Origin: Rhodospirillales bacterium
Lineage (GTDB): Bacteria > Pseudomonadota > Alphaproteobacteria > Rhodospirillales > Defluviicoccaceae
NCBI GenBank assembly: GCA_007694935.1
Contig: REES01000064.1
Span: 1-45,735, forward strand
Reading direction: 5' to 3'
Length of the DNA: 45,735 nt
Every line of letters begins with the position of its first letter. Within the stretch, counting starts at the first letter, position 1. The position numbers and the translations under genes are program-made. Positions 1-45,735 of the stretch are shown in pieces. The notes beneath the pieces are model-generated. The model was not told the origin of the DNA and ran no database searches. It saw only the letters and a program-made list of their open reading frames with translations.

Positions 1-52
1 GTCGCCCTGGGCTCAGCAGCCTCTCAGCCCCTTGCCGGGGCTCCCCTTGGAT
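1..52 (-). promoter_or_regulatory. TPP riboswitch, 5' part only (cut by window edge)
   Basis: Read on the minus strand, this stretch carries GGGGAGCCCC (from about position 46) followed by GGGGCTGAGAGGC (around 33-19). That is the conserved 5' half of the thiamine-pyrophosphate (thi-box) aptamer, with its invariant CUGAGA core. The second half, with the ACCUGAUC and GCCAGCGNAGGGA-like segments, would lie to the left of position 1 and cannot be seen. The orientation implies a thiamine biosynthesis or transport gene just outside the window on the left, transcribed leftward. The motif match is direct; the ligand and the target gene are inferred. Confidence 0.68.
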
Positions 53-164
53 GACCGTCAGCATGCGCCCGCACGGCCATGCGGGTCAACGGCGAAAGCC
101 CTGGTGGGTTCCAACCACCTCCCGATGACGACACGATCGATTGGCGGCGACGTGTCCGGCCATC

Positions 165-189
165 GGAACGGTTGACGCGGGCGATGGTT
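165..189 (+). promoter_or_regulatory. Candidate EcfG-type (general stress) promoter of hpf
   Basis: GGAAC at 165-169, a 16-base spacer, then GGTT at 186-189. This fits the GGAAC-N16/17-(C)GTT pattern used by the alphaproteobacterial general stress sigma factor EcfG. Transcription would start near 197 and give a leader of about 90 bases. A stress promoter suits a ribosome-hibernation gene. A competing vegetative-like TTGACG at 172-177 has no good -10 partner. The remainder of 53-286 shows no gene. Confidence 0.4.
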
Positions 190-286
190 ACCCCTGTGCG
201 CGGGCGGTTGCGCGATTGAGCCGTTCGTTGCCCATGGCACGGGTCGCGCCAGCCGTGCTAATCAGGATGCAACAGGAGGAAATGCC

Positions 287-853
287 ATGGACGTCCCGCT
301 CGAACTCAGCTTTCACAACATGAAGCCGTCGGAATTCGTCGAGGCCCGCATCCGCGAGCGCGTCGATCGCCTGGAGCGGCACTACAAGCACGTCAACAGC
401 TGCCGGGTGGCGGTTGAGGTGCCGCACCGCCCGCATGTGCATGACAACGTCTTCCACGTCCGGATCGAGGTGGGGGTGCCGGGCACCCAGCTGGTGGTGA
501 GCCGCGATCCCGGCGACATCAACGCCCACAGGGACGTTTATGTGGCGATCCGCGACGCCTTCGATGCGATGGAGCGCCAACTGGAGGAGTTCGGCCGCAA
601 GCAGCGCGGCGACGTCAAGCACCACGACCTGCCGCTGCAGGGCAAGGTCCTGCGACTGTTCGCCGATCACGGGTTCATCGCCACCACCGACGGGCGGGAG
701 ATCTATTTCCACCGCAACAGCGTGGTCGAGGGCCGGTTCGAGGATCTGGCGACGGACACGCCGGTGGAACTGGTGCTGGTGCACGGCGAAAGCCCGATGG
801 GCCCTCAGGCCACCACCGTCAAGCCGATCCGCCCGATGCAATACGTTCCCTGA
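287..853 (+). CDS. hpf: Ribosome hibernation factor: HPF/RaiA domain fused to a cold-shock domain
   Basis: 188 residues. Residues 1-105 form an HPF/RaiA (S30AE) fold of the kind that binds the 30S decoding region and stores idle ribosomes. Residues 118-188 are a cold-shock (CSD) module: GKVLRLFADHGFI matches the RNP1 region of CspA, followed by IYFHRNSV and GPQATTVKPI. This replaces the C-terminal dimerisation domain found in long HPFs, so 100S formation by the usual route is doubtful. A strong site (AGGAGG, 275-280) precedes the ATG at 287; the ATG at 282 is out of frame and too close to it. The gene stands alone behind a candidate stress promoter. The family is common in alphaproteobacteria; the exact role of the CSD is inferred to be extra RNA contact. 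Confidence 0.88.
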   Translation: MDVPLELSFHNMKPSEFVEARIRERVDRLERHYKHVNSCRVAVEVPHRPHVHDNVFHVRIEVGVPGTQLVVSRDPGDINAHRDVYVAIRDAFDAMERQLEEFGRKQRGDVKHHDLPLQGKVLRLFADHGFIATTDGREIYFHRNSVVEGRFEDLATDTPVELVLVHGESPMGPQATTVKPIRPMQYVP

Positions 854-1161
854 CCAGTGGACGGACCCTGACCGGCGGTCGAATCCCGGGTGAACCGACA
901 GGTCGTTGGGCGACGAAACGGCATAACCGCTTACAGAAACCAGAGAAGCGCTGCCTTTGCACAGCGGCCGCCCGGGATGCAAGATAGCACCTTAGCCATT
1001 GAGTGCTGCGAAGGTCGTCCCGTGCATGTCATCCGGCTGTCGAGCAATGGCCACCCGGTGCTTCCGGCGACGTTACGCAACGCCCACCGGTGGGGCGCGG
1101 GCGACGCGTTCGTCTCGCCCGCGACCATGTGCCACAGCGGCTGAGGGCCCTCGAGCGACCG
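854..1161. other. Intergenic region between convergent genes
   Basis: About 308 bases between hpf (plus) and the thioredoxin-like gene (minus). The only structure noticed is a perfect palindrome, CCCACCGGTGGG, near 1083-1094. It has no T-tract, so it is a weak terminator candidate at best. Short open frames here have no recognisable protein features. Confidence 0.5.
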
Positions 1162-1395
1162 CTACGCCAGCAGCGTCTTGATCTGGTCGGGCGTCAGCAC
1201 CTTGCCGGAGGCGCGCACCTCACCGTCGACCATCAGGCCCGGCGTCACCATCACCCCGGCATCGATGATCGCGTTTCGGTCGGTCACCTTCTCCAGGCTG
1301 TAGTCGAGCCCCAGGTCTTGGGCCGCCTGTTCGGCGTTGTTGGCGAGGGCCACGCACTTGGCGCAGCCACTGCCGAGAATGCGGATGTCCACCAT
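1162..1395 (-). CDS. Small thioredoxin-like redox-active disulfide protein
   Basis: 77 residues from the ATG at 1395, which sits 7 bases after AAGGAG; an in-frame ATG at 1416 lies upstream of that site and is unlikely. The sequence begins MVDIRILGSGCAKC. The CAKC pair in this position is the active site of the short redox-disulfide protein 2 family of glutaredoxin/thioredoxin-like proteins. A cis-proline context (VMVTPGLMVDG) follows and the tail matches the fold. It is the last gene of the arsR-permease operon, 36 bases after the permease. In such operons it is thought to act as a metal- or disulfide-handling partner of the permease; that role is inferred from linkage. Confidence 0.8.
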   Translation of the reverse strand: MVDIRILGSGCAKCVALANNAEQAAQDLGLDYSLEKVTDRNAIIDAGVMVTPGLMVDGEVRASGKVLTPDQIKTLLA

Positions 1396-1431
1396 GAAAT
1401 GTCTCCTTTCTTCCATGAGCGATACGTCGGG

Positions 1432-2742
1432 TCAGGGCCAGAAGGTCCCGTACACCAATCCGGAGATCGTCGCCATCACCACCACCAGCCCGATGTAGAC
1501 GAACGTCTTTTCCGTGCCGAGGATGCTCCGGATCACCAGCATGTTGGGCAGCGACAATGCCGGGCCCGCCAGCAACAACGCCAAAGCCGGCCCCTTGCCC
1601 ATGCCGGCCCCCATCAAACCTTGGACGATCGGAACCTCGGTCAGGGTGGCGAAGTACATCAGGGACCCCACCACCGCCGCGAACGCGTTGGCCTCGATGG
1701 AATTGCCGCCCACCAAAGCCGCCACCCAGGCCGCCGGAATGAGGCCCTCGTGCCCCGGGCGTCCGAGCAGGACTCCGGCGGCGAACACGCCCACCAGGAG
1801 CAGCGGCAGGATCAGCTTGGCGAAACCCCAGGACTGGTTGAGCCACTCCTGGCTCTCAGGCGTGCCCATGCCGGCGATCACCGCGAGCCCGATGATGCCG
1901 AGGAGGAACGGCAAGTCGGGATGCTGCGGAATGGCGATCGCCACCGCCACAATCAGACCGCCCAGGGCGGCCATTGCCCGCCCGCTCCAGCCGAACCGGA
2001 AGACCAGGAGCAAGGCCAGGGCCAGCGCCAGGGCGCCCACGACCAACCATCGTCCGGTCGCGATCAGCGCCAGAACACCGCCCTCCCCGGCCGACGGGGA
2101 CCAGTTGGCGAACACCAGGATACCGATCAGCAAGGCGAACAACGCACCCGCTTCCGCCGGTGATCGGCCGTCGCCATCCGGCAGGATGAGGCCGCGGCGC
2201 TCCGCCGCGAGCCGTGCCTCCTCGCGGCGATAGATGAAATGCATGGCGGCACCGATCACGACGGCGAAGACGATCGCGCCAACGGCCCGGGCAATGCCGA
2301 GTTCGATCCCGAGCACGTTGGCCGTCAGCACGATGGCGAGCACGTTGATCGCCGGACCGGAATAGAGGAAGGCCACCGCCGGCCCCAGTCCGGCACCCCG
2401 GCGATACAACCCGCCGAACAGCGGCAGCACCGTGCATGAGCACACGGCGAGGACGCTGCCCGACACGGAGGCGACGCCGTAGGCCACGATCCGTTTCGCG
2501 TCGGCCCCCAGGTGGCGGAGCACGGCGCCCTGGCTGATGAACACGCCCATGGCGCCGGCGATCAGGAACGCCGGCAGGAGGCAGAGGATCACATGCTCCC
2601 GGGCATACCAGTGGACCAGAGCCAGCCCCTCATGCACGGCGTCATCGAACCGGGGCACACCCACCGGCATCCAGAACGCCACCGCGAACACCAGGGCGAT
2701 CGCGGCGAGGACACGTGCCTCACTCTTCCAGTCAATGGGCAT
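1432..2742 (-). CDS. Permease of the ArsP / DUF318 family
   Basis: 436 residues with about ten hydrophobic segments. The family signature CSCTVLPLFGGLYRRGAGLG lies about 100-125 residues in, followed by GPAINVLAIVL. A second PNMLVIRSILG-type segment lies near the C-terminus, consistent with two inverted halves. Family members export trivalent organoarsenicals (ArsP) or have been linked to metal resistance. The gene overlaps arsR by 11 bases and is followed by the thioredoxin-like gene, so the three form one transcript. The ArsR partner carries a CxC metal site, which favours an arsenic/antimony substrate, but the substrate cannot be fixed from sequence. ATG start at 2742. Confidence 0.82.
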   Translation of the reverse strand: MPIDWKSEARVLAAIALVFAVAFWMPVGVPRFDDAVHEGLALVHWYAREHVILCLLPAFLIAGAMGVFISQGAVLRHLGADAKRIVAYGVASVSGSVLAVCSCTVLPLFGGLYRRGAGLGPAVAFLYSGPAINVLAIVLTANVLGIELGIARAVGAIVFAVVIGAAMHFIYRREEARLAAERRGLILPDGDGRSPAEAGALFALLIGILVFANWSPSAGEGGVLALIATGRWLVVGALALALALLLVFRFGWSGRAMAALGGLIVAVAIAIPQHPDLPFLLGIIGLAVIAGMGTPESQEWLNQSWGFAKLILPLLLVGVFAAGVLLGRPGHEGLIPAAWVAALVGGNSIEANAFAAVVGSLMYFATLTEVPIVQGLMGAGMGKGPALALLLAGPALSLPNMLVIRSILGTEKTFVYIGLVVVMATISGLVYGTFWP

Positions 2743-3127
2743 GATGGTCTTTCCGGCCGGCGTCGGCCAAGGATGGCCAGGACAGGTCGCTGCGGTCCGG
2801 CCGGTTGCTCATCGTCCGCAACCGGGCCCGATCGTCGGCAAAGGGCGGATAAGCCGCGCGCGCCGCCGCGGTGGTGTCCAGTACTTTCCAGGCCCAGGTC
2901 GGCAGCGACCGGTGAATCCGATAGAAGACCCGATTGGCGACGCGCTGGTCCTCCACCAAACCATTGTCCCGCAGAATCGCCAGATGCCGCGAAATCTTGG
3001 GCTGCGACACGCCAAGCGCCTCCGTCACCTCGCACACACAGAGGGGGGGCTCCTGCGTCAGGAGGATCACCGTGCGAAGACGCGTTTCATCGGCAAGAGC
3101 GGTGAACAGCGCGATCGGGTCAAGCAT
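2732..3127 (-). CDS. arsR: ArsR/SmtB-family metalloregulator
   Basis: 131 residues (132 if the GTG at 3130 is used). The winged helix-turn-helix reads VTEALGVSQPKISRHLAILRDNGLV. Just before it, PPLCVCEV reproduces the ELCVCDL site of E. coli-type ArsR, whose cysteines bind As(III)/Sb(III). The family represses DNA in the apo state and releases it on metal binding. The gene is first in its operon and lies immediately downstream of a symmetrical operator (3139-3172), so it should be autoregulated together with the permease. No good ribosome site separates the two start options. Confidence 0.88.
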   Translation of the reverse strand: MLDPIALFTALADETRLRTVILLTQEPPLCVCEVTEALGVSQPKISRHLAILRDNGLVEDQRVANRVFYRIHRSLPTWAWKVLDTTAAARAAYPPFADDRARLRTMSNRPDRSDLSWPSLADAGRKDHHAH

Positions 3128-3138
3128 CACGCCGGGAG

Positions 3139-3172
3139 CATACGGCCAGCCGTATATACGGTCAAGCGTATG
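3139..3172 (-). promoter_or_regulatory. Palindromic ArsR operator/promoter
   Basis: A 34-base interrupted palindrome: CATACG, 6 bases, CGTATATACG, 6 bases, CGTATG. Outer arms (3139-3144 and 3167-3172) and the central 10-base palindrome (3151-3160) are perfect. It sits 12 bases upstream of the arsR start. The symmetry and place are direct observations; binding by the adjacent ArsR is inferred. The promoter elements probably lie inside the operator, and the leader would be very short. Confidence 0.72.
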
Positions 3173-3197
3173 ATCAGTCCGACGGTGGTCAGCCAGC

Positions 3198-3230
3198 GTA
3201 GCCTGGATGGAGCGAAGCGAAATCCAGGCA
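3198..3230 (+). repeat. Dispersed GTAGCC(T/C)GGATGGAGCGAAGCG repeat, copy 1
   Basis: The segment reads TAGCCTGGATGGAGCG, then AAGCGAAATCCAGG. Its outer bases CCTGGAT/ATCCAGG pair, so each copy can form a hairpin. Sequences of this kind are a widespread proteobacterial intergenic repeat. A second copy lies in opposite orientation at 3315-3346. No transposase is nearby. Confidence 0.6.
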
Positions 3231-3314
3231 CCGGGTGCTGGGGCGCATGGTCAGCGGACGCCGTCTCCACGCCGGCCAAGCCCGCGTGCCATCAGTCGCC
3301 AAGGCGCCGACGGC

Positions 3315-3346
3315 TCCCGGATCGCGCTCCGCTCCATCCGGGCTAC
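3315..3346 (-). repeat. Dispersed repeat, copy 2 (inverted), overlapping the yacG stop
   Basis: On the minus strand it reads TAGCCCGGATGGAGCG, then GAGCGCGATCCGGGA, the same consensus as 3198-3230 with a few changes. The TAG that opens the repeat is the stop codon of yacG, so the repeat abuts the gene exactly. The two copies enclose about 85 bases with no gene. Confidence 0.6.
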
Positions 3347-3600
3347 AGTCTACGCTGCTGGCGGTCGTCAGGAGGTTCGTCTTCAGGTACGGCCTCGTCC
3401 TCGCCTGTGGTGTCCGTGGTCGCCGGAATGCGGTAGCCCTCGGTAAGCCACTGGCCGAGATCGAGATCGGCGCACCGCTTGGAGCAGAACGGTCGCCACC
3501 GCGCCAGCATCGGCGCACCACAGCGCACGCACTTCCGGGGGCCGGGCGAGCCGCGCTTGGCTCGGTTCCATTCCGTCGCTTTGTCGGTATCTTGAGTCAT
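3343..3600 (-). CDS. yacG: DNA gyrase inhibitor YacG, zinc-binding
   Basis: 85 residues. YacG is a small zinc protein that binds the GyrB subunit and blocks DNA binding by gyrase. The four zinc cysteines are visible as C24-x2-C27 and C39-x3-C43 (KCVRCGAP and FCSKRC), followed by the family's DLGQWLTEGYRIP. The acidic tail (about 60-80) is typical. It starts 5 bases after the RNase gene stop, the last gene of the infA-maf-rng-yacG series. The final codons and the stop are formed by an intergenic repeat, so the C-terminal QQRRL may have been rewritten by that insertion. Confidence 0.9.
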   Translation of the reverse strand: MTQDTDKATEWNRAKRGSPGPRKCVRCGAPMLARWRPFCSKRCADLDLGQWLTEGYRIPATTDTTGEDEAVPEDEPPDDRQQRRL

Positions 3601-3605
3601 CGCCT

Positions 3606-4847
3606 TCAGGTCCGCTGTCCAATAACCTCGGTGATCGTGAAGCCCGGCGTCGGAACGCCGGCGGCCGGACGAACCAACAGCGGCCGGCCGAGCCGGGTTT
3701 CGGCTTCGGCCCGGGCGTCGGCGACGTCCCGGTCCAGCGCCGCCACCACCTCCGCTGCCGCCTCGATCGCCAGCGGTCGCCCCGGGGACACCTGGTCCGC
3801 CGCCAGCGCCGCCCGCAGCGCGGCCAGTGCCACGGTGACCGGCGAGTCCACCCGGCCGCTGCCCTCGCACAAAGCGCAGCGGCGCTGCAGCGTCTCCGTC
3901 AGCGTCGGCCCCGTCCGGCGGCGACGCATTTCCACCAAGCCGAGCCGGGTGTAGCCCGCCACCTCGACCTCCCCGATCCCGGCTTCGGTCAGGGCCGTGC
4001 GCAACCGCGCCAGCACCGCGGCCCGATGATCGCGCCGGCGCATCGGCATGAAATCCACCACGACCTGGCCGGCAAGGCCACGCAACGCCATCTGCCGGGC
4101 CACCTCCTCTGCCGCTTCCAGATTGACGGCGAGGGCGGTGGCCGATGCCCCGTCCCTTTCGGTGGCGCCGCTGTCGACGTCGATGGCGACCAGCGCCGGC
4201 GTCTCCACGATGGTCACGCCGCCGCCCGACGGCAGTGGGACCGAGGGGCGGAGCAGGCGCTCCAATTGCTCATCCACGTCGCTGCCGTTGAAGGCGGCAC
4301 CGGGGATGGTCGTGAGTTGGATGCGCTCGGCGAGATCCGGGAGGGCATTGCGCAGCCAAGCGGCGATGCCGGGCGCATCCACCACGATGAGCCGGCACGC
4401 CTCGGTTGCCAGCATCTCCACCGCGCGCCGCACCGGATCCGGTCCCCTTACCAGTGGTACCGGCGGGCGCAAGCCGAGCGGTCTCGTCGCTTCCCCGGGA
4501 TCGGCCGCAACCCGCAGCTTGGCTCCCTTGGGCGGCATCGCCTCCCGGATCACCTCCACCACCACCGCCTCGCCCTCGCGGAGGAGGCGGCCGATGGGCC
4601 GCCGTCCGGCGCCGGGTGGCCCCGCGTCGGCGGTAGCGAGGAAGCCGTCCTGGCGTTCGCCGATGTCGACGAACGCAGCATCGAGACCACGCACCAGACG
4701 CTTCACCCGTCCGAGCACCACGTCGCCGAGGCGCCGTGCATCGCCGGGCCGGTCGACCACGTACCGGACCAGGCGGCCACCGGCCAGGAATACCGCCCGA
4801 ATCTCGCCCGGGCTCACGGCAATGCGGATTTCGTCAACAGCCATCAT
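3606..4847 (-). CDS. rng: Ribonuclease E/G-type endoribonuclease, short form
   Basis: 413 residues from the ATG at 4847 (a second ATG follows at 4844). The first 70 residues hold an S1-like domain (LGDVVLGRVKRLV, AAFVDIGERQDGFL). The catalytic metal aspartates of the family appear as AIDVDSG (D223) and VVVDFMPM (D265). The zinc-link pair CALC lies near 323-327. It is shorter than E. coli RNase G (489 residues), losing mainly the C-terminal domain, as in other alphaproteobacterial short forms. Upstream extension of the frame runs inside maf and is not coding. It overlaps maf by 14 bases, so it is translationally coupled. Expected role: 5'-end-dependent RNA processing. Confidence 0.82.
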   Translation of the reverse strand: MMAVDEIRIAVSPGEIRAVFLAGGRLVRYVVDRPGDARRLGDVVLGRVKRLVRGLDAAFVDIGERQDGFLATADAGPPGAGRRPIGRLLREGEAVVVEVIREAMPPKGAKLRVAADPGEATRPLGLRPPVPLVRGPDPVRRAVEMLATEACRLIVVDAPGIAAWLRNALPDLAERIQLTTIPGAAFNGSDVDEQLERLLRPSVPLPSGGGVTIVETPALVAIDVDSGATERDGASATALAVNLEAAEEVARQMALRGLAGQVVVDFMPMRRRDHRAAVLARLRTALTEAGIGEVEVAGYTRLGLVEMRRRRTGPTLTETLQRRCALCEGSGRVDSPVTVALAALRAALAADQVSPGRPLAIEAAAEVVAALDRDVADARAEAETRLGRPLLVRPAAGVPTPGFTITEVIGQRT

Positions 4848-5463
4848 CGTCTCGAGCAGCGGCCAGCACCGGGTAGCCGACGCCGGCGAGCAAGGCGGCG
4901 GTCTCGAACAGCGGCAGCCCGACAACGTTGGAGTAGGAACCGGCGATCCATCGCACGAACAGCGCGGCCAAGCCCTGTATTGCGTAGCCGCCCGCCTTGC
5001 CGCCCCATTCCCCGGAGGCGAGATAGCCGGCAACCTCGGCCTCGCTCAGCCGCTTGAAGGCGACCACCGTGGTGACCAGCCGCACCGTTGCGGCTCGGTC
5101 GGGCGCCCGCACGGCCACGCCGCCGTAGACCCGATGGCGTCGTCCGGACAGCAGCGCGAGGCATTGTCGCGCGGTTTCGGGATCATCGGGCTTGGGCAGG
5201 CAGCGCCGGCCGCAGGCCACGACGGTATCGGCCGCGATCACCAAGCCGTCCGGCTGAACCGCAGCCGCCGCTTCGGCCTTGGCCCGTGCCAGCCTTTGGG
5301 CCGTGTCGCGGGGCAGCTCGCGCTTCAGCGGGCTTTCGTCGACGTCCGTCGGCAGGACCAGGTCCGGCCGGATGCCGATCTGCGCCAGCAGTTCCAGCCG
5401 TCTCGGAGAAGCTGATGCCAGGATCAAGCGGTGCTTGGCGCGGGGCTCGGGGCCGGAACTCAC
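4834..5463 (-). CDS. maf: Maf-family nucleoside triphosphate pyrophosphatase
   Basis: 209 residues. Family motifs occur in order: SASPRRLELL near the N-terminus, DESPLKRE, VIAADTVV, and GGKAGGYAIQG followed by GSYSNVVGLPL near the C-terminus. The KAG-Y-IQG form is that of dTTP/UTP pyrophosphatases (YhdE type), which hydrolyse non-canonical or pyrimidine nucleotides to monophosphate and pyrophosphate. It follows infA by 43 bases and overlaps the RNase gene. The N-terminal 8-10 residues are variable, so a slightly later start is possible. Confidence 0.87.
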   Translation of the reverse strand: MSSGPEPRAKHRLILASASPRRLELLAQIGIRPDLVLPTDVDESPLKRELPRDTAQRLARAKAEAAAAVQPDGLVIAADTVVACGRRCLPKPDDPETARQCLALLSGRRHRVYGGVAVRAPDRAATVRLVTTVVAFKRLSEAEVAGYLASGEWGGKAGGYAIQGLAALFVRWIAGSYSNVVGLPLFETAALLAGVGYPVLAAARDDDGC

Positions 5464-5506
5464 GGGATCTGGACAGCCGGCACACGGGCACCCGGCAAAA
5501 TCGGAC

Positions 5507-5725
5507 TCACTTGAAGCGGAAGGTGATGCGCCCCTTGCTCAGGTCGTAGGGGGTCATCTCGACATTGACCCGATCGCCGGCAAGCACGCGAATGCGGTTC
5601 TTGCGCATCCGGCCGGCGGTGTGGGCCAGCACCTCATGGTCGTTCTCCAGCTTCACCCGGAACGTGGCATTGGGCAGGAGCTCCGTCACCACGCCGGTAA
5701 ATTCGATGGTTCCTTCCTTCGACAT
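5507..5725 (-). CDS. infA: Translation initiation factor IF-1
   Basis: 72 residues, the usual length. One S1-type OB fold, opening [20 protein letters not shown] and ending [13 protein letters not shown], as in nearly all bacterial IF-1. It binds the A site of the 30S subunit during initiation. AGAGGAAG precedes the ATG closely. It heads the minus-strand set infA-maf-rng-yacG, an order typical of alphaproteobacteria. Confidence 0.96.
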
Positions 5726-5958
5726 TACTTCCTCTGGCCTGTGGAAAACCCGCCCTTACATGGCCGGCATTTGCGGGCCGGTCAAGGGCTTTCGCCGCGT
5801 GGTGCCCGCCGCCGCTCCATGAGCCTGGGCCACATGTCCGCTCCAGCCGGTGGGGGGGTGAGGGCAGCGATCTCGCAGATTTACTCACACGCCAACGAGG
5901 ATCCCTGGATCAGGTCCGCGTCAGGTTTCTTGAGCGAGCCATGGCCGACAGTGTGCAG

Positions 5959-6231
5959 TCAAGAAGTGCCCTGGGAGTGACGGCCGTCGACGCTGGCAAC
6001 GAGTTCAGCCGCGAGTTCGCCGACCAGCCTCGCGTAATCCAAGATTTCGGGCGTTGTCGGATCGGAGCCCGAGCGGCGCAAGGCGTCGAGCGTCCGCCAA
6101 GCGAGGCCATAGTCCTGGACGATGCTCTCGACCATCGGGTCGCAGTCGATAAGGCCGCAGATCAGCTCGGCTTTTTCCGGGAAATGCGCGGCGATCAAGG
6201 CACGATCCGTCGACACCGCTCCGAGCCTCAC
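5959..6231 (-). CDS. Hypothetical protein, about 90 residues
   Basis: Start GTG at 6231. The protein appears helical, with a CDPMVESIVQDYGLAWRTLDAL segment and a LDYARLVGELAAEL segment. This layout resembles small alphaproteobacterial hypothetical proteins that have an acidic DYxxA helix and a final amphipathic helix. Codon third positions are GC-rich, which supports coding. It precedes infA by 233 bases on the same strand. No function can be assigned. The 5726-5958 gap holds no gene and no clear promoter. Confidence 0.5.
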   Translation of the reverse strand: MRLGAVSTDRALIAAHFPEKAELICGLIDCDPMVESIVQDYGLAWRTLDALRRSGSDPTTPEILDYARLVGELAAELVASVDGRHSQGTS

Positions 6232-6288
6232 CTCGGCGGTCTTCCCGTTCGGCCAACCCGTTCGGGGCGCGGAAGACCACCTGCGGGA

Positions 6289-6711
6289 CTACAATGGGCC
6301 CTGGTTCGGTTGGTCATAGTACGTAACGGTATCGCGGCCCGCCGCGCCGAGGCGGTGGACCGGGTCGAACTGCGCGCGCGGCGGACCGGAGACCGTCGTC
6401 GTGCGGGCGAAACGGCCGAGCGGGGAGGTGTACGCGCATACCGGCACGATCGCCTTCGCCTCGGCCTGCCCGTACCAAGACACATTCGCCCTCGCCCATG
6501 CCCGTCTCCGGGCGCCGCCACAACGCCCCTGAGCCACACCAAGCCGAAGCCCATCACCCCATCGAGGCGCATCGACGCGCGCCCGCCATGCCTCGCAATG
6601 CGTGCATTCACCAGGACCACGCCATTCAGCGGCGAACACCAGCATCAAGCCGACCGGAACACCAAGCCACCAAACCATGCCCAACCGAAAATCCGCTCCG
6701 ACGATCGCCCG
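6289..6711 (-). pseudogene. Possible decayed gene with a membrane segment
   Basis: On the minus strand, a frame from the GTG at 6711 (or ATG at 6678) to the stop at 6289 begins with a hydrophobic stretch (MVWWLGVPVGLMLVFAAEW) and ends VTYYDQPNQGPL. Third-position GC is high in the final 60 codons in this frame. In the middle (about 6500-6625) it is better in another frame, as if a frameshift had occurred. No family is recognised. It may be a broken reading frame, a sequencing error, or non-coding DNA. The wider stretch 6240-6770 contains nothing else recognisable. Confidence 0.22.
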
Positions 6712-6771
6712 AACCCACCCCGCGGTGAGAAATGCGCGCCAGCGGGCATGGGCCAAGGGCGGGCGGGCGAA

Positions 6772-6814
6772 TTGACGGTTGCCGGAGCGGGCTGATATAT
6801 CTCCACGATAGATA
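6772..6814 (+). promoter_or_regulatory. vapBC promoter and operator
   Basis: TTGACG at 6772-6777, an 18-base spacer, and TATATC at 6796-6801 form a sigma-70-like promoter. An inverted repeat TATCT (6798-6802)-N7-AGATA (6810-6814) overlaps the -10 and the likely start point. That is where AbrB-type antitoxins usually bind for autorepression. It is 18 bases upstream of the first start codon. Sequence elements are seen; binding is inferred. Confidence 0.5.
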
Positions 6815-6831
6815 CCGTCGGGCAGCACGGG

Positions 6832-7125
6832 ATGGTGATGAGCACTTCCGAGACAGACCGGCAGGAAACCGCCATCGCCAAGCTGTTCATGCACGGGCGC
6901 AGCCAGGCAGTGCGCCTGCCCAAGGCCTTTCGCTTCCAAGGCAGCGAGGTCAAGGTGAGCCGGATCGGCGACAAGGTGATCCTGGAACCAGTGGACAAGC
7001 CCCGGTTCGACGTTGAGGCGTGGTGGGCCAAGCTTCGATCGTACCGCGACATCGACTTTCCCGAGGTGACGGACGAGCCACCGGTCACGCCGGACCCTGA
7101 CGTCTCTTTCGATCCTTTCGATTGA
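6832..7125 (+). CDS. vapB: VapB-type antitoxin (AbrB/SpoVT fold)
   Basis: 97 residues, or 95 from the ATG at 6838. The N-terminal half carries the swapped-hairpin DNA-binding motif AKLFMHGRSQAVRLPKAFRF, followed by GSEVKVSRIGDKVILEP. The C-terminal tail is rich in Asp, Pro and Trp and should wrap the toxin's active site. The toxin gene starts 9 bases downstream. An inverted repeat overlaps the promoter, suggesting autorepression by the complex. Antitoxins of this type are labile and are degraded by Lon or Clp proteases under stress (family knowledge). Confidence 0.86.
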   Translation: MVMSTSETDRQETAIAKLFMHGRSQAVRLPKAFRFQGSEVKVSRIGDKVILEPVDKPRFDVEAWWAKLRSYRDIDFPEVTDEPPVTPDPDVSFDPFD

Positions 7126-7134
7126 GCCGGTCGG

Positions 7135-7542
7135 ATGTTTTTCCTTGATACCAACATCGTCATCGGAATCATCACCGCCCGCGCCATGCATCTCGTCGAC
7201 CGGCTGAAAAGCGAACTGAAGCGGGGAACCCCCTTGGCCATTCCAGTTCCGGTGCTGTTCGAGCTTCGCTACGGCGCCGCCAAGAGCTCCCACCCAGCAC
7301 GCAACCATTGCCGGCTCGACGACTTCCTCTTGGCGACGCCAGACATCATCCCGTTCGATGCCGACGACGCAGCCGAGGCCGGTGATATCCGCGCCGCCCT
7401 GGAATCGGCGGGGCGCCCGATCGGGCCCTATGACGTCCTGATCGCGGCCCAGGCGCGCCGGCGCGGCGCCGCCCTGGTCACCGCCAACGGCCGGGAGTTC
7501 CAACGCATTCCCGGTCTGATCGTCACCGACTGGACGGCATGA
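7135..7542 (+). CDS. vapC: VapC-type PIN-domain ribonuclease toxin
   Basis: 135 residues, the standard length. PIN-domain acidic residues are visible: D5 in FFLDTN, E43 in VLFELRYG, and D100 in GPYDVLIAAQA; the last site appears as NGREF (118-122). VapC toxins are Mg2+-dependent endoribonucleases, often cutting initiator tRNA or the sarcin-ricin loop; the target here is unknown. It lies immediately after vapB, so the pair is one transcript. All catalytic positions look intact, so the toxin should be active. Confidence 0.88.
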   Translation: MFFLDTNIVIGIITARAMHLVDRLKSELKRGTPLAIPVPVLFELRYGAAKSSHPARNHCRLDDFLLATPDIIPFDADDAAEAGDIRAALESAGRPIGPYDVLIAAQARRRGAALVTANGREFQRIPGLIVTDWTA

Positions 7543-7585
7543 GGCCGTGTCCCTCGTTACCCCCCGCACCTTGACCCTCCCACGG

Positions 7586-7602
7586 CGTGGGCACAGCCCA
7601 CG
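7586..7602 (+). terminator. GC-rich hairpin after vapC
   Basis: CGTGGGC-ACA-GCCCACG is a perfect 7-base stem with a 3-base loop, located between vapC and the exporter gene. There is no T-run, so it may act as a weak terminator or be a small palindromic repeat. Confidence 0.35.
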
Positions 7603-7629
7603 TCCCAACGCGGCGGTGGGGCTCGGCTG

Positions 7630-9465
7630 ATGAACGACGCTGCGCCGTCCCCACCGGGCAAGCCCCGGCTCGACCTCAGCGATGAACGGTCGTGGCGGCT
7701 GTTGCGCCGGTTGGTGCGGGAGCTGGTGCGTCCCTACCTCCCGACCCTGGCCGTGGCCGTGGTGTTCATGGCGGTGGTCGCGGCCACCACCGCGGCAACG
7801 GCGTGGCTGCTCGACCCTGTTGTCAACAAGGTGTTCGTCGCCCGCGACCCGGCGGCGCTGTGGCTGGTGGGCGGCGCGGTGCTGGCGGTGTTCGCCGTGC
7901 GCAGCGCCGCCGCCTTCCTGCAGGAGGTGCTGATCGCCCGGGTCGGCCAGCGGGTGATCGCCGACACCCAGGATCGGCTGTTCGGCCACATGCTGGCCCA
8001 GGACGTGGCGCTGTTCCAGGCCCGTCACTCGGGCGCGCTGCTGTCCCACTTCACCTACGATATCAATGCGATGCGCACGGCGGTATCGAACGCGCTGGTG
8101 GGGCTCGGCCGCGATGCCCTGTCGGTGCTGTTCCTGGTGGGGGTGATGGTCTACCAGGACTGGCTGCTGGCCTTGATCACCCTGGTGGTGGCGCCGCTCA
8201 CCATCTACCCCGTCCAGCAGCTCGGCCGGCGGATGCGCCAGGTATCCGCCCGCACCCAGGAGGAGATGGGGGTGCTCACCACCACCCTATCCCAGACGTT
8301 CCAGGCGATCCGAATGGTCAAGGCGTACGGCCTGGAAGCCTACGAGCGGGCCAAGGTGGGCCGGATGATCGAATCCCTTTTCGCCCTCACCTACCACGCC
8401 GCCAAGGTGCGGGCGGCGCCGCAGCCCATCATCGATGCGTTGGGCGGGATTGCGGTGGCGGCGGTGATCATCTACGGCGGTGCCCGGGTGATTGATGGCA
8501 CCACCACCGCGGGCGCCTTCTTCTCGTTCACCGCGGCGGTGCTGCTGGCTTACCAGCCGATGCGGGCGCTGGGCAAGATTGCCGCACAGATCCAGGAGGG
8601 CCTGGCCGCCGCCGACCGGGTGTTCCGCCTGCTGGACCGCCGCCCGGCCCTGGAGGACACTCCGGGCGCGAGGGCCCTGCCCCGCCGGGCCGGTGCCGTC
8701 CGGTTCGAGGGGGTGCGGTTCTCCTATGACGGCATCGCCTGGGCCCTGGACGGAGTGGATTTCGAGGCCCCGGCCGGCCGGGTGACGGCGCTGGTCGGCC
8801 CGTCCGGCGCCGGCAAGACCACCGTGTTCAACCTGATCCCCCGCTTCTACGACCCGGCCGCGGGTCGGGTCCTGGTGAACGGGCAGGATGTCCGGACGGT
8901 GACGGCCGCGAGCCTCCGCGACACACTGGCGGTGGTCAGCCAGGAGGTGACCCTGTTTGACGACACGGTGCTGGAGAACATCCGCCTTGGCCGGCTCACC
9001 GCCAGCGATGCCGAGGTCCGGGCGGCAGCAGCAGCGGCGGCGGCGGACGCATTCATCGACGACCTGCCAGAAGGCTACCGGACGGTGGTCGGCGAGCACG
9101 GCCTGCGACTCTCGGGCGGGCAGCGCCAGCGCATCGCCATCGCCCGGGCGATCCTCAAGGATGCGCCGATCCTGCTCCTGGACGAAGCCACCAGCGCGCT
9201 CGACACCGAATCGGAGCGGCGCATCCAGACGGCGCTCCACCGCCTCATGCAGGGGCGCACCACCCTGGTGATCGCCCACCGCCTGTCGACGATCATGGAG
9301 GCCGACGTGATCCACGTGTTCGCCGCGGGCAGGGTGGTGGAATCCGGCAGCCACGACGCGCTGCTTGGCCGGAGTGGCCTGTACGCGCGGCTGCACGCCC
9401 TGCAGTTCGCCGCCGAGGCCGACGTCCCGGCACCCGGGCAACCGGCGGAAGCGCCAGGGGCGTGA
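7630..9465 (+). CDS. msbA: MsbA-like ABC exporter (fused membrane and ATPase domains)
   Basis: 611 residues. Residues about 30-340 hold six membrane helices (type IV exporter fold). The ATPase domain follows, with Walker A GPSGAGKT at 390-397, signature LSGGQRQRIAIARA near 493, and Walker B ILLLDEATSAL near 513. It works as a homodimer in the inner membrane. The overall pattern (VNKVF, LFGHML, THYDIN-like HFTYDINAMRTAVS) is that of lipid A/phospholipid flippase MsbA. No lipid A genes adjoin, so a different lipid or drug substrate remains possible. ATG start at 7630; it is a single gene. Confidence 0.78.
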   Translation: MNDAAPSPPGKPRLDLSDERSWRLLRRLVRELVRPYLPTLAVAVVFMAVVAATTAATAWLLDPVVNKVFVARDPAALWLVGGAVLAVFAVRSAAAFLQEVLIARVGQRVIADTQDRLFGHMLAQDVALFQARHSGALLSHFTYDINAMRTAVSNALVGLGRDALSVLFLVGVMVYQDWLLALITLVVAPLTIYPVQQLGRRMRQVSARTQEEMGVLTTTLSQTFQAIRMVKAYGLEAYERAKVGRMIESLFALTYHAAKVRAAPQPIIDALGGIAVAAVIIYGGARVIDGTTTAGAFFSFTAAVLLAYQPMRALGKIAAQIQEGLAAADRVFRLLDRRPALEDTPGARALPRRAGAVRFEGVRFSYDGIAWALDGVDFEAPAGRVTALVGPSGAGKTTVFNLIPRFYDPAAGRVLVNGQDVRTVTAASLRDTLAVVSQEVTLFDDTVLENIRLGRLTASDAEVRAAAAAAAADAFIDDLPEGYRTVVGEHGLRLSGGQRQRIAIARAILKDAPILLLDEATSALDTESERRIQTALHRLMQGRTTLVIAHRLSTIMEADVIHVFAAGRVVESGSHDALLGRSGLYARLHALQFAAEADVPAPGQPAEAPGA

Positions 9466-9595
9466 AGCCCCCCTGTGCCGGCCGTGTGATTGCCGGTCCG
9501 CTTCGGCGTATACTTGTGGTATGAATCGCAGGATAGCGGCAGGGGCGGCAGCGGACGGATGAAGCCGGCGCGGCCCCGGGGAGGAGCACGGTTCG

Positions 9596-10339
9596 GTGAG
9601 GGGCGCCCAGCGCATCTTCGTCTGCGACGACGAGGCGGAGGTGCGGGAGATGATCGACGAATACCTGTCGGCCAACGGCTTCGCGGTAACCACCGCGGCG
9701 GGTGGCGAGGACCTGCGCCGGCTGCTGGCCGAGGCGGAGCCCGACCTCGTGCTGCTGGACGTCCGCATGCCGGGGGAGGACGGTCTGTCGCTGGCCCGCC
9801 ACGTGCGGGAACATCATCCGGCGGGGATCATCATGGTGACCGCCGCCGGCACCACCATCGACCGCATCGTCGGGCTCGAGGTCGGCGCCGACGACTACAT
9901 CGCCAAGCCGTTCGATCCCCGCGAGCTGCTGGCCCGGGTCAAGAGCGTGCTCCGTCGCGTCGCCGCCGCCCGGCGAGAGGCCGAAGCGTCGGCGCCCGCC
10001 GCCCCGCCGGCCTCCGCCAACAGCCGGCTGGTGCGCTTCGGCCGCTGCCGGCTGGATCTGGAAGCCCATACCCTGACCACCCTGGAGGGCGAGGCGGTTC
10101 CGCTCACGTCCATGGAATTCGACCTGCTCAAGGCCTTTGCCACCCATCCCAACCGGGTGCTGACCCGCGACCAGCTCCTCGACCTGGCGCACAACCGGGA
10201 CTGGGATCCGTTCGACCGCAGCATCGACATCCGTATCGCCCGCATCCGGCGCAAGATCGAGCCCGACCCCGCCAAGCCGCAGACCATCAAGACGGTCCGA
10301 GGCGCCGGCTACGTCTTCGTGCCCGCCGGTCCGGACTGA
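9596..10339 (+). CDS. OmpR/PhoB-type response regulator
   Basis: 247 residues from a GTG start preceded by GGGGAGGAG. The receiver domain has acidic pocket D11-D12, phosphoacceptor D55 (LVLLDVRMPG), T82 (MVTAAG) and K104 (AKPFDPREL). After a proline/alanine linker (about 128-142), a winged-helix DNA-binding domain ends in TVRGAGYVFVP. It overlaps the next gene at TGATG, hence coupled expression with the receiver-cyclase gene. The hybrid kinase at 12284-16462 is the obvious partner. Target genes are unknown. Confidence 0.88.
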   Translation: MRGAQRIFVCDDEAEVREMIDEYLSANGFAVTTAAGGEDLRRLLAEAEPDLVLLDVRMPGEDGLSLARHVREHHPAGIIMVTAAGTTIDRIVGLEVGADDYIAKPFDPRELLARVKSVLRRVAAARREAEASAPAAPPASANSRLVRFGRCRLDLEAHTLTTLEGEAVPLTSMEFDLLKAFATHPNRVLTRDQLLDLAHNRDWDPFDRSIDIRIARIRRKIEPDPAKPQTIKTVRGAGYVFVPAGPD

Positions 10340-11322
10340 TGGCTGCCGAACCCGCCGCCGCACCGCCGGGCCCGGCCAGGGCGGATGCCACCCCGCCGGA
10401 TGTCCCGACTATCCTGGTGGTCGACGACGAGGACGAGGTGCGGGCGATGCTGTTTGAGTACCTGAGCGGCCGCGGCTATGCCGTGGTCGCCGCCGAGGAC
10501 GCCCGTGCCATGTTCACGGTGCTGGAATCTCGGCCGGTGGACGTGGTGCTGCTGGACCGCACCATGCCGGGCGGCGATGCCATGCACCTGATCCCGGCAC
10601 TTCGCAGCCGGTTCGATGTCGGCGTCATTCTGGTGACGGCGCTCAGCACCGACGGTGACCGGGTGACCGGACTCGAGACCGGCGCCGACGACTACGTGTG
10701 CAAGCCGTTCAACCCGAGGGAACTGGCCGCCCGCATCCAGACGCTGCTGCGGCGTGCTTCCGCCCGTCCCAAGGCACTGCCGGCACCAAGATCGCCGGAA
10801 GCCGCCGATCGGCGGATGGCTGCGGTGCTGTGTGCCGACGTCGCCGGCTACGTGCGGCTGATGAACCAGGATGAGACCGGGACGATGCGGGCGCTGTGGG
10901 ACCATCGGCGGGAGCTGATCGATCCCACCCTGGCGGCCCATGGCGGACGGCTGGTGAAAAACACCGGGGATGGGTTCTTCGCCGAGTTCCGTGCCGTGTC
11001 CGATGCCTGCACCGCGGCACTTGCCATCCAGGCCGGCATGACAGCACGCAACACCGGTGTTGCCGCCGGCCGGCGGATGCAGTTCCGGATGGGCGTCAAC
11101 TGGTGCCGGGTCGTCGCCGACCGGGACGACATCTATGGCGACGGGGTCAACATCGCCCAGCGCCTGCAAACACTGGCCGAACCGGGCGGCATTTGCGTCT
11201 CGCAGTTGGTGGCCGATGCCCTCCGCGAGGACGACGGCGTCCGGGTGGAAGCCATGGGAGAGCGCCACGTCAAGAACATCAGCGAGCCCATCGCCGTCTT
11301 TCGCCTTCGCCGCAGGGACTAG
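10339..11322 (+). CDS. Response regulator with class III adenylate/guanylate cyclase output
   Basis: 327 residues from the ATG at 10339. The receiver (22-140) has D29-D30, phosphoacceptor D73 and K122. The cyclase domain (158-327) keeps metal aspartates D167 (CADVAGY) and D211 (NTGDGFF), base-reading K207 and D264 (DDIYG), and transition-state N271 and R275 (GVNIAQR). The enzyme should therefore be active and make cAMP or cGMP; Lys-Asp base contacts favour cAMP. There is no membrane segment. The frame stays open far upstream, but that part shadows the OmpR gene. Phosphorylation of the receiver is expected to switch cyclase activity (inference). Confidence 0.87.
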   Translation: MAAEPAAAPPGPARADATPPDVPTILVVDDEDEVRAMLFEYLSGRGYAVVAAEDARAMFTVLESRPVDVVLLDRTMPGGDAMHLIPALRSRFDVGVILVTALSTDGDRVTGLETGADDYVCKPFNPRELAARIQTLLRRASARPKALPAPRSPEAADRRMAAVLCADVAGYVRLMNQDETGTMRALWDHRRELIDPTLAAHGGRLVKNTGDGFFAEFRAVSDACTAALAIQAGMTARNTGVAAGRRMQFRMGVNWCRVVADRDDIYGDGVNIAQRLQTLAEPGGICVSQLVADALREDDGVRVEAMGERHVKNISEPIAVFRLRRRD

Positions 11323-11361
11323 CCACCGGGACGCGGACGGCAGAGCGAGGATGCAGCCATC

Positions 11362-12207
11362 GTGAGCGCCAACATCGTGAGCGCCATGGGTCGACGGTGG
11401 ACGACCCGATGTCTCGGGACGGCGGTGCTGCTGCTGGCATTGGCCATCGGCGCGGCCGCGGCTGAGATGCGCGACGGCGCGCTGGGCGACCGCGATTGCA
11501 CCCTCCGGTTCGGTTGGGAGCCCTATGGTTTTCTGCAGTTCGTCGACGACGAAGGCATCGTCACCGGTGCCGAGATCGAGCTGTTTCGCGAAATCGCCGA
11601 GGAGGTCGGCTGCCAAGTGGTCCTGCGCAACCTGCCGTGGGCGCGCATCCTGCTCGAGATCGAGACCGGCACCCTGGATCTGACCGCCAGCGCCAGTCGC
11701 ACCGCGGTGCGGCTCCGCTATGCCCGGTTCTCCGTGCCCTACCGCTCGACCGAGATGGCACTGTTCGTTCGGGCCGGCGACGCGGACGCCTATGACCTTC
11801 GGACACTGGCCGACATCGGACGCACCGGCTTCCGCCTTGGTGTGATCTGGGGCTACCACTACGGTGAAGAATTCGACCGATTGATGCAGGATCCGGCGTT
11901 CGCCGCCCAGGTGGAGGGAGCCGCTGATTACGTCATCAACATTCGGAAACTGATCCATCGGCGGATCGACGGGATCATGGTCGACGACATCGCCGTTCTG
12001 GCGGGCGAGGCGCGGGCGTCGCACGTCCTTGACCAGGTCGAACGGCATTCGCTGCACGTGGCGGGAGACGACCTGCATTTCATGTTCAGCCGCGCCACCA
12101 TCGGGCGCGAGTTGGTGGAAGACTTCAACAGGCTGCTCCTGCGTATGGACGAAGACGGCAGCCTGGCTCGGCTGTTCAGCCGGTTTCGCCATATCGAAGG
12201 ACACTGA
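11362..12207 (+). CDS. Periplasmic solute-binding protein, family 3
   Basis: 281 residues from the GTG at 11362 (GTG 11377 and ATG 11386 are alternatives). The signal peptide is CLGTAVLLLALAIGAAAA, cut before EMRDG. The mature protein follows the amino-acid/polar solute binding fold: FGWEPYGFLQFVDDEG, GAEIELFREIAEEVGC, LDLTASASRTAVR, then a second lobe with YVINIRKLIHRRIDGIMVDD. No ABC permease or ATPase genes are near. It lies between a cyclase regulator and a membrane kinase, so it more likely presents a ligand to the kinase's periplasmic domain than feeds a transporter (inference from context). Confidence 0.8.
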   Translation: MSANIVSAMGRRWTTRCLGTAVLLLALAIGAAAAEMRDGALGDRDCTLRFGWEPYGFLQFVDDEGIVTGAEIELFREIAEEVGCQVVLRNLPWARILLEIETGTLDLTASASRTAVRLRYARFSVPYRSTEMALFVRAGDADAYDLRTLADIGRTGFRLGVIWGYHYGEEFDRLMQDPAFAAQVEGAADYVINIRKLIHRRIDGIMVDDIAVLAGEARASHVLDQVERHSLHVAGDDLHFMFSRATIGRELVEDFNRLLLRMDEDGSLARLFSRFRHIEGH

Positions 12208-12283
12208 GCCACCGGGACGGCGGCGGCACCTTGAGAGCCGGAAGCGCGTCCGGCCCCGGCACCGCCGCCGGGAGGGCGTATCG

Positions 12284-15200
12284 ATGAGTTTGGTTCGGAC
12301 CGTCGCCGAAGGACTGTGGCGTTTCGTTGAGGACCTGCCGCTGCGCCCCGCCATCGCCGCGGCTCTGGTGCTGGGCCTGTTCATGCCGGTGCTGGTCTCG
12401 GTCTGGCGCGACCTGGAGGAGCGGCGGACCACTCTGCTCGCCCACCTGACCCAGGATCACGCACTGCTGACCCAGCTTCTCGCCATCGGCATGCAGACCC
12501 CGATCTGGGAGGTCCGGCCGATTGCCGGCCAGCCGCTGGTGGATACCCTGATCGGCGACACGCGGGTGACCGAGGTCACGGTTTCGTCGCCGCTGCTGCC
12601 CCAGTTTCTCTCGGCATCGGCCCCGGAGCGGCGAAGCGGCGAGCTCCTGATTCGGGAAATCCCGGTGGAGCGTGACGGTGAGATCATCGGCTCGGTTCGC
12701 CTCGAAATGACCACCGGCCCGCTGGAAGGGGAGATCGCGCGCCAATGGAGTCAGGTGCTGTTCACCGGGGTGTTGCAGCTGACGCTCGGCCTGCTGCTGG
12801 TCGTGCCGCTGCTGCGCCTCAAGGTTCTGGGTCCGGTCAGCCGACTGATGCAGCAGTCCCAGGCGCTGGCGCGGGGCGACCTGGAGACGCCGTTCGCCTG
12901 GACCCGGGGCGACGAGTTGGGCGATCTCGGGCGTCGCTTCGATGCCACCCGGTGCTCGCTCGCCACCCTGTTCGCCGATCTTGCCGCCCGCAATGCCGAG
13001 CTGGAACGCCACCGCGCCGAACTCGCCGAGCAGACGTCGGTACTACGCGCGGTCATGGACAACATGACCGACGGCATCAGCTTGGTGGACGGCGACCTTC
13101 GCCTGGTGATCTGTAATCGTCAGTTCGAAGCGATGTTCGACCTGCCGCCGGACCTGCTCAAGCCGGGCGTTCGCATGACCGACCTGCATCGTTTTGACAG
13201 CGAGCGCGGACGCTGGCAGGCCGAGAACCCGAAGAGCTATCTGGTAGCCCTGGCGGCGACCTACACGCCCGATCGCGAGACCGTCATGACCGTGGACATG
13301 GCGGACGGTCAGGTGATCCAGATGCGCCGACGCCCCATCCCTGGCGGCGGCTATGTCTCCACCTATACCGACGTCAGCGCGGAGGTACAGGCGAAACGGC
13401 GGGCGGAGGAAGCGCTCAAGCTGCTGGAGGCGGTGATGGACGCAGTGCCGGCGGTGCTCCACGTCAAGGACCACGACCTGCGCTACCGGATGATCAACCG
13501 CCATTTCGTCGAGGTCTCCGGACTCCGGCGCGCGGACGTCATCGGCAAGACCAGCCGCGAAGCGTTTGCATCCGAGCGGTTCGAGAACTACCGCGATCGC
13601 GACCTGGACGTGTTGGCCACCGGCCGGGCCCTGCCCTTCTACGAAACCCGGATCCAGCTCTACGGACGGGAGCGCTGGGATGCGCTCTCAACCAAGGTGC
13701 CTCTCTTGGACGACCGTGGCCGAATCACCCACATCGTCACCGTCGAGCTCGACATCACCGAACGCAAGAAGGCGGAAGCGGCGCTGCGGGAAAGCGAGGA
13801 ACTGCACCGCCTGCTGGTCGACCTGTCGCCCTTCGGCATCATGGTGCATGACCACGCCGGCATCGTGTTCGTGAACCGGGCCGGCTGCCGCATCCTCGGC
13901 TTGGCCCGGCCGGAGAACGCGGTGGGCCGCCACTACCTCGACTTCGTGTTGCCGGCGGAACGGAACGAAGCAGCCGAGCGCACCGTACGCGCCCTGGAAG
14001 CGGGCGAAGAGCTGGCGCCGACCGAACGCCGGCTGAAAACCGACGATGGCCGGATCATCGACGTCGCCGTTGCTGCGGTACCGTTCACGCGGGCCGGCCA
14101 GCGCTTCGCCCTGGTGATGTTCCGCGACATCACGGACAGCAAGCGGCTGGAGCGGGCGCTCCGGGAGAGCGAGCGCCATTTCCGCAGCCTGGTGGAAGGT
14201 CACCCGTTGCCGGTGTGGGTGGTCGACGCCGACAGCGGCGATATCCTTTACGAAAGCCCGCATTCCGCCGAACTGTTCGGGCGGCCCTGGCCGCCGGAGC
14301 GGTCCCGCAACGCGATCACCCACTGGTTCGACCCCGAGGAGCGGGGACGGTTCCTGTCCCGCCTGGAGAACGAGGGCGAACTGCGCGACTTCGAGTGGCA
14401 TGCCCGCAAGGAGAACGGCGCTCCGTTCTGGGTGCTGGTCAACGCCAGACTGATCCGGCGCAAGGATCGCCGCCTGGTGGTCGCCAGCATGTTCGACCTT
14501 ACCGAGCGCAAGCAGCGCGAGGCCGAGATGCGGGAAGCGCGCGAGACCCTGGAGGATGCCATCGAGTCGCTGTCCGAGGGTTTCGCCCTGTTCGACGACC
14601 GCGACCGCCTGGTCATCTGCAACCGCCGCTACCGCGAGTTTCACAGCGTCTCCGGCGACCTGCTCGCCCCGGGGGTAACCTGGACCGAGTTCCACCGCGA
14701 GGCCGGTGCGCGCGGAGAGTTCACGGATGCCGACGGCATGACCGCCGAGCGGCTTGCCGCCATGCTGGACTGTGATGCCGATGGCCCGCGAACCCTTGAG
14801 GTAAAGCATGCGGATGGCCGCTGGTACCAGCTCTCGCACCAACGGACCCGGCGCCAGGGCAGCGCCGTCATCCGCACCGAGATCACCCACCTGAAGACCA
14901 TGGAGCAGGCGCTACGCGACAGCGAGGACCGGTTCCGCCGGATTGCCGAAGCCCACCCGGTGCCGGTGGCGATCGTCAGTCTCGACGAGGGCGAGATACT
15001 CTACGCCAGCCCGGCCGCGGCGGCGCTGTTCGGCCGGCCGCTTCCGGCTCTGATCGGCAGCCGGATGACCGAGTTCTACGAGAATCCGGCCCAGCGGGCC
15101 GATTTCGTCGCCTTGTTCCGGCAGCAGGGATACGTCGATTCATTCGAGGTCCGATACCGTCGGGATGACGGCACTGTGTTTCCGGTCGCCATCCGGTCGC

Positions 15201-16462
15201 GACCGATTGTCTATGAGGGCCATGAGGCGGTGGTGTCCGGGGTATTCGACCTGACCGAGCGGAAGGCGGCGGAGGCCGAAATCGCCAAGCAGCGCGAGGC
15301 GCTGCATCAGAGCGAGAAGCTCAACGCCCTGGGCTCGCTGCTCGCCGGTGTCGCCCATGAACTGAACAACCCGCTCTCGGTGGTGGTCGGCCGCTCGATC
15401 ATGCTGGAGGGCGCCGACATGGACGAGCGGACCGCCAACAATGTGACCAAGATCCGTGCCGCCGCGGAGCGGTGCGCGCGCATCGTCAAGACGTTCTTGG
15501 CAATGGCACGGCAGCAGGCGCCTTCGCGGGTGCCGGTGCGGCTGGCGGATATCATCGACGCCTCACTGGACCTGGTGGGATACCGGCTGCGCAGCGGCGG
15601 CGTCGACGTGGTCCGAGACATTGAGGCGGACCTGCCGGAAACCCTGGCCGATCCCGATCAGCTCAATCAGGTGTTCAGCAACCTGTTCCTCAATGCCCAA
15701 CAGGCGATGGCCGAGGTCGCCCCCGGCGGCCGCAAGGTCCTGACCATCCGCGGCCGCTATCTCCCTGCGGAGCAAGCGATCTCCCTGGAGGTCCGAGACA
15801 CCGGTCCCGGCATCCCCAGGGAGGTCATGCCGCGGATCTTCGATCCGTTCTTCACCACCAAGCCCGCCGGGATCGGCACCGGCATCGGGCTTGCGGTTAC
15901 CCACGGGATCATCCGGTCCCACGACGGCAAGATCTCGGTCAGCACGCCCCCCGGGGGCGGCGCCTGCTTCCGCATCGTCCTGCCGGTGCGGACCGGCGCT
16001 GATGCCACCGCCGCCGAGCAGTCCCGCGACGGCTCAGTGTCCGGCGGGCAACGGATCCTGGTGGTCGACGACGAGGCCGAGATCGGACAGATGCTTGCGG
16101 ACATTCTGGTGGCGGAAGGCCATCGGGTGACGTTGGCTGCGAGCGGCCGGGAAGCCCTGGATGCCGTGGCGAAGGAACCCTTCGATTTGGTGGTCAGCGA
16201 CCTGGTGATGCCCGAACTTGATGGCTCCCACCTGTACCGTATGCTGCTGGAGAACCATCCGCATCTTGCCTCGCGGACGGTGTTCATGACCGGCGACACC
16301 CTGAGCCGCAGCGCCAAGGCCTTCGTTCGGGATTCGGCGCGGCCCTTGATCGAGAAGCCGTTCACCCCCGAGGAAGCCGTCCGCGTCATCCGCGAGGCGC
16401 TGATCTCGGCAACCCTGCGGGACCAAGACAACCTTGCCGGTCCATCGCCACTCGGCACCTGA
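12284..16462 (+). CDS. Hybrid histidine kinase: TM-HAMP, six PAS-like modules, kinase and receiver
   Basis: 1392 residues from ATG 12284, preceded by GGGAGG. TM1 is at about 22-42; a periplasmic domain of about 110 residues follows; TM2 is at about 155-178, then HAMP to about 230. PAS-like modules begin near 252, 380, 507, 630, 756 and 881. The dimerisation helix carries H1025 (GVAHELNNPLS). The ATPase part has an N-box (NLFLNAQQAM), G1 box (DTGPGIP) and G2 box (GTGIGLAVT). The C-terminal receiver has phosphoacceptor D1306 (VVSDLVMPELDG). Modules 1/5 and 4/6 are close relatives, pointing to internal duplication. It closes a locus with a binding protein and two regulators. No histidine phosphotransfer gene is in the window. 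Confidence 0.9.
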   Translation: MSLVRTVAEGLWRFVEDLPLRPAIAAALVLGLFMPVLVSVWRDLEERRTTLLAHLTQDHALLTQLLAIGMQTPIWEVRPIAGQPLVDTLIGDTRVTEVTVSSPLLPQFLSASAPERRSGELLIREIPVERDGEIIGSVRLEMTTGPLEGEIARQWSQVLFTGVLQLTLGLLLVVPLLRLKVLGPVSRLMQQSQALARGDLETPFAWTRGDELGDLGRRFDATRCSLATLFADLAARNAELERHRAELAEQTSVLRAVMDNMTDGISLVDGDLRLVICNRQFEAMFDLPPDLLKPGVRMTDLHRFDSERGRWQAENPKSYLVALAATYTPDRETVMTVDMADGQVIQMRRRPIPGGGYVSTYTDVSAEVQAKRRAEEALKLLEAVMDAVPAVLHVKDHDLRYRMINRHFVEVSGLRRADVIGKTSREAFASERFENYRDRDLDVLATGRALPFYETRIQLYGRERWDALSTKVPLLDDRGRITHIVTVELDITERKKAEAALRESEELHRLLVDLSPFGIMVHDHAGIVFVNRAGCRILGLARPENAVGRHYLDFVLPAERNEAAERTVRALEAGEELAPTERRLKTDDGRIIDVAVAAVPFTRAGQRFALVMFRDITDSKRLERALRESERHFRSLVEGHPLPVWVVDADSGDILYESPHSAELFGRPWPPERSRNAITHWFDPEERGRFLSRLENEGELRDFEWHARKENGAPFWVLVNARLIRRKDRRLVVASMFDLTERKQREAEMREARETLEDAIESLSEGFALFDDRDRLVICNRRYREFHSVSGDLLAPGVTWTEFHREAGARGEFTDADGMTAERLAAMLDCDADGPRTLEVKHADGRWYQLSHQRTRRQGSAVIRTEITHLKTMEQALRDSEDRFRRIAEAHPVPVAIVSLDEGEILYASPAAAALFGRPLPALIGSRMTEFYENPAQRADFVALFRQQGYVDSFEVRYRRDDGTVFPVAIRSRPIVYEGHEAVVSGVFDLTERKAAEAEIAKQREALHQSEKLNALGSLLAGVAHELNNPLSVVVGRSIMLEGADMDERTANNVTKIRAAAERCARIVKTFLAMARQQAPSRVPVRLADIIDASLDLVGYRLRSGGVDVVRDIEADLPETLADPDQLNQVFSNLFLNAQQAMAEVAPGGRKVLTIRGRYLPAEQAISLEVRDTGPGIPREVMPRIFDPFFTTKPAGIGTGIGLAVTHGIIRSHDGKISVSTPPGGGACFRIVLPVRTGADATAAEQSRDGSVSGGQRILVVDDEAEIGQMLADILVAEGHRVTLAASGREALDAVAKEPFDLVVSDLVMPELDGSHLYRMLLENHPHLASRTVFMTGDTLSRSAKAFVRDSARPLIEKPFTPEEAVRVIREALISATLRDQDNLAGPSPLGT

Positions 16463-16712
16463 CCGGCGCGGCGCGCGGCGGCCGTTTTTCGCATTGCATC
16501 AAAGCGCGGCAGGGCGGCTGTTCACGGTCCTGGCACCTATATCTGCAAGGGTCTTGTGGTCCGTGCATCGCCGGAGCAGTCTGTCGGGAAAATGGTCCGG
16601 TCCGGGAACCCGTTGCGAAAGGCCGCGTTCCACCCGGTCAGGCCGCCATCAACAGGCCGCTCCCGTTGCAACACGGCCCTACGTTCGTCGAGACCGTCGC
16701 AGGAGCCTTACC

Positions 16713-17678
16713 ATGAATAACACGGCACGAAAGGTCGGAGCGGTGGCGATGGCAAGTCGCACCGGATTGATACTGATGGCGCTGATGCTGGCCGTTTCGG
16801 CGATCGCCACGACGCGGGCATTCGCCAACGACGTCATCGGCGAAATGCGGGTGATCACCGCCAAGCACGAGGATACCCTGCTGGAGCTGGCGCGGGAGCA
16901 CGGCCTCGGTTTCGTCGAGATGGTGGCGGCCAATCCCGGCGTGGATCCCTGGGTCCCCGGCGCGGGCAAGCGGCTGCGGCTGCCGAAGCTGCATGTCCTC
17001 CCCGATGCGCCGCGCAGGGGGGTGGTCGTTAATCTGGCCGAACTGCGGCTGTACTACTTTCCGCCGGGCGGCGGCCGGGTTCAGACGTTCCCAATGGGGA
17101 TCGGCCGCGACGATTTCATCACGCCGAAAGGGGCCACGACGGTGGTGCGCAAGCAGAAGCACCCGACCTGGTACCCGACCGCCAACACCCGGCGCGACCG
17201 CCCTGAGCTCCCCGCCGTGGTGCCCCCGGGGCCGGACAATCCGCTCGGCGACTACGCGCTGTATCTCGGCTGGCCCGCGTACCTGATTCACGGCACCAAC
17301 ATGCCTTACGGCGTGGGGCGACGGGTCAGCCGCGGCTGCATCCGCATGTATCCCGAAGACATCGAATACCTGTTCGGCCGGGTGCCGGTGGGCACGCCGG
17401 TGATGGTGGTCTCCCAACCGGTGAAGCTGGGGCGCCGGGATGGCGAGCTCTACATGCAGGTGCACCCATCGGCCCGGCAGGTCGACCAGATCGAGGAACG
17501 GGGCTACGCCGACCCGGAACCGGTGCCGGAGGAAGCGGATCCGGACCGGATCCTGATCGCCGCCGCGGATGACGTCTGGCGGCTGGACTGGACCGCCATC
17601 AACCGCGCGTTGCAGGCCCGCAACGGCGTGGCAGTGCGCATCACCCGTGATCCCGACACGTTCGGCCAGCGGTTCTGA
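16713..17678 (+). CDS. Secreted L,D-transpeptidase (YkuD domain)
   Basis: 321 residues from the ATG at 16713, preceded by AGGAG. The signal peptide ends near ATTRAFA-ND. Residues about 48-95 look like a LysM-type module (VITAKHEDTLLELAREHGL, ANPGVDPWVPGAGK). The YkuD catalytic block has H193 (HGTNMPYGVG) and SRGC with nucleophile C209. It should form 3-3 crosslinks or attach proteins to peptidoglycan in the periplasm. An extra tail of about 60 residues (from DQIEERGYADPEP) follows the domain. The 250-base upstream gap (16463-16712) shows no gene. It faces the T6SS cluster tail-to-tail; no direct link to secretion is shown. Confidence 0.88.
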   Translation: MNNTARKVGAVAMASRTGLILMALMLAVSAIATTRAFANDVIGEMRVITAKHEDTLLELAREHGLGFVEMVAANPGVDPWVPGAGKRLRLPKLHVLPDAPRRGVVVNLAELRLYYFPPGGGRVQTFPMGIGRDDFITPKGATTVVRKQKHPTWYPTANTRRDRPELPAVVPPGPDNPLGDYALYLGWPAYLIHGTNMPYGVGRRVSRGCIRMYPEDIEYLFGRVPVGTPVMVVSQPVKLGRRDGELYMQVHPSARQVDQIEERGYADPEPVPEEADPDRILIAAADDVWRLDWTAINRALQARNGVAVRITRDPDTFGQRF

Positions 17679-17692
17679 GCCAGGCGTCGGCA

Positions 17693-17718
17693 CCGGCCGG
17701 GCTCACCGGCTCGGCCGG
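17693..17718. terminator. Bidirectional hairpin between convergent genes
   Basis: CCGGCCG (17693-17699) pairs perfectly with CGGCCGG (17712-17718) in the 45-base gap between the transpeptidase and the last T6SS-cluster gene. There is no T-run. Its placement between converging genes suggests a shared terminator. Confidence 0.4.
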
Positions 17719-17723
17719 ACGGG

Positions 17724-18440
17724 TCAGGAGCTCAGCAACCGTTGGTACCAGGGCTCCCGGACCGGCTTGCTCGGCTTCTCACCTTCCGCCGGCGGGCCGG
17801 CAGCCCGGTCGCCGACGAAGGTGGTGCGCCGGACGGCCTTCCCGGCCCCGTCGTACTCGACCATCACGCCGTCGCGCAGGCCGCTGCGATAAGGGGTGCG
17901 TGTACGCAGCCCGCCATCAGCGTCGTAATCCAGGGTGTCGCCCTCGAGCTTGTCGTCCCGGTATTCCATCTTCCGAAGGATGCTGCCGTCGGGCCGGTAT
18001 ACCGTGGTCGTGCCGTGCCTGCGGCCGCGGCGGTACTCGGCCACCATCGCCAGGCCGCCGCGTTCGTCATAGCTGGTGACCTCGCCGTCCAGCAGCCCCT
18101 CACGATAGGTCGCGTCCAGCAAAGGCAGCCCCGCGCGATACAGCTTGGCCGGCCCCTCCAGCACGCCGTCCCGGTAGGTGAGCTCGGCCAGAGGCCGACC
18201 TTCCTCGTCGTAATCCACCAGACGGCCATCCCGCCGGCCGGACCGAAATGGTATCTCGGTGACAACGGCCCCATCAGGCCCATAGCGCACCACGGTCCCG
18301 TCCAGGCGTCCGTCCCTGTACGTGCTCCGTTCCACCGGCTTGCCGTCGCTATCCCGCCTGAGCAGCGTGCCGTCCTGCGGTGGAGGGGCGTCACCCTGGT
18401 CCGGCGGGCCGCCCGTCTCATTCAAACCTGCCTCGGCCAT
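17724..18440 (-). CDS. YwqK-like MORN-repeat protein coupled to vgrG
   Basis: 238 residues, no signal peptide. From residue 24 on, the protein is a run of seven to eight repeats of 23-24 residues of the form Y-x-DG-x(8)-YRDG-x-L-DG. This is the MORN-variant pattern of the protein family labelled 'YwqK antitoxin'. The ATG overlaps the vgrG stop by one base (TGATG), so it is made with VgrG. It is the last gene of the tssB-to-vgrG operon. Possible roles are an adaptor or chaperone loading a cargo onto VgrG, an immunity protein, or a cargo itself. None can be chosen from the sequence, and no toxin gene lies beside it. Confidence 0.75.
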   Translation of the reverse strand: MAEAGLNETGGPPDQGDAPPPQDGTLLRRDSDGKPVERSTYRDGRLDGTVVRYGPDGAVVTEIPFRSGRRDGRLVDYDEEGRPLAELTYRDGVLEGPAKLYRAGLPLLDATYREGLLDGEVTSYDERGGLAMVAEYRRGRRHGTTTVYRPDGSILRKMEYRDDKLEGDTLDYDADGGLRTRTPYRSGLRDGVMVEYDGAGKAVRRTTFVGDRAAGPPAEGEKPSKPVREPWYQRLLSS

Positions 18441-20323
18441 CAGTTGATCTTCACCATGCCCCCCTGGATGGTCACCATGCCGCCCTTCAGTTCGGCCGCG
18501 GCACTGGCGACCATTTGCAGCGAGGTCGCCGCGACCAGGTCCATGCCGAGGCCGGTGGTCATGGTGGTCTGAGCGCCGGCATTCACGGTGAGGGCGGCTC
18601 CGGCGGAGATGGTCACCGAACCACTGGCCCGGATCAGCAGGTTGCCGGTGACGATGAGGGAGCAGTTGCCGCCGACCTCGTGGGTGAACCCGGCGGCATT
18701 GGTGTGCTTCTCCTCGCCGGTAATGGTCAGGGTGCGCTGCCCCTGGACCGTGAGTTCCTCGTTCCCCTGGTCGACGGACACCGTCCGGTTGCCCTCCGAC
18801 ACGGTAAGGCTGTCGTCCTTCGTAACCGTGGTGGTGCGGTTCTCCTCCACCTCCGTGGTCAGGTCTTTCTGGGCATGCAGATAGACCTCCTCCTCCCCGG
18901 CTTTGTCCTCGAAGCGGAACTCGTTGTAGCCGTCCCCGCCGGTCGAACTCTCGCTCCTGATGGTGGTCTTGGTCTGCTCGTCCGGCAGGCCGTAGGGAAC
19001 TGGGTTGTCGCCGTTGTAGACGCAGCCGGTGACGATGGGGCGGTCGGGATCGCCGTCGAGGAAGCTCACCACCACCTCCTGGCCGATCCGCGGCAGCACG
19101 AAAGTCCCCCAGCTCTTGCCGGCCCAGCCATGGCTGACGCGGATCCAGCAGGAGCTGTTCTCATCGCCCTGGCCCTGCTGGTCCCAGTGGAACTGCACCT
19201 TGATCCGGCCGTACTGGTCGGTCCAGATCTCCTTGCCCGAAGGACCGACCACCCGTGCGGTCTGCGAGCCGCCGACGCGGGGGCGCGGCGCGGCGCGCGG
19301 CGGCGGCAAGGGTGCATCCGCTTCCTGGGCGATGAACGTGTTGGCGTATTCGTTCCGCCCGACGCGATGGCGGACCGTGCGCAGCACCAAGTCGCCGTCG
19401 GCGAACGGATGACCGGTCAGGGTGAACTTGTATCCGGGGGCGAAGCCGCGCACCGGGGAGGCACCGCTGATCAAGGTCCTGGCGGATCGCAGCGCATTCA
19501 GGCGCCGCTTGGCAACCGAATCCCCCTGGTCCTTCAGCGTATAGCCGCCAGGATAATCATAGACGGTGAAATCTCCATCACCATCGCTGACAGAGACCTT
19601 GAGCTCGGTCGCCGGCGTCTCGAAGTTGTAGTCGTCGGCCTGAAACCCATCGGGGACGACCTGCTTCTCCACCGACAGGTCATCGATCCGGCAATCCTCC
19701 AGCCAGTCGCGGGAGCCGGTCCTCGGCTTGAACGGGACGCTGGCCGCATTGGGACAGGGCTGGAGGGCACTGGCGTCGTCGACGAGCACCAGGGTGTGCG
19801 CATCCTCGGCATGCTCGAAGTAGTAGGCGATGCCGTCCTCCGCCATCAGGCGATGGACGAAATCATACGTCGTTTCCCGGTACTGGACGCAGTACTCCCG
19901 CTGTCCGTATTGAGCGGAGAGAGCGTTGCGGTAGTCCGAGAAGCCCAGTTCGTCGAACACGTCCTGCAAAATGTCCGGCACCGTCTTGTTCTGGAAAATG
20001 CGGTTGTCGGACGTGAGCCGCAGCAGCCACAGCCACGGGCGCAGCTCTGCGTGCCACGTTGCCCGGCCGCGGATCAGGCGGGTGACGAGGCCGTGAACGA
20101 CCCGCTGGTTGCCGTCGCCATCGAGCAGGGTGACGTGCGCCGCCTGGCCGACCACCGCTTCAGGGTCCAGGCCCTCCCCCGCAACGGCCATGGCGAGACG
20201 GAACAGGAACGGCCGGGACAGCTGCTCCTTCCCGTCCATCCCCTCCAGGATCAGCTGGTCCTTGCCGAGCGGGGTGGTGACGCCGAGCGAGGCCCGATCC
20301 TGGGTCAGGCTTCGGTCCGGCAT
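18440..20323 (-). CDS. vgrG: T6SS spike protein VgrG (TssI)
   Basis: 627 residues from ATG 20323, which overlaps the clpV stop (GTG codons at 20326 and 20329 are alternatives). The first two thirds are gp27-like, then a gp5-type OB fold (DQYGRIKVQFHWDQQG, RVSHGWAGKSWG, PRIGQEVVVSFLDGDPDRPIV). The rest is a repeating beta-helix (VGGNCSLIVTGNLLIRASGS) ending GGMVTIQGGMVKIN. The protein stops soon after the needle, so there is no fused effector domain. It trimerises on the Hcp tube and is capped by a PAAR-type tip; the DUF4280 protein at 38259-38648 is the only candidate tip in the window. Confidence 0.94.
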   Translation of the reverse strand: MPDRSLTQDRASLGVTTPLGKDQLILEGMDGKEQLSRPFLFRLAMAVAGEGLDPEAVVGQAAHVTLLDGDGNQRVVHGLVTRLIRGRATWHAELRPWLWLLRLTSDNRIFQNKTVPDILQDVFDELGFSDYRNALSAQYGQREYCVQYRETTYDFVHRLMAEDGIAYYFEHAEDAHTLVLVDDASALQPCPNAASVPFKPRTGSRDWLEDCRIDDLSVEKQVVPDGFQADDYNFETPATELKVSVSDGDGDFTVYDYPGGYTLKDQGDSVAKRRLNALRSARTLISGASPVRGFAPGYKFTLTGHPFADGDLVLRTVRHRVGRNEYANTFIAQEADAPLPPPRAAPRPRVGGSQTARVVGPSGKEIWTDQYGRIKVQFHWDQQGQGDENSSCWIRVSHGWAGKSWGTFVLPRIGQEVVVSFLDGDPDRPIVTGCVYNGDNPVPYGLPDEQTKTTIRSESSTGGDGYNEFRFEDKAGEEEVYLHAQKDLTTEVEENRTTTVTKDDSLTVSEGNRTVSVDQGNEELTVQGQRTLTITGEEKHTNAAGFTHEVGGNCSLIVTGNLLIRASGSVTISAGAALTVNAGAQTTMTTGLGMDLVAATSLQMVASAAAELKGGMVTIQGGMVKIN

Positions 20324-22965
20324 CACCACAACTCGTAGGCCAGAGAGCCGTCGCCGGCCAGGGCGATGTGGACGCCGGCAATGGTCTCGCCCTCCGTCAG
20401 GCGGTCGAGGATGTGCCCGGAAAGCTGCGGCAGCAGGGTGTGAGAGAGGATGGCATCGATGGTGCGGGCGCCGCTTTCGGTGGTTTCGGCCCGGGTTGCC
20501 AGCGCCCGCACCACCGCATCGTCGCAGGTGAGCTCGGCACGGTAGCTGGCGGCGAACCGCTCCCGGATACGCTGGAGCCTGAGCCGGACGATGGCATCGA
20601 TGTCCGCCGTCCGGAGCGGCCGGTACGGCACCACCACCAGGCGGCCAAGGAACGCCGCCGGGAAATGTCGCCGCAACGCCGGCCGGATCGCCTCCCGGGC
20701 GGTGTCCAGGTCCACGCCGGCGGCGGCGTCATGGAGCTCGGTCAGGCGCTCGGCGCCGACGTTGGAGGTGGCGAGGATCACCGTGTTGGTGAAATCCACC
20801 AGTTGACCTTCGCTATCCTCCAGGGTGCCCTTGTCGAACACCTGGTAGAACAGTTCGATGACATCCGGGTGCGCCTTCTCGATCTCGTCCAGCAACAAAA
20901 CCGAATAAGGGCGCCGGCGCACCGCTTCCGTCAGCACCCCGCCCTTGCCGTAACCGACATACCCCGGCGGTGCTCCCTTGAGGCCCGAGACGGTGTGGGC
21001 CTCCTGGTATTCGGACATGTTGACGGTGATCAGCGCCGACGTGCCGCCGAACAGCAACTCGGCCAGAGCGATCGCCGTCTCGGTCTTGCCGACGCCGCTG
21101 GGACCGGTGAGCAGGAACACGCCGGTGGGCTTTCCCGCCTCGTTGAGGTCTGCGTAGAATGTCTGGACCCGCCGGCAGATGGTATCCAGCGCTACGTCCT
21201 GGCCGATCACCCGTTCGGCCATGCGCTCCTTCAGGGTGCGGGCGGTGGTGACGGTATCGCTCAGCATCCGGCCCACCGGGATGCCGGTCCAGCCGGCCAC
21301 GACCTCCGCGATCACCCGGCTGTCCACCACCAGCGGGATCAGCGGCTCGTCCTGTTGCACCGCCGACAGCTCGAGCCTGAGCCGGGCCAGGTCCCCGCGC
21401 AGCGACTCGCCGGCAGCGGCGTCGGCCGAGGCCATGGCCGTCTCCACCCGGCGGATCCGCATCACCGTGTCCCGCTCCACCGACCAGCGGGCCTCCAGCC
21501 GGGCGCGATGCTCGTCCGCCCGATCCCGCTCCTCCGACAGCAACTCCATGCGGTCGCGATGATCGCTGCCGAGGTGCTGCTCCCGCTCCAGTTGGCTGAT
21601 CTCCACCGACAAGGCGTGGCAGCGGCCCTCCGCTTCCTGGAGGCCGGCCGGCTTGTCGGAGCCGGCGATGGCCACCCGGGCGCAGGCGGTATCCAGCACG
21701 CTGATCGCCTTGTCCGGAAGCTGTCGGCCCGAGATGTAGCGGTGGGACAGGCGCACCACCTCGCTCACGGCTTCATCGAGGATGCGAACGCCGTGGTGGG
21801 CTTCCAGCCTGGGCACCAGGCCGCGGACCATCAGGCCCGCCGTCGCCTCCGACGGTTCGGCCACCTTGATCACCTGGAAGCGCCGCGCCAGCGCCGGGTC
21901 CTTCTCGAAGTAGCGCTTGTATTCGCCCCAGGTTGTGGCGGCAATGGTGCGAAGAGTCCCGCGAGCCAGCGCCGGCTTGAGCAGATTGGCGGCGTCCCCC
22001 TGCCCCGCCTGGTTGCCCGCCCCGATCAGGGTATGGGCCTCGTCGATGAACAGGACGATCGGCTTCGATGCCGCCGAGACCTCTTCGATCACGCTGCGCA
22101 GCCGGTGCTCGAACTCGCCGCGGATGCCCGCCCCGGCCTGCAGCTGGCCGAGATCCAGGCTTCGCACCACGACACCGGCCAGTGCCGGCGGCACCCGGCC
22201 CTGGACCACCCGCTGGGCGAAGCCCTCCACGATGGCGGTCTTGCCGACACCGGCATCACCGGTGAGGATCGGGTTGTTCTGGCGCCGGCGCATCAGGACG
22301 TCGATCACCTGACGGATCTCGTCGTCCCGTCCGACGATCGGGTCGATGCGGTCGGCCCGCGCCTCCGCTGTCAGGTCCACCGTGTAGGCGTCCAGGGCCG
22401 GTGTCCGGGGGTCGGCACCGGAGGTGGTGGAACCGGGTTGCCGCGGCGCTGCGGCACCGGGCGCCGCCGCTTGCGGACGGGCCGCAGGCTCATCCTCGTG
22501 ACCGCCTCGCATGATTTCCGGCATGTCCTCGACCAGCCGAGCCCGCGGCACCGCGGCCAAGGCGGGGCAGGACGCCGTCACCAGGCCGTGAAACCGGTCA
22601 TCCTCCAGCACCGCCCTGAGGATCGCACCGGAGCGGATGGCTTGCTGCTGCAGGTCCAGGGAGGCCAGCGTCCAGGCGTGGATCAGCATATCCACCAGCA
22701 CCTTGGACAGTGTCGGCGTGCGGGTATTGCCGCGCTTGAAGCGGTCGATCGCGCGGCTGAGTTCCCGGCTGCAGGTTTCTGGCTCGATGCCGTAGGCACG
22801 GAGGGCACGGGCGAAATCGCCCTCCGGCAGGGCGCACAGTTCCAGCAGAAGGTGCTCGATCTCCACCGAGAACTGGGTCCGCCGCAGGCACTGGTCGGCG
22901 GCCTTTTCCGTTGCTCGGCGGCACAACGGGTTCAGCCGCGCCACCAGGGACTTGAGTTCCGGCAT
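20323..22965 (-). CDS. clpV: T6SS sheath-recycling ATPase ClpV (TssH)
   Basis: 880 residues from ATG 22965, 17 bases after the tssG stop; the frame's earlier ATG would overlap tssG. The N-terminal domain (1-150) is the ClpV type that recognises the TssC N-terminal helix. Two AAA+ modules follow: Walker A GDAGVGKT near 235 with FIDEAHTL near 305, and GPSGVGKT near 620 with LLLDEIEKAH near 687. A middle coiled-coil domain separates them (about 400-510). A Gln/Ala/Pro-rich linker lies at about 170-200. It unfolds contracted TssB/C sheath in the cytoplasm so the subunits can be reused. Confidence 0.95.
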   Translation of the reverse strand: MPELKSLVARLNPLCRRATEKAADQCLRRTQFSVEIEHLLLELCALPEGDFARALRAYGIEPETCSRELSRAIDRFKRGNTRTPTLSKVLVDMLIHAWTLASLDLQQQAIRSGAILRAVLEDDRFHGLVTASCPALAAVPRARLVEDMPEIMRGGHEDEPAARPQAAAPGAAAPRQPGSTTSGADPRTPALDAYTVDLTAEARADRIDPIVGRDDEIRQVIDVLMRRRQNNPILTGDAGVGKTAIVEGFAQRVVQGRVPPALAGVVVRSLDLGQLQAGAGIRGEFEHRLRSVIEEVSAASKPIVLFIDEAHTLIGAGNQAGQGDAANLLKPALARGTLRTIAATTWGEYKRYFEKDPALARRFQVIKVAEPSEATAGLMVRGLVPRLEAHHGVRILDEAVSEVVRLSHRYISGRQLPDKAISVLDTACARVAIAGSDKPAGLQEAEGRCHALSVEISQLEREQHLGSDHRDRMELLSEERDRADEHRARLEARWSVERDTVMRIRRVETAMASADAAAGESLRGDLARLRLELSAVQQDEPLIPLVVDSRVIAEVVAGWTGIPVGRMLSDTVTTARTLKERMAERVIGQDVALDTICRRVQTFYADLNEAGKPTGVFLLTGPSGVGKTETAIALAELLFGGTSALITVNMSEYQEAHTVSGLKGAPPGYVGYGKGGVLTEAVRRRPYSVLLLDEIEKAHPDVIELFYQVFDKGTLEDSEGQLVDFTNTVILATSNVGAERLTELHDAAAGVDLDTAREAIRPALRRHFPAAFLGRLVVVPYRPLRTADIDAIVRLRLQRIRERFAASYRAELTCDDAVVRALATRAETTESGARTIDAILSHTLLPQLSGHILDRLTEGETIAGVHIALAGDGSLAYELW

Positions 22966-22981
22966 CACCACTCCCCGGGGG

Positions 22982-24067
22982 TCAGGTCTCATACCGGACG
23001 GTGACCCGACCGTCGTCCCTGCGAGGTCCGGCACCCAGCCACGATGTCCAGCCGAGCCGGGTGTCGCCCCGCGACGACAGCCGGGCGGCCGGCACCTCCC
23101 GGCGTTTCAGGATGAGAGAGACGTCGTAGTCGAACCGGTCGCCGATGGCAAAGCGGATCAGTTCCCGGAAGGCGGCGACGGCGTTTCCGAGCGGTTGCGG
23201 CGGGCCGGCGGTAGCTGGCGCCGGGGCCGGCAGGAACGAGAGAAAGCGCGCGAGGGACATCGGCCCGAGCTCGAGGCGGATACCCGCCTCCTGGCTCCAC
23301 ACCCGCTTCCCGAGGACGGCGCCCCGGCCGAGGCCGGCGTTCCGGCCCGAGCCGTTGCTCCCCACGACCGTCCACTGATCTCGGGAGAGGGACAGCCAGC
23401 GGCCCTGCAACGGGATTCCCCGCACCGGAACGGCGAAGTGACTGGCCAGCAATCTTTCCAGGGCATGCAGACTGACCGGACGCGGATTCAGCAGCCCGGC
23501 GACATGCAACAGCGACCGATCGAGTCCGGCGAGACGATTGCGCACCGGGCGCGAGCGGGTGGTGCGCAGCCCATCGGTGCCGAGTCCCAGCAGCGCGAAC
23601 AGGTACAATGCGAATGCGCTGTTCTCCGGCGTCTCGGCCTGGAGCGCTGGCCGGTGGGCACGGCCGATCCGTGCCATCAACGCGACCAGGCGGTGATTGA
23701 AGATGTCGAGGAAATCCCGGGTGGCCGTATCCCCTCGCCGCGCCCGGGTGCGCGCCAGTTCGGTGATCGGTGTCGGCAGGGGACCGAAGGCACCGGCCAA
23801 CCCCAAGAAGTTGACCCGCATGGGGGCGGGATCGGAAGCGGATGAGCCGCGAGTGAGGTCGTCGATGTCGCTTGCCGGGAACACGGCGCTCAGACTGCTT
23901 GCGAACCGCACCGCTTCCCGGCGGCCGCGGCTGCCGGTACCGACCGGGACCGTGCCCGGTGCCGTCCGCTCCAGCAGCCGCACCGCCTGCAGGAACTCGA
24001 AGTGCTGCGGCCGGTGGAACAGAAGCTCGACTAAAGGACGATCGCCTCGCCAGCCAAAGGTGGCCAT
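22982..24067 (-). CDS. tssG: T6SS baseplate subunit TssG
   Basis: 361 residues from ATG 24067, starting inside the end of tssF (37-base overlap). Opening WRGDRPLVELLFHRPQHFEFLQAVRLLER and the segment VNFLGLAGAFGPLPTPITEL, followed by DFLDIFNHRLVALMARIGRAHRPAL, are the TssG (ImpH/VasB) signature. It forms the TssF2-G wedge of the baseplate with TssE and TssK. Longer frame extensions upstream lie within tssF and are not used. Confidence 0.93.
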   Translation of the reverse strand: MATFGWRGDRPLVELLFHRPQHFEFLQAVRLLERTAPGTVPVGTGSRGRREAVRFASSLSAVFPASDIDDLTRGSSASDPAPMRVNFLGLAGAFGPLPTPITELARTRARRGDTATRDFLDIFNHRLVALMARIGRAHRPALQAETPENSAFALYLFALLGLGTDGLRTTRSRPVRNRLAGLDRSLLHVAGLLNPRPVSLHALERLLASHFAVPVRGIPLQGRWLSLSRDQWTVVGSNGSGRNAGLGRGAVLGKRVWSQEAGIRLELGPMSLARFLSFLPAPAPATAGPPQPLGNAVAAFRELIRFAIGDRFDYDVSLILKRREVPAARLSSRGDTRLGWTSWLGAGPRRDDGRVTVRYET

Positions 24068-25890
24068 GTCTTCCAGATCCCATCCCGCTGCCGGCTGCCG
24101 ACGACGAGTTGCGTGAAGGTGTTGACGCCCGCATAGAGGCCGAAAAAGCGGTTGAGCACGGCGGACAACAGAAAGGCGCTGGCGCCGACGTAAAGGCTTT
24201 CGTCCACATCCAGCCGGATCTCGATCCCGCGGCAGAAGCTGCGCCACGCATCCTCGCCCACATGTCGGACTACCCGCCGGGTTGCCAGGCCGGTCAGGCC
24301 CTTGATCTGGTTGGCGGAGGCGGCGGACGTCGGGCCGGCGTAAAGCCGCAGGACCTCCTGCAAGGCGGCGAGGCTGTCCGGCCCACCCTCCAGGGACAGA
24401 TGGTTGAGCGACAGGTGCGAGACCAGCCGCCACAAGGTGTCGCCGGCGAGCGCCGGCGCGTGCTGCAGGGTCGGCTTGGTGAGGCACGCGGCCCAGCGGA
24501 TCGGCGCGTCGAGCTCGATGGCGAGGTCGGTGCCGGCGGGAAGCTGATCGGCAAGCCCCCGGTTGGTACACAGGGTCTGGGCGAACACCACCTGCGTCGG
24601 CGGTCGCGATGGCTGGAAATCCAGGTCCACGAACGAGAGATGGATGTCCGTGCCGGTCTGGTCAGGCCGACAGGTCGGCGTCCGGCGGGCCAGCCAGTAC
24701 GCGGTCTGGCCGCGTTCCGCATCATCGTGGGTGAACGAGAAGAACGGCCGGATCAGCCGGCTGTCATCCTCGAACCGGGAAGTCGCGCTGACCCGTGCGA
24801 CGGAATGGATCTCGGTGGACCGCTCCCATCGGCTGTCGGGCTGCAGGCGGTACTCGACCCGGGTGTGGTCGAGGCGGATCGGCTCGGTCGTCTTGGGGAA
24901 CAGGTTGACGATGGGCGTGCAGTTGAGTCGGAACGTCTCCGCGCCCACGGCCAGCCGGCGCCGCGGCGCTTCGGCGAGGAGGAACAACACCTCGGCCACG
25001 CGCCCCGTGCCAAGGCCGCCGCGGCCGGCCAAGTCCCCCAGGTGCAGGTCGAAGAACAGGTATTTGTCCGGAAACGTGAAGTATTCCTGGAGGAGGCGGT
25101 AGCCCTGATGGGCATGCTCCGGGTGGGGCAGTACCGCCTCGTCGGCACCGAAGCCGACCGGTCGGATGCAGTCGGGCGGCAGCAGGGCCGGCTCGGGCAC
25201 GGCGGCCGTCCCGTCCCCGGCCGGACTGGACGGGTCGCCGCGGAGGACGGCGACGGCCGTCAGCTGGTTGAACAAGAGCTCGTACACGCTGGCGGTGATG
25301 GTCATCGCCCCATGCAGGAAGAACCGCAGGACCGCCGGGTGGAACTCCGCGAAGGTGCGGCGCCCGAGACAGGCGAGCCTGAGGCGCAGCACCGAGGCGG
25401 CATCAAGGCCGCTGACGGTATCCAGGGCCGGGATGTCGGCGGGATGGATCAGGTCCGCCCCCACCACCTCAACCGGCCACAAGGTGACCGGGTAGGCGGT
25501 GCGGAAGCGGCAGGTGGTGCCATCCGTGGCGGTGGCGAACAGCGGCGTGGCCGCAGCGATCGTGAAACCGGGCAGGGCTCGGCTCTGCTGCGGATCGGGC
25601 TCGAAGCGGGCGATCGCCATGGACGGGATCGGTGCACCCAGATGGGGGTAGAGCACGCCCAGCAGTGCTTCGGGAATCCGCGGGAACTGGGCGTCCAGCT
25701 CCCGCTGCAAGCGAGCGGTGAGGAACGCGAACGACTCGATCAGCCGTTCCACGTGGGGATCCGCGGAGCCATCCTCGCCCAACTCGAGCGCTCCTGCCAC
25801 CCGCGGATACCGACTGGCAAACGCGGAACCCATGGTGCGGAGGTATTCGAGTTCCTGGAGATAGGCGGTGAGGTCGTCGGCGTCGGTCAT
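24031..25890 (-). CDS. tssF: T6SS baseplate subunit TssF
   Basis: 619 residues, usual length. The start, LQELEYLRTMGSAFASRYPRVAGAL, and the segment DPHVERLIESFAFLTARLQRELDAQFPRIPEALLGVLYPHL are typical of TssF (ImpG/VasA). GYRLLQEYFTFPDKYLFFDL marks the middle domain. Two copies clamp one TssG in each wedge. Its ATG overlaps the tssE stop (ATGA) and its 3' end overlaps tssG, so the three baseplate genes are coupled. Confidence 0.95.
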   Translation of the reverse strand: MTDADDLTAYLQELEYLRTMGSAFASRYPRVAGALELGEDGSADPHVERLIESFAFLTARLQRELDAQFPRIPEALLGVLYPHLGAPIPSMAIARFEPDPQQSRALPGFTIAAATPLFATATDGTTCRFRTAYPVTLWPVEVVGADLIHPADIPALDTVSGLDAASVLRLRLACLGRRTFAEFHPAVLRFFLHGAMTITASVYELLFNQLTAVAVLRGDPSSPAGDGTAAVPEPALLPPDCIRPVGFGADEAVLPHPEHAHQGYRLLQEYFTFPDKYLFFDLHLGDLAGRGGLGTGRVAEVLFLLAEAPRRRLAVGAETFRLNCTPIVNLFPKTTEPIRLDHTRVEYRLQPDSRWERSTEIHSVARVSATSRFEDDSRLIRPFFSFTHDDAERGQTAYWLARRTPTCRPDQTGTDIHLSFVDLDFQPSRPPTQVVFAQTLCTNRGLADQLPAGTDLAIELDAPIRWAACLTKPTLQHAPALAGDTLWRLVSHLSLNHLSLEGGPDSLAALQEVLRLYAGPTSAASANQIKGLTGLATRRVVRHVGEDAWRSFCRGIEIRLDVDESLYVGASAFLLSAVLNRFFGLYAGVNTFTQLVVGSRQRDGIWKTWPPLAGEAIVL

Positions 25891-26366
25891 GGGGGTTGGG
25901 TGTCCGGTTCCTCCCGCTCCACGGGGGAGCCGAGCGGGATGCGGAAGAACACGGTCTCCATCACCTCCCCGATGGCGAGCTTGCCGGAAACGGCGGCGAC
26001 CAAGGACTCGCCCCGGTCGGCAACGCGCTCGATGGTGACCGCCGGCCCCTCCAGTCGCGGCTCGAACGCAACGATGGCCCGCCGCAAATGGTCGGCCAAT
26101 CGCCGTTCGGCATCGCTGTCGCGGGGCGGAAACAGGCTGAAATCCGGAATACCGTAGTCGATGACCGTACGCGGCCGCCGGGTCAGGGTATCGGCGTCCA
26201 CGGCGATGCGCGTATTCAGCAGGTCCGACAACTCCCGTGCGACCGACTCCATCAGGGCTTCGTGGTGCAGGACGCGGCCGGGCAGGTATGACCCCGCCCG
26301 GCCCTTCGCGCCTTCGGTGAGCCGCTCGAACAAGAGCGCCCGGGCACCGCGAATGGGCCTGGGCAC
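25887..26366 (-). CDS. tssE: T6SS baseplate protein TssE (gp25-like)
   Basis: 159 residues from a GTG start 7 bases after the hcp stop; GAGG precedes it. The phage T4 gp25-like fold shows in ESVARELSDLLNTRIAV, the conserved VIDYGIPDFS and a final acidic-core strand (MKLAIGEVMETVFFRIPL-like). TssE joins baseplate and sheath and provides the nucleus for sheath polymerisation. Confidence 0.92.
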   Translation of the reverse strand: MPRPIRGARALLFERLTEGAKGRAGSYLPGRVLHHEALMESVARELSDLLNTRIAVDADTLTRRPRTVIDYGIPDFSLFPPRDSDAERRLADHLRRAIVAFEPRLEGPAVTIERVADRGESLVAAVSGKLAIGEVMETVFFRIPLGSPVEREEPDTQPP

Positions 26367-26373
26367 AGGCGCC

Positions 26374-26874
26374 TCAACTCACTTCTTCGGTCATCAGGTC
26401 GTGGGTCACCGGTTCATTCCCGCCGGACGTGCCGTCTTCCTGTTTCTGAGGAATGTAATTATATTGCACCTTGCCGTAGTTCAGAGAGACTGTCTCGGTC
26501 GGAACATCCCCACTGCCGCCGCCAATTGAAAAGTTGGAGACGACAACTTTTTCCATGACGATTTCGAGGTATTTGACGGGATTGTTTTCGCCGTCCGCGC
26601 GATAGAGCTGCAGCGTCCCTTTACCGATCTGCTTTCCGCTCCAGCACATCTTGAGAAGATCATCGGACGCCGAGTCGGTGTACTTGGTGAACGAGAGGTC
26701 CGAATGGTTGGCCTGCTCGACCGTGCCGCTGCCCGCGGAACTCCGGGTGGGCGACGTCGGCTGGTTGAAGGAATGGCTCCAGGACAAGACCTGGATTTCC
26801 TTCTCGTGACCCGTTGCGGTGCACTCGCCCTCGATGTCGGGCTCCTCGAATTTCAGGAAGGCATTGATGGCCAT
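26374..26874 (-). CDS. hcp: T6SS tube protein Hcp (TssD)
   Basis: 166 residues, single Hcp1-family domain: FLKFEEPDIEGECTATGHEKEIQVLSWSHSFNQP, then SDLSFTKYTDSASDDLLKMCWSGKQI and NYGKVQYNYIPQKQEDG. Hexamers stack into the inner tube that is expelled on contraction. The codon use is richer in A/T at the 3' end (codons for the YNYIPQKQ stretch) than in its neighbours. The gene is flanked by tssC (34 bases) and tssE (7 bases). Confidence 0.96.
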   Translation of the reverse strand: MAINAFLKFEEPDIEGECTATGHEKEIQVLSWSHSFNQPTSPTRSSAGSGTVEQANHSDLSFTKYTDSASDDLLKMCWSGKQIGKGTLQLYRADGENNPVKYLEIVMEKVVVSNFSIGGGSGDVPTETVSLNYGKVQYNYIPQKQEDGTSGGNEPVTHDLMTEEVS

Positions 26875-26908
26875 GACCTTGGTGTCCTTTCCCTAACAGC
26901 GAGATCGA

Positions 26909-28411
26909 TCAGGCCGCAACCGGAGGCGGCAGTTCCGCCACCAGCCGGATCGATGCGGTCAGTTCCTCCAGCTGGAAATGCGGGCGGAGGAACACGACGG
27001 CGTTGTAGCAACCAGGCTTGCCGGGGATTTCGGTCACGTCCACCCGGGCCTCGCGCAACGGAAACTGGGCCTTGATCGGCTGACCGGCGTCGTCCTTCCC
27101 CAGAACGTAATCGGTGATCCAGGTGTTGAGGAACACCTGGACGTTATCCTTGGTCATGAAGCTGCCCACCTTGTCCCGCATCATCACCTTGATGTAATGG
27201 GCGAAACGCGACGCGTTGAGGACATAGGGGAGCATCGCCGACAGCTGGGCATTAGCATTCGCCTGCGGCAGGTTGTAGAGCTTCGGCTTGTTGGTGGTGT
27301 GGCCGCCGAAGAACGCCGCATAGTCGGTGTTCTTGCAGTGCACCAGGGCGATGAAGCCGAGGTCGTTGAGTTCCTTCTCCCGCCGGTCGGTGATGGCGAT
27401 TTCGGTCGGGCACTTGAGCGCAATGTCGCCTTCGTCGGTGTGGAAGGTGTGGGTGGGCAGGCCCTCCACCTTGCCGCCGCCCTCGACCCCGCGGATTGCG
27501 GCGGTCCAGCCGTACAGCGAAAAGGCATGGGTGATGCGCTGCGCCAGCGTGTAGGCAGCGTTGCCCCACAGATACTTGCCGTGGTCGCGACCATCCACGT
27601 CCTCGACGAAATCGAGCCCCTCCACCGGCACGGTGTCCGGCCCGTACGGCAGGCGCATCAGCACGTGGGGCAGGACCAGGGCCACATAGCGGCTGTCCTC
27701 GCCGGCACGGAACGACCGCCACTTGATCAGCTCCAGGCTCTCGAAAATCTTCGACAGGTCCCTCGGCACGCCCAGTTCGGTGAACCGTTCCATATCGAAC
27801 AGGCCGGGTGCCGCCGCTGCGATGAACGGGGCGTGGGCCGCGGCCGCCACGTGGGAGATCTTGTCCAGGAGCGACATGTCCGGATGGGTGCGACCGAACT
27901 CGAAATCACCAACCAGCACGCTGTAGGGATAGCCGCCGAATGTTCCGTACTCTTCCTCGTAGACTTTCTTGAACAGGGTGCTCTGGTCGAACTCGACGGC
28001 CTTCTCCAGGTCCTTCAAAAGTTCGGCCTTGCTGATGTTGAGCAGCCGCAGCTTGAGCCGGGTGCCGGTTTCCGAGTTCATCACCAGGTAATTGAGGCCA
28101 CGCCAGGACGCTTCCAGCTTCTGGAACTCGGGGTGATGCAAGATCTCGTTAAGCTGTTCGCTCAGCACCTGGTCGATTTTGGCGATCCGCTCCTCGATCT
28201 TGGCATAGCTGTCTGCACCCGGTGCCGCCGTTTTTTCCGGCTCCCTTTCCTCGATCAGCACCTTGTTGACGAATTCATCCAGCATTGCGTAGGCGTAGGC
28301 CCGCTGCGAGGGGTCTCGCGCCAGCTTGCCTTCCTGTACGATCCGCTCGAGCAGCGAACCGCTTTCCGCTGCGGCGGCCGCCGCACCTGCGCCTTCAGTC
28401 TCTGCAGCCAT
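26909..28411 (-). CDS. tssC: T6SS sheath large subunit TssC
   Basis: 500 residues. The N-terminal region ([28 protein letters not shown]) provides the helix recognised by ClpV. The core matches VipB/Tss[64 protein letters not shown] and a C-terminal [20 protein letters not shown] strand. Together with TssB it forms the contractile sheath. Start ATG 28411; an Ala/Glu-rich first 15 residues are non-conserved. Confidence 0.96.
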
Positions 28412-28490
28412 GATCGTCTCCCTTGACGGACGCCGCCCGCGCGGCGTCTCCGGTGTTGGCTTTCCTGTGCCTTCCTGTCATGTCACCGGA

Positions 28491-29087
28491 TCAGGTTTCC
28501 GTATCCGGCTTGTCCGTCGCCGCCGGGGCCTCAGCACCGGCACCGGCATCGCCCTCGGCGCCTTCAAGCTGCTTGGCCAACTCGTCCCGGAGGGTGGTCT
28601 GAGCGTCGGCGGTGTTGTCGACCACCTCCTGCAGGAGGGTATCGAGCTCGTCATTGCCATCGAGCTTGGTGAGCAGGTCGCGGAGCGTCTGGCGCTCCTC
28701 ATACAGTTCCTTCAGCGCCGGAATCTGCTTCAGGAACTCGACCGGATTGAAATCGTCCATGTGGCTGAACTGCAGGGCGACTGACATCTCGCTGCCGTCA
28801 TCCTTGAGCCGGTTCGGTACCTTCAGCTTCAGGCGCGGGCCCACCTTTTCAAGGACCTCGTTGAAGTTATCGCGATCGATCTCCACGAACTTGCGGTCCT
28901 TCACCGGCTTGATCGCCTGAACGGACCCGTCGATCTCCACGTCGCGATGTCCGGACAGATCGGACAGAATGCCGACGACGAACGGCAGCTCGATCTTCTC
29001 GATCGCGCCACCGATTTCCACGTCATAGGTGATCTGAACCCGCGGTGGGCGAACCCGGCCCAAGACATGTTGCGTGCTTTCCACCAT
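28491..29087 (-). CDS. tssB: T6SS sheath small subunit TssB
   Basis: 198 residues from the ATG at 29087, which follows AGGAG at a good distance; an upstream in-frame start at 29117 is out of range of that site. RPPRVQITYDVEIGGAIEKIELPFVVGILSDLSG and KDRKFVEIDRDNFNEVLEKVGPRL are diagnostic for TssB/VipA. The last 40 residues are a low-complexity Glu/Ala/Thr tail. It is first in the operon tssB-tssC-hcp-tssEFG-clpV-vgrG, 79 bases before tssC. Confidence 0.95.
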   Translation of the reverse strand: MVESTQHVLGRVRPPRVQITYDVEIGGAIEKIELPFVVGILSDLSGHRDVEIDGSVQAIKPVKDRKFVEIDRDNFNEVLEKVGPRLKLKVPNRLKDDGSEMSVALQFSHMDDFNPVEFLKQIPALKELYEERQTLRDLLTKLDGNDELDTLLQEVVDNTADAQTTLRDELAKQLEGAEGDAGAGAEAPAATDKPDTET

Positions 29088-29244
29088 CAGTGACTCTCCT
29101 CTCCTGCGTCGCGCCAATTCATCTATAATTTCTAACTTCGGCCGTCTCGTGATTGAACGGCAACTCTACAGTCCTGGCATTCAAAAAATCGTTACCCCAA
29201 GGTGAAGGCCGCTTGCCCGCCCAAGTCCCAAACACGGCACGACT
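29088..29244 (-). promoter_or_regulatory. AT-richer leader upstream of tssB
   Basis: The 157 bases between tssA and tssB are less GC-rich than the surroundings and contain runs such as GATTTTTTG and AAATTATAGATG on the minus strand. A TTATAG/TATAGA box lies about 30-40 bases before the tssB start and could be a -10, but no convincing -35 or sigma-54 site was found. A promoter for the sheath operon is likely here. Confidence 0.35.
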
Positions 29245-30405
29245 TTATTTCCGATCCGATAAACCCAGGATCTCGAACAACGCCGAGACATCCTTGCCGC
29301 CGTGGGTCATCTCCAGGATCAACGCCGGCAGCGGCAGGTTGCCCCAGGCAATGGCGCGCCGGATCAGATACGGGGTCGGGCTGTGCGGCTCGCTCCGGGC
29401 GAGGTAATCGGCGACCTCCGCCAACCGGCGATAGGCCTCCTCCCGGCTGCAGATCGGCCCGGCCGCGGAGGGCGTCGACACCGCCGGCCCGCTTGCGCTG
29501 TCGGCCTCCAAGTCGGGCCGCTCCCGTTCGGCTTCGTCACGCGGGGTCGCCTGCTCAAGCTGTCCCATCAGCTCGCCTCGCTCCGTCAGGACCGTGCGGA
29601 TAAAGCCGCCTATATCGTCGACAGCATCCCTCAGTCGCCCCAGCCCGGGCCCATCCCGACCGCACTGCTCTTGCAGCGCCTGGTCGAGTTCATCGAGAGC
29701 GCGGCGGCCGTCCTCGAGGTGTCGGAGACGATCCTTGAACACATCCGAACTGGTGGCGGCCACCGCCGCATTGAACTGTGCCAAAGTCACCAGTCCCCGC
29801 TTCTCCGCCTTCTCCGCCGACTTCGCATCGCGCAGCCGGGTCACCTCGTGGCGCTGCGCGTTGAGGTAGTCAGTCCAGGAATGGCTCTCGACCGTGATGG
29901 CACCGGCGCGGGTTATCGGCAGCCGGAACAGGCTCGCCGGCAGCTTGTCATTGATCCATTGCACCGGGGCCAGCCGCGGCGACGGATCGTCACCATCAAA
30001 CTCGGGAAACAGATGGGGCCAGAAGCGGCGGCAGAGTTCGGCCATGAGGTTAAGACCCGGCGCCAAGCCGGCGAAGCCGTCACGCCGCACCAGGGCTTCC
30101 GCCAGCCATGCCGCGACCTGAAGGTCCTTGGACCGGTGGGACAGGGTGTCGACGCAGAGGTCAACCACCTCATCCCAATCCGCCTGCTTGAGATCATGCT
30201 GCCAAATCCCCTGCGGCAGGTTCGGGTTGTCCTCCCGACGAGCCTCCTGGATGCGATCGTAATCCCCTTCATAACGCACCGAGACACCGGCGGGACGTTC
30301 CCCCGCCAACGGCGCCAGGATTGCGTCCGCATCGGGCAGCCGCGCGCCTCCGCCCGTTATCGGAGACGCAGGTTGGCGCAAATCCCGGACAGCCTCAGCC
30401 GGCAT
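29245..30405 (-). CDS. tssA: T6SS assembly/cap protein TssA
   Basis: 386 residues. An ImpA-type N-terminal domain covers about 25-230: DADAILAPLAGERPAGVSVRYEGDYDRI, then DWDEVVDLCVDTLSHRSKDLQVAAWLAEALVRRDGFAGL, a strongly conserved TssA block. An acidic linker separates it from a C-terminal segment with SPTPYLIRRAIAWGNLPLPALILEM, seen in short TssA proteins. TssA primes baseplate and tail assembly and may cap the growing sheath. It is a single-gene unit between tssM (127-base gap) and tssB (157-base gap). The upstream gap is AT-richer and holds a perfect GGGGTACCCC palindrome at 30432-30441. Confidence 0.92.
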   Translation of the reverse strand: MPAEAVRDLRQPASPITGGGARLPDADAILAPLAGERPAGVSVRYEGDYDRIQEARREDNPNLPQGIWQHDLKQADWDEVVDLCVDTLSHRSKDLQVAAWLAEALVRRDGFAGLAPGLNLMAELCRRFWPHLFPEFDGDDPSPRLAPVQWINDKLPASLFRLPITRAGAITVESHSWTDYLNAQRHEVTRLRDAKSAEKAEKRGLVTLAQFNAAVAATSSDVFKDRLRHLEDGRRALDELDQALQEQCGRDGPGLGRLRDAVDDIGGFIRTVLTERGELMGQLEQATPRDEAERERPDLEADSASGPAVSTPSAAGPICSREEAYRRLAEVADYLARSEPHSPTPYLIRRAIAWGNLPLPALILEMTHGGKDVSALFEILGLSDRK

Positions 30406-30532
30406 GGCCCAAACATCCCTCTACGCCAATAGGGGTACCCCAAAATAACATAAATCCACCCTTCGACGCAGTCATTGAATAGCCTTACCCGCTCCCGTTG
30501 GCATCGCTTGGGCGCATGCCGCCGATTTCCCT

Positions 30533-33500
30533 CTACGGCGCCGGGGCCGCCGCCGGGAATACCGGCAGGTCCAGAGGCTGTCGCTGCTCCGGCTGGCCCG
30601 GCTCCCGGATCAGCGCGGTAAAACCGATGTTCATGTACACCCGGGCCCGGTCGGGCGCCGTCACGCCGCCGCGGGCGGCTTCCGGGTTGCGCTGCAACGG
30701 CACTTCCAGCTCGATGACGCTGCCCTGCTGATCCGACAGCGCCGCCATGCGGGTCCGGTCCGGGGTGTGCGCGGCAACCAGCGACAGCAGCGCCCACGGG
30801 TCGGTGTAGGAAAAGGTGGCGACAGTGTCTCGGACGACAGGGCCGGCGGTTCCGCTGGGAGCTGGGATCTGGGGCGCATTGCGCGCCCAGCGCAGCGACA
30901 CCCGGACCGGCTCGCCGAAGGTCCAGGTGATGGTGGGTGCGGCCTGGAACGAGGACACCCGCCGGTCCGCCACCTGGACCACCCACTCCAGGACCTGGCT
31001 GCCGCCCTGATCCTGGCCTGGGTTGGTGCGGAAGGCGAGGTCCAACTCGTAGCTGAGTGGCATATCCACGTCCGGCGCCGCCAGCATCGGGGCCAGCGCC
31101 TCCCGGACCGCCGCCAACTGGCTCAAGAAGGCCGCGGCCGCACGGGCGCGCGCGCCTTCCCCCAACTGCGAGCGTGCGGTCTCGGCCTCGGCGTCGAACT
31201 GGGCGAAGAAGCGCCGAACCTGGCCCGGATCGGCGCGGGTCGCCCTGAGCGCGGCCGCAGGGTCCACCCCAGGACCGAGCCCCACGAAGGGAAACCGTCC
31301 GGCCAAACGCTGGTTGAAATCGTCCCGGATCACGTCGTAGGCGGTCAACGCCTGCTGCTGCTGGACGCCGGCACAGCGGCTCGCCAGCGCCCGACGCAAC
31401 GCCTGTTCCTGCTCTTCGAAGTAGTCGCGGGGCCGGCCGACCACCTGCGTCCGTTCCCGGCAGTTATCCAGGGTGATCTCAGCCATGCCCTCGAGGATGA
31501 AGCGTTCCAGTTGACGCAGGCTGTTGCGCGGCTGGTTCTGGTCGTAGCCATCCAGCGCTGCGATGATCCCGCTCCATCGTGCCAGCCCATCGCCCACCAG
31601 GCGCTGCGGGCGGGTGCCGGCGGCCGTTCCCACCACCGGCCGACCGCCGCTGAGATAGGTCACCAGCGGCTGTGCCAAGTCCCGGGCGAGGAAATCCATG
31701 AAGTCCCGTGGCAATGCCAGCATGCCGGCGAGATCGGCCAGAGAAGCAGCACCGAAGCTGATGGCCGCTACCGGCTGCACGCCATCCCACCAGGAGAACG
31801 TCGGGTCCAGGGGCTGATACGGTGAGGTCACCATCAACACCCGGTCAATCTCCTCGAGAAGGCGTGTCGCCTGCTGGATGGCGAGACCGTCCAGGGCTGC
31901 CGCCACGCCATCGAGGCCGATCTGCCGCCAGCTGTCCCTGAGACGGGACAGCAGGGGCTCGGCAGCCGCAAAGTTCCGGACCTCGGCCCGCAACGCAGCC
32001 TCTCCCGTTCCACCCGGCATCGGCCGGGCCCCCTGCGCCAGCGCGGCCTGCGCGTGCCGGCAGATGCGGTCCAGGGCGAGATCCCGGGCGATCACCTTCG
32101 CCACCAGGCAGTCCGGCGTGATGCATCCGTCGGCGCCGTCGACCGCGGCACCGTTGTCGCGAACGCGCAGCCGGCCGAGTTCGCGGCTGGCGAACACCAG
32201 GTAGCTTTCCGCCTGGACCATGGCCTGCTGCAGGATCGGCGGCTCCCAACGCTGGCGCCGTCCCGGTTCGGCGATGGCCGGTGGCGCCGCCGGCACATCG
32301 GTCATGAACGGTTGCCGGAACAAGGCTTCCAGGGCGTCCCGCAGGGCCAGCAGCGCCGGCGACACGGTCCACCGGCCATCGTCCTCTGAAATTCGCAACA
32401 CCGGCTCGCCGGCAAACCGGGCCGCCGCCAGCTCGGCCCGGCCGATGGCGCGAGCGTTATCCACGATCGTCCGCAGGTGATCGGCAAACGGCTCCGAGAC
32501 AAAATCGAGCGCGCGTATCCGAACCATCACCTGGCTGAACGTCGGATCCGGGTCGGCCACGCCGGGATCGAGCCATAGCGACCGGTCGCCGGCAAGCTCG
32601 TCCCGGATCACCTGAAGATTGCGGCGGAGCGCTTCCGCCTTATGGGTGGGGGCCGCCACCATGCCCGACACCGGGGCGGGGCACGCGACGCCGGGCGTTC
32701 CGGGTCGGCCTTCGATGATCTGGCGGGCTGCCTCTTCCAGGTCTGTCGCCGCCGTGGCCAAGGAGCCTTGAGGATAGCGAAGCCAAGCCGCCTGCGCGAT
32801 CACATCTTCCAGCATGTTTTCGAAGTAGGTCGCCGCCCTCGGAGCCGGCACCCGTACATTGCGGAGCGCCTTCTCGTACAAGGCCCGGTTCTCGCGGAAC
32901 CCGGGCGGCAAGGCCTTGCCGAGCGCATAGCTGATCAGGTCGGCGAGGTCGTCGATGCTCTGGGTGCGCGGCAGCCCTTCGAATGCCTCCACGGCCTCCG
33001 AGTAACGGCTGAGGCCGGACGCAAGCCCGGACATCGCCCGCTCCACACGTTCCGAGGGCGGAACCGGTGTGCCCCCGTCTGGAGCCCGAAGCTGCCGGTC
33101 GACGCCTTCGAGCACCTCGTTGAGGCGGTAGGACAGGCCGATGCGCACCGCAACGAGAACGCTGGTCTCGTAGCCGACGCCGATCGCTCGCTCCACCCGT
33201 CGGTCGGCGCCGGTCAGCATCGACGTCGGCGCCGCCCAGGATTCGACCGATGTGACTTGCAGGCGGCTCATGGCGGCGAGCACCTGGAACGCGGCGTCGG
33301 CCACCTGATCCAGGTCGAGATCGGCCATGGCCGCCCGTTGCCGCTCCTGGCTGACGCGGTCCACCTGGCGATCGAGGGTATCCACGAGCTGCCGCGCACT
33401 GGTGATGCGCCCGGCGGTGCCGGCCACGACCACCGTGCCGATCAGGGCAAGGACCAGAACCGCGGCAAGCGCGCCCTGAGCGATCCGCACCCGCCGGTGA

Positions 33501-34672
33501 CGGACGGTCAGGGCCCCCGCGGCAGGGCGGGCAAGCTGATACTCCCGAAACACCTTGTCGGCGAACAGACCACGAACAAACGCGGTGCGTACCGCCGCCG
33601 GCCCCGGTTCGGCAGCCCTGGCCCCGTCGGGTTCGGACCATGCCACCCCCCCCTCGGGCGCGGTGGTCCCGGTCAGGTAGAAGCCGCGGAACAGAAACGC
33701 CTCGTGATAGGCGCTGGTGCGAAGCATGCCGGTCAGCAGAATGCGGAGCGGCTCACGCAGCCGTCGGACCTGCCCCGGGAACAGGAACACCGCGTCCGCG
33801 GCATCAGGATCATCCAGCCGCATCAGCACCTGAAGTTGCAGGGCGGTGAGATCCTGCACCAGATGGTCGATGCCGTCATCGATCCATTGCGGCGCATAGG
33901 CGGTATCCAGGGCGAAGGGCACCGACCAGCCGAGCACGTCGTCGCGGGCATGCTCCGGCAAGGCGGCAGCCAGTTCCCGGAATCCATCAACCTGCTCGCA
34001 CCCGGTGAGCATAACGTAGATCGGCACGCGCAGACCGGTGAGCCGCTGGACCGACCAGATCAGTTCATAGAGCTGGCCACCGGCGGCGCTGAGCTTGTCG
34101 GGAGTCAATGCGTTGGGGCCGAGCAGATCCGCCACCGGCAGCGCGATCACCAAGCCGTCAAGCGGACGTTCCGGCCGGCTGAGGCGGATGCTGCGGACCA
34201 GGGTACTCCAGCGCTCGTTCCACCCTCGGGAGGACAGCAGCCCCTCGTCCACATCAACGATGGCGCCGTCATGGGTGAACCGGAAGGTGCAGTTCAGGCC
34301 GATCACCGGCGCCATGGCGCCGCCGCCGGCATGATCCAGCTCCAGGCTGGCGATGGCATCCGATGCCCGGGCCCCCTGGAGGCTGACCAAAGCCACCCAC
34401 GGCACCCCGTACGGGTGGTCACGGGTCCCCGTCAGACCCTCGAGGCGGGTCATCGCCGCCTGGACGCCGCTGCGGGCCGCCTCGGCAACCGGGCGGGACG
34501 TCCCGTCCGGTTGATCCGCTCCCGTCTCCATCTGAGCGCCGTCCGCCGTCTCCGGCTTCGCGGCGTCGGTCCGACGCCGCCAGGCAAAGATCGACACCCC
34601 CGCCACCACGACCACCAGCAGCACGGCCAACGCCAGGATGATCCACGGGAGCCATGATCCGAGGCCGGTCAC
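30533..34672 (-). CDS. tssM: T6SS membrane-complex protein TssM (IcmF), degenerate NTPase
   Basis: 1379 residues from a GTG start. One N-terminal membrane helix (8-30) and a second at about 395-420 are seen; the usual first hairpin pair is reduced to one helix. The IcmF domain follows the family in RPLDGLVIALPVADLL and LTGLRVPIYVMLTGCEQVDGF. However, the nucleotide-binding loop is SLQGARASD where family members have GxPGxGKT, and the DTAGRY motif reads VDVDEGLL. The long C-terminal part is periplasmic and should bind TssJ. The gene follows tssL by 13 bases. NTP binding is probably lost; in several systems it is known to be dispensable. Confidence 0.92.
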   Translation of the reverse strand: MTGLGSWLPWIILALAVLLVVVVAGVSIFAWRRRTDAAKPETADGAQMETGADQPDGTSRPVAEAARSGVQAAMTRLEGLTGTRDHPYGVPWVALVSLQGARASDAIASLELDHAGGGAMAPVIGLNCTFRFTHDGAIVDVDEGLLSSRGWNERWSTLVRSIRLSRPERPLDGLVIALPVADLLGPNALTPDKLSAAGGQLYELIWSVQRLTGLRVPIYVMLTGCEQVDGFRELAAALPEHARDDVLGWSVPFALDTAYAPQWIDDGIDHLVQDLTALQLQVLMRLDDPDAADAVFLFPGQVRRLREPLRILLTGMLRTSAYHEAFLFRGFYLTGTTAPEGGVAWSEPDGARAAEPGPAAVRTAFVRGLFADKVFREYQLARPAAGALTVRHRRVRIAQGALAAVLVLALIGTVVVAGTAGRITSARQLVDTLDRQVDRVSQERQRAAMADLDLDQVADAAFQVLAAMSRLQVTSVESWAAPTSMLTGADRRVERAIGVGYETSVLVAVRIGLSYRLNEVLEGVDRQLRAPDGGTPVPPSERVERAMSGLASGLSRYSEAVEAFEGLPRTQSIDDLADLISYALGKALPPGFRENRALYEKALRNVRVPAPRAATYFENMLEDVIAQAAWLRYPQGSLATAATDLEEAARQIIEGRPGTPGVACPAPVSGMVAAPTHKAEALRRNLQVIRDELAGDRSLWLDPGVADPDPTFSQVMVRIRALDFVSEPFADHLRTIVDNARAIGRAELAAARFAGEPVLRISEDDGRWTVSPALLALRDALEALFRQPFMTDVPAAPPAIAEPGRRQRWEPPILQQAMVQAESYLVFASRELGRLRVRDNGAAVDGADGCITPDCLVAKVIARDLALDRICRHAQAALAQGARPMPGGTGEAALRAEVRNFAAAEPLLSRLRDSWRQIGLDGVAAALDGLAIQQATRLLEEIDRVLMVTSPYQPLDPTFSWWDGVQPVAAISFGAASLADLAGMLALPRDFMDFLARDLAQPLVTYLSGGRPVVGTAAGTRPQRLVGDGLARWSGIIAALDGYDQNQPRNSLRQLERFILEGMAEITLDNCRERTQVVGRPRDYFEEQEQALRRALASRCAGVQQQQALTAYDVIRDDFNQRLAGRFPFVGLGPGVDPAAALRATRADPGQVRRFFAQFDAEAETARSQLGEGARARAAAAFLSQLAAVREALAPMLAAPDVDMPLSYELDLAFRTNPGQDQGGSQVLEWVVQVADRRVSSFQAAPTITWTFGEPVRVSLRWARNAPQIPAPSGTAGPVVRDTVATFSYTDPWALLSLVAAHTPDRTRMAALSDQQGSVIELEVPLQRNPEAARGGVTAPDRARVYMNIGFTALIREPGQPEQRQPLDLPVFPAAAPAP

Positions 34673-34685
34673 CGTCGGGCTGCCC

Positions 34686-35453
34686 TCACCGAGACGGCTC
34701 GACGCGCGTGGTCTCGCCGGCGGCGATGCGGTCCGCCGTGGCGAGCAGCGAGCCGGTCGCCGACCACCAGATCAGATGGCTGGCGATCAGGTAGATGACG
34801 ATCGACGCCCCGACCGCCGCGACCCACGGCGCCAGGCGCGGCAGCCGACGAAGGCGGCCGGCATCCAATGCCGGACCGAGCGCCCCGGACATCAAGGTCT
34901 GCCAGTCCACCTTCGGGTCGAAGGGCCGGCCGAACACCCCGGCATAGAGCCGTTCCTTCAGGCGGGCGATCTCCCCGGCATGATCGGAACCGCGACAGCG
35001 GCCGCGAAACCCCAGCAACAACGCCAGCAATATCGCCGCCGCGACGTCCTTTTGCCCGGACTGACGCCCCGAGGCCAAGTCTTCACCGGCATCCAGCACC
35101 CGGTCGCCGGCCTCCCGACTGCCGTACACCGCTTCCTCGAGCAGGGTGGAGGACCACACGCGCCGGCCTTCCCACTCCACCATGTGCAACAACACCTCAT
35201 CGGCGGTGGCAGCCATGACGTAACCGATGTCCATGTCGCCGCGATCCCGCCGGCGGTGGAAGCCGAGATCGGCCAACGATCGCCGCAAGCGCGCGAACAC
35301 CGGACGCACCACCGCGTCCGGCGCGCTGTCCTCATCCTCCCGGCGCCGGGCGCCCGACAGGATCTGGGCCTTGACATCGGCGAGTTCGGCGTAGAACACG
35401 CGAAACTGCTCCAAAGCCCGCCGGACCTCAGGCGAAGCCGCCGACTGCGTCAT
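34686..35453 (-). CDS. tssL: T6SS membrane-complex protein TssL (DotU)
   Basis: 255 residues from ATG 35453, overlapping the tssK stop (ATGA). The cytoplasmic hook domain shows ARLRRSLADLGF, AATADEVLLHMVEWEGRRVWSSTLLEEAVYG and a helical bundle with LLALLLGFRG. One membrane helix at about 207-229 (PWVAAVGASIVIYLIASHLIWW) is followed by only about 25 residues. It lacks the OmpA-like peptidoglycan-binding domain carried by many TssL proteins, so wall anchoring must come from elsewhere, perhaps the SPOR protein of the same operon. Confidence 0.93.
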   Translation of the reverse strand: MTQSAASPEVRRALEQFRVFYAELADVKAQILSGARRREDEDSAPDAVVRPVFARLRRSLADLGFHRRRDRGDMDIGYVMAATADEVLLHMVEWEGRRVWSSTLLEEAVYGSREAGDRVLDAGEDLASGRQSGQKDVAAAILLALLLGFRGRCRGSDHAGEIARLKERLYAGVFGRPFDPKVDWQTLMSGALGPALDAGRLRRLPRLAPWVAAVGASIVIYLIASHLIWWSATGSLLATADRIAAGETTRVEPSR

Positions 35454-36844
35454 GGCGCTTCTCCCGAGCCTTGATCCGGCGTGCCGGCGGCCCGCGGCGC
35501 ATCCCGGGGCACGTACAGCACCACCTCCACCGGCACCGCCTGGTCGGCCCCGACGTGGGGCCCATCGATCACCAGAGACTGGCCCGGGTGGAGCAGCGTC
35601 GGATCCAGGGTCAGGCCGAACAACACCACATTCCGCGGCGGCATCAGGTCGAACTCGCGCACGCTGTCGATGCTGCGACGCTTGAGACCAAGCGTACGAC
35701 GCTCGCGCACGCCCTGCAGCGCCGGCGCCTCGGCAATGACCGACCGGATCAGCCAAGCCGCTGCCTCAGCCGGGGACTGTCCCGGCGCAGCCCGCACGCC
35801 CACCAGCATTTCCTCGGCAATCCAGTCATCCCGCATCACCAGTGCGAACCGGCCTTCGGCCTCCCGGGTGAAGCGTACCGCCCGATAGGGTTCATGCAGG
35901 CGCTCCACCACCCGAGCGATGAACCCGGCCAGTTGTTCGAACGCCGGCAGGGGATCATCGTGGTGATAGGGCCGAAACTGCGGCGGCGCCGGCTGCCCGC
36001 CGAGACAGGCGACATTGCCGGCGGCATCGCACAGCGCCAGGTAGACCAGGAACGGATGCGCGTGGCCGGATTGCAGCAGTGCTTCCAGCCTTGGCAGCGC
36101 CGAGATCAGCGCGCGCACCGCCGGCCAGGCGACGCCGGCCACGAATTCGGCCCCTTCGGGCGCCGGCCCTTGCAGCCGTTCGGCCAGGGCAACCGCCCGG
36201 GCGCGCAATAGCGCCGCGACCTCCGAGGCGATGTCGTGCAGGCGGGAACCCGCTTCCACTTCGAGGGATGGCGACACGAACGGCAGCGGCACGAAGCCGT
36301 CGTCCTCGATCGAGACTACGGCCAGCGGCAGGCTGACGAACCGTCGCGGCGGCGCCAGACGCGGTCCCTCGGTGGCTTGCAGGGTCAGCAACGGCACCAG
36401 CCGCGGCACCTCGGCCACCCCATCGCCGTGCGCGTCAACCACGGTGTCTCCCTCGATCCGACGGTATCGGGCCAAGGCACCACTGTCGCCGGCGCCTTGA
36501 CCGGCTGCCGCCACGGCCAGATGAATGGCGACCGGTGCCGCGGCAGGTCCCGGATCCAGTGCCTTGAGATCGATCTCCAGCGTGTCGGCGCCCGGCGCCG
36601 GATGCATGGCCAGAAGACCGTCCGGCAACACGGCCTCCAGCCGGGTGACCCGGAACACCCCTTCGACCAGCAGACCCTTATCAATCTCCAGCCGGCGGAC
36701 ACCGCGATGGTAAGGAGCCGCGGCGTGGAGGTGATAGGCGATCAGGCTTTCCGAACGGCGGTCCGCCTGCTGGAAGTGCTGAGGTGCCAGCAGCATGCCT
36801 TCATGCCACAGCACCGCGTCCGGAATGGCACGCCCTTCCGTCAT
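35450..36844 (-). CDS. tssK: T6SS baseplate adaptor TssK
   Basis: 464 residues. The TssK hallmark AVLWHEGMLLAPQHFQQADRR opens the protein, followed by AAPYHRGVRRLEIDKGLLVEGVFRV, and the C-terminal neck/head ends in PRNVVLFGLTLDPTLLHPGQSLVI. It links the baseplate to the TssL/TssM membrane complex and recruits it to the inner membrane. It follows tssJ by 31 bases and is coupled to tssL. Confidence 0.95.
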   Translation of the reverse strand: MTEGRAIPDAVLWHEGMLLAPQHFQQADRRSESLIAYHLHAAAPYHRGVRRLEIDKGLLVEGVFRVTRLEAVLPDGLLAMHPAPGADTLEIDLKALDPGPAAAPVAIHLAVAAAGQGAGDSGALARYRRIEGDTVVDAHGDGVAEVPRLVPLLTLQATEGPRLAPPRRFVSLPLAVVSIEDDGFVPLPFVSPSLEVEAGSRLHDIASEVAALLRARAVALAERLQGPAPEGAEFVAGVAWPAVRALISALPRLEALLQSGHAHPFLVYLALCDAAGNVACLGGQPAPPQFRPYHHDDPLPAFEQLAGFIARVVERLHEPYRAVRFTREAEGRFALVMRDDWIAEEMLVGVRAAPGQSPAEAAAWLIRSVIAEAPALQGVRERRTLGLKRRSIDSVREFDLMPPRNVVLFGLTLDPTLLHPGQSLVIDGPHVGADQAVPVEVVLYVPRDAPRAAGTPDQGSGEAP

Positions 36845-36875
36845 CGGGAGCGTCGCCGCCGTCCTGCTGTCGGCA

Positions 36876-37367
36876 TCATGGCTGCACCTGGAAATCCGTT
36901 TCGCCGAGGATGACGGTCACGGTGCGGTCGTCGCCGAGGCGGAGGCGATGATCGCCCGGGGTTGCATAGCTCGCAAACATGAAGGTTGCCTTGCGCCCGC
37001 ACGGCGGACTCACCGACGCCCGATCGACCTGCTGTCCAGGCGCAAGTTCCCAGGACCAGCGACGGACGTCGTTCTCGGTATAGTCACGCCGGATCTGGTC
37101 TCGCCTGGCGAAGTAATCCAAGGCGGGCGTTTGCAACAATTGGGCCGTAAGCTGGTCATCCCTGACGAACAGCAAGTCGACAGCCACGGCGCTGTCGAGA
37201 TTGGCGTTCGGGTCTGCCCGGATGGTGAGATTGCTGACGCCGGACGGGTTGACGCAAAGCCAGGATGGGGTGGCGCATCCCGATGCGGACAGCAGTACCG
37301 CGAGGACCAGTCCGGATACGCGGATCGGGCCGTGTCGGGGTCCGAACCGATCTGTCATACCAACCAT
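36876..37367 (-). CDS. tssJ: T6SS outer-membrane lipoprotein TssJ
   Basis: 163 residues (a second ATG at residue 4 is possible). The signal peptide runs VSGLVLAVLLSASGC with lipidated C31; alanine at -3 is an uncommon but allowed lipobox residue. The mature domain follows the TssJ/SciN pattern: LTIRADPNANLDSAVAVDLLFVRDD, then LTAQLL and a final TVTVILGETDFQVQP strand. It anchors the TssM periplasmic domain at the outer membrane. The start follows the SPOR gene stop directly. Confidence 0.9.
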   Translation of the reverse strand: MVGMTDRFGPRHGPIRVSGLVLAVLLSASGCATPSWLCVNPSGVSNLTIRADPNANLDSAVAVDLLFVRDDQLTAQLLQTPALDYFARRDQIRRDYTENDVRRWSWELAPGQQVDRASVSPPCGRKATFMFASYATPGDHRLRLGDDRTVTVILGETDFQVQP

Positions 37368-37997
37368 CTAGGAGCCTTGCCCCGAACCGGAGCCCCCACG
37401 CGAGTCGATGCCGATAATCAACGCATCGAAACCCTGGCTGCGGCGCAGCTTGCCGGCGACGTCCAGGGCCTCGAGCCGATCCCAATACGGGCCGACCTGC
37501 ACCACGTACCAGTCACGTCCCTGTGAGTCAGGCTGAGCGACGATCTCGACCGGCAGCCCCAGAGCCTTGGCCGCCTCCCCCGCCTCGGCCGCGTTATCTG
37601 CATCCAGGAAGGCACCGATTCGGACCTGATAGGTGCGCCGGCCACCTTCGGCCGGACCGCCGCCGGCAGGTCGCGCTGCCGCGGACGCGGGTGCCGGCGG
37701 CGGTGATCCTGCCTCGGTAATGTCCGCCAGCGAATCGGCGGCCGGGCGGTTGTTTGCCGTCGGGCTGTCGGCCGGCAACGGGTCGGGAACAGCGATACGC
37801 CCGGTGTCCGTCGCATCCGGGTCGGGCGGCCGCGCATCCGTAGCCTCCCCACCCCCCATCTCTGTCGCCAGCGCGGTGTGCGGCGCCGGCTCCTGCACCG
37901 CCCACAGCGTAACCGCCACCCCCAACAAGAACGCCAGCAGAACGGCCAGGACGAAGCCTGTACCGATAACCAGCACGTCCCCCCGAATCTGGGACAC
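37368..37997 (-). CDS. SPOR-domain inner-membrane protein, first gene of the T6SS envelope operon
   Basis: 209 residues from a GTG start preceded by GGAG. A single N-terminal membrane helix (about 9-33: VIGTGFVLAVLLAFLLGVAVTLW) puts the rest in the periplasm. A Pro/Ala/Asp-rich tether (40-125) leads to a C-terminal SPOR domain (about 128-200), with YQVRIGAFLDADNAAEAGEAAK and WYVVQVGPYWDRLEALDVA. SPOR domains bind peptidoglycan strands stripped of stem peptides. The stop abuts the tssJ start, so it is co-transcribed with tssJ-K-L-M. It may serve as the peptidoglycan anchor or guide of the membrane complex; that job is inferred. Confidence 0.85.
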   Translation of the reverse strand: MSQIRGDVLVIGTGFVLAVLLAFLLGVAVTLWAVQEPAPHTALATEMGGGEATDARPPDPDATDTGRIAVPDPLPADSPTANNRPAADSLADITEAGSPPPAPASAAARPAGGGPAEGGRRTYQVRIGAFLDADNAAEAGEAAKALGLPVEIVAQPDSQGRDWYVVQVGPYWDRLEALDVAGKLRRSQGFDALIIGIDSRGGSGSGQGS

Positions 37998-38159
37998 GAC
38001 TCAACTCCACAGGCGACCCGGTTCGCCCTTCAGCGGGAAGACGGCAAAACCGTGTGACGATACCAACCGCAGGTTACATGACATCAGGGCGTCGACTCAC
38101 GCAAACAACCCGGTCCGGCTGCCTGCCGACCCTGGTGCCACCGATTTGCACCACCGATG

Positions 38160-38190
38160 AGCGTACCCCAATTAGGGCGGGCCCTGTCAA
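38160..38190 (-). promoter_or_regulatory. Candidate promoter of the SPOR-tssJKLM operon
   Basis: On the minus strand, a perfect TTGACA (38190-38185) is followed after 19 bases by TACGCT (38165-38160). The spacing is long and the -10 poor, but -35 matches of this quality are rare here. The transcript leader would be about 155 bases. The 261-base gap 37998-38258 has no gene. Confidence 0.42.
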
Positions 38191-38258
38191 GTCTTTCGGG
38201 ACGGCCTTGTGAAAAGAGTCCTTCCTTCAAACGGGGCGGCGAATCGCTTCCTGGTCGA

Positions 38259-38648
38259 TCACGGCAGCATCTGAGAAACCTGTCCCGGTGACGTCACCTG
38301 GATGACGCCGGCCCAGAGACACATCAGCGTGGAGGTGTCGTTCAGCGCCGGCATGCCGCCGATCAGCACGGTGGGGGATCCCGGCGCCCAGGGGGCTACC
38401 GTCACCGGCACGCACGGTTGCGGCGTCAACACCCCCGATGCAGACGCCGTGGCGGCGGCAACGGCCGGGTTGGCGATGCTGCTGCACATGCCGAAAGGCA
38501 GAATGTTCACCATCGGGGCGAAGTCCATGATGGTGGCGGCCGGCGGACCACTGACCAGAGTCCGGTTGACCGGCAGCACCACCAAGCTGCTCGGCGCCGC
38601 GCCGAAGCTGCACTGGAGCATCGCCCCCATGCACACCTGCATCGCCAT
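38259..38648 (-). CDS. PAAR-like DUF4280 protein, candidate T6SS spike tip
   Basis: 129 residues, a single domain. CMGAMLQCSFGAAPSSLVVLPVNRTL, then ATIMDFAPMVNILPFGMCSS and VLIGGMPALNDTSTLMCLWAGVIQV follow the DUF4280 family, a PAAR-like fold with several conserved cysteines. Such proteins sharpen the VgrG trimer and often carry or recruit effectors; this one has no extension. The gene precedes the SPOR-tss operon on the same strand, 261 bases away, so it is probably its own unit. AAGGGA precedes the start. It is the only PAAR-like gene in the window. Confidence 0.85.
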   Translation of the reverse strand: MAMQVCMGAMLQCSFGAAPSSLVVLPVNRTLVSGPPAATIMDFAPMVNILPFGMCSSIANPAVAAATASASGVLTPQPCVPVTVAPWAPGSPTVLIGGMPALNDTSTLMCLWAGVIQVTSPGQVSQMLP

Positions 38649-38704
38649 CGTTCGTGCATCCCTTTGTTTGCGCGTGGCAGCCCTTTATGATCTAAGGTTT
38701 AGGT

Positions 38705-38728
38705 CGCCTCGGGCGTTGTTCCGAGGCG
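38705..38728. repeat. Inverted repeat between divergent genes
   Basis: CGCCTCGG (38705-38712), 8 bases, CCGAGGCG (38721-38728), perfect arms. It lies 57 bases upstream of the DUF4280 gene and 166 bases upstream of the lipoprotein gene. No T-run follows on either strand, so an operator is as likely as a terminator. A weak CATAAA box lies between it and the DUF4280 start. Confidence 0.5.
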
Positions 38729-38893
38729 GCAGTCGGGATGCCGGCGCGCCAGCGGTGCCGCCGCGCGTCATCAAACCGCCGGCCCCCATCGAATTGCCAC
38801 AAGGGGCCGGCACGGTCCGGTCAAGGGGGCAGACAGCCATCTCGAAGGGGCAGGTTCCCGTTGGCGAACAGAATGCGAGCGATAGGTGACATC

Positions 38894-39283
38894 ATGAAAC
38901 AACGATTCCTTTCGACCACCGCACTATTGGCGGCCATGGGCTTCGGCTTGGCCGTGGTGACCGCGTGTGAGCAGGAGCGGCCGGCCCAGGAGGCAGCAGC
39001 ACCGGCGGAACAGGTGGAACAGGCCATCGACGAAGCCGAGCAGGTTATGGAAGAAGCTGTCGACGAGGCCGAGACCACCATGGAGGAAGCCGCCGAGGAG
39101 GCCGAGACCATCTTGGAGGAAGCCGCCGAGGAGGCCGAGACCCTGAACGAGGAAGCGGAGCAGCGTGCCCGCGAAGCGATGGAAGCCGTCGAACGCACCG
39201 CCGAGGAGGCTGCGCAGGAAGCGGAGCGCACCATCGAGGAACTGCGCCAGGAGATGGAGGGCCAGAACCAGCAGCAGCAGTAG
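38894..39283 (+). CDS. Small lipoprotein made of 11-residue helical repeats
   Basis: 129 residues from ATG 38894 (AGGTG upstream). The signal peptide ends in the lipobox VVTAC with lipidated C25. After a short linker, residues 42-129 divide exactly into eight blocks of 11 (for example EEAVDEAETTM, EEAAEEAETIL, EEAAEEAETLN), very rich in Glu and Ala, ending in Gln. Eleven-residue periods form right-handed coiled coils or long amphipathic helices, as in LEA-like and membrane-stabilising proteins. The envelope location is clear; the function is unknown. It stands alone, divergent from the DUF4280 gene. Confidence 0.8.
   Translation: MKQRFLSTTALLAAMGFGLAVVTACEQERPAQEAAAPAEQVEQAIDEAEQVMEEAVDEAETTMEEAAEEAETILEEAAEEAETLNEEAEQRAREAMEAVERTAEEAAQEAERTIEELRQEMEGQNQQQQ
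39017..39283 (+). repeat. 33-base in-frame tandem repeat region
   Basis: Eight 33-base units encode the 11-residue repeats of the lipoprotein. The central units, each containing GAGGAAGCCGCCGAGGAGG or a close variant, are the most alike at DNA level (about 39080-39150), suggesting recent unit gain. The outer units have drifted. Confidence 0.65.
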
Positions 39284-39462
39284 CAGCGCCGACACACAAC
39301 GCGGCAGCACCGAACGCCGCACGCCGGGCGCCGGGGGATCTCGCCTCCAGCCTCGGCGTGCGGTCGCCGCGCGGGCGGGTCTCCCGGTTCGGGACGGCCA
39401 GACGCCGGGTGCGGTCGTTTTAATGCCTCGACGGGACAAGCCCCCCACTGCCAGGAGTCGGA

Positions 39463-39945
39463 TCAGCGTGCCCGCATCAGGCGTTCCTTCTGGCGCTTCC
39501 ATTCCCGGTCCTTGACCGCGGCCCGCTTGTCGACCGTGCGCTTGCCGTGAGCCAGGGCCAAGCGAACCTTGGCGATGCCCCGGCGATTGAAATAGATCGC
39601 GAGCGGCACCAGGGTCATGCCCTTGCGGCGGACCGCCCCGGTGAGTTTCTCGATCTCCCGCCGGTGCAGCAGCAGCTTGCGCGGCCGTTTCGGCTCGTGG
39701 CCGAAGTGCTTGGCCGCCTCGTACTCGGGGATATGGGCGTTCACCAGATGGATTTCGTTGCCGGTTGCGTCGGCGTAGGCCTCAACGATCGAGGCGTGTC
39801 CCTGGCGCAGCGATTTCACCTCGGTCCCGTACAGGACGATTCCCGCCTCCAGGGTCTCCTCGATCGCGTAATCGTGGCGGGCCCTGCGGTTCTGGGCGAC
39901 GATGGTGCCACCCGATTCGGTCGCGACTTGACGGCCGGCGGCCAT
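39463..39945 (-). CDS. smpB: tmRNA-binding protein SmpB
   Basis: 160 residues. [44 protein letters not shown] is the family's OB-fold signature, and the basic tail ([25 protein letters not shown]) is the part that enters the mRNA channel. It delivers alanyl-tmRNA to stalled ribosomes. A tmRNA gene is not seen in the window. The first 15 residues are variable, and a later start is possible. The gap from the lipoprotein gene (39284-39462) is between converging genes and shows no clear terminator. Confidence 0.94.
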
Positions 39946-40270
39946 GCGGGACCGCCTACCCTAGCAGCCGGTCGGGCGGCAACGCCCGCCCTCAAACGCG
40001 GCCCCCGGCCATCCCCACGTCATGCCGCCCACTCCGTCATTGCCTTGAAACTCCGTTCCTGCTCTCCGGAGGCCTGCAAGCACGCGCCCGGGCAGCGGTC
40101 CCGTGGGTGAGCGGCCGATGTCGCCAGTCCGGGGACGGCGCGTACCGCAATCCGGCCTGGATGAGCACCAGACTTCCACTCAACCACGGCGAAGACGGCT
40201 GATCGTGCCGGGCTCGATGGATCGCAGGCGGTCCAAGCGCCGATCGGCCGACTTGGCGGTCCGGCAGGTG
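39946..40270. other. Intergenic region upstream of smpB
   Basis: 325 bases without a supported gene. On the minus strand a stem GGGCGG-N6-CCGCCC lies within 39974-39997, shortly before smpB; it could be a terminator for the tRNA transcript or part of the smpB leader. Short open frames here show no protein features. Confidence 0.4.
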
Positions 40271-40346
40271 TGGCGCGCTCGGCAGGATTCGAACCTGCGA
40301 CCTTCGGCTCCGGAGGCCGACGCTCTATCCCCTGAGCTACGAGCGC
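40271..40346 (-). tRNA. tRNA-Arg (anticodon CCG), CCA encoded
   Basis: 76 bases. The acceptor stem GCGCTCG pairs with CGAGCGC; then come discriminator G and genome-encoded CCA (40273-40271). The D arm contains AGCTCAGGGGATAGAGC, the anticodon stem TCGGC/GCCGA encloses loop CTCCGGA with anticodon CCG, and the T arm contains GGTTCGAATCC. It decodes CGG arginine codons, which are frequent in this high-GC genome. It lies 19 bases downstream of the hydrolase stop on the same strand. Confidence 0.94.
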
Positions 40347-40365
40347 ATTGAACACCCCCCGGCCA

Positions 40366-41433
40366 TCACCCGGACGGCCGAGGTTGAAGCATCATATCGC
40401 AACTGTCTGGAAAGCGACAAGGGGCACCGGCACTCGCCGCGCCGTCCGCACCCGAGGGCAGGACCGCCGCCGGGTCGTCCAGCCAGACGGCGAGATCGCG
40501 CCAGACCGTCTCCGCTTGCAGGTCCCGCAGCAGCATGTGGTAGCCGTCCCGGTAGACGGCAATCCGGATGTCGCCCGCCTCCATCTGGTCCTTCCGCAGC
40601 CCGGCGATGAATTGGCGGACCGGTTCTGCCGGCACGACCTCATCGCGTGCACCGTAAAGAACAAGCGTCGGCCCCGCCAGCCGCGGGGCCGCGGCCAGCG
40701 CCGCATCCATCAGGTTGACCAGGCCGTAGACGGCATCGACCCGGGTCTCCTTGATGACCAGTGGATCACGGCCGAGCGCACGAAGCATAGCCACGTTGTC
40801 GGAGGCGACCACGCCGAGGCCCCGTCCGGTCACCGTCATGCCGGGCACCAGACGAACCGAGAGCCACAGCGCCCCCCGCTGATACCAAGGCATGGTGCTC
40901 CGCCCCCACACCGCCGGTGCCGCCAGGGTCAGGCCATCGACCGCGGGCGGAGCCGGTCCGGTGGCGGCGAGAATTGCGACCGCTCCGCCCATGCTCTCGC
41001 CCACCACGTAGAGCGGCAGGTCCGGATGCCGGCGCCGGAGCGCTTCCACCACCGCCGTGAGATCATCGATCAGCGCCTGCTGCCCTGGCCAGATGCCGCG
41101 GTTGGGCGCCCGGCCGAAGCCGCGCTGATCATAGGCGTAGGAGATGATGCCGTGCGCCGCCAGGAACGCCGCCGGCGCGGCAAAGAAGTTGCCGTAATCG
41201 TTGAAGCCGTGGACGGCCAGCACCACCGCCTCGGGCTCTTGATCCTCTGGTGCCCACACGTGCAGTGGCAGAACCACCCCATCGGCCACCCGCACGCCAT
41301 CATAGGCGAGGCCGGGCGTCGCGGCCGGCGGACCGGCGGGGATCACCAGGGGTGCACACGCGGCCAGAACCCAGGCGGCGAGCATCACCGACGCCGCCCG
41401 CACTGCCGCCGAACCGGTGCCGCAACCGGTCAC
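40366..41433 (-). CDS. Alpha/beta hydrolase lipoprotein (monoacylglycerol-lipase-like)
   Basis: 355 residues from GTG 41433. The signal peptide ends in lipobox WVLAAC (C26). The hydrolase fold gives HGFNDYGNFF (oxyanion region), YDQRGFGRAPN, nucleophile S147 in GESMGG, D264 in GARDEVVP and H299 in DGYHML, so the triad is complete. The HG-x-DY-GN and DQRG-GRS pattern is that of lysophospholipase/monoacylglycerol lipase enzymes. It should sit on a membrane facing the periplasm. The start overlaps the ABC ATPase stop by 4 bases, so the two are co-translated. The C-terminal 35 residues are extra and low-complexity. Confidence 0.83.
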   Translation of the reverse strand: MTGCGTGSAAVRAASVMLAAWVLAACAPLVIPAGPPAATPGLAYDGVRVADGVVLPLHVWAPEDQEPEAVVLAVHGFNDYGNFFAAPAAFLAAHGIISYAYDQRGFGRAPNRGIWPGQQALIDDLTAVVEALRRRHPDLPLYVVGESMGGAVAILAATGPAPPAVDGLTLAAPAVWGRSTMPWYQRGALWLSVRLVPGMTVTGRGLGVVASDNVAMLRALGRDPLVIKETRVDAVYGLVNLMDAALAAAPRLAGPTLVLYGARDEVVPAEPVRQFIAGLRKDQMEAGDIRIAVYRDGYHMLLRDLQAETVWRDLAVWLDDPAAVLPSGADGAASAGAPCRFPDSCDMMLQPRPSG

Positions 41434-42458
41434 GGTGCGGTGCCGGTGCCGACCGCTGGCGCAACCGCATCCAACGGCCCGTCCACCGCCGCGGTGAGCC
41501 GGAGGAACACATCCTCCAGGTCGGCTTCTTCCGTCGAGACATCGACGATGGTGAGGCCCGCCGCCGCCACCGCGTCCAGGATGGCTCCGGCCTGGGGCTG
41601 GCTGGAGGGGTAGCTGAAAACCAGCCGGCCGGGCCGGGCCAGCCGCACGGTAAACCCGGCGAGCGCCGCCGGCACCTCAGCCACCGGCTCCGCCACCGTG
41701 ACCGTCAGTTCCTTGCTGTCCAGGCGCTGCAGCAGCGCCTCGGTGCTGTCGCAGGCGATCAGCCGGCCGTGGTTGATGATGGCGATGGTGTCGCACATCG
41801 CCTCCGCCTCCTCCAGGTAATGGGTGGTGAGAACGATGGTGGTGCCGCTTTGATTGAGCCGGCGCATTGCCGCCCACAGCTGGCGCCGCAGTTCCACGTC
41901 CACGCCGGCGGTGGGCTCGTCCAGCACCAGCACCTTCGGGGTGTGCACCATGGCCTTGGCCACCAGGAGGCGCCGGCTCATGCCGCCGGACAGGGTGCGG
42001 GCATAGGCCTCGGCCTGCGGGGTCAGGCCCACCAGATCCAGGATCTCGGCGGTGCGCCGCCGCGACCGCGGCACGCCGTAGAGCCCGGCTTGAAGCTCGA
42101 GCAGTTCCCGCGGGGTGAAGAAGGGATCGATGTTGAGTTCCTGCGGCACCACGCCGATGGCGCGCCGCGCCGCCCGCATCTCCCGGTCGATGTCATGGCC
42201 ACAGATGCGGACCGTCCCGGACGTCCGCACCACCAGCCCGGCCAGAATGTTGATCAGGGTCGACTTGCCGGCCCCATTGGGGCCCAACAGGCCGAAGAAC
42301 GCGCCCCGCGGCACCGCGAGCGAGACGTCCGTGAGGGCGTGTACCGGCTCCCGGCGCCCGTGGTAGGTTTTGTTCAGGTTGAGGACCTCGATGGCGGCAG
42401 CGGGCGCGGCATTGCCCCCGGCCGGCGGCGATGTCCCGCCGACTTGGACACTAGCCAT
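41430..42458 (-). CDS. ABC transporter ATPase (DrrA/YadG type)
   Basis: 342 residues from ATG 42458; an in-frame ATG at 42506 would add 16 poorly conserved residues. Walker A is GPNGAGKS at about 59-66, Q-loop VVPQELNIDPFFT, signature LSGGMSRRLLVAKAM, Walker B VLVLDEPTAGVD, then H in LTTHYLEEAE. The C-terminal 100 residues match the regulatory tail of ABC-2-type export ATPases. No ABC-2 permease gene adjoins; the next gene in the operon is the lipoprotein hydrolase. The permease must lie elsewhere, or the pair has an unusual partner. Confidence 0.85.
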   Translation of the reverse strand: MASVQVGGTSPPAGGNAAPAAAIEVLNLNKTYHGRREPVHALTDVSLAVPRGAFFGLLGPNGAGKSTLINILAGLVVRTSGTVRICGHDIDREMRAARRAIGVVPQELNIDPFFTPRELLELQAGLYGVPRSRRRTAEILDLVGLTPQAEAYARTLSGGMSRRLLVAKAMVHTPKVLVLDEPTAGVDVELRRQLWAAMRRLNQSGTTIVLTTHYLEEAEAMCDTIAIINHGRLIACDSTEALLQRLDSKELTVTVAEPVAEVPAALAGFTVRLARPGRLVFSYPSSQPQAGAILDAVAAAGLTIVDVSTEEADLEDVFLRLTAAVDGPLDAVAPAVGTGTAP

Positions 42459-42505
42459 CGGCAGCCCCAACCAACAGGGGGCGATGGCGGCACGGAACGT
42501 CAGCA

Positions 42506-42553
42506 TTGATCATGGGAAGGCAAGCGCTATCATCCGCGTCCGGGCGCGGTCAA
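42506..42553. promoter_or_regulatory. Overlapping divergent promoters (ABC operon and zinc-finger/polA)
   Basis: Plus strand: TTGATC (42506-42511), 16 bases, TATCAT (42528-42533). Minus strand: TTGACC (42553-42548), 17 bases, ATAGCG (42530-42525). The two -10 boxes overlap, so only one polymerase could sit at a time. Both are modest sigma-70-like matches. Confidence 0.4.
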
Positions 42554-42609
42554 CGGCCGCGCCAACATCTCATGTGGCGCCACCCCAGTTCGGGACCAAA
42601 GGCCAATCG

Positions 42610-42792
42610 ATGAGCCAGGAACCTGCGATCGTCGTGGAAGGACGTGTCATCAATTGTGATGGCGGCGGCGGCCCGCTGGGCCACCCCAGTGTCTACCTGC
42701 ATATCGGCGAGGAAGGGGAGGTGGTGTGCCCCTACTGCTCCCGCCGGTTCGTGCTGAGCGAACGTGCCGCCCAGGCCGCCGGACACGCTTGA
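42610..42792 (+). CDS. Small CHCC zinc-finger protein
   Basis: 60 residues from ATG 42610 (AAAGG upstream). Zinc ligands are C16, H25, C40 and C43 (INCDGGGG, GHPSVYLHI, CPYCSRRFVL), the zf-CHCC pattern shared with mitochondrial complex I subunit NDUFS6. Alphaproteobacteria keep such a protein as a small complex I-associated factor, and it is often found beside polA. Role by family: respiratory complex I assembly or stability. It ends 15 bases before polA, so the two may be co-transcribed. Confidence 0.87.
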   Translation: MSQEPAIVVEGRVINCDGGGGPLGHPSVYLHIGEEGEVVCPYCSRRFVLSERAAQAAGHA

Positions 42793-42807
42793 GCCGGCGC
42801 GGTTCGG

Positions 42808-45573
42808 GTGTCCCAACCTGCGCCCCGTCATGTGTTCCTGGTCGATGGCTCCGGCTTCATCTTCCGCGCCTACCATGCACTGCCGCCGCTGACCCGCCCC
42901 GACGGAACGCCGGTGGGCGCCGTCTACGGCTTCGTCACCATGCTGATGAAGCTGCTGGCCGAGACCGACGCCGACCACATTGCGGTGGTGTTCGATTCCG
43001 ACCGGCGCACCTTTCGCAATGACATCTACCCCGAGTACAAGGCCACCCGGCCGGACCCGCCGGAGGACCTGATCCCCCAGTTCGAGCTGGTGCGGGAAGC
43101 CACCCGGGCGTTCAACGTCGCCATGGTCGAACAGCACGGGTACGAAGCCGATGACCTGATCGCCACCTATGCGCGGAAGGCGCGGGAAGCCGGCGCCCGG
43201 GTGACCATCGTGTCTTCGGACAAGGACCTGATGCAGCTCGTCCGCGATGATGTCGAGCTGTTCGATGCCATGAAGAACCGGGTGATCGATGCCGCCGCGG
43301 TGAAGGAACGGTTCGGCGTCTGGCCGGACAAGGTCAAGGACGTGCAGGCCCTGGCCGGCGACAGCATCGACAACGTTCCCGGCGTGCCCGGCATCGGCGT
43401 GAAGACCGCGGCGGCGTTGATCGAGGAATACGGCGACCTCGAGACCCTGCTCGCCCAGGCGGAGCGGATCAAGCAGCCGAAGCGCCGCCAATCGCTGATC
43501 GATCATGCCGAGGCTGCGCGCATTTCCCGCAAGCTGGTGAGCCTGGACGACGCTGTGGATGTCCCGGAGCCACTGGCCGCGTTTGCCGTGGACAATCCCG
43601 ATCCGGCTGCACTTCGCGGCTTCATCGAAGCCCAGGGGTTCAAGTCTCTGCTGGCCCGCATCGATGCGGTGATCGCCCGGAGCCGTGGTCAGGCGGATGC
43701 GGGCACACCGGCCGTCACCGGCGAGGATCATCGCAAGGACTACGAGCCGGTGCAGGACGAGGCGGCCCTGGCACGCTGGATCGAGGAGGCCACCCGGCAG
43801 GGTTGGGTGGCCATCGACACCGAAACGACATCCCTGCGGGCCCGCCGGGCCGACCTGGTGGGCGTTTCCCTGGCCCTCGCCCCGGGCCGCGCCTGCTACA
43901 TCCCTCTGGCCCACAAACGGATGGCGTCCGGCGAACTGGACCTTTCCGACGCTAGCGGCGAGGCGCCGCGGCAGATCCCCTTGGCGCGCGCGCTGGAGCT
44001 GCTGAAGCCGATGCTGGAGGACCCGTCGGTCCTCAAGATCGGCCACAACATCAAGTACGACCTGCACGTGCTGGCCGGCTGCGGCATCCAGGTGGCCCCG
44101 ATCGACGACACCATGATCCTGTCCTACGTGCTGGAAGGCGGGCAGCACGGCCACGGGATGGACGAGGTGGCGCCGCTCTACCTCGGCATCGACACCATCA
44201 CCTACGCCGACGTCGCCGGCACCGGCAAAAGCCAGCTCCGGTTCGATCAGGTGCCCCTGGACAAGGCCCTGGCCTACGCCGCCGAGGATGCCGACGTGAC
44301 CTGGCGCCTGCACGCAGTGCTCAAGCCGCGCCTGGTCCAGGAAGGGCTGGTCAGCGTGTACGAAACCATCGAACGGCCGCTGATCCCGGTGCTCACCGCG
44401 ATGGAGGCCGCCGGCATCCGGGTCGACGCCGCCGCCCTGAAGGACCTCAGCCGCGATTTTCAGTCCCGCATGGATGACCTGGAGGCCGAGATCCACCGCC
44501 TTGCCGGCCATCCCTTCAACGTCGGCTCGCCCAAGCAGCTGGGCGAGGTGCTGTTCCAGGAGATGGGGCTGCAGGGCGGCAAGAAGGGCAAGACCGGGGC
44601 CTATGCCACCGGAGCCGACGTGCTGGAACAGCTGGCGGCGGAGGGCCACGACCTGCCCGCCCGGGTGCTGGACTGGCGCCAGCTGGCCAAGCTGAAAAGC
44701 ACCTATGCCGATGCCCTGGTGGGCGAGATCGACCCCAGGACCGGCCGCGTCCACACCTCCTATTCCCAGGCGGCCACCTCCACCGGCCGGCTCGCCTCCG
44801 CCGATCCCAACCTGCAGAACATCCCGATCCGCACCGAGGAAGGCCGCAAGATCCGCCGCGCCTTCGTGGCCGATGACGGCTGCGTGTTGCTCAGCGCCGA
44901 CTATTCGCAGATCGAGCTCCGCCTGCTCGCCCACGTCGCCGACATCGGATCCTTGAAGCAGGCATTCCGGGAGGGACAGGACATCCACGCCCTCACCGCC
45001 TCGCAGGTGTTCGGGGTGCCGATGGAGGGCATGGATCCCGCGGTGCGGCGCAAGGCCAAGGCGATCAACTTCGGCATCATCTACGGCATCTCGGCGTTCG
45101 GCCTCGCCCGCCAGCTCGGCATCCCCCGTGGCGAGGCCGGCGCCTACATCGACGCCTACTTCGAGCGCTATCCCGGCATCCAGGACTACATGGAGCGCAC
45201 CCGCGTGTTTGCCCGGGAGCATGGGTTCGTCAGCACGCTGTTCGGCCGGCGCTGCCACATCCAGGGCCTCGGCGACAGGAACCCCTCGGTGCGCAACTTC
45301 GCCGAGCGCGCCGCCATCAACGCACCGATCCAGGGCGGTGCCGCCGACATCATCAAGCGGGCGATGGTGCGCATTCCGAAGGCGCTGCAGGCCGAGGGCC
45401 TCGGCGCCCGGATGCTGCTGCAGGTGCACGACGAGCTGGTGTTCGAGGTCCCCGAGGGCGAGGTGGAGGCAACCCGCGGGGTCGTCGTCACGGTGATGGA
45501 AGCCGCCGCCCATCTGAGCGTGCCACTGGTCGTGGACGCCGGCACCGGCCACAACTGGGCCGAGGCGCATTGA
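42808..45573 (+). CDS. polA: DNA polymerase I
   Basis: 921 residues from a GTG start, full length. Residues 1-290 are the 5'-nuclease (FLVDGSGFIFRAYHAL, EADDLIATYA, GDSIDNVPGVPGIG). The 3'-5' exonuclease follows with intact ExoI D337-x-E339 (AIDTETTSL), GHNIKYDLHVL, and YAAEDADVTW, so proofreading should be active. The polymerase has motif A DYSQIELR (D698), motif B (RRKAKAINFGIIYG) and motif C VHDEL (D875). It fills gaps in repair and replaces RNA primers on lagging strands. Confidence 0.97.
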   Translation: MSQPAPRHVFLVDGSGFIFRAYHALPPLTRPDGTPVGAVYGFVTMLMKLLAETDADHIAVVFDSDRRTFRNDIYPEYKATRPDPPEDLIPQFELVREATRAFNVAMVEQHGYEADDLIATYARKAREAGARVTIVSSDKDLMQLVRDDVELFDAMKNRVIDAAAVKERFGVWPDKVKDVQALAGDSIDNVPGVPGIGVKTAAALIEEYGDLETLLAQAERIKQPKRRQSLIDHAEAARISRKLVSLDDAVDVPEPLAAFAVDNPDPAALRGFIEAQGFKSLLARIDAVIARSRGQADAGTPAVTGEDHRKDYEPVQDEAALARWIEEATRQGWVAIDTETTSLRARRADLVGVSLALAPGRACYIPLAHKRMASGELDLSDASGEAPRQIPLARALELLKPMLEDPSVLKIGHNIKYDLHVLAGCGIQVAPIDDTMILSYVLEGGQHGHGMDEVAPLYLGIDTITYADVAGTGKSQLRFDQVPLDKALAYAAEDADVTWRLHAVLKPRLVQEGLVSVYETIERPLIPVLTAMEAAGIRVDAAALKDLSRDFQSRMDDLEAEIHRLAGHPFNVGSPKQLGEVLFQEMGLQGGKKGKTGAYATGADVLEQLAAEGHDLPARVLDWRQLAKLKSTYADALVGEIDPRTGRVHTSYSQAATSTGRLASADPNLQNIPIRTEEGRKIRRAFVADDGCVLLSADYSQIELRLLAHVADIGSLKQAFREGQDIHALTASQVFGVPMEGMDPAVRRKAKAINFGIIYGISAFGLARQLGIPRGEAGAYIDAYFERYPGIQDYMERTRVFAREHGFVSTLFGRRCHIQGLGDRNPSVRNFAERAAINAPIQGGAADIIKRAMVRIPKALQAEGLGARMLLQVHDELVFEVPEGEVEATRGVVVTVMEAAAHLSVPLVVDAGTGHNWAEAH

Positions 45574-45735
45574 CCTGCGGCCAAAATTGGTCAAGGCACC
45601 TCCACGCGTGCCGCTGTTGGTGTTTTGCTCGTCTCGCAAGCCGGGTCTGGTCTGATACCCGGTTCCGGGCACCCCGAAGCGAACGAGGGTCGCAGGTGCC
45701 TTGCAAAGCTGCTATGATTTTGGGGTGCAGGGGCA
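45574..45735. other. Region downstream of polA to window end
   Basis: No gene is visible. A CCAAAATTGG palindrome (45581-45590) follows polA closely. AAGGCACCT (about 45594) and AGGTGCCTT (about 45694) are 9-base inverted arms about 90 bases apart. Neither has a T-run typical of a terminator. Confidence 0.35.

Follow-up and report, generated by a model that had tools for sequence, protein, structure and literature searches.

Whether four closely packed genes encode one signaling system, in which a solute-binding protein (SBP) sets both transcription and a cyclic nucleotide through a single hybrid kinase, is the question raised by one locus in the window, the whole 45,735-nucleotide (nt) stretch of alphaproteobacterial DNA analyzed here. 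The reading that we favor, with a probability of roughly 0.55, is that the four genes constitute one operon encoding an SBP-triggered signaling system with two outputs.

Organization of the locus

All four genes are intact and lie on the + strand, as do the features located within them, in the order OmpR-family response regulator (positions 9596 to 10339; 247 amino acids [aa], GTG start), receiver-class III adenylyl cyclase response regulator (10339 to 11322; 327 aa), family 3 SBP (11386 to 12207; 273 aa), and hybrid sensor histidine kinase (12284 to 16462; 1392 aa). The preliminary description of this locus as a close-set four-gene series holds in its coordinates, strand, and domains. The regulator and cyclase genes have one base in common (stop codon TGA at 10337 to 10339, start codon ATG at 10339 to 10341), the cyclase-SBP gap is 63 nt (39 nt with an alternative SBP GTG start at 11362), and the SBP-kinase gap is 76 nt. 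At the borders of the block, 130 nt separate the regulator from an MsbA-like exporter, which scores under the NCBIfam MsbA cutoff, and 250 nt separate the kinase from an L,D-transpeptidase. Because these two genes form the flanks, no importer gene, cognate or otherwise, adjoins the block, in keeping with the earlier view of a lone family 3 SBP without transporter genes.

A sigma-70 promoter scan returned no promoters (0.7 expected), and there are seven terminator-like sites versus 2.6 expected (standard deviation, 1.7), five of which are on the + strand, all within coding sequences. Judged by their tight packing, the four genes look like one sensing circuit and are probably cotranscribed as one operon, and the gene set fits a three-component sensing module with DNA and cAMP outputs. 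The individual parts are ordinary; their combination is uncommon.

Binding protein and kinase

The SBP (P0003) matches SBP_bac_3 (4.6e-19) and no other family, and has an N-terminal hydrophobic segment and conserved residues Cys38, Cys76, Arg109, and Asp201. Its structure model is poor (mean pLDDT of 63.6, with residues 85 to 140 below 50). The kinase contains two hydrophobic segments and HAMP, several PAS, HisKA, HATPase_c, and Response_reg domains, arranged as TM1, periplasmic domain, TM2, HAMP, PAS array, HisKA (phosphoacceptor His1025; residues 1016 to 1079, positions 15329 to 15520), HATPase_c, and a C-terminal receiver (Asp1306; residues 1258 to 1369, positions 16055 to 16390).

The periplasmic sensor domain (about residues 41 to 157, positions 12404 to 12754) has a PAS-like fold by model, and the sensor region has no Pfam match up to an E value of 5 apart from HAMP. 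Among the candidates supplied by Foldseek itself, to which the fold comparison was confined, the top match is an integrative WalK-YycH model (Z of 14.2), followed by the LapD-type domain CdgS9 (4u64; Z of 12.3 over 118 residues at 2.6 Å), the best crystal-structure match (Foldseek TM of 0.75 by target). A Clostridium perfringens kinase sensor ties with CdgS9 at a Z of 12.0, and the CitA, WalK, and DctB sensors reach Z values of 9 to 11. LapD itself is described as binding the periplasmic protein LapG (PMC5231407), and the likeness of its periplasmic output domain to the modeled sensor is one of fold only, at 7% identity. Since the fold is common to the small-molecule binders CitA and DctB, it does not imply that a protein docks there.

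The kinase was found in eight genomes, that of the window and seven relatives, six of the eight belonging to a set of 317 genomes of the order. Conservation of all four genes was considered as the chief support for a single pathway and rejected, as only one of the seven relatives (G010) keeps the full block, which therefore occurs in two of eight kinase genomes, both of one genus. The SBP gene adjoins that of the transmembrane kinase in all seven loci with a readable upstream side (G001, interrupted by a contig end, was left out of this count), including G002, whose SBP is only 26% identical. Other arrangements are cyclase-SBP-kinase without the regulator (G005), regulator-SBP-kinase with the cyclase unlinked and split (G250), and a regulator divergent relative to the SBP-kinase pair (L096). 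These gene orders suggest that the SBP and kinase are the conserved core and that the outputs come and go. The preliminary description had proposed one pathway and named scattering of the genes in relatives as the finding that would speak against it: the outputs do scatter, but the SBP-kinase pair stays together. Both receivers follow the kinase in their occurrence and, in many cases, in their location, and the proposal is supported in part.

SBP matches occur in 20 of 314 genomes, and neighborhoods were inspected in 8 of these 20 (G000, G010, G005, G250, G009, G202, G204, and G263). In G202, an SBP homologue (38%) precedes a chemoreceptor by 41 nt, and the N-terminal region of this chemoreceptor can be aligned with that of the kinase (hhalign, 95.6%; E = 1.3e-8), an alignment that takes in membrane and HAMP parts. 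This pairing suggests that SBP and sensor may stay together when outputs are exchanged.

Adjacency of SBP and kinase is no proof of coupling, because two Pseudomonas aeruginosa kinases are described as showing no interaction with a nearby SBP, AgtS and AruS serving as negative precedents (PMC11113362). The SBP could accordingly be an orphan scavenger or transport partner, with the kinase relying for sensing on periplasmic or PAS domains of its own, as might be expected from a sensor fold that includes small-molecule binders and from the SBP homologues that lie away from this kinase in G009, G204, and G263. The unbroken adjacency of the pair in relatives, the lack of a transporter gene directly beside the SBP in the window, and the second SBP-sensor pairing in G202 all argue against such uncoupling, which we regard as unlikely, though with a real chance of being correct.

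Receiver-cyclase

The second protein (Response_reg, 4.5e-23; Guanylate_cyc, 6.8e-12) fuses a receiver (residues 25 to 134, positions 10411 to 10740) with an intact phosphoacceptor site (D73, T100, and K122) to a class III cyclase catalytic domain (residues 161 to 313, positions 10819 to 11277). All six catalytic residues are present (D167, K207, D211, D268, N271, and R275), confirming the earlier statement that the cyclase keeps them; from the class III literature, we take D167 and D211 to be the metal residues and K207 and D268 to be the purine residues. The probable product is cAMP.

This receiver-cyclase adjoins the SBP-kinase pair at three of seven loci and was seen in 4 of the 317 genomes of the order, all 4 among the 6 that have the kinase (hypergeometric, 3.6e-8, or 1.9e-6 after dropping one of two congeners, both uncorrected for phylogeny). 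One of these four, G250, has the receiver-cyclase as split open reading frames and is the only genome showing a split receiver/cyclase pair: no adjoining receiver was found at 14 loci with cyclase-only matches, including L047 (G093) and L108 (G698), both of which end at a contig end just upstream. No full-length receiver-cyclase was found at L096 or L099 or in G001 or G002. The activity of the G005 cyclase is doubtful because its purine Asp is replaced by Met.

Outside the order, the cyclase protein had matches at 1e-20 in 691 plasmid records, none of which covered at least 80% of the protein. In two samples of the class, in which the best 5 to 7 candidates per genome at most were scored, a match to both receiver and cyclase came only from the window's own protein in the first (1 of 385 genomes at 1e-57), and 41 of 289 genomes matched in the second at 1e-45, the other matches listed beginning at residue 111 or later. 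This depth of scoring leaves room for receiver-cyclase fusions that arose by other descent.

The possibility that the cyclase receiver is a recent copy of the neighboring regulator's receiver is unsupported, as it groups outside the regulator clade in the tree; the three cyclase receivers make up a separate group (support of 99/68, with bootstrap unsettled and long branches flagged). With the cyclase receivers outside that clade, descent does not imply a shared choice of partner.

Regulator and phosphotransfer

The regulator (Response_reg, 2.7e-28; Trans_reg_C, 1.5e-24) comprises a receiver with phosphoacceptor Asp55 and a winged-helix DNA-binding domain. It lies in the SBP-kinase cluster at four of seven loci (the window, G010, G250 [73%], and L096 [64%]) and is encoded elsewhere in the genome, away from the pair, in G698 (66%) and G002 (63%); no member of its clade was found in G005. 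In four further genomes (G039, G040, G041, and G044), the clade adjoins hybrid PAS kinases that have the PAS-kinase-receiver part in common with the window kinase.

A hybrid kinase is in the same cluster at 8 of 12 regulator-clade loci, wider than the three loci with the cyclase, and the cyclase is unlinked in G250, as would be expected if the kinase served one receiver, the OmpR-type regulator being its true partner and the cotranscribed cyclase answering to a different kinase (with the roles swapped in G005). We consider this unlikely: within the order, the receiver-cyclase was seen only in kinase-bearing genomes (four of four), and in G005 it adjoins the SBP-kinase pair without the regulator.

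A second alternative concerns the route of the phosphoryl group. No HPt domain was detected in any of the four proteins (E of 0.01), so that "relay," the term first applied to the gene set, is unproven and, in its strict sense, unsupported. The group could still pass from His1025 to Asp1306 and then, by way of an HPt protein encoded elsewhere, reach the two receivers, much as in CckA-ChpT-CtrA. The C-terminal receiver is intact in the kinase and in the four relatives scanned, and the hybrid kinase RocS4 is described as interacting with a separate protein, HptA (PMC12051241). The absence of HPt domains from the cluster makes a true phosphorelay distinctly improbable here, as does the direct phosphorylation that is usual for OmpR-family regulators. 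A simpler scheme would have a single histidine donate directly to both receivers.

Under the two-output reading, a dedicated periplasmic family 3 SBP would bind a probably amino-acid-like ligand and dock onto the small PAS-like periplasmic domain of a dimeric hybrid kinase, and the ligand state would alter kinase activity at His1025 in one direction or the other. Direct phosphoryl transfer from the kinase would then reach Asp55 in the OmpR-type regulator, affecting transcription, and Asp73 in the receiver-cyclase, affecting cAMP, with the kinase's own receiver (Asp1306) possibly acting as a brake, sink, or gate.

Comparison with known systems

There are precedents for every element: TorT-TorS and CuaDSR for the SBP-kinase pair, CyaC for the receiver-driven cyclase, and Roc for the branching kinase. 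TorT is an SBP of another type than family 3. Escherichia coli TorT-TorS-TorR and Ruminiclostridium CuaD-CuaS-CuaR likewise join an SBP to a membrane-bound sensor kinase and a regulator; they differ from the present set, in which the SBP is of family 3 and not of the TorT type, the modeled sensor is PAS-like, and there is an additional cyclase-type regulator. A structure of TorT bound to the sensor domain of TorS has been solved (PMC6321045), and CuaS is bound by CuaD (PMC10384115).

In the Roc network of P. aeruginosa (RocS1, RocA1, and RocR), a kinase with periplasmic SBP_bac_3 domains and cytoplasmic PAS signals both to regulators that bind DNA and to an enzyme of second-messenger metabolism (PMC12051241). 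This precedent makes the earlier claim of unusual branching an overstatement as a principle, though for the cAMP branch it is justified. Roc has its SBP domains within the kinase itself, DNA-binding regulators of GerE type, and an EAL enzyme that destroys cyclic di-GMP, whereas here the SBP is separate, the regulator is of Trans_reg_C type, and the cyclase is predicted to make a cyclic mononucleotide. The gene set may work like Roc while lacking the features that mark a Roc-type system.

The cyanobacterial CyaC combines kinase, receivers, and cyclase in a single polypeptide, whose cyclase was reportedly found by Kasahara and Ohmori in 1999 (cited in PMC1183210) to be activated through autophosphorylation and phosphotransfer; here, by contrast, the kinase is separate and may serve a DNA-binding regulator as well. 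Among the titles and abstract openings listed by searches of open-access full texts, none describes an operon of SBP and kinase that includes a receiver-cyclase.

Implications

More tentatively, the locus might represent a compact, branched signaling circuit whose SBP, a protein separate from the kinase, sets transcription and the level of cAMP through a single hybrid kinase. Its basis would be a stable SBP-sensor core to which a DNA-binding output, a cyclase output, or, in one relative, an output through a chemoreceptor has been added. If true, a soluble periplasmic binding protein would control a class III adenylyl cyclase. Should this wiring prove correct, a single extracellular cue would produce, through the same kinase, a slow output in transcription and a fast, diffusible output in a cyclic nucleotide, and natural variants with either output alone would offer a ready comparison of one- and two-output forms of the same sensor. 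To our knowledge, alphaproteobacterial class III cyclases are numerous and most are without known input; for one of them, this gene set offers a testable cue pathway.

Four genes encoding a candidate pathway

The four genes at 9596-16462 on the forward strand, characterized by ORF listing, junction reading and Pfam, are ordered OmpR-family regulator, receiver-cyclase, family 3 solute-binding protein (SBP) and hybrid kinase. The regulator stop codon is overlapped by the ATG of the receiver-cyclase. The SBP has an N-terminal hydrophobic segment, and the kinase (1392 residues; HAMP, a PAS array, HisKA, HATPase_c and a receiver in Pfam) has two, in 19-residue windows starting at residues 23 and 158. 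Phosphorylation sites are intact in all three receivers and in the kinase H box. All six class III cyclase residues are present in the cyclase domain, and its best sequence match in the PDB, 3mr7 (E = 3.2e-38), has the same residues. The preliminary description had read these genes as a relay from the SBP through the kinase to the DNA-binding regulator and the cyclase; such a pathway is plausible. Calling it a relay goes beyond the evidence, since no HPt was found in the four-gene cluster.

Between 9300 and 16800, a sigma-70 scan returned 0 promoters, against 0.7 expected. Terminator-like sites numbered 7, against 2.6 expected; five lie on the forward strand, inside coding sequences. A sharp block of 98 to 100% nucleotide identity to G010, a genome of the same genus, extends from 9780 to 10619, within an aligned 19 kb that averages 83%; between 9840 and 10559, identity is 100% in every 60-base window. 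The block takes in the greater part of the regulator and half of the receiver of the cyclase, and reflects either recent recombination or an assembly chimera.

Upstream, at 6832-7542 on the forward strand, a MazE-like antitoxin gene is followed by that of a PIN-domain protein, likely forming a toxin-antitoxin pair. Type VI secretion genes (VgrG-like, ClpV-like AAA, TssG, TssF, VipB/TssC, ImpA-type and IcmF-type) occupy 18440-34672 on the reverse strand, slightly less than 2 kb downstream from the end of the kinase gene. The G010 alignment reaches 26792, the end of its contig.

A conserved SBP-kinase pair with variable neighbors

Across 317 genomes from the order, a profile of the kinase's N-terminal 250 residues had matches in six at 1e-25, with no more than 8 candidates scored in any genome. 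Scanning a collection of named genomes with the kinase recovered six loci, four of them in G010, G250, G001 and G005 and two new: L096, from an uncultured member of the Kiloniellales (genome G697), and L099, from an alphaproteobacterium (G698). The six genomes of the order and the two new loci therefore bring the known kinase-bearing genomes to eight.

The SBP adjoins the kinase in all seven readable loci, with the regulator inside the cluster in four and the cyclase in three. The window and G010 share the order regulator-cyclase-SBP-kinase. In G005, cyclase (52% identity to the window's protein), SBP (41%) and kinase (48% in the sensor) are consecutive, with a different gene at the regulator's position, and in G250 regulator (73%), SBP (46%) and kinase (55% in the sensor) lack the intervening cyclase. 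At L096, the regulator (64%) is on the opposite strand, followed by SBP (44%) and kinase; L099 has only SBP (49%) and kinase, a 66% regulator being on a different contig of that genome; and G002 pairs a distant SBP (26%) with a distant kinase (sensor 40%), a 63% regulator being elsewhere in the genome. The G001 kinase sits at a contig end, its upstream side unreadable. A class III cyclase of another type adjoins this kinase family there: the next gene downstream, separated by 75 nt and in the same orientation, encodes a SAM-cyclase-AAA-TPR protein (L093 2965-6288). The simplest reading is that SBP and kinase form a three-component sensing core whose outputs can be exchanged, the window carrying both of them.

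The two proposed outputs

At 1e-50, with six candidates scored per genome, full-length copies of this receiver-cyclase turned up in three of 317 genomes from the order. G250 has a split pair on another contig (L084 7858-8835), its receiver and cyclase being encoded in different frames that share 10 bases at the linker; either the gene is truly split or the assembly carries an indel. The remaining five matching genomes have a match to the cyclase alone. No neighboring receiver was found at six cyclase-only or second-copy loci of these genomes or at the second copy in G250; the G093 locus is cut by a contig end. All four receiver-cyclase genomes fall among the six kinase genomes (chance 3.6e-8, or 1.9e-6 without G010, phylogeny ignored). 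This co-occurrence and the G005 arrangement are the strongest evidence for a putative cyclase branch; the strongest points against it are how seldom it occurs, the lack of linkage in G250 and an altered purine residue in G005.

At 1e-78, with 8 candidates scored in each genome, 10 of 317 genomes from the order yielded members of the regulator clade; G697 and G698 have one as well. These 12 regulators form one group (79/98, 82% of bootstraps), near which a long-branch row, G002_C28, sits at an open fork of the tree. A hybrid kinase is in the cluster at eight of the 12 loci: the window, G010, G250, L096, G039, G040, G041 and G044. The adjoining kinases of the last four share the PAS-kinase-receiver part with the kinase of the window (36 to 41% identity) and gave no match to the window-type sensor, those of G040 and G041 being cut by contig ends. 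A shorter PAS kinase adjoins the regulator in G108, and no kinase match adjoins it in G173, G698 or G002. Regulator and kinase genomes overlap in four cases (chance 7.4e-6, or 1.6e-4 without G010, phylogeny ignored).

Ligand and sensor

Arg109 of the SBP aligns with the arginine of a T-x-x-R stretch in 4h5f, a solved amino-acid binding protein, and Arg109, Asp201, Cys38 and Cys76 are invariant among six relatives, the window's included. Given the roles that Arg109 and Asp201 have in the family, this suggests an amino-acid-like ligand. At 1e-35, an SBP profile had matches in 20 of 314 genomes from the order, and neighborhoods were inspected in eight. In G202, only 41 nt separate an SBP gene (38%) from a downstream gene for a chemoreceptor (MCPsignal; pair at L176 4743-7108) with a related sensor region; the chemoreceptor's N-terminal region aligns with that of the kinase, an alignment inflated by inclusion of the membrane and HAMP parts. 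No such partner lies beside the SBP in G009 (a 3.3-kb contig) or G204, and in the G263 stretch the SBP is the sole query protein with a match.

As modeled (mean pLDDT 82.3), the sensor is PAS-like. Its structural matches rank from a WalK-YycH model, through a LapD-type domain and a Clostridium perfringens (C. perfringens) kinase sensor, to the CitA and DctB sensors; because they include both protein binders and small-molecule binders, the fold gives no verdict on ligand type.

Relation to known systems

CyaC is reportedly representative of phosphotransfer-driven cyclases. TorS, LuxQ and LytS are SBP-activated kinases with solved complexes (PMC6321045), CuaDSR is a three-component system (PMC10384115), and negative cases of SBP-kinase coupling also exist (PMC11113362). 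The Roc network includes kinases, one with SBP domains, that branch to DNA-binding and second-messenger regulators (PMC12051241). What remains different in the present genes is the combination of a separate SBP, an OmpR-type regulator and a predicted cyclic mononucleotide output in one putative operon.
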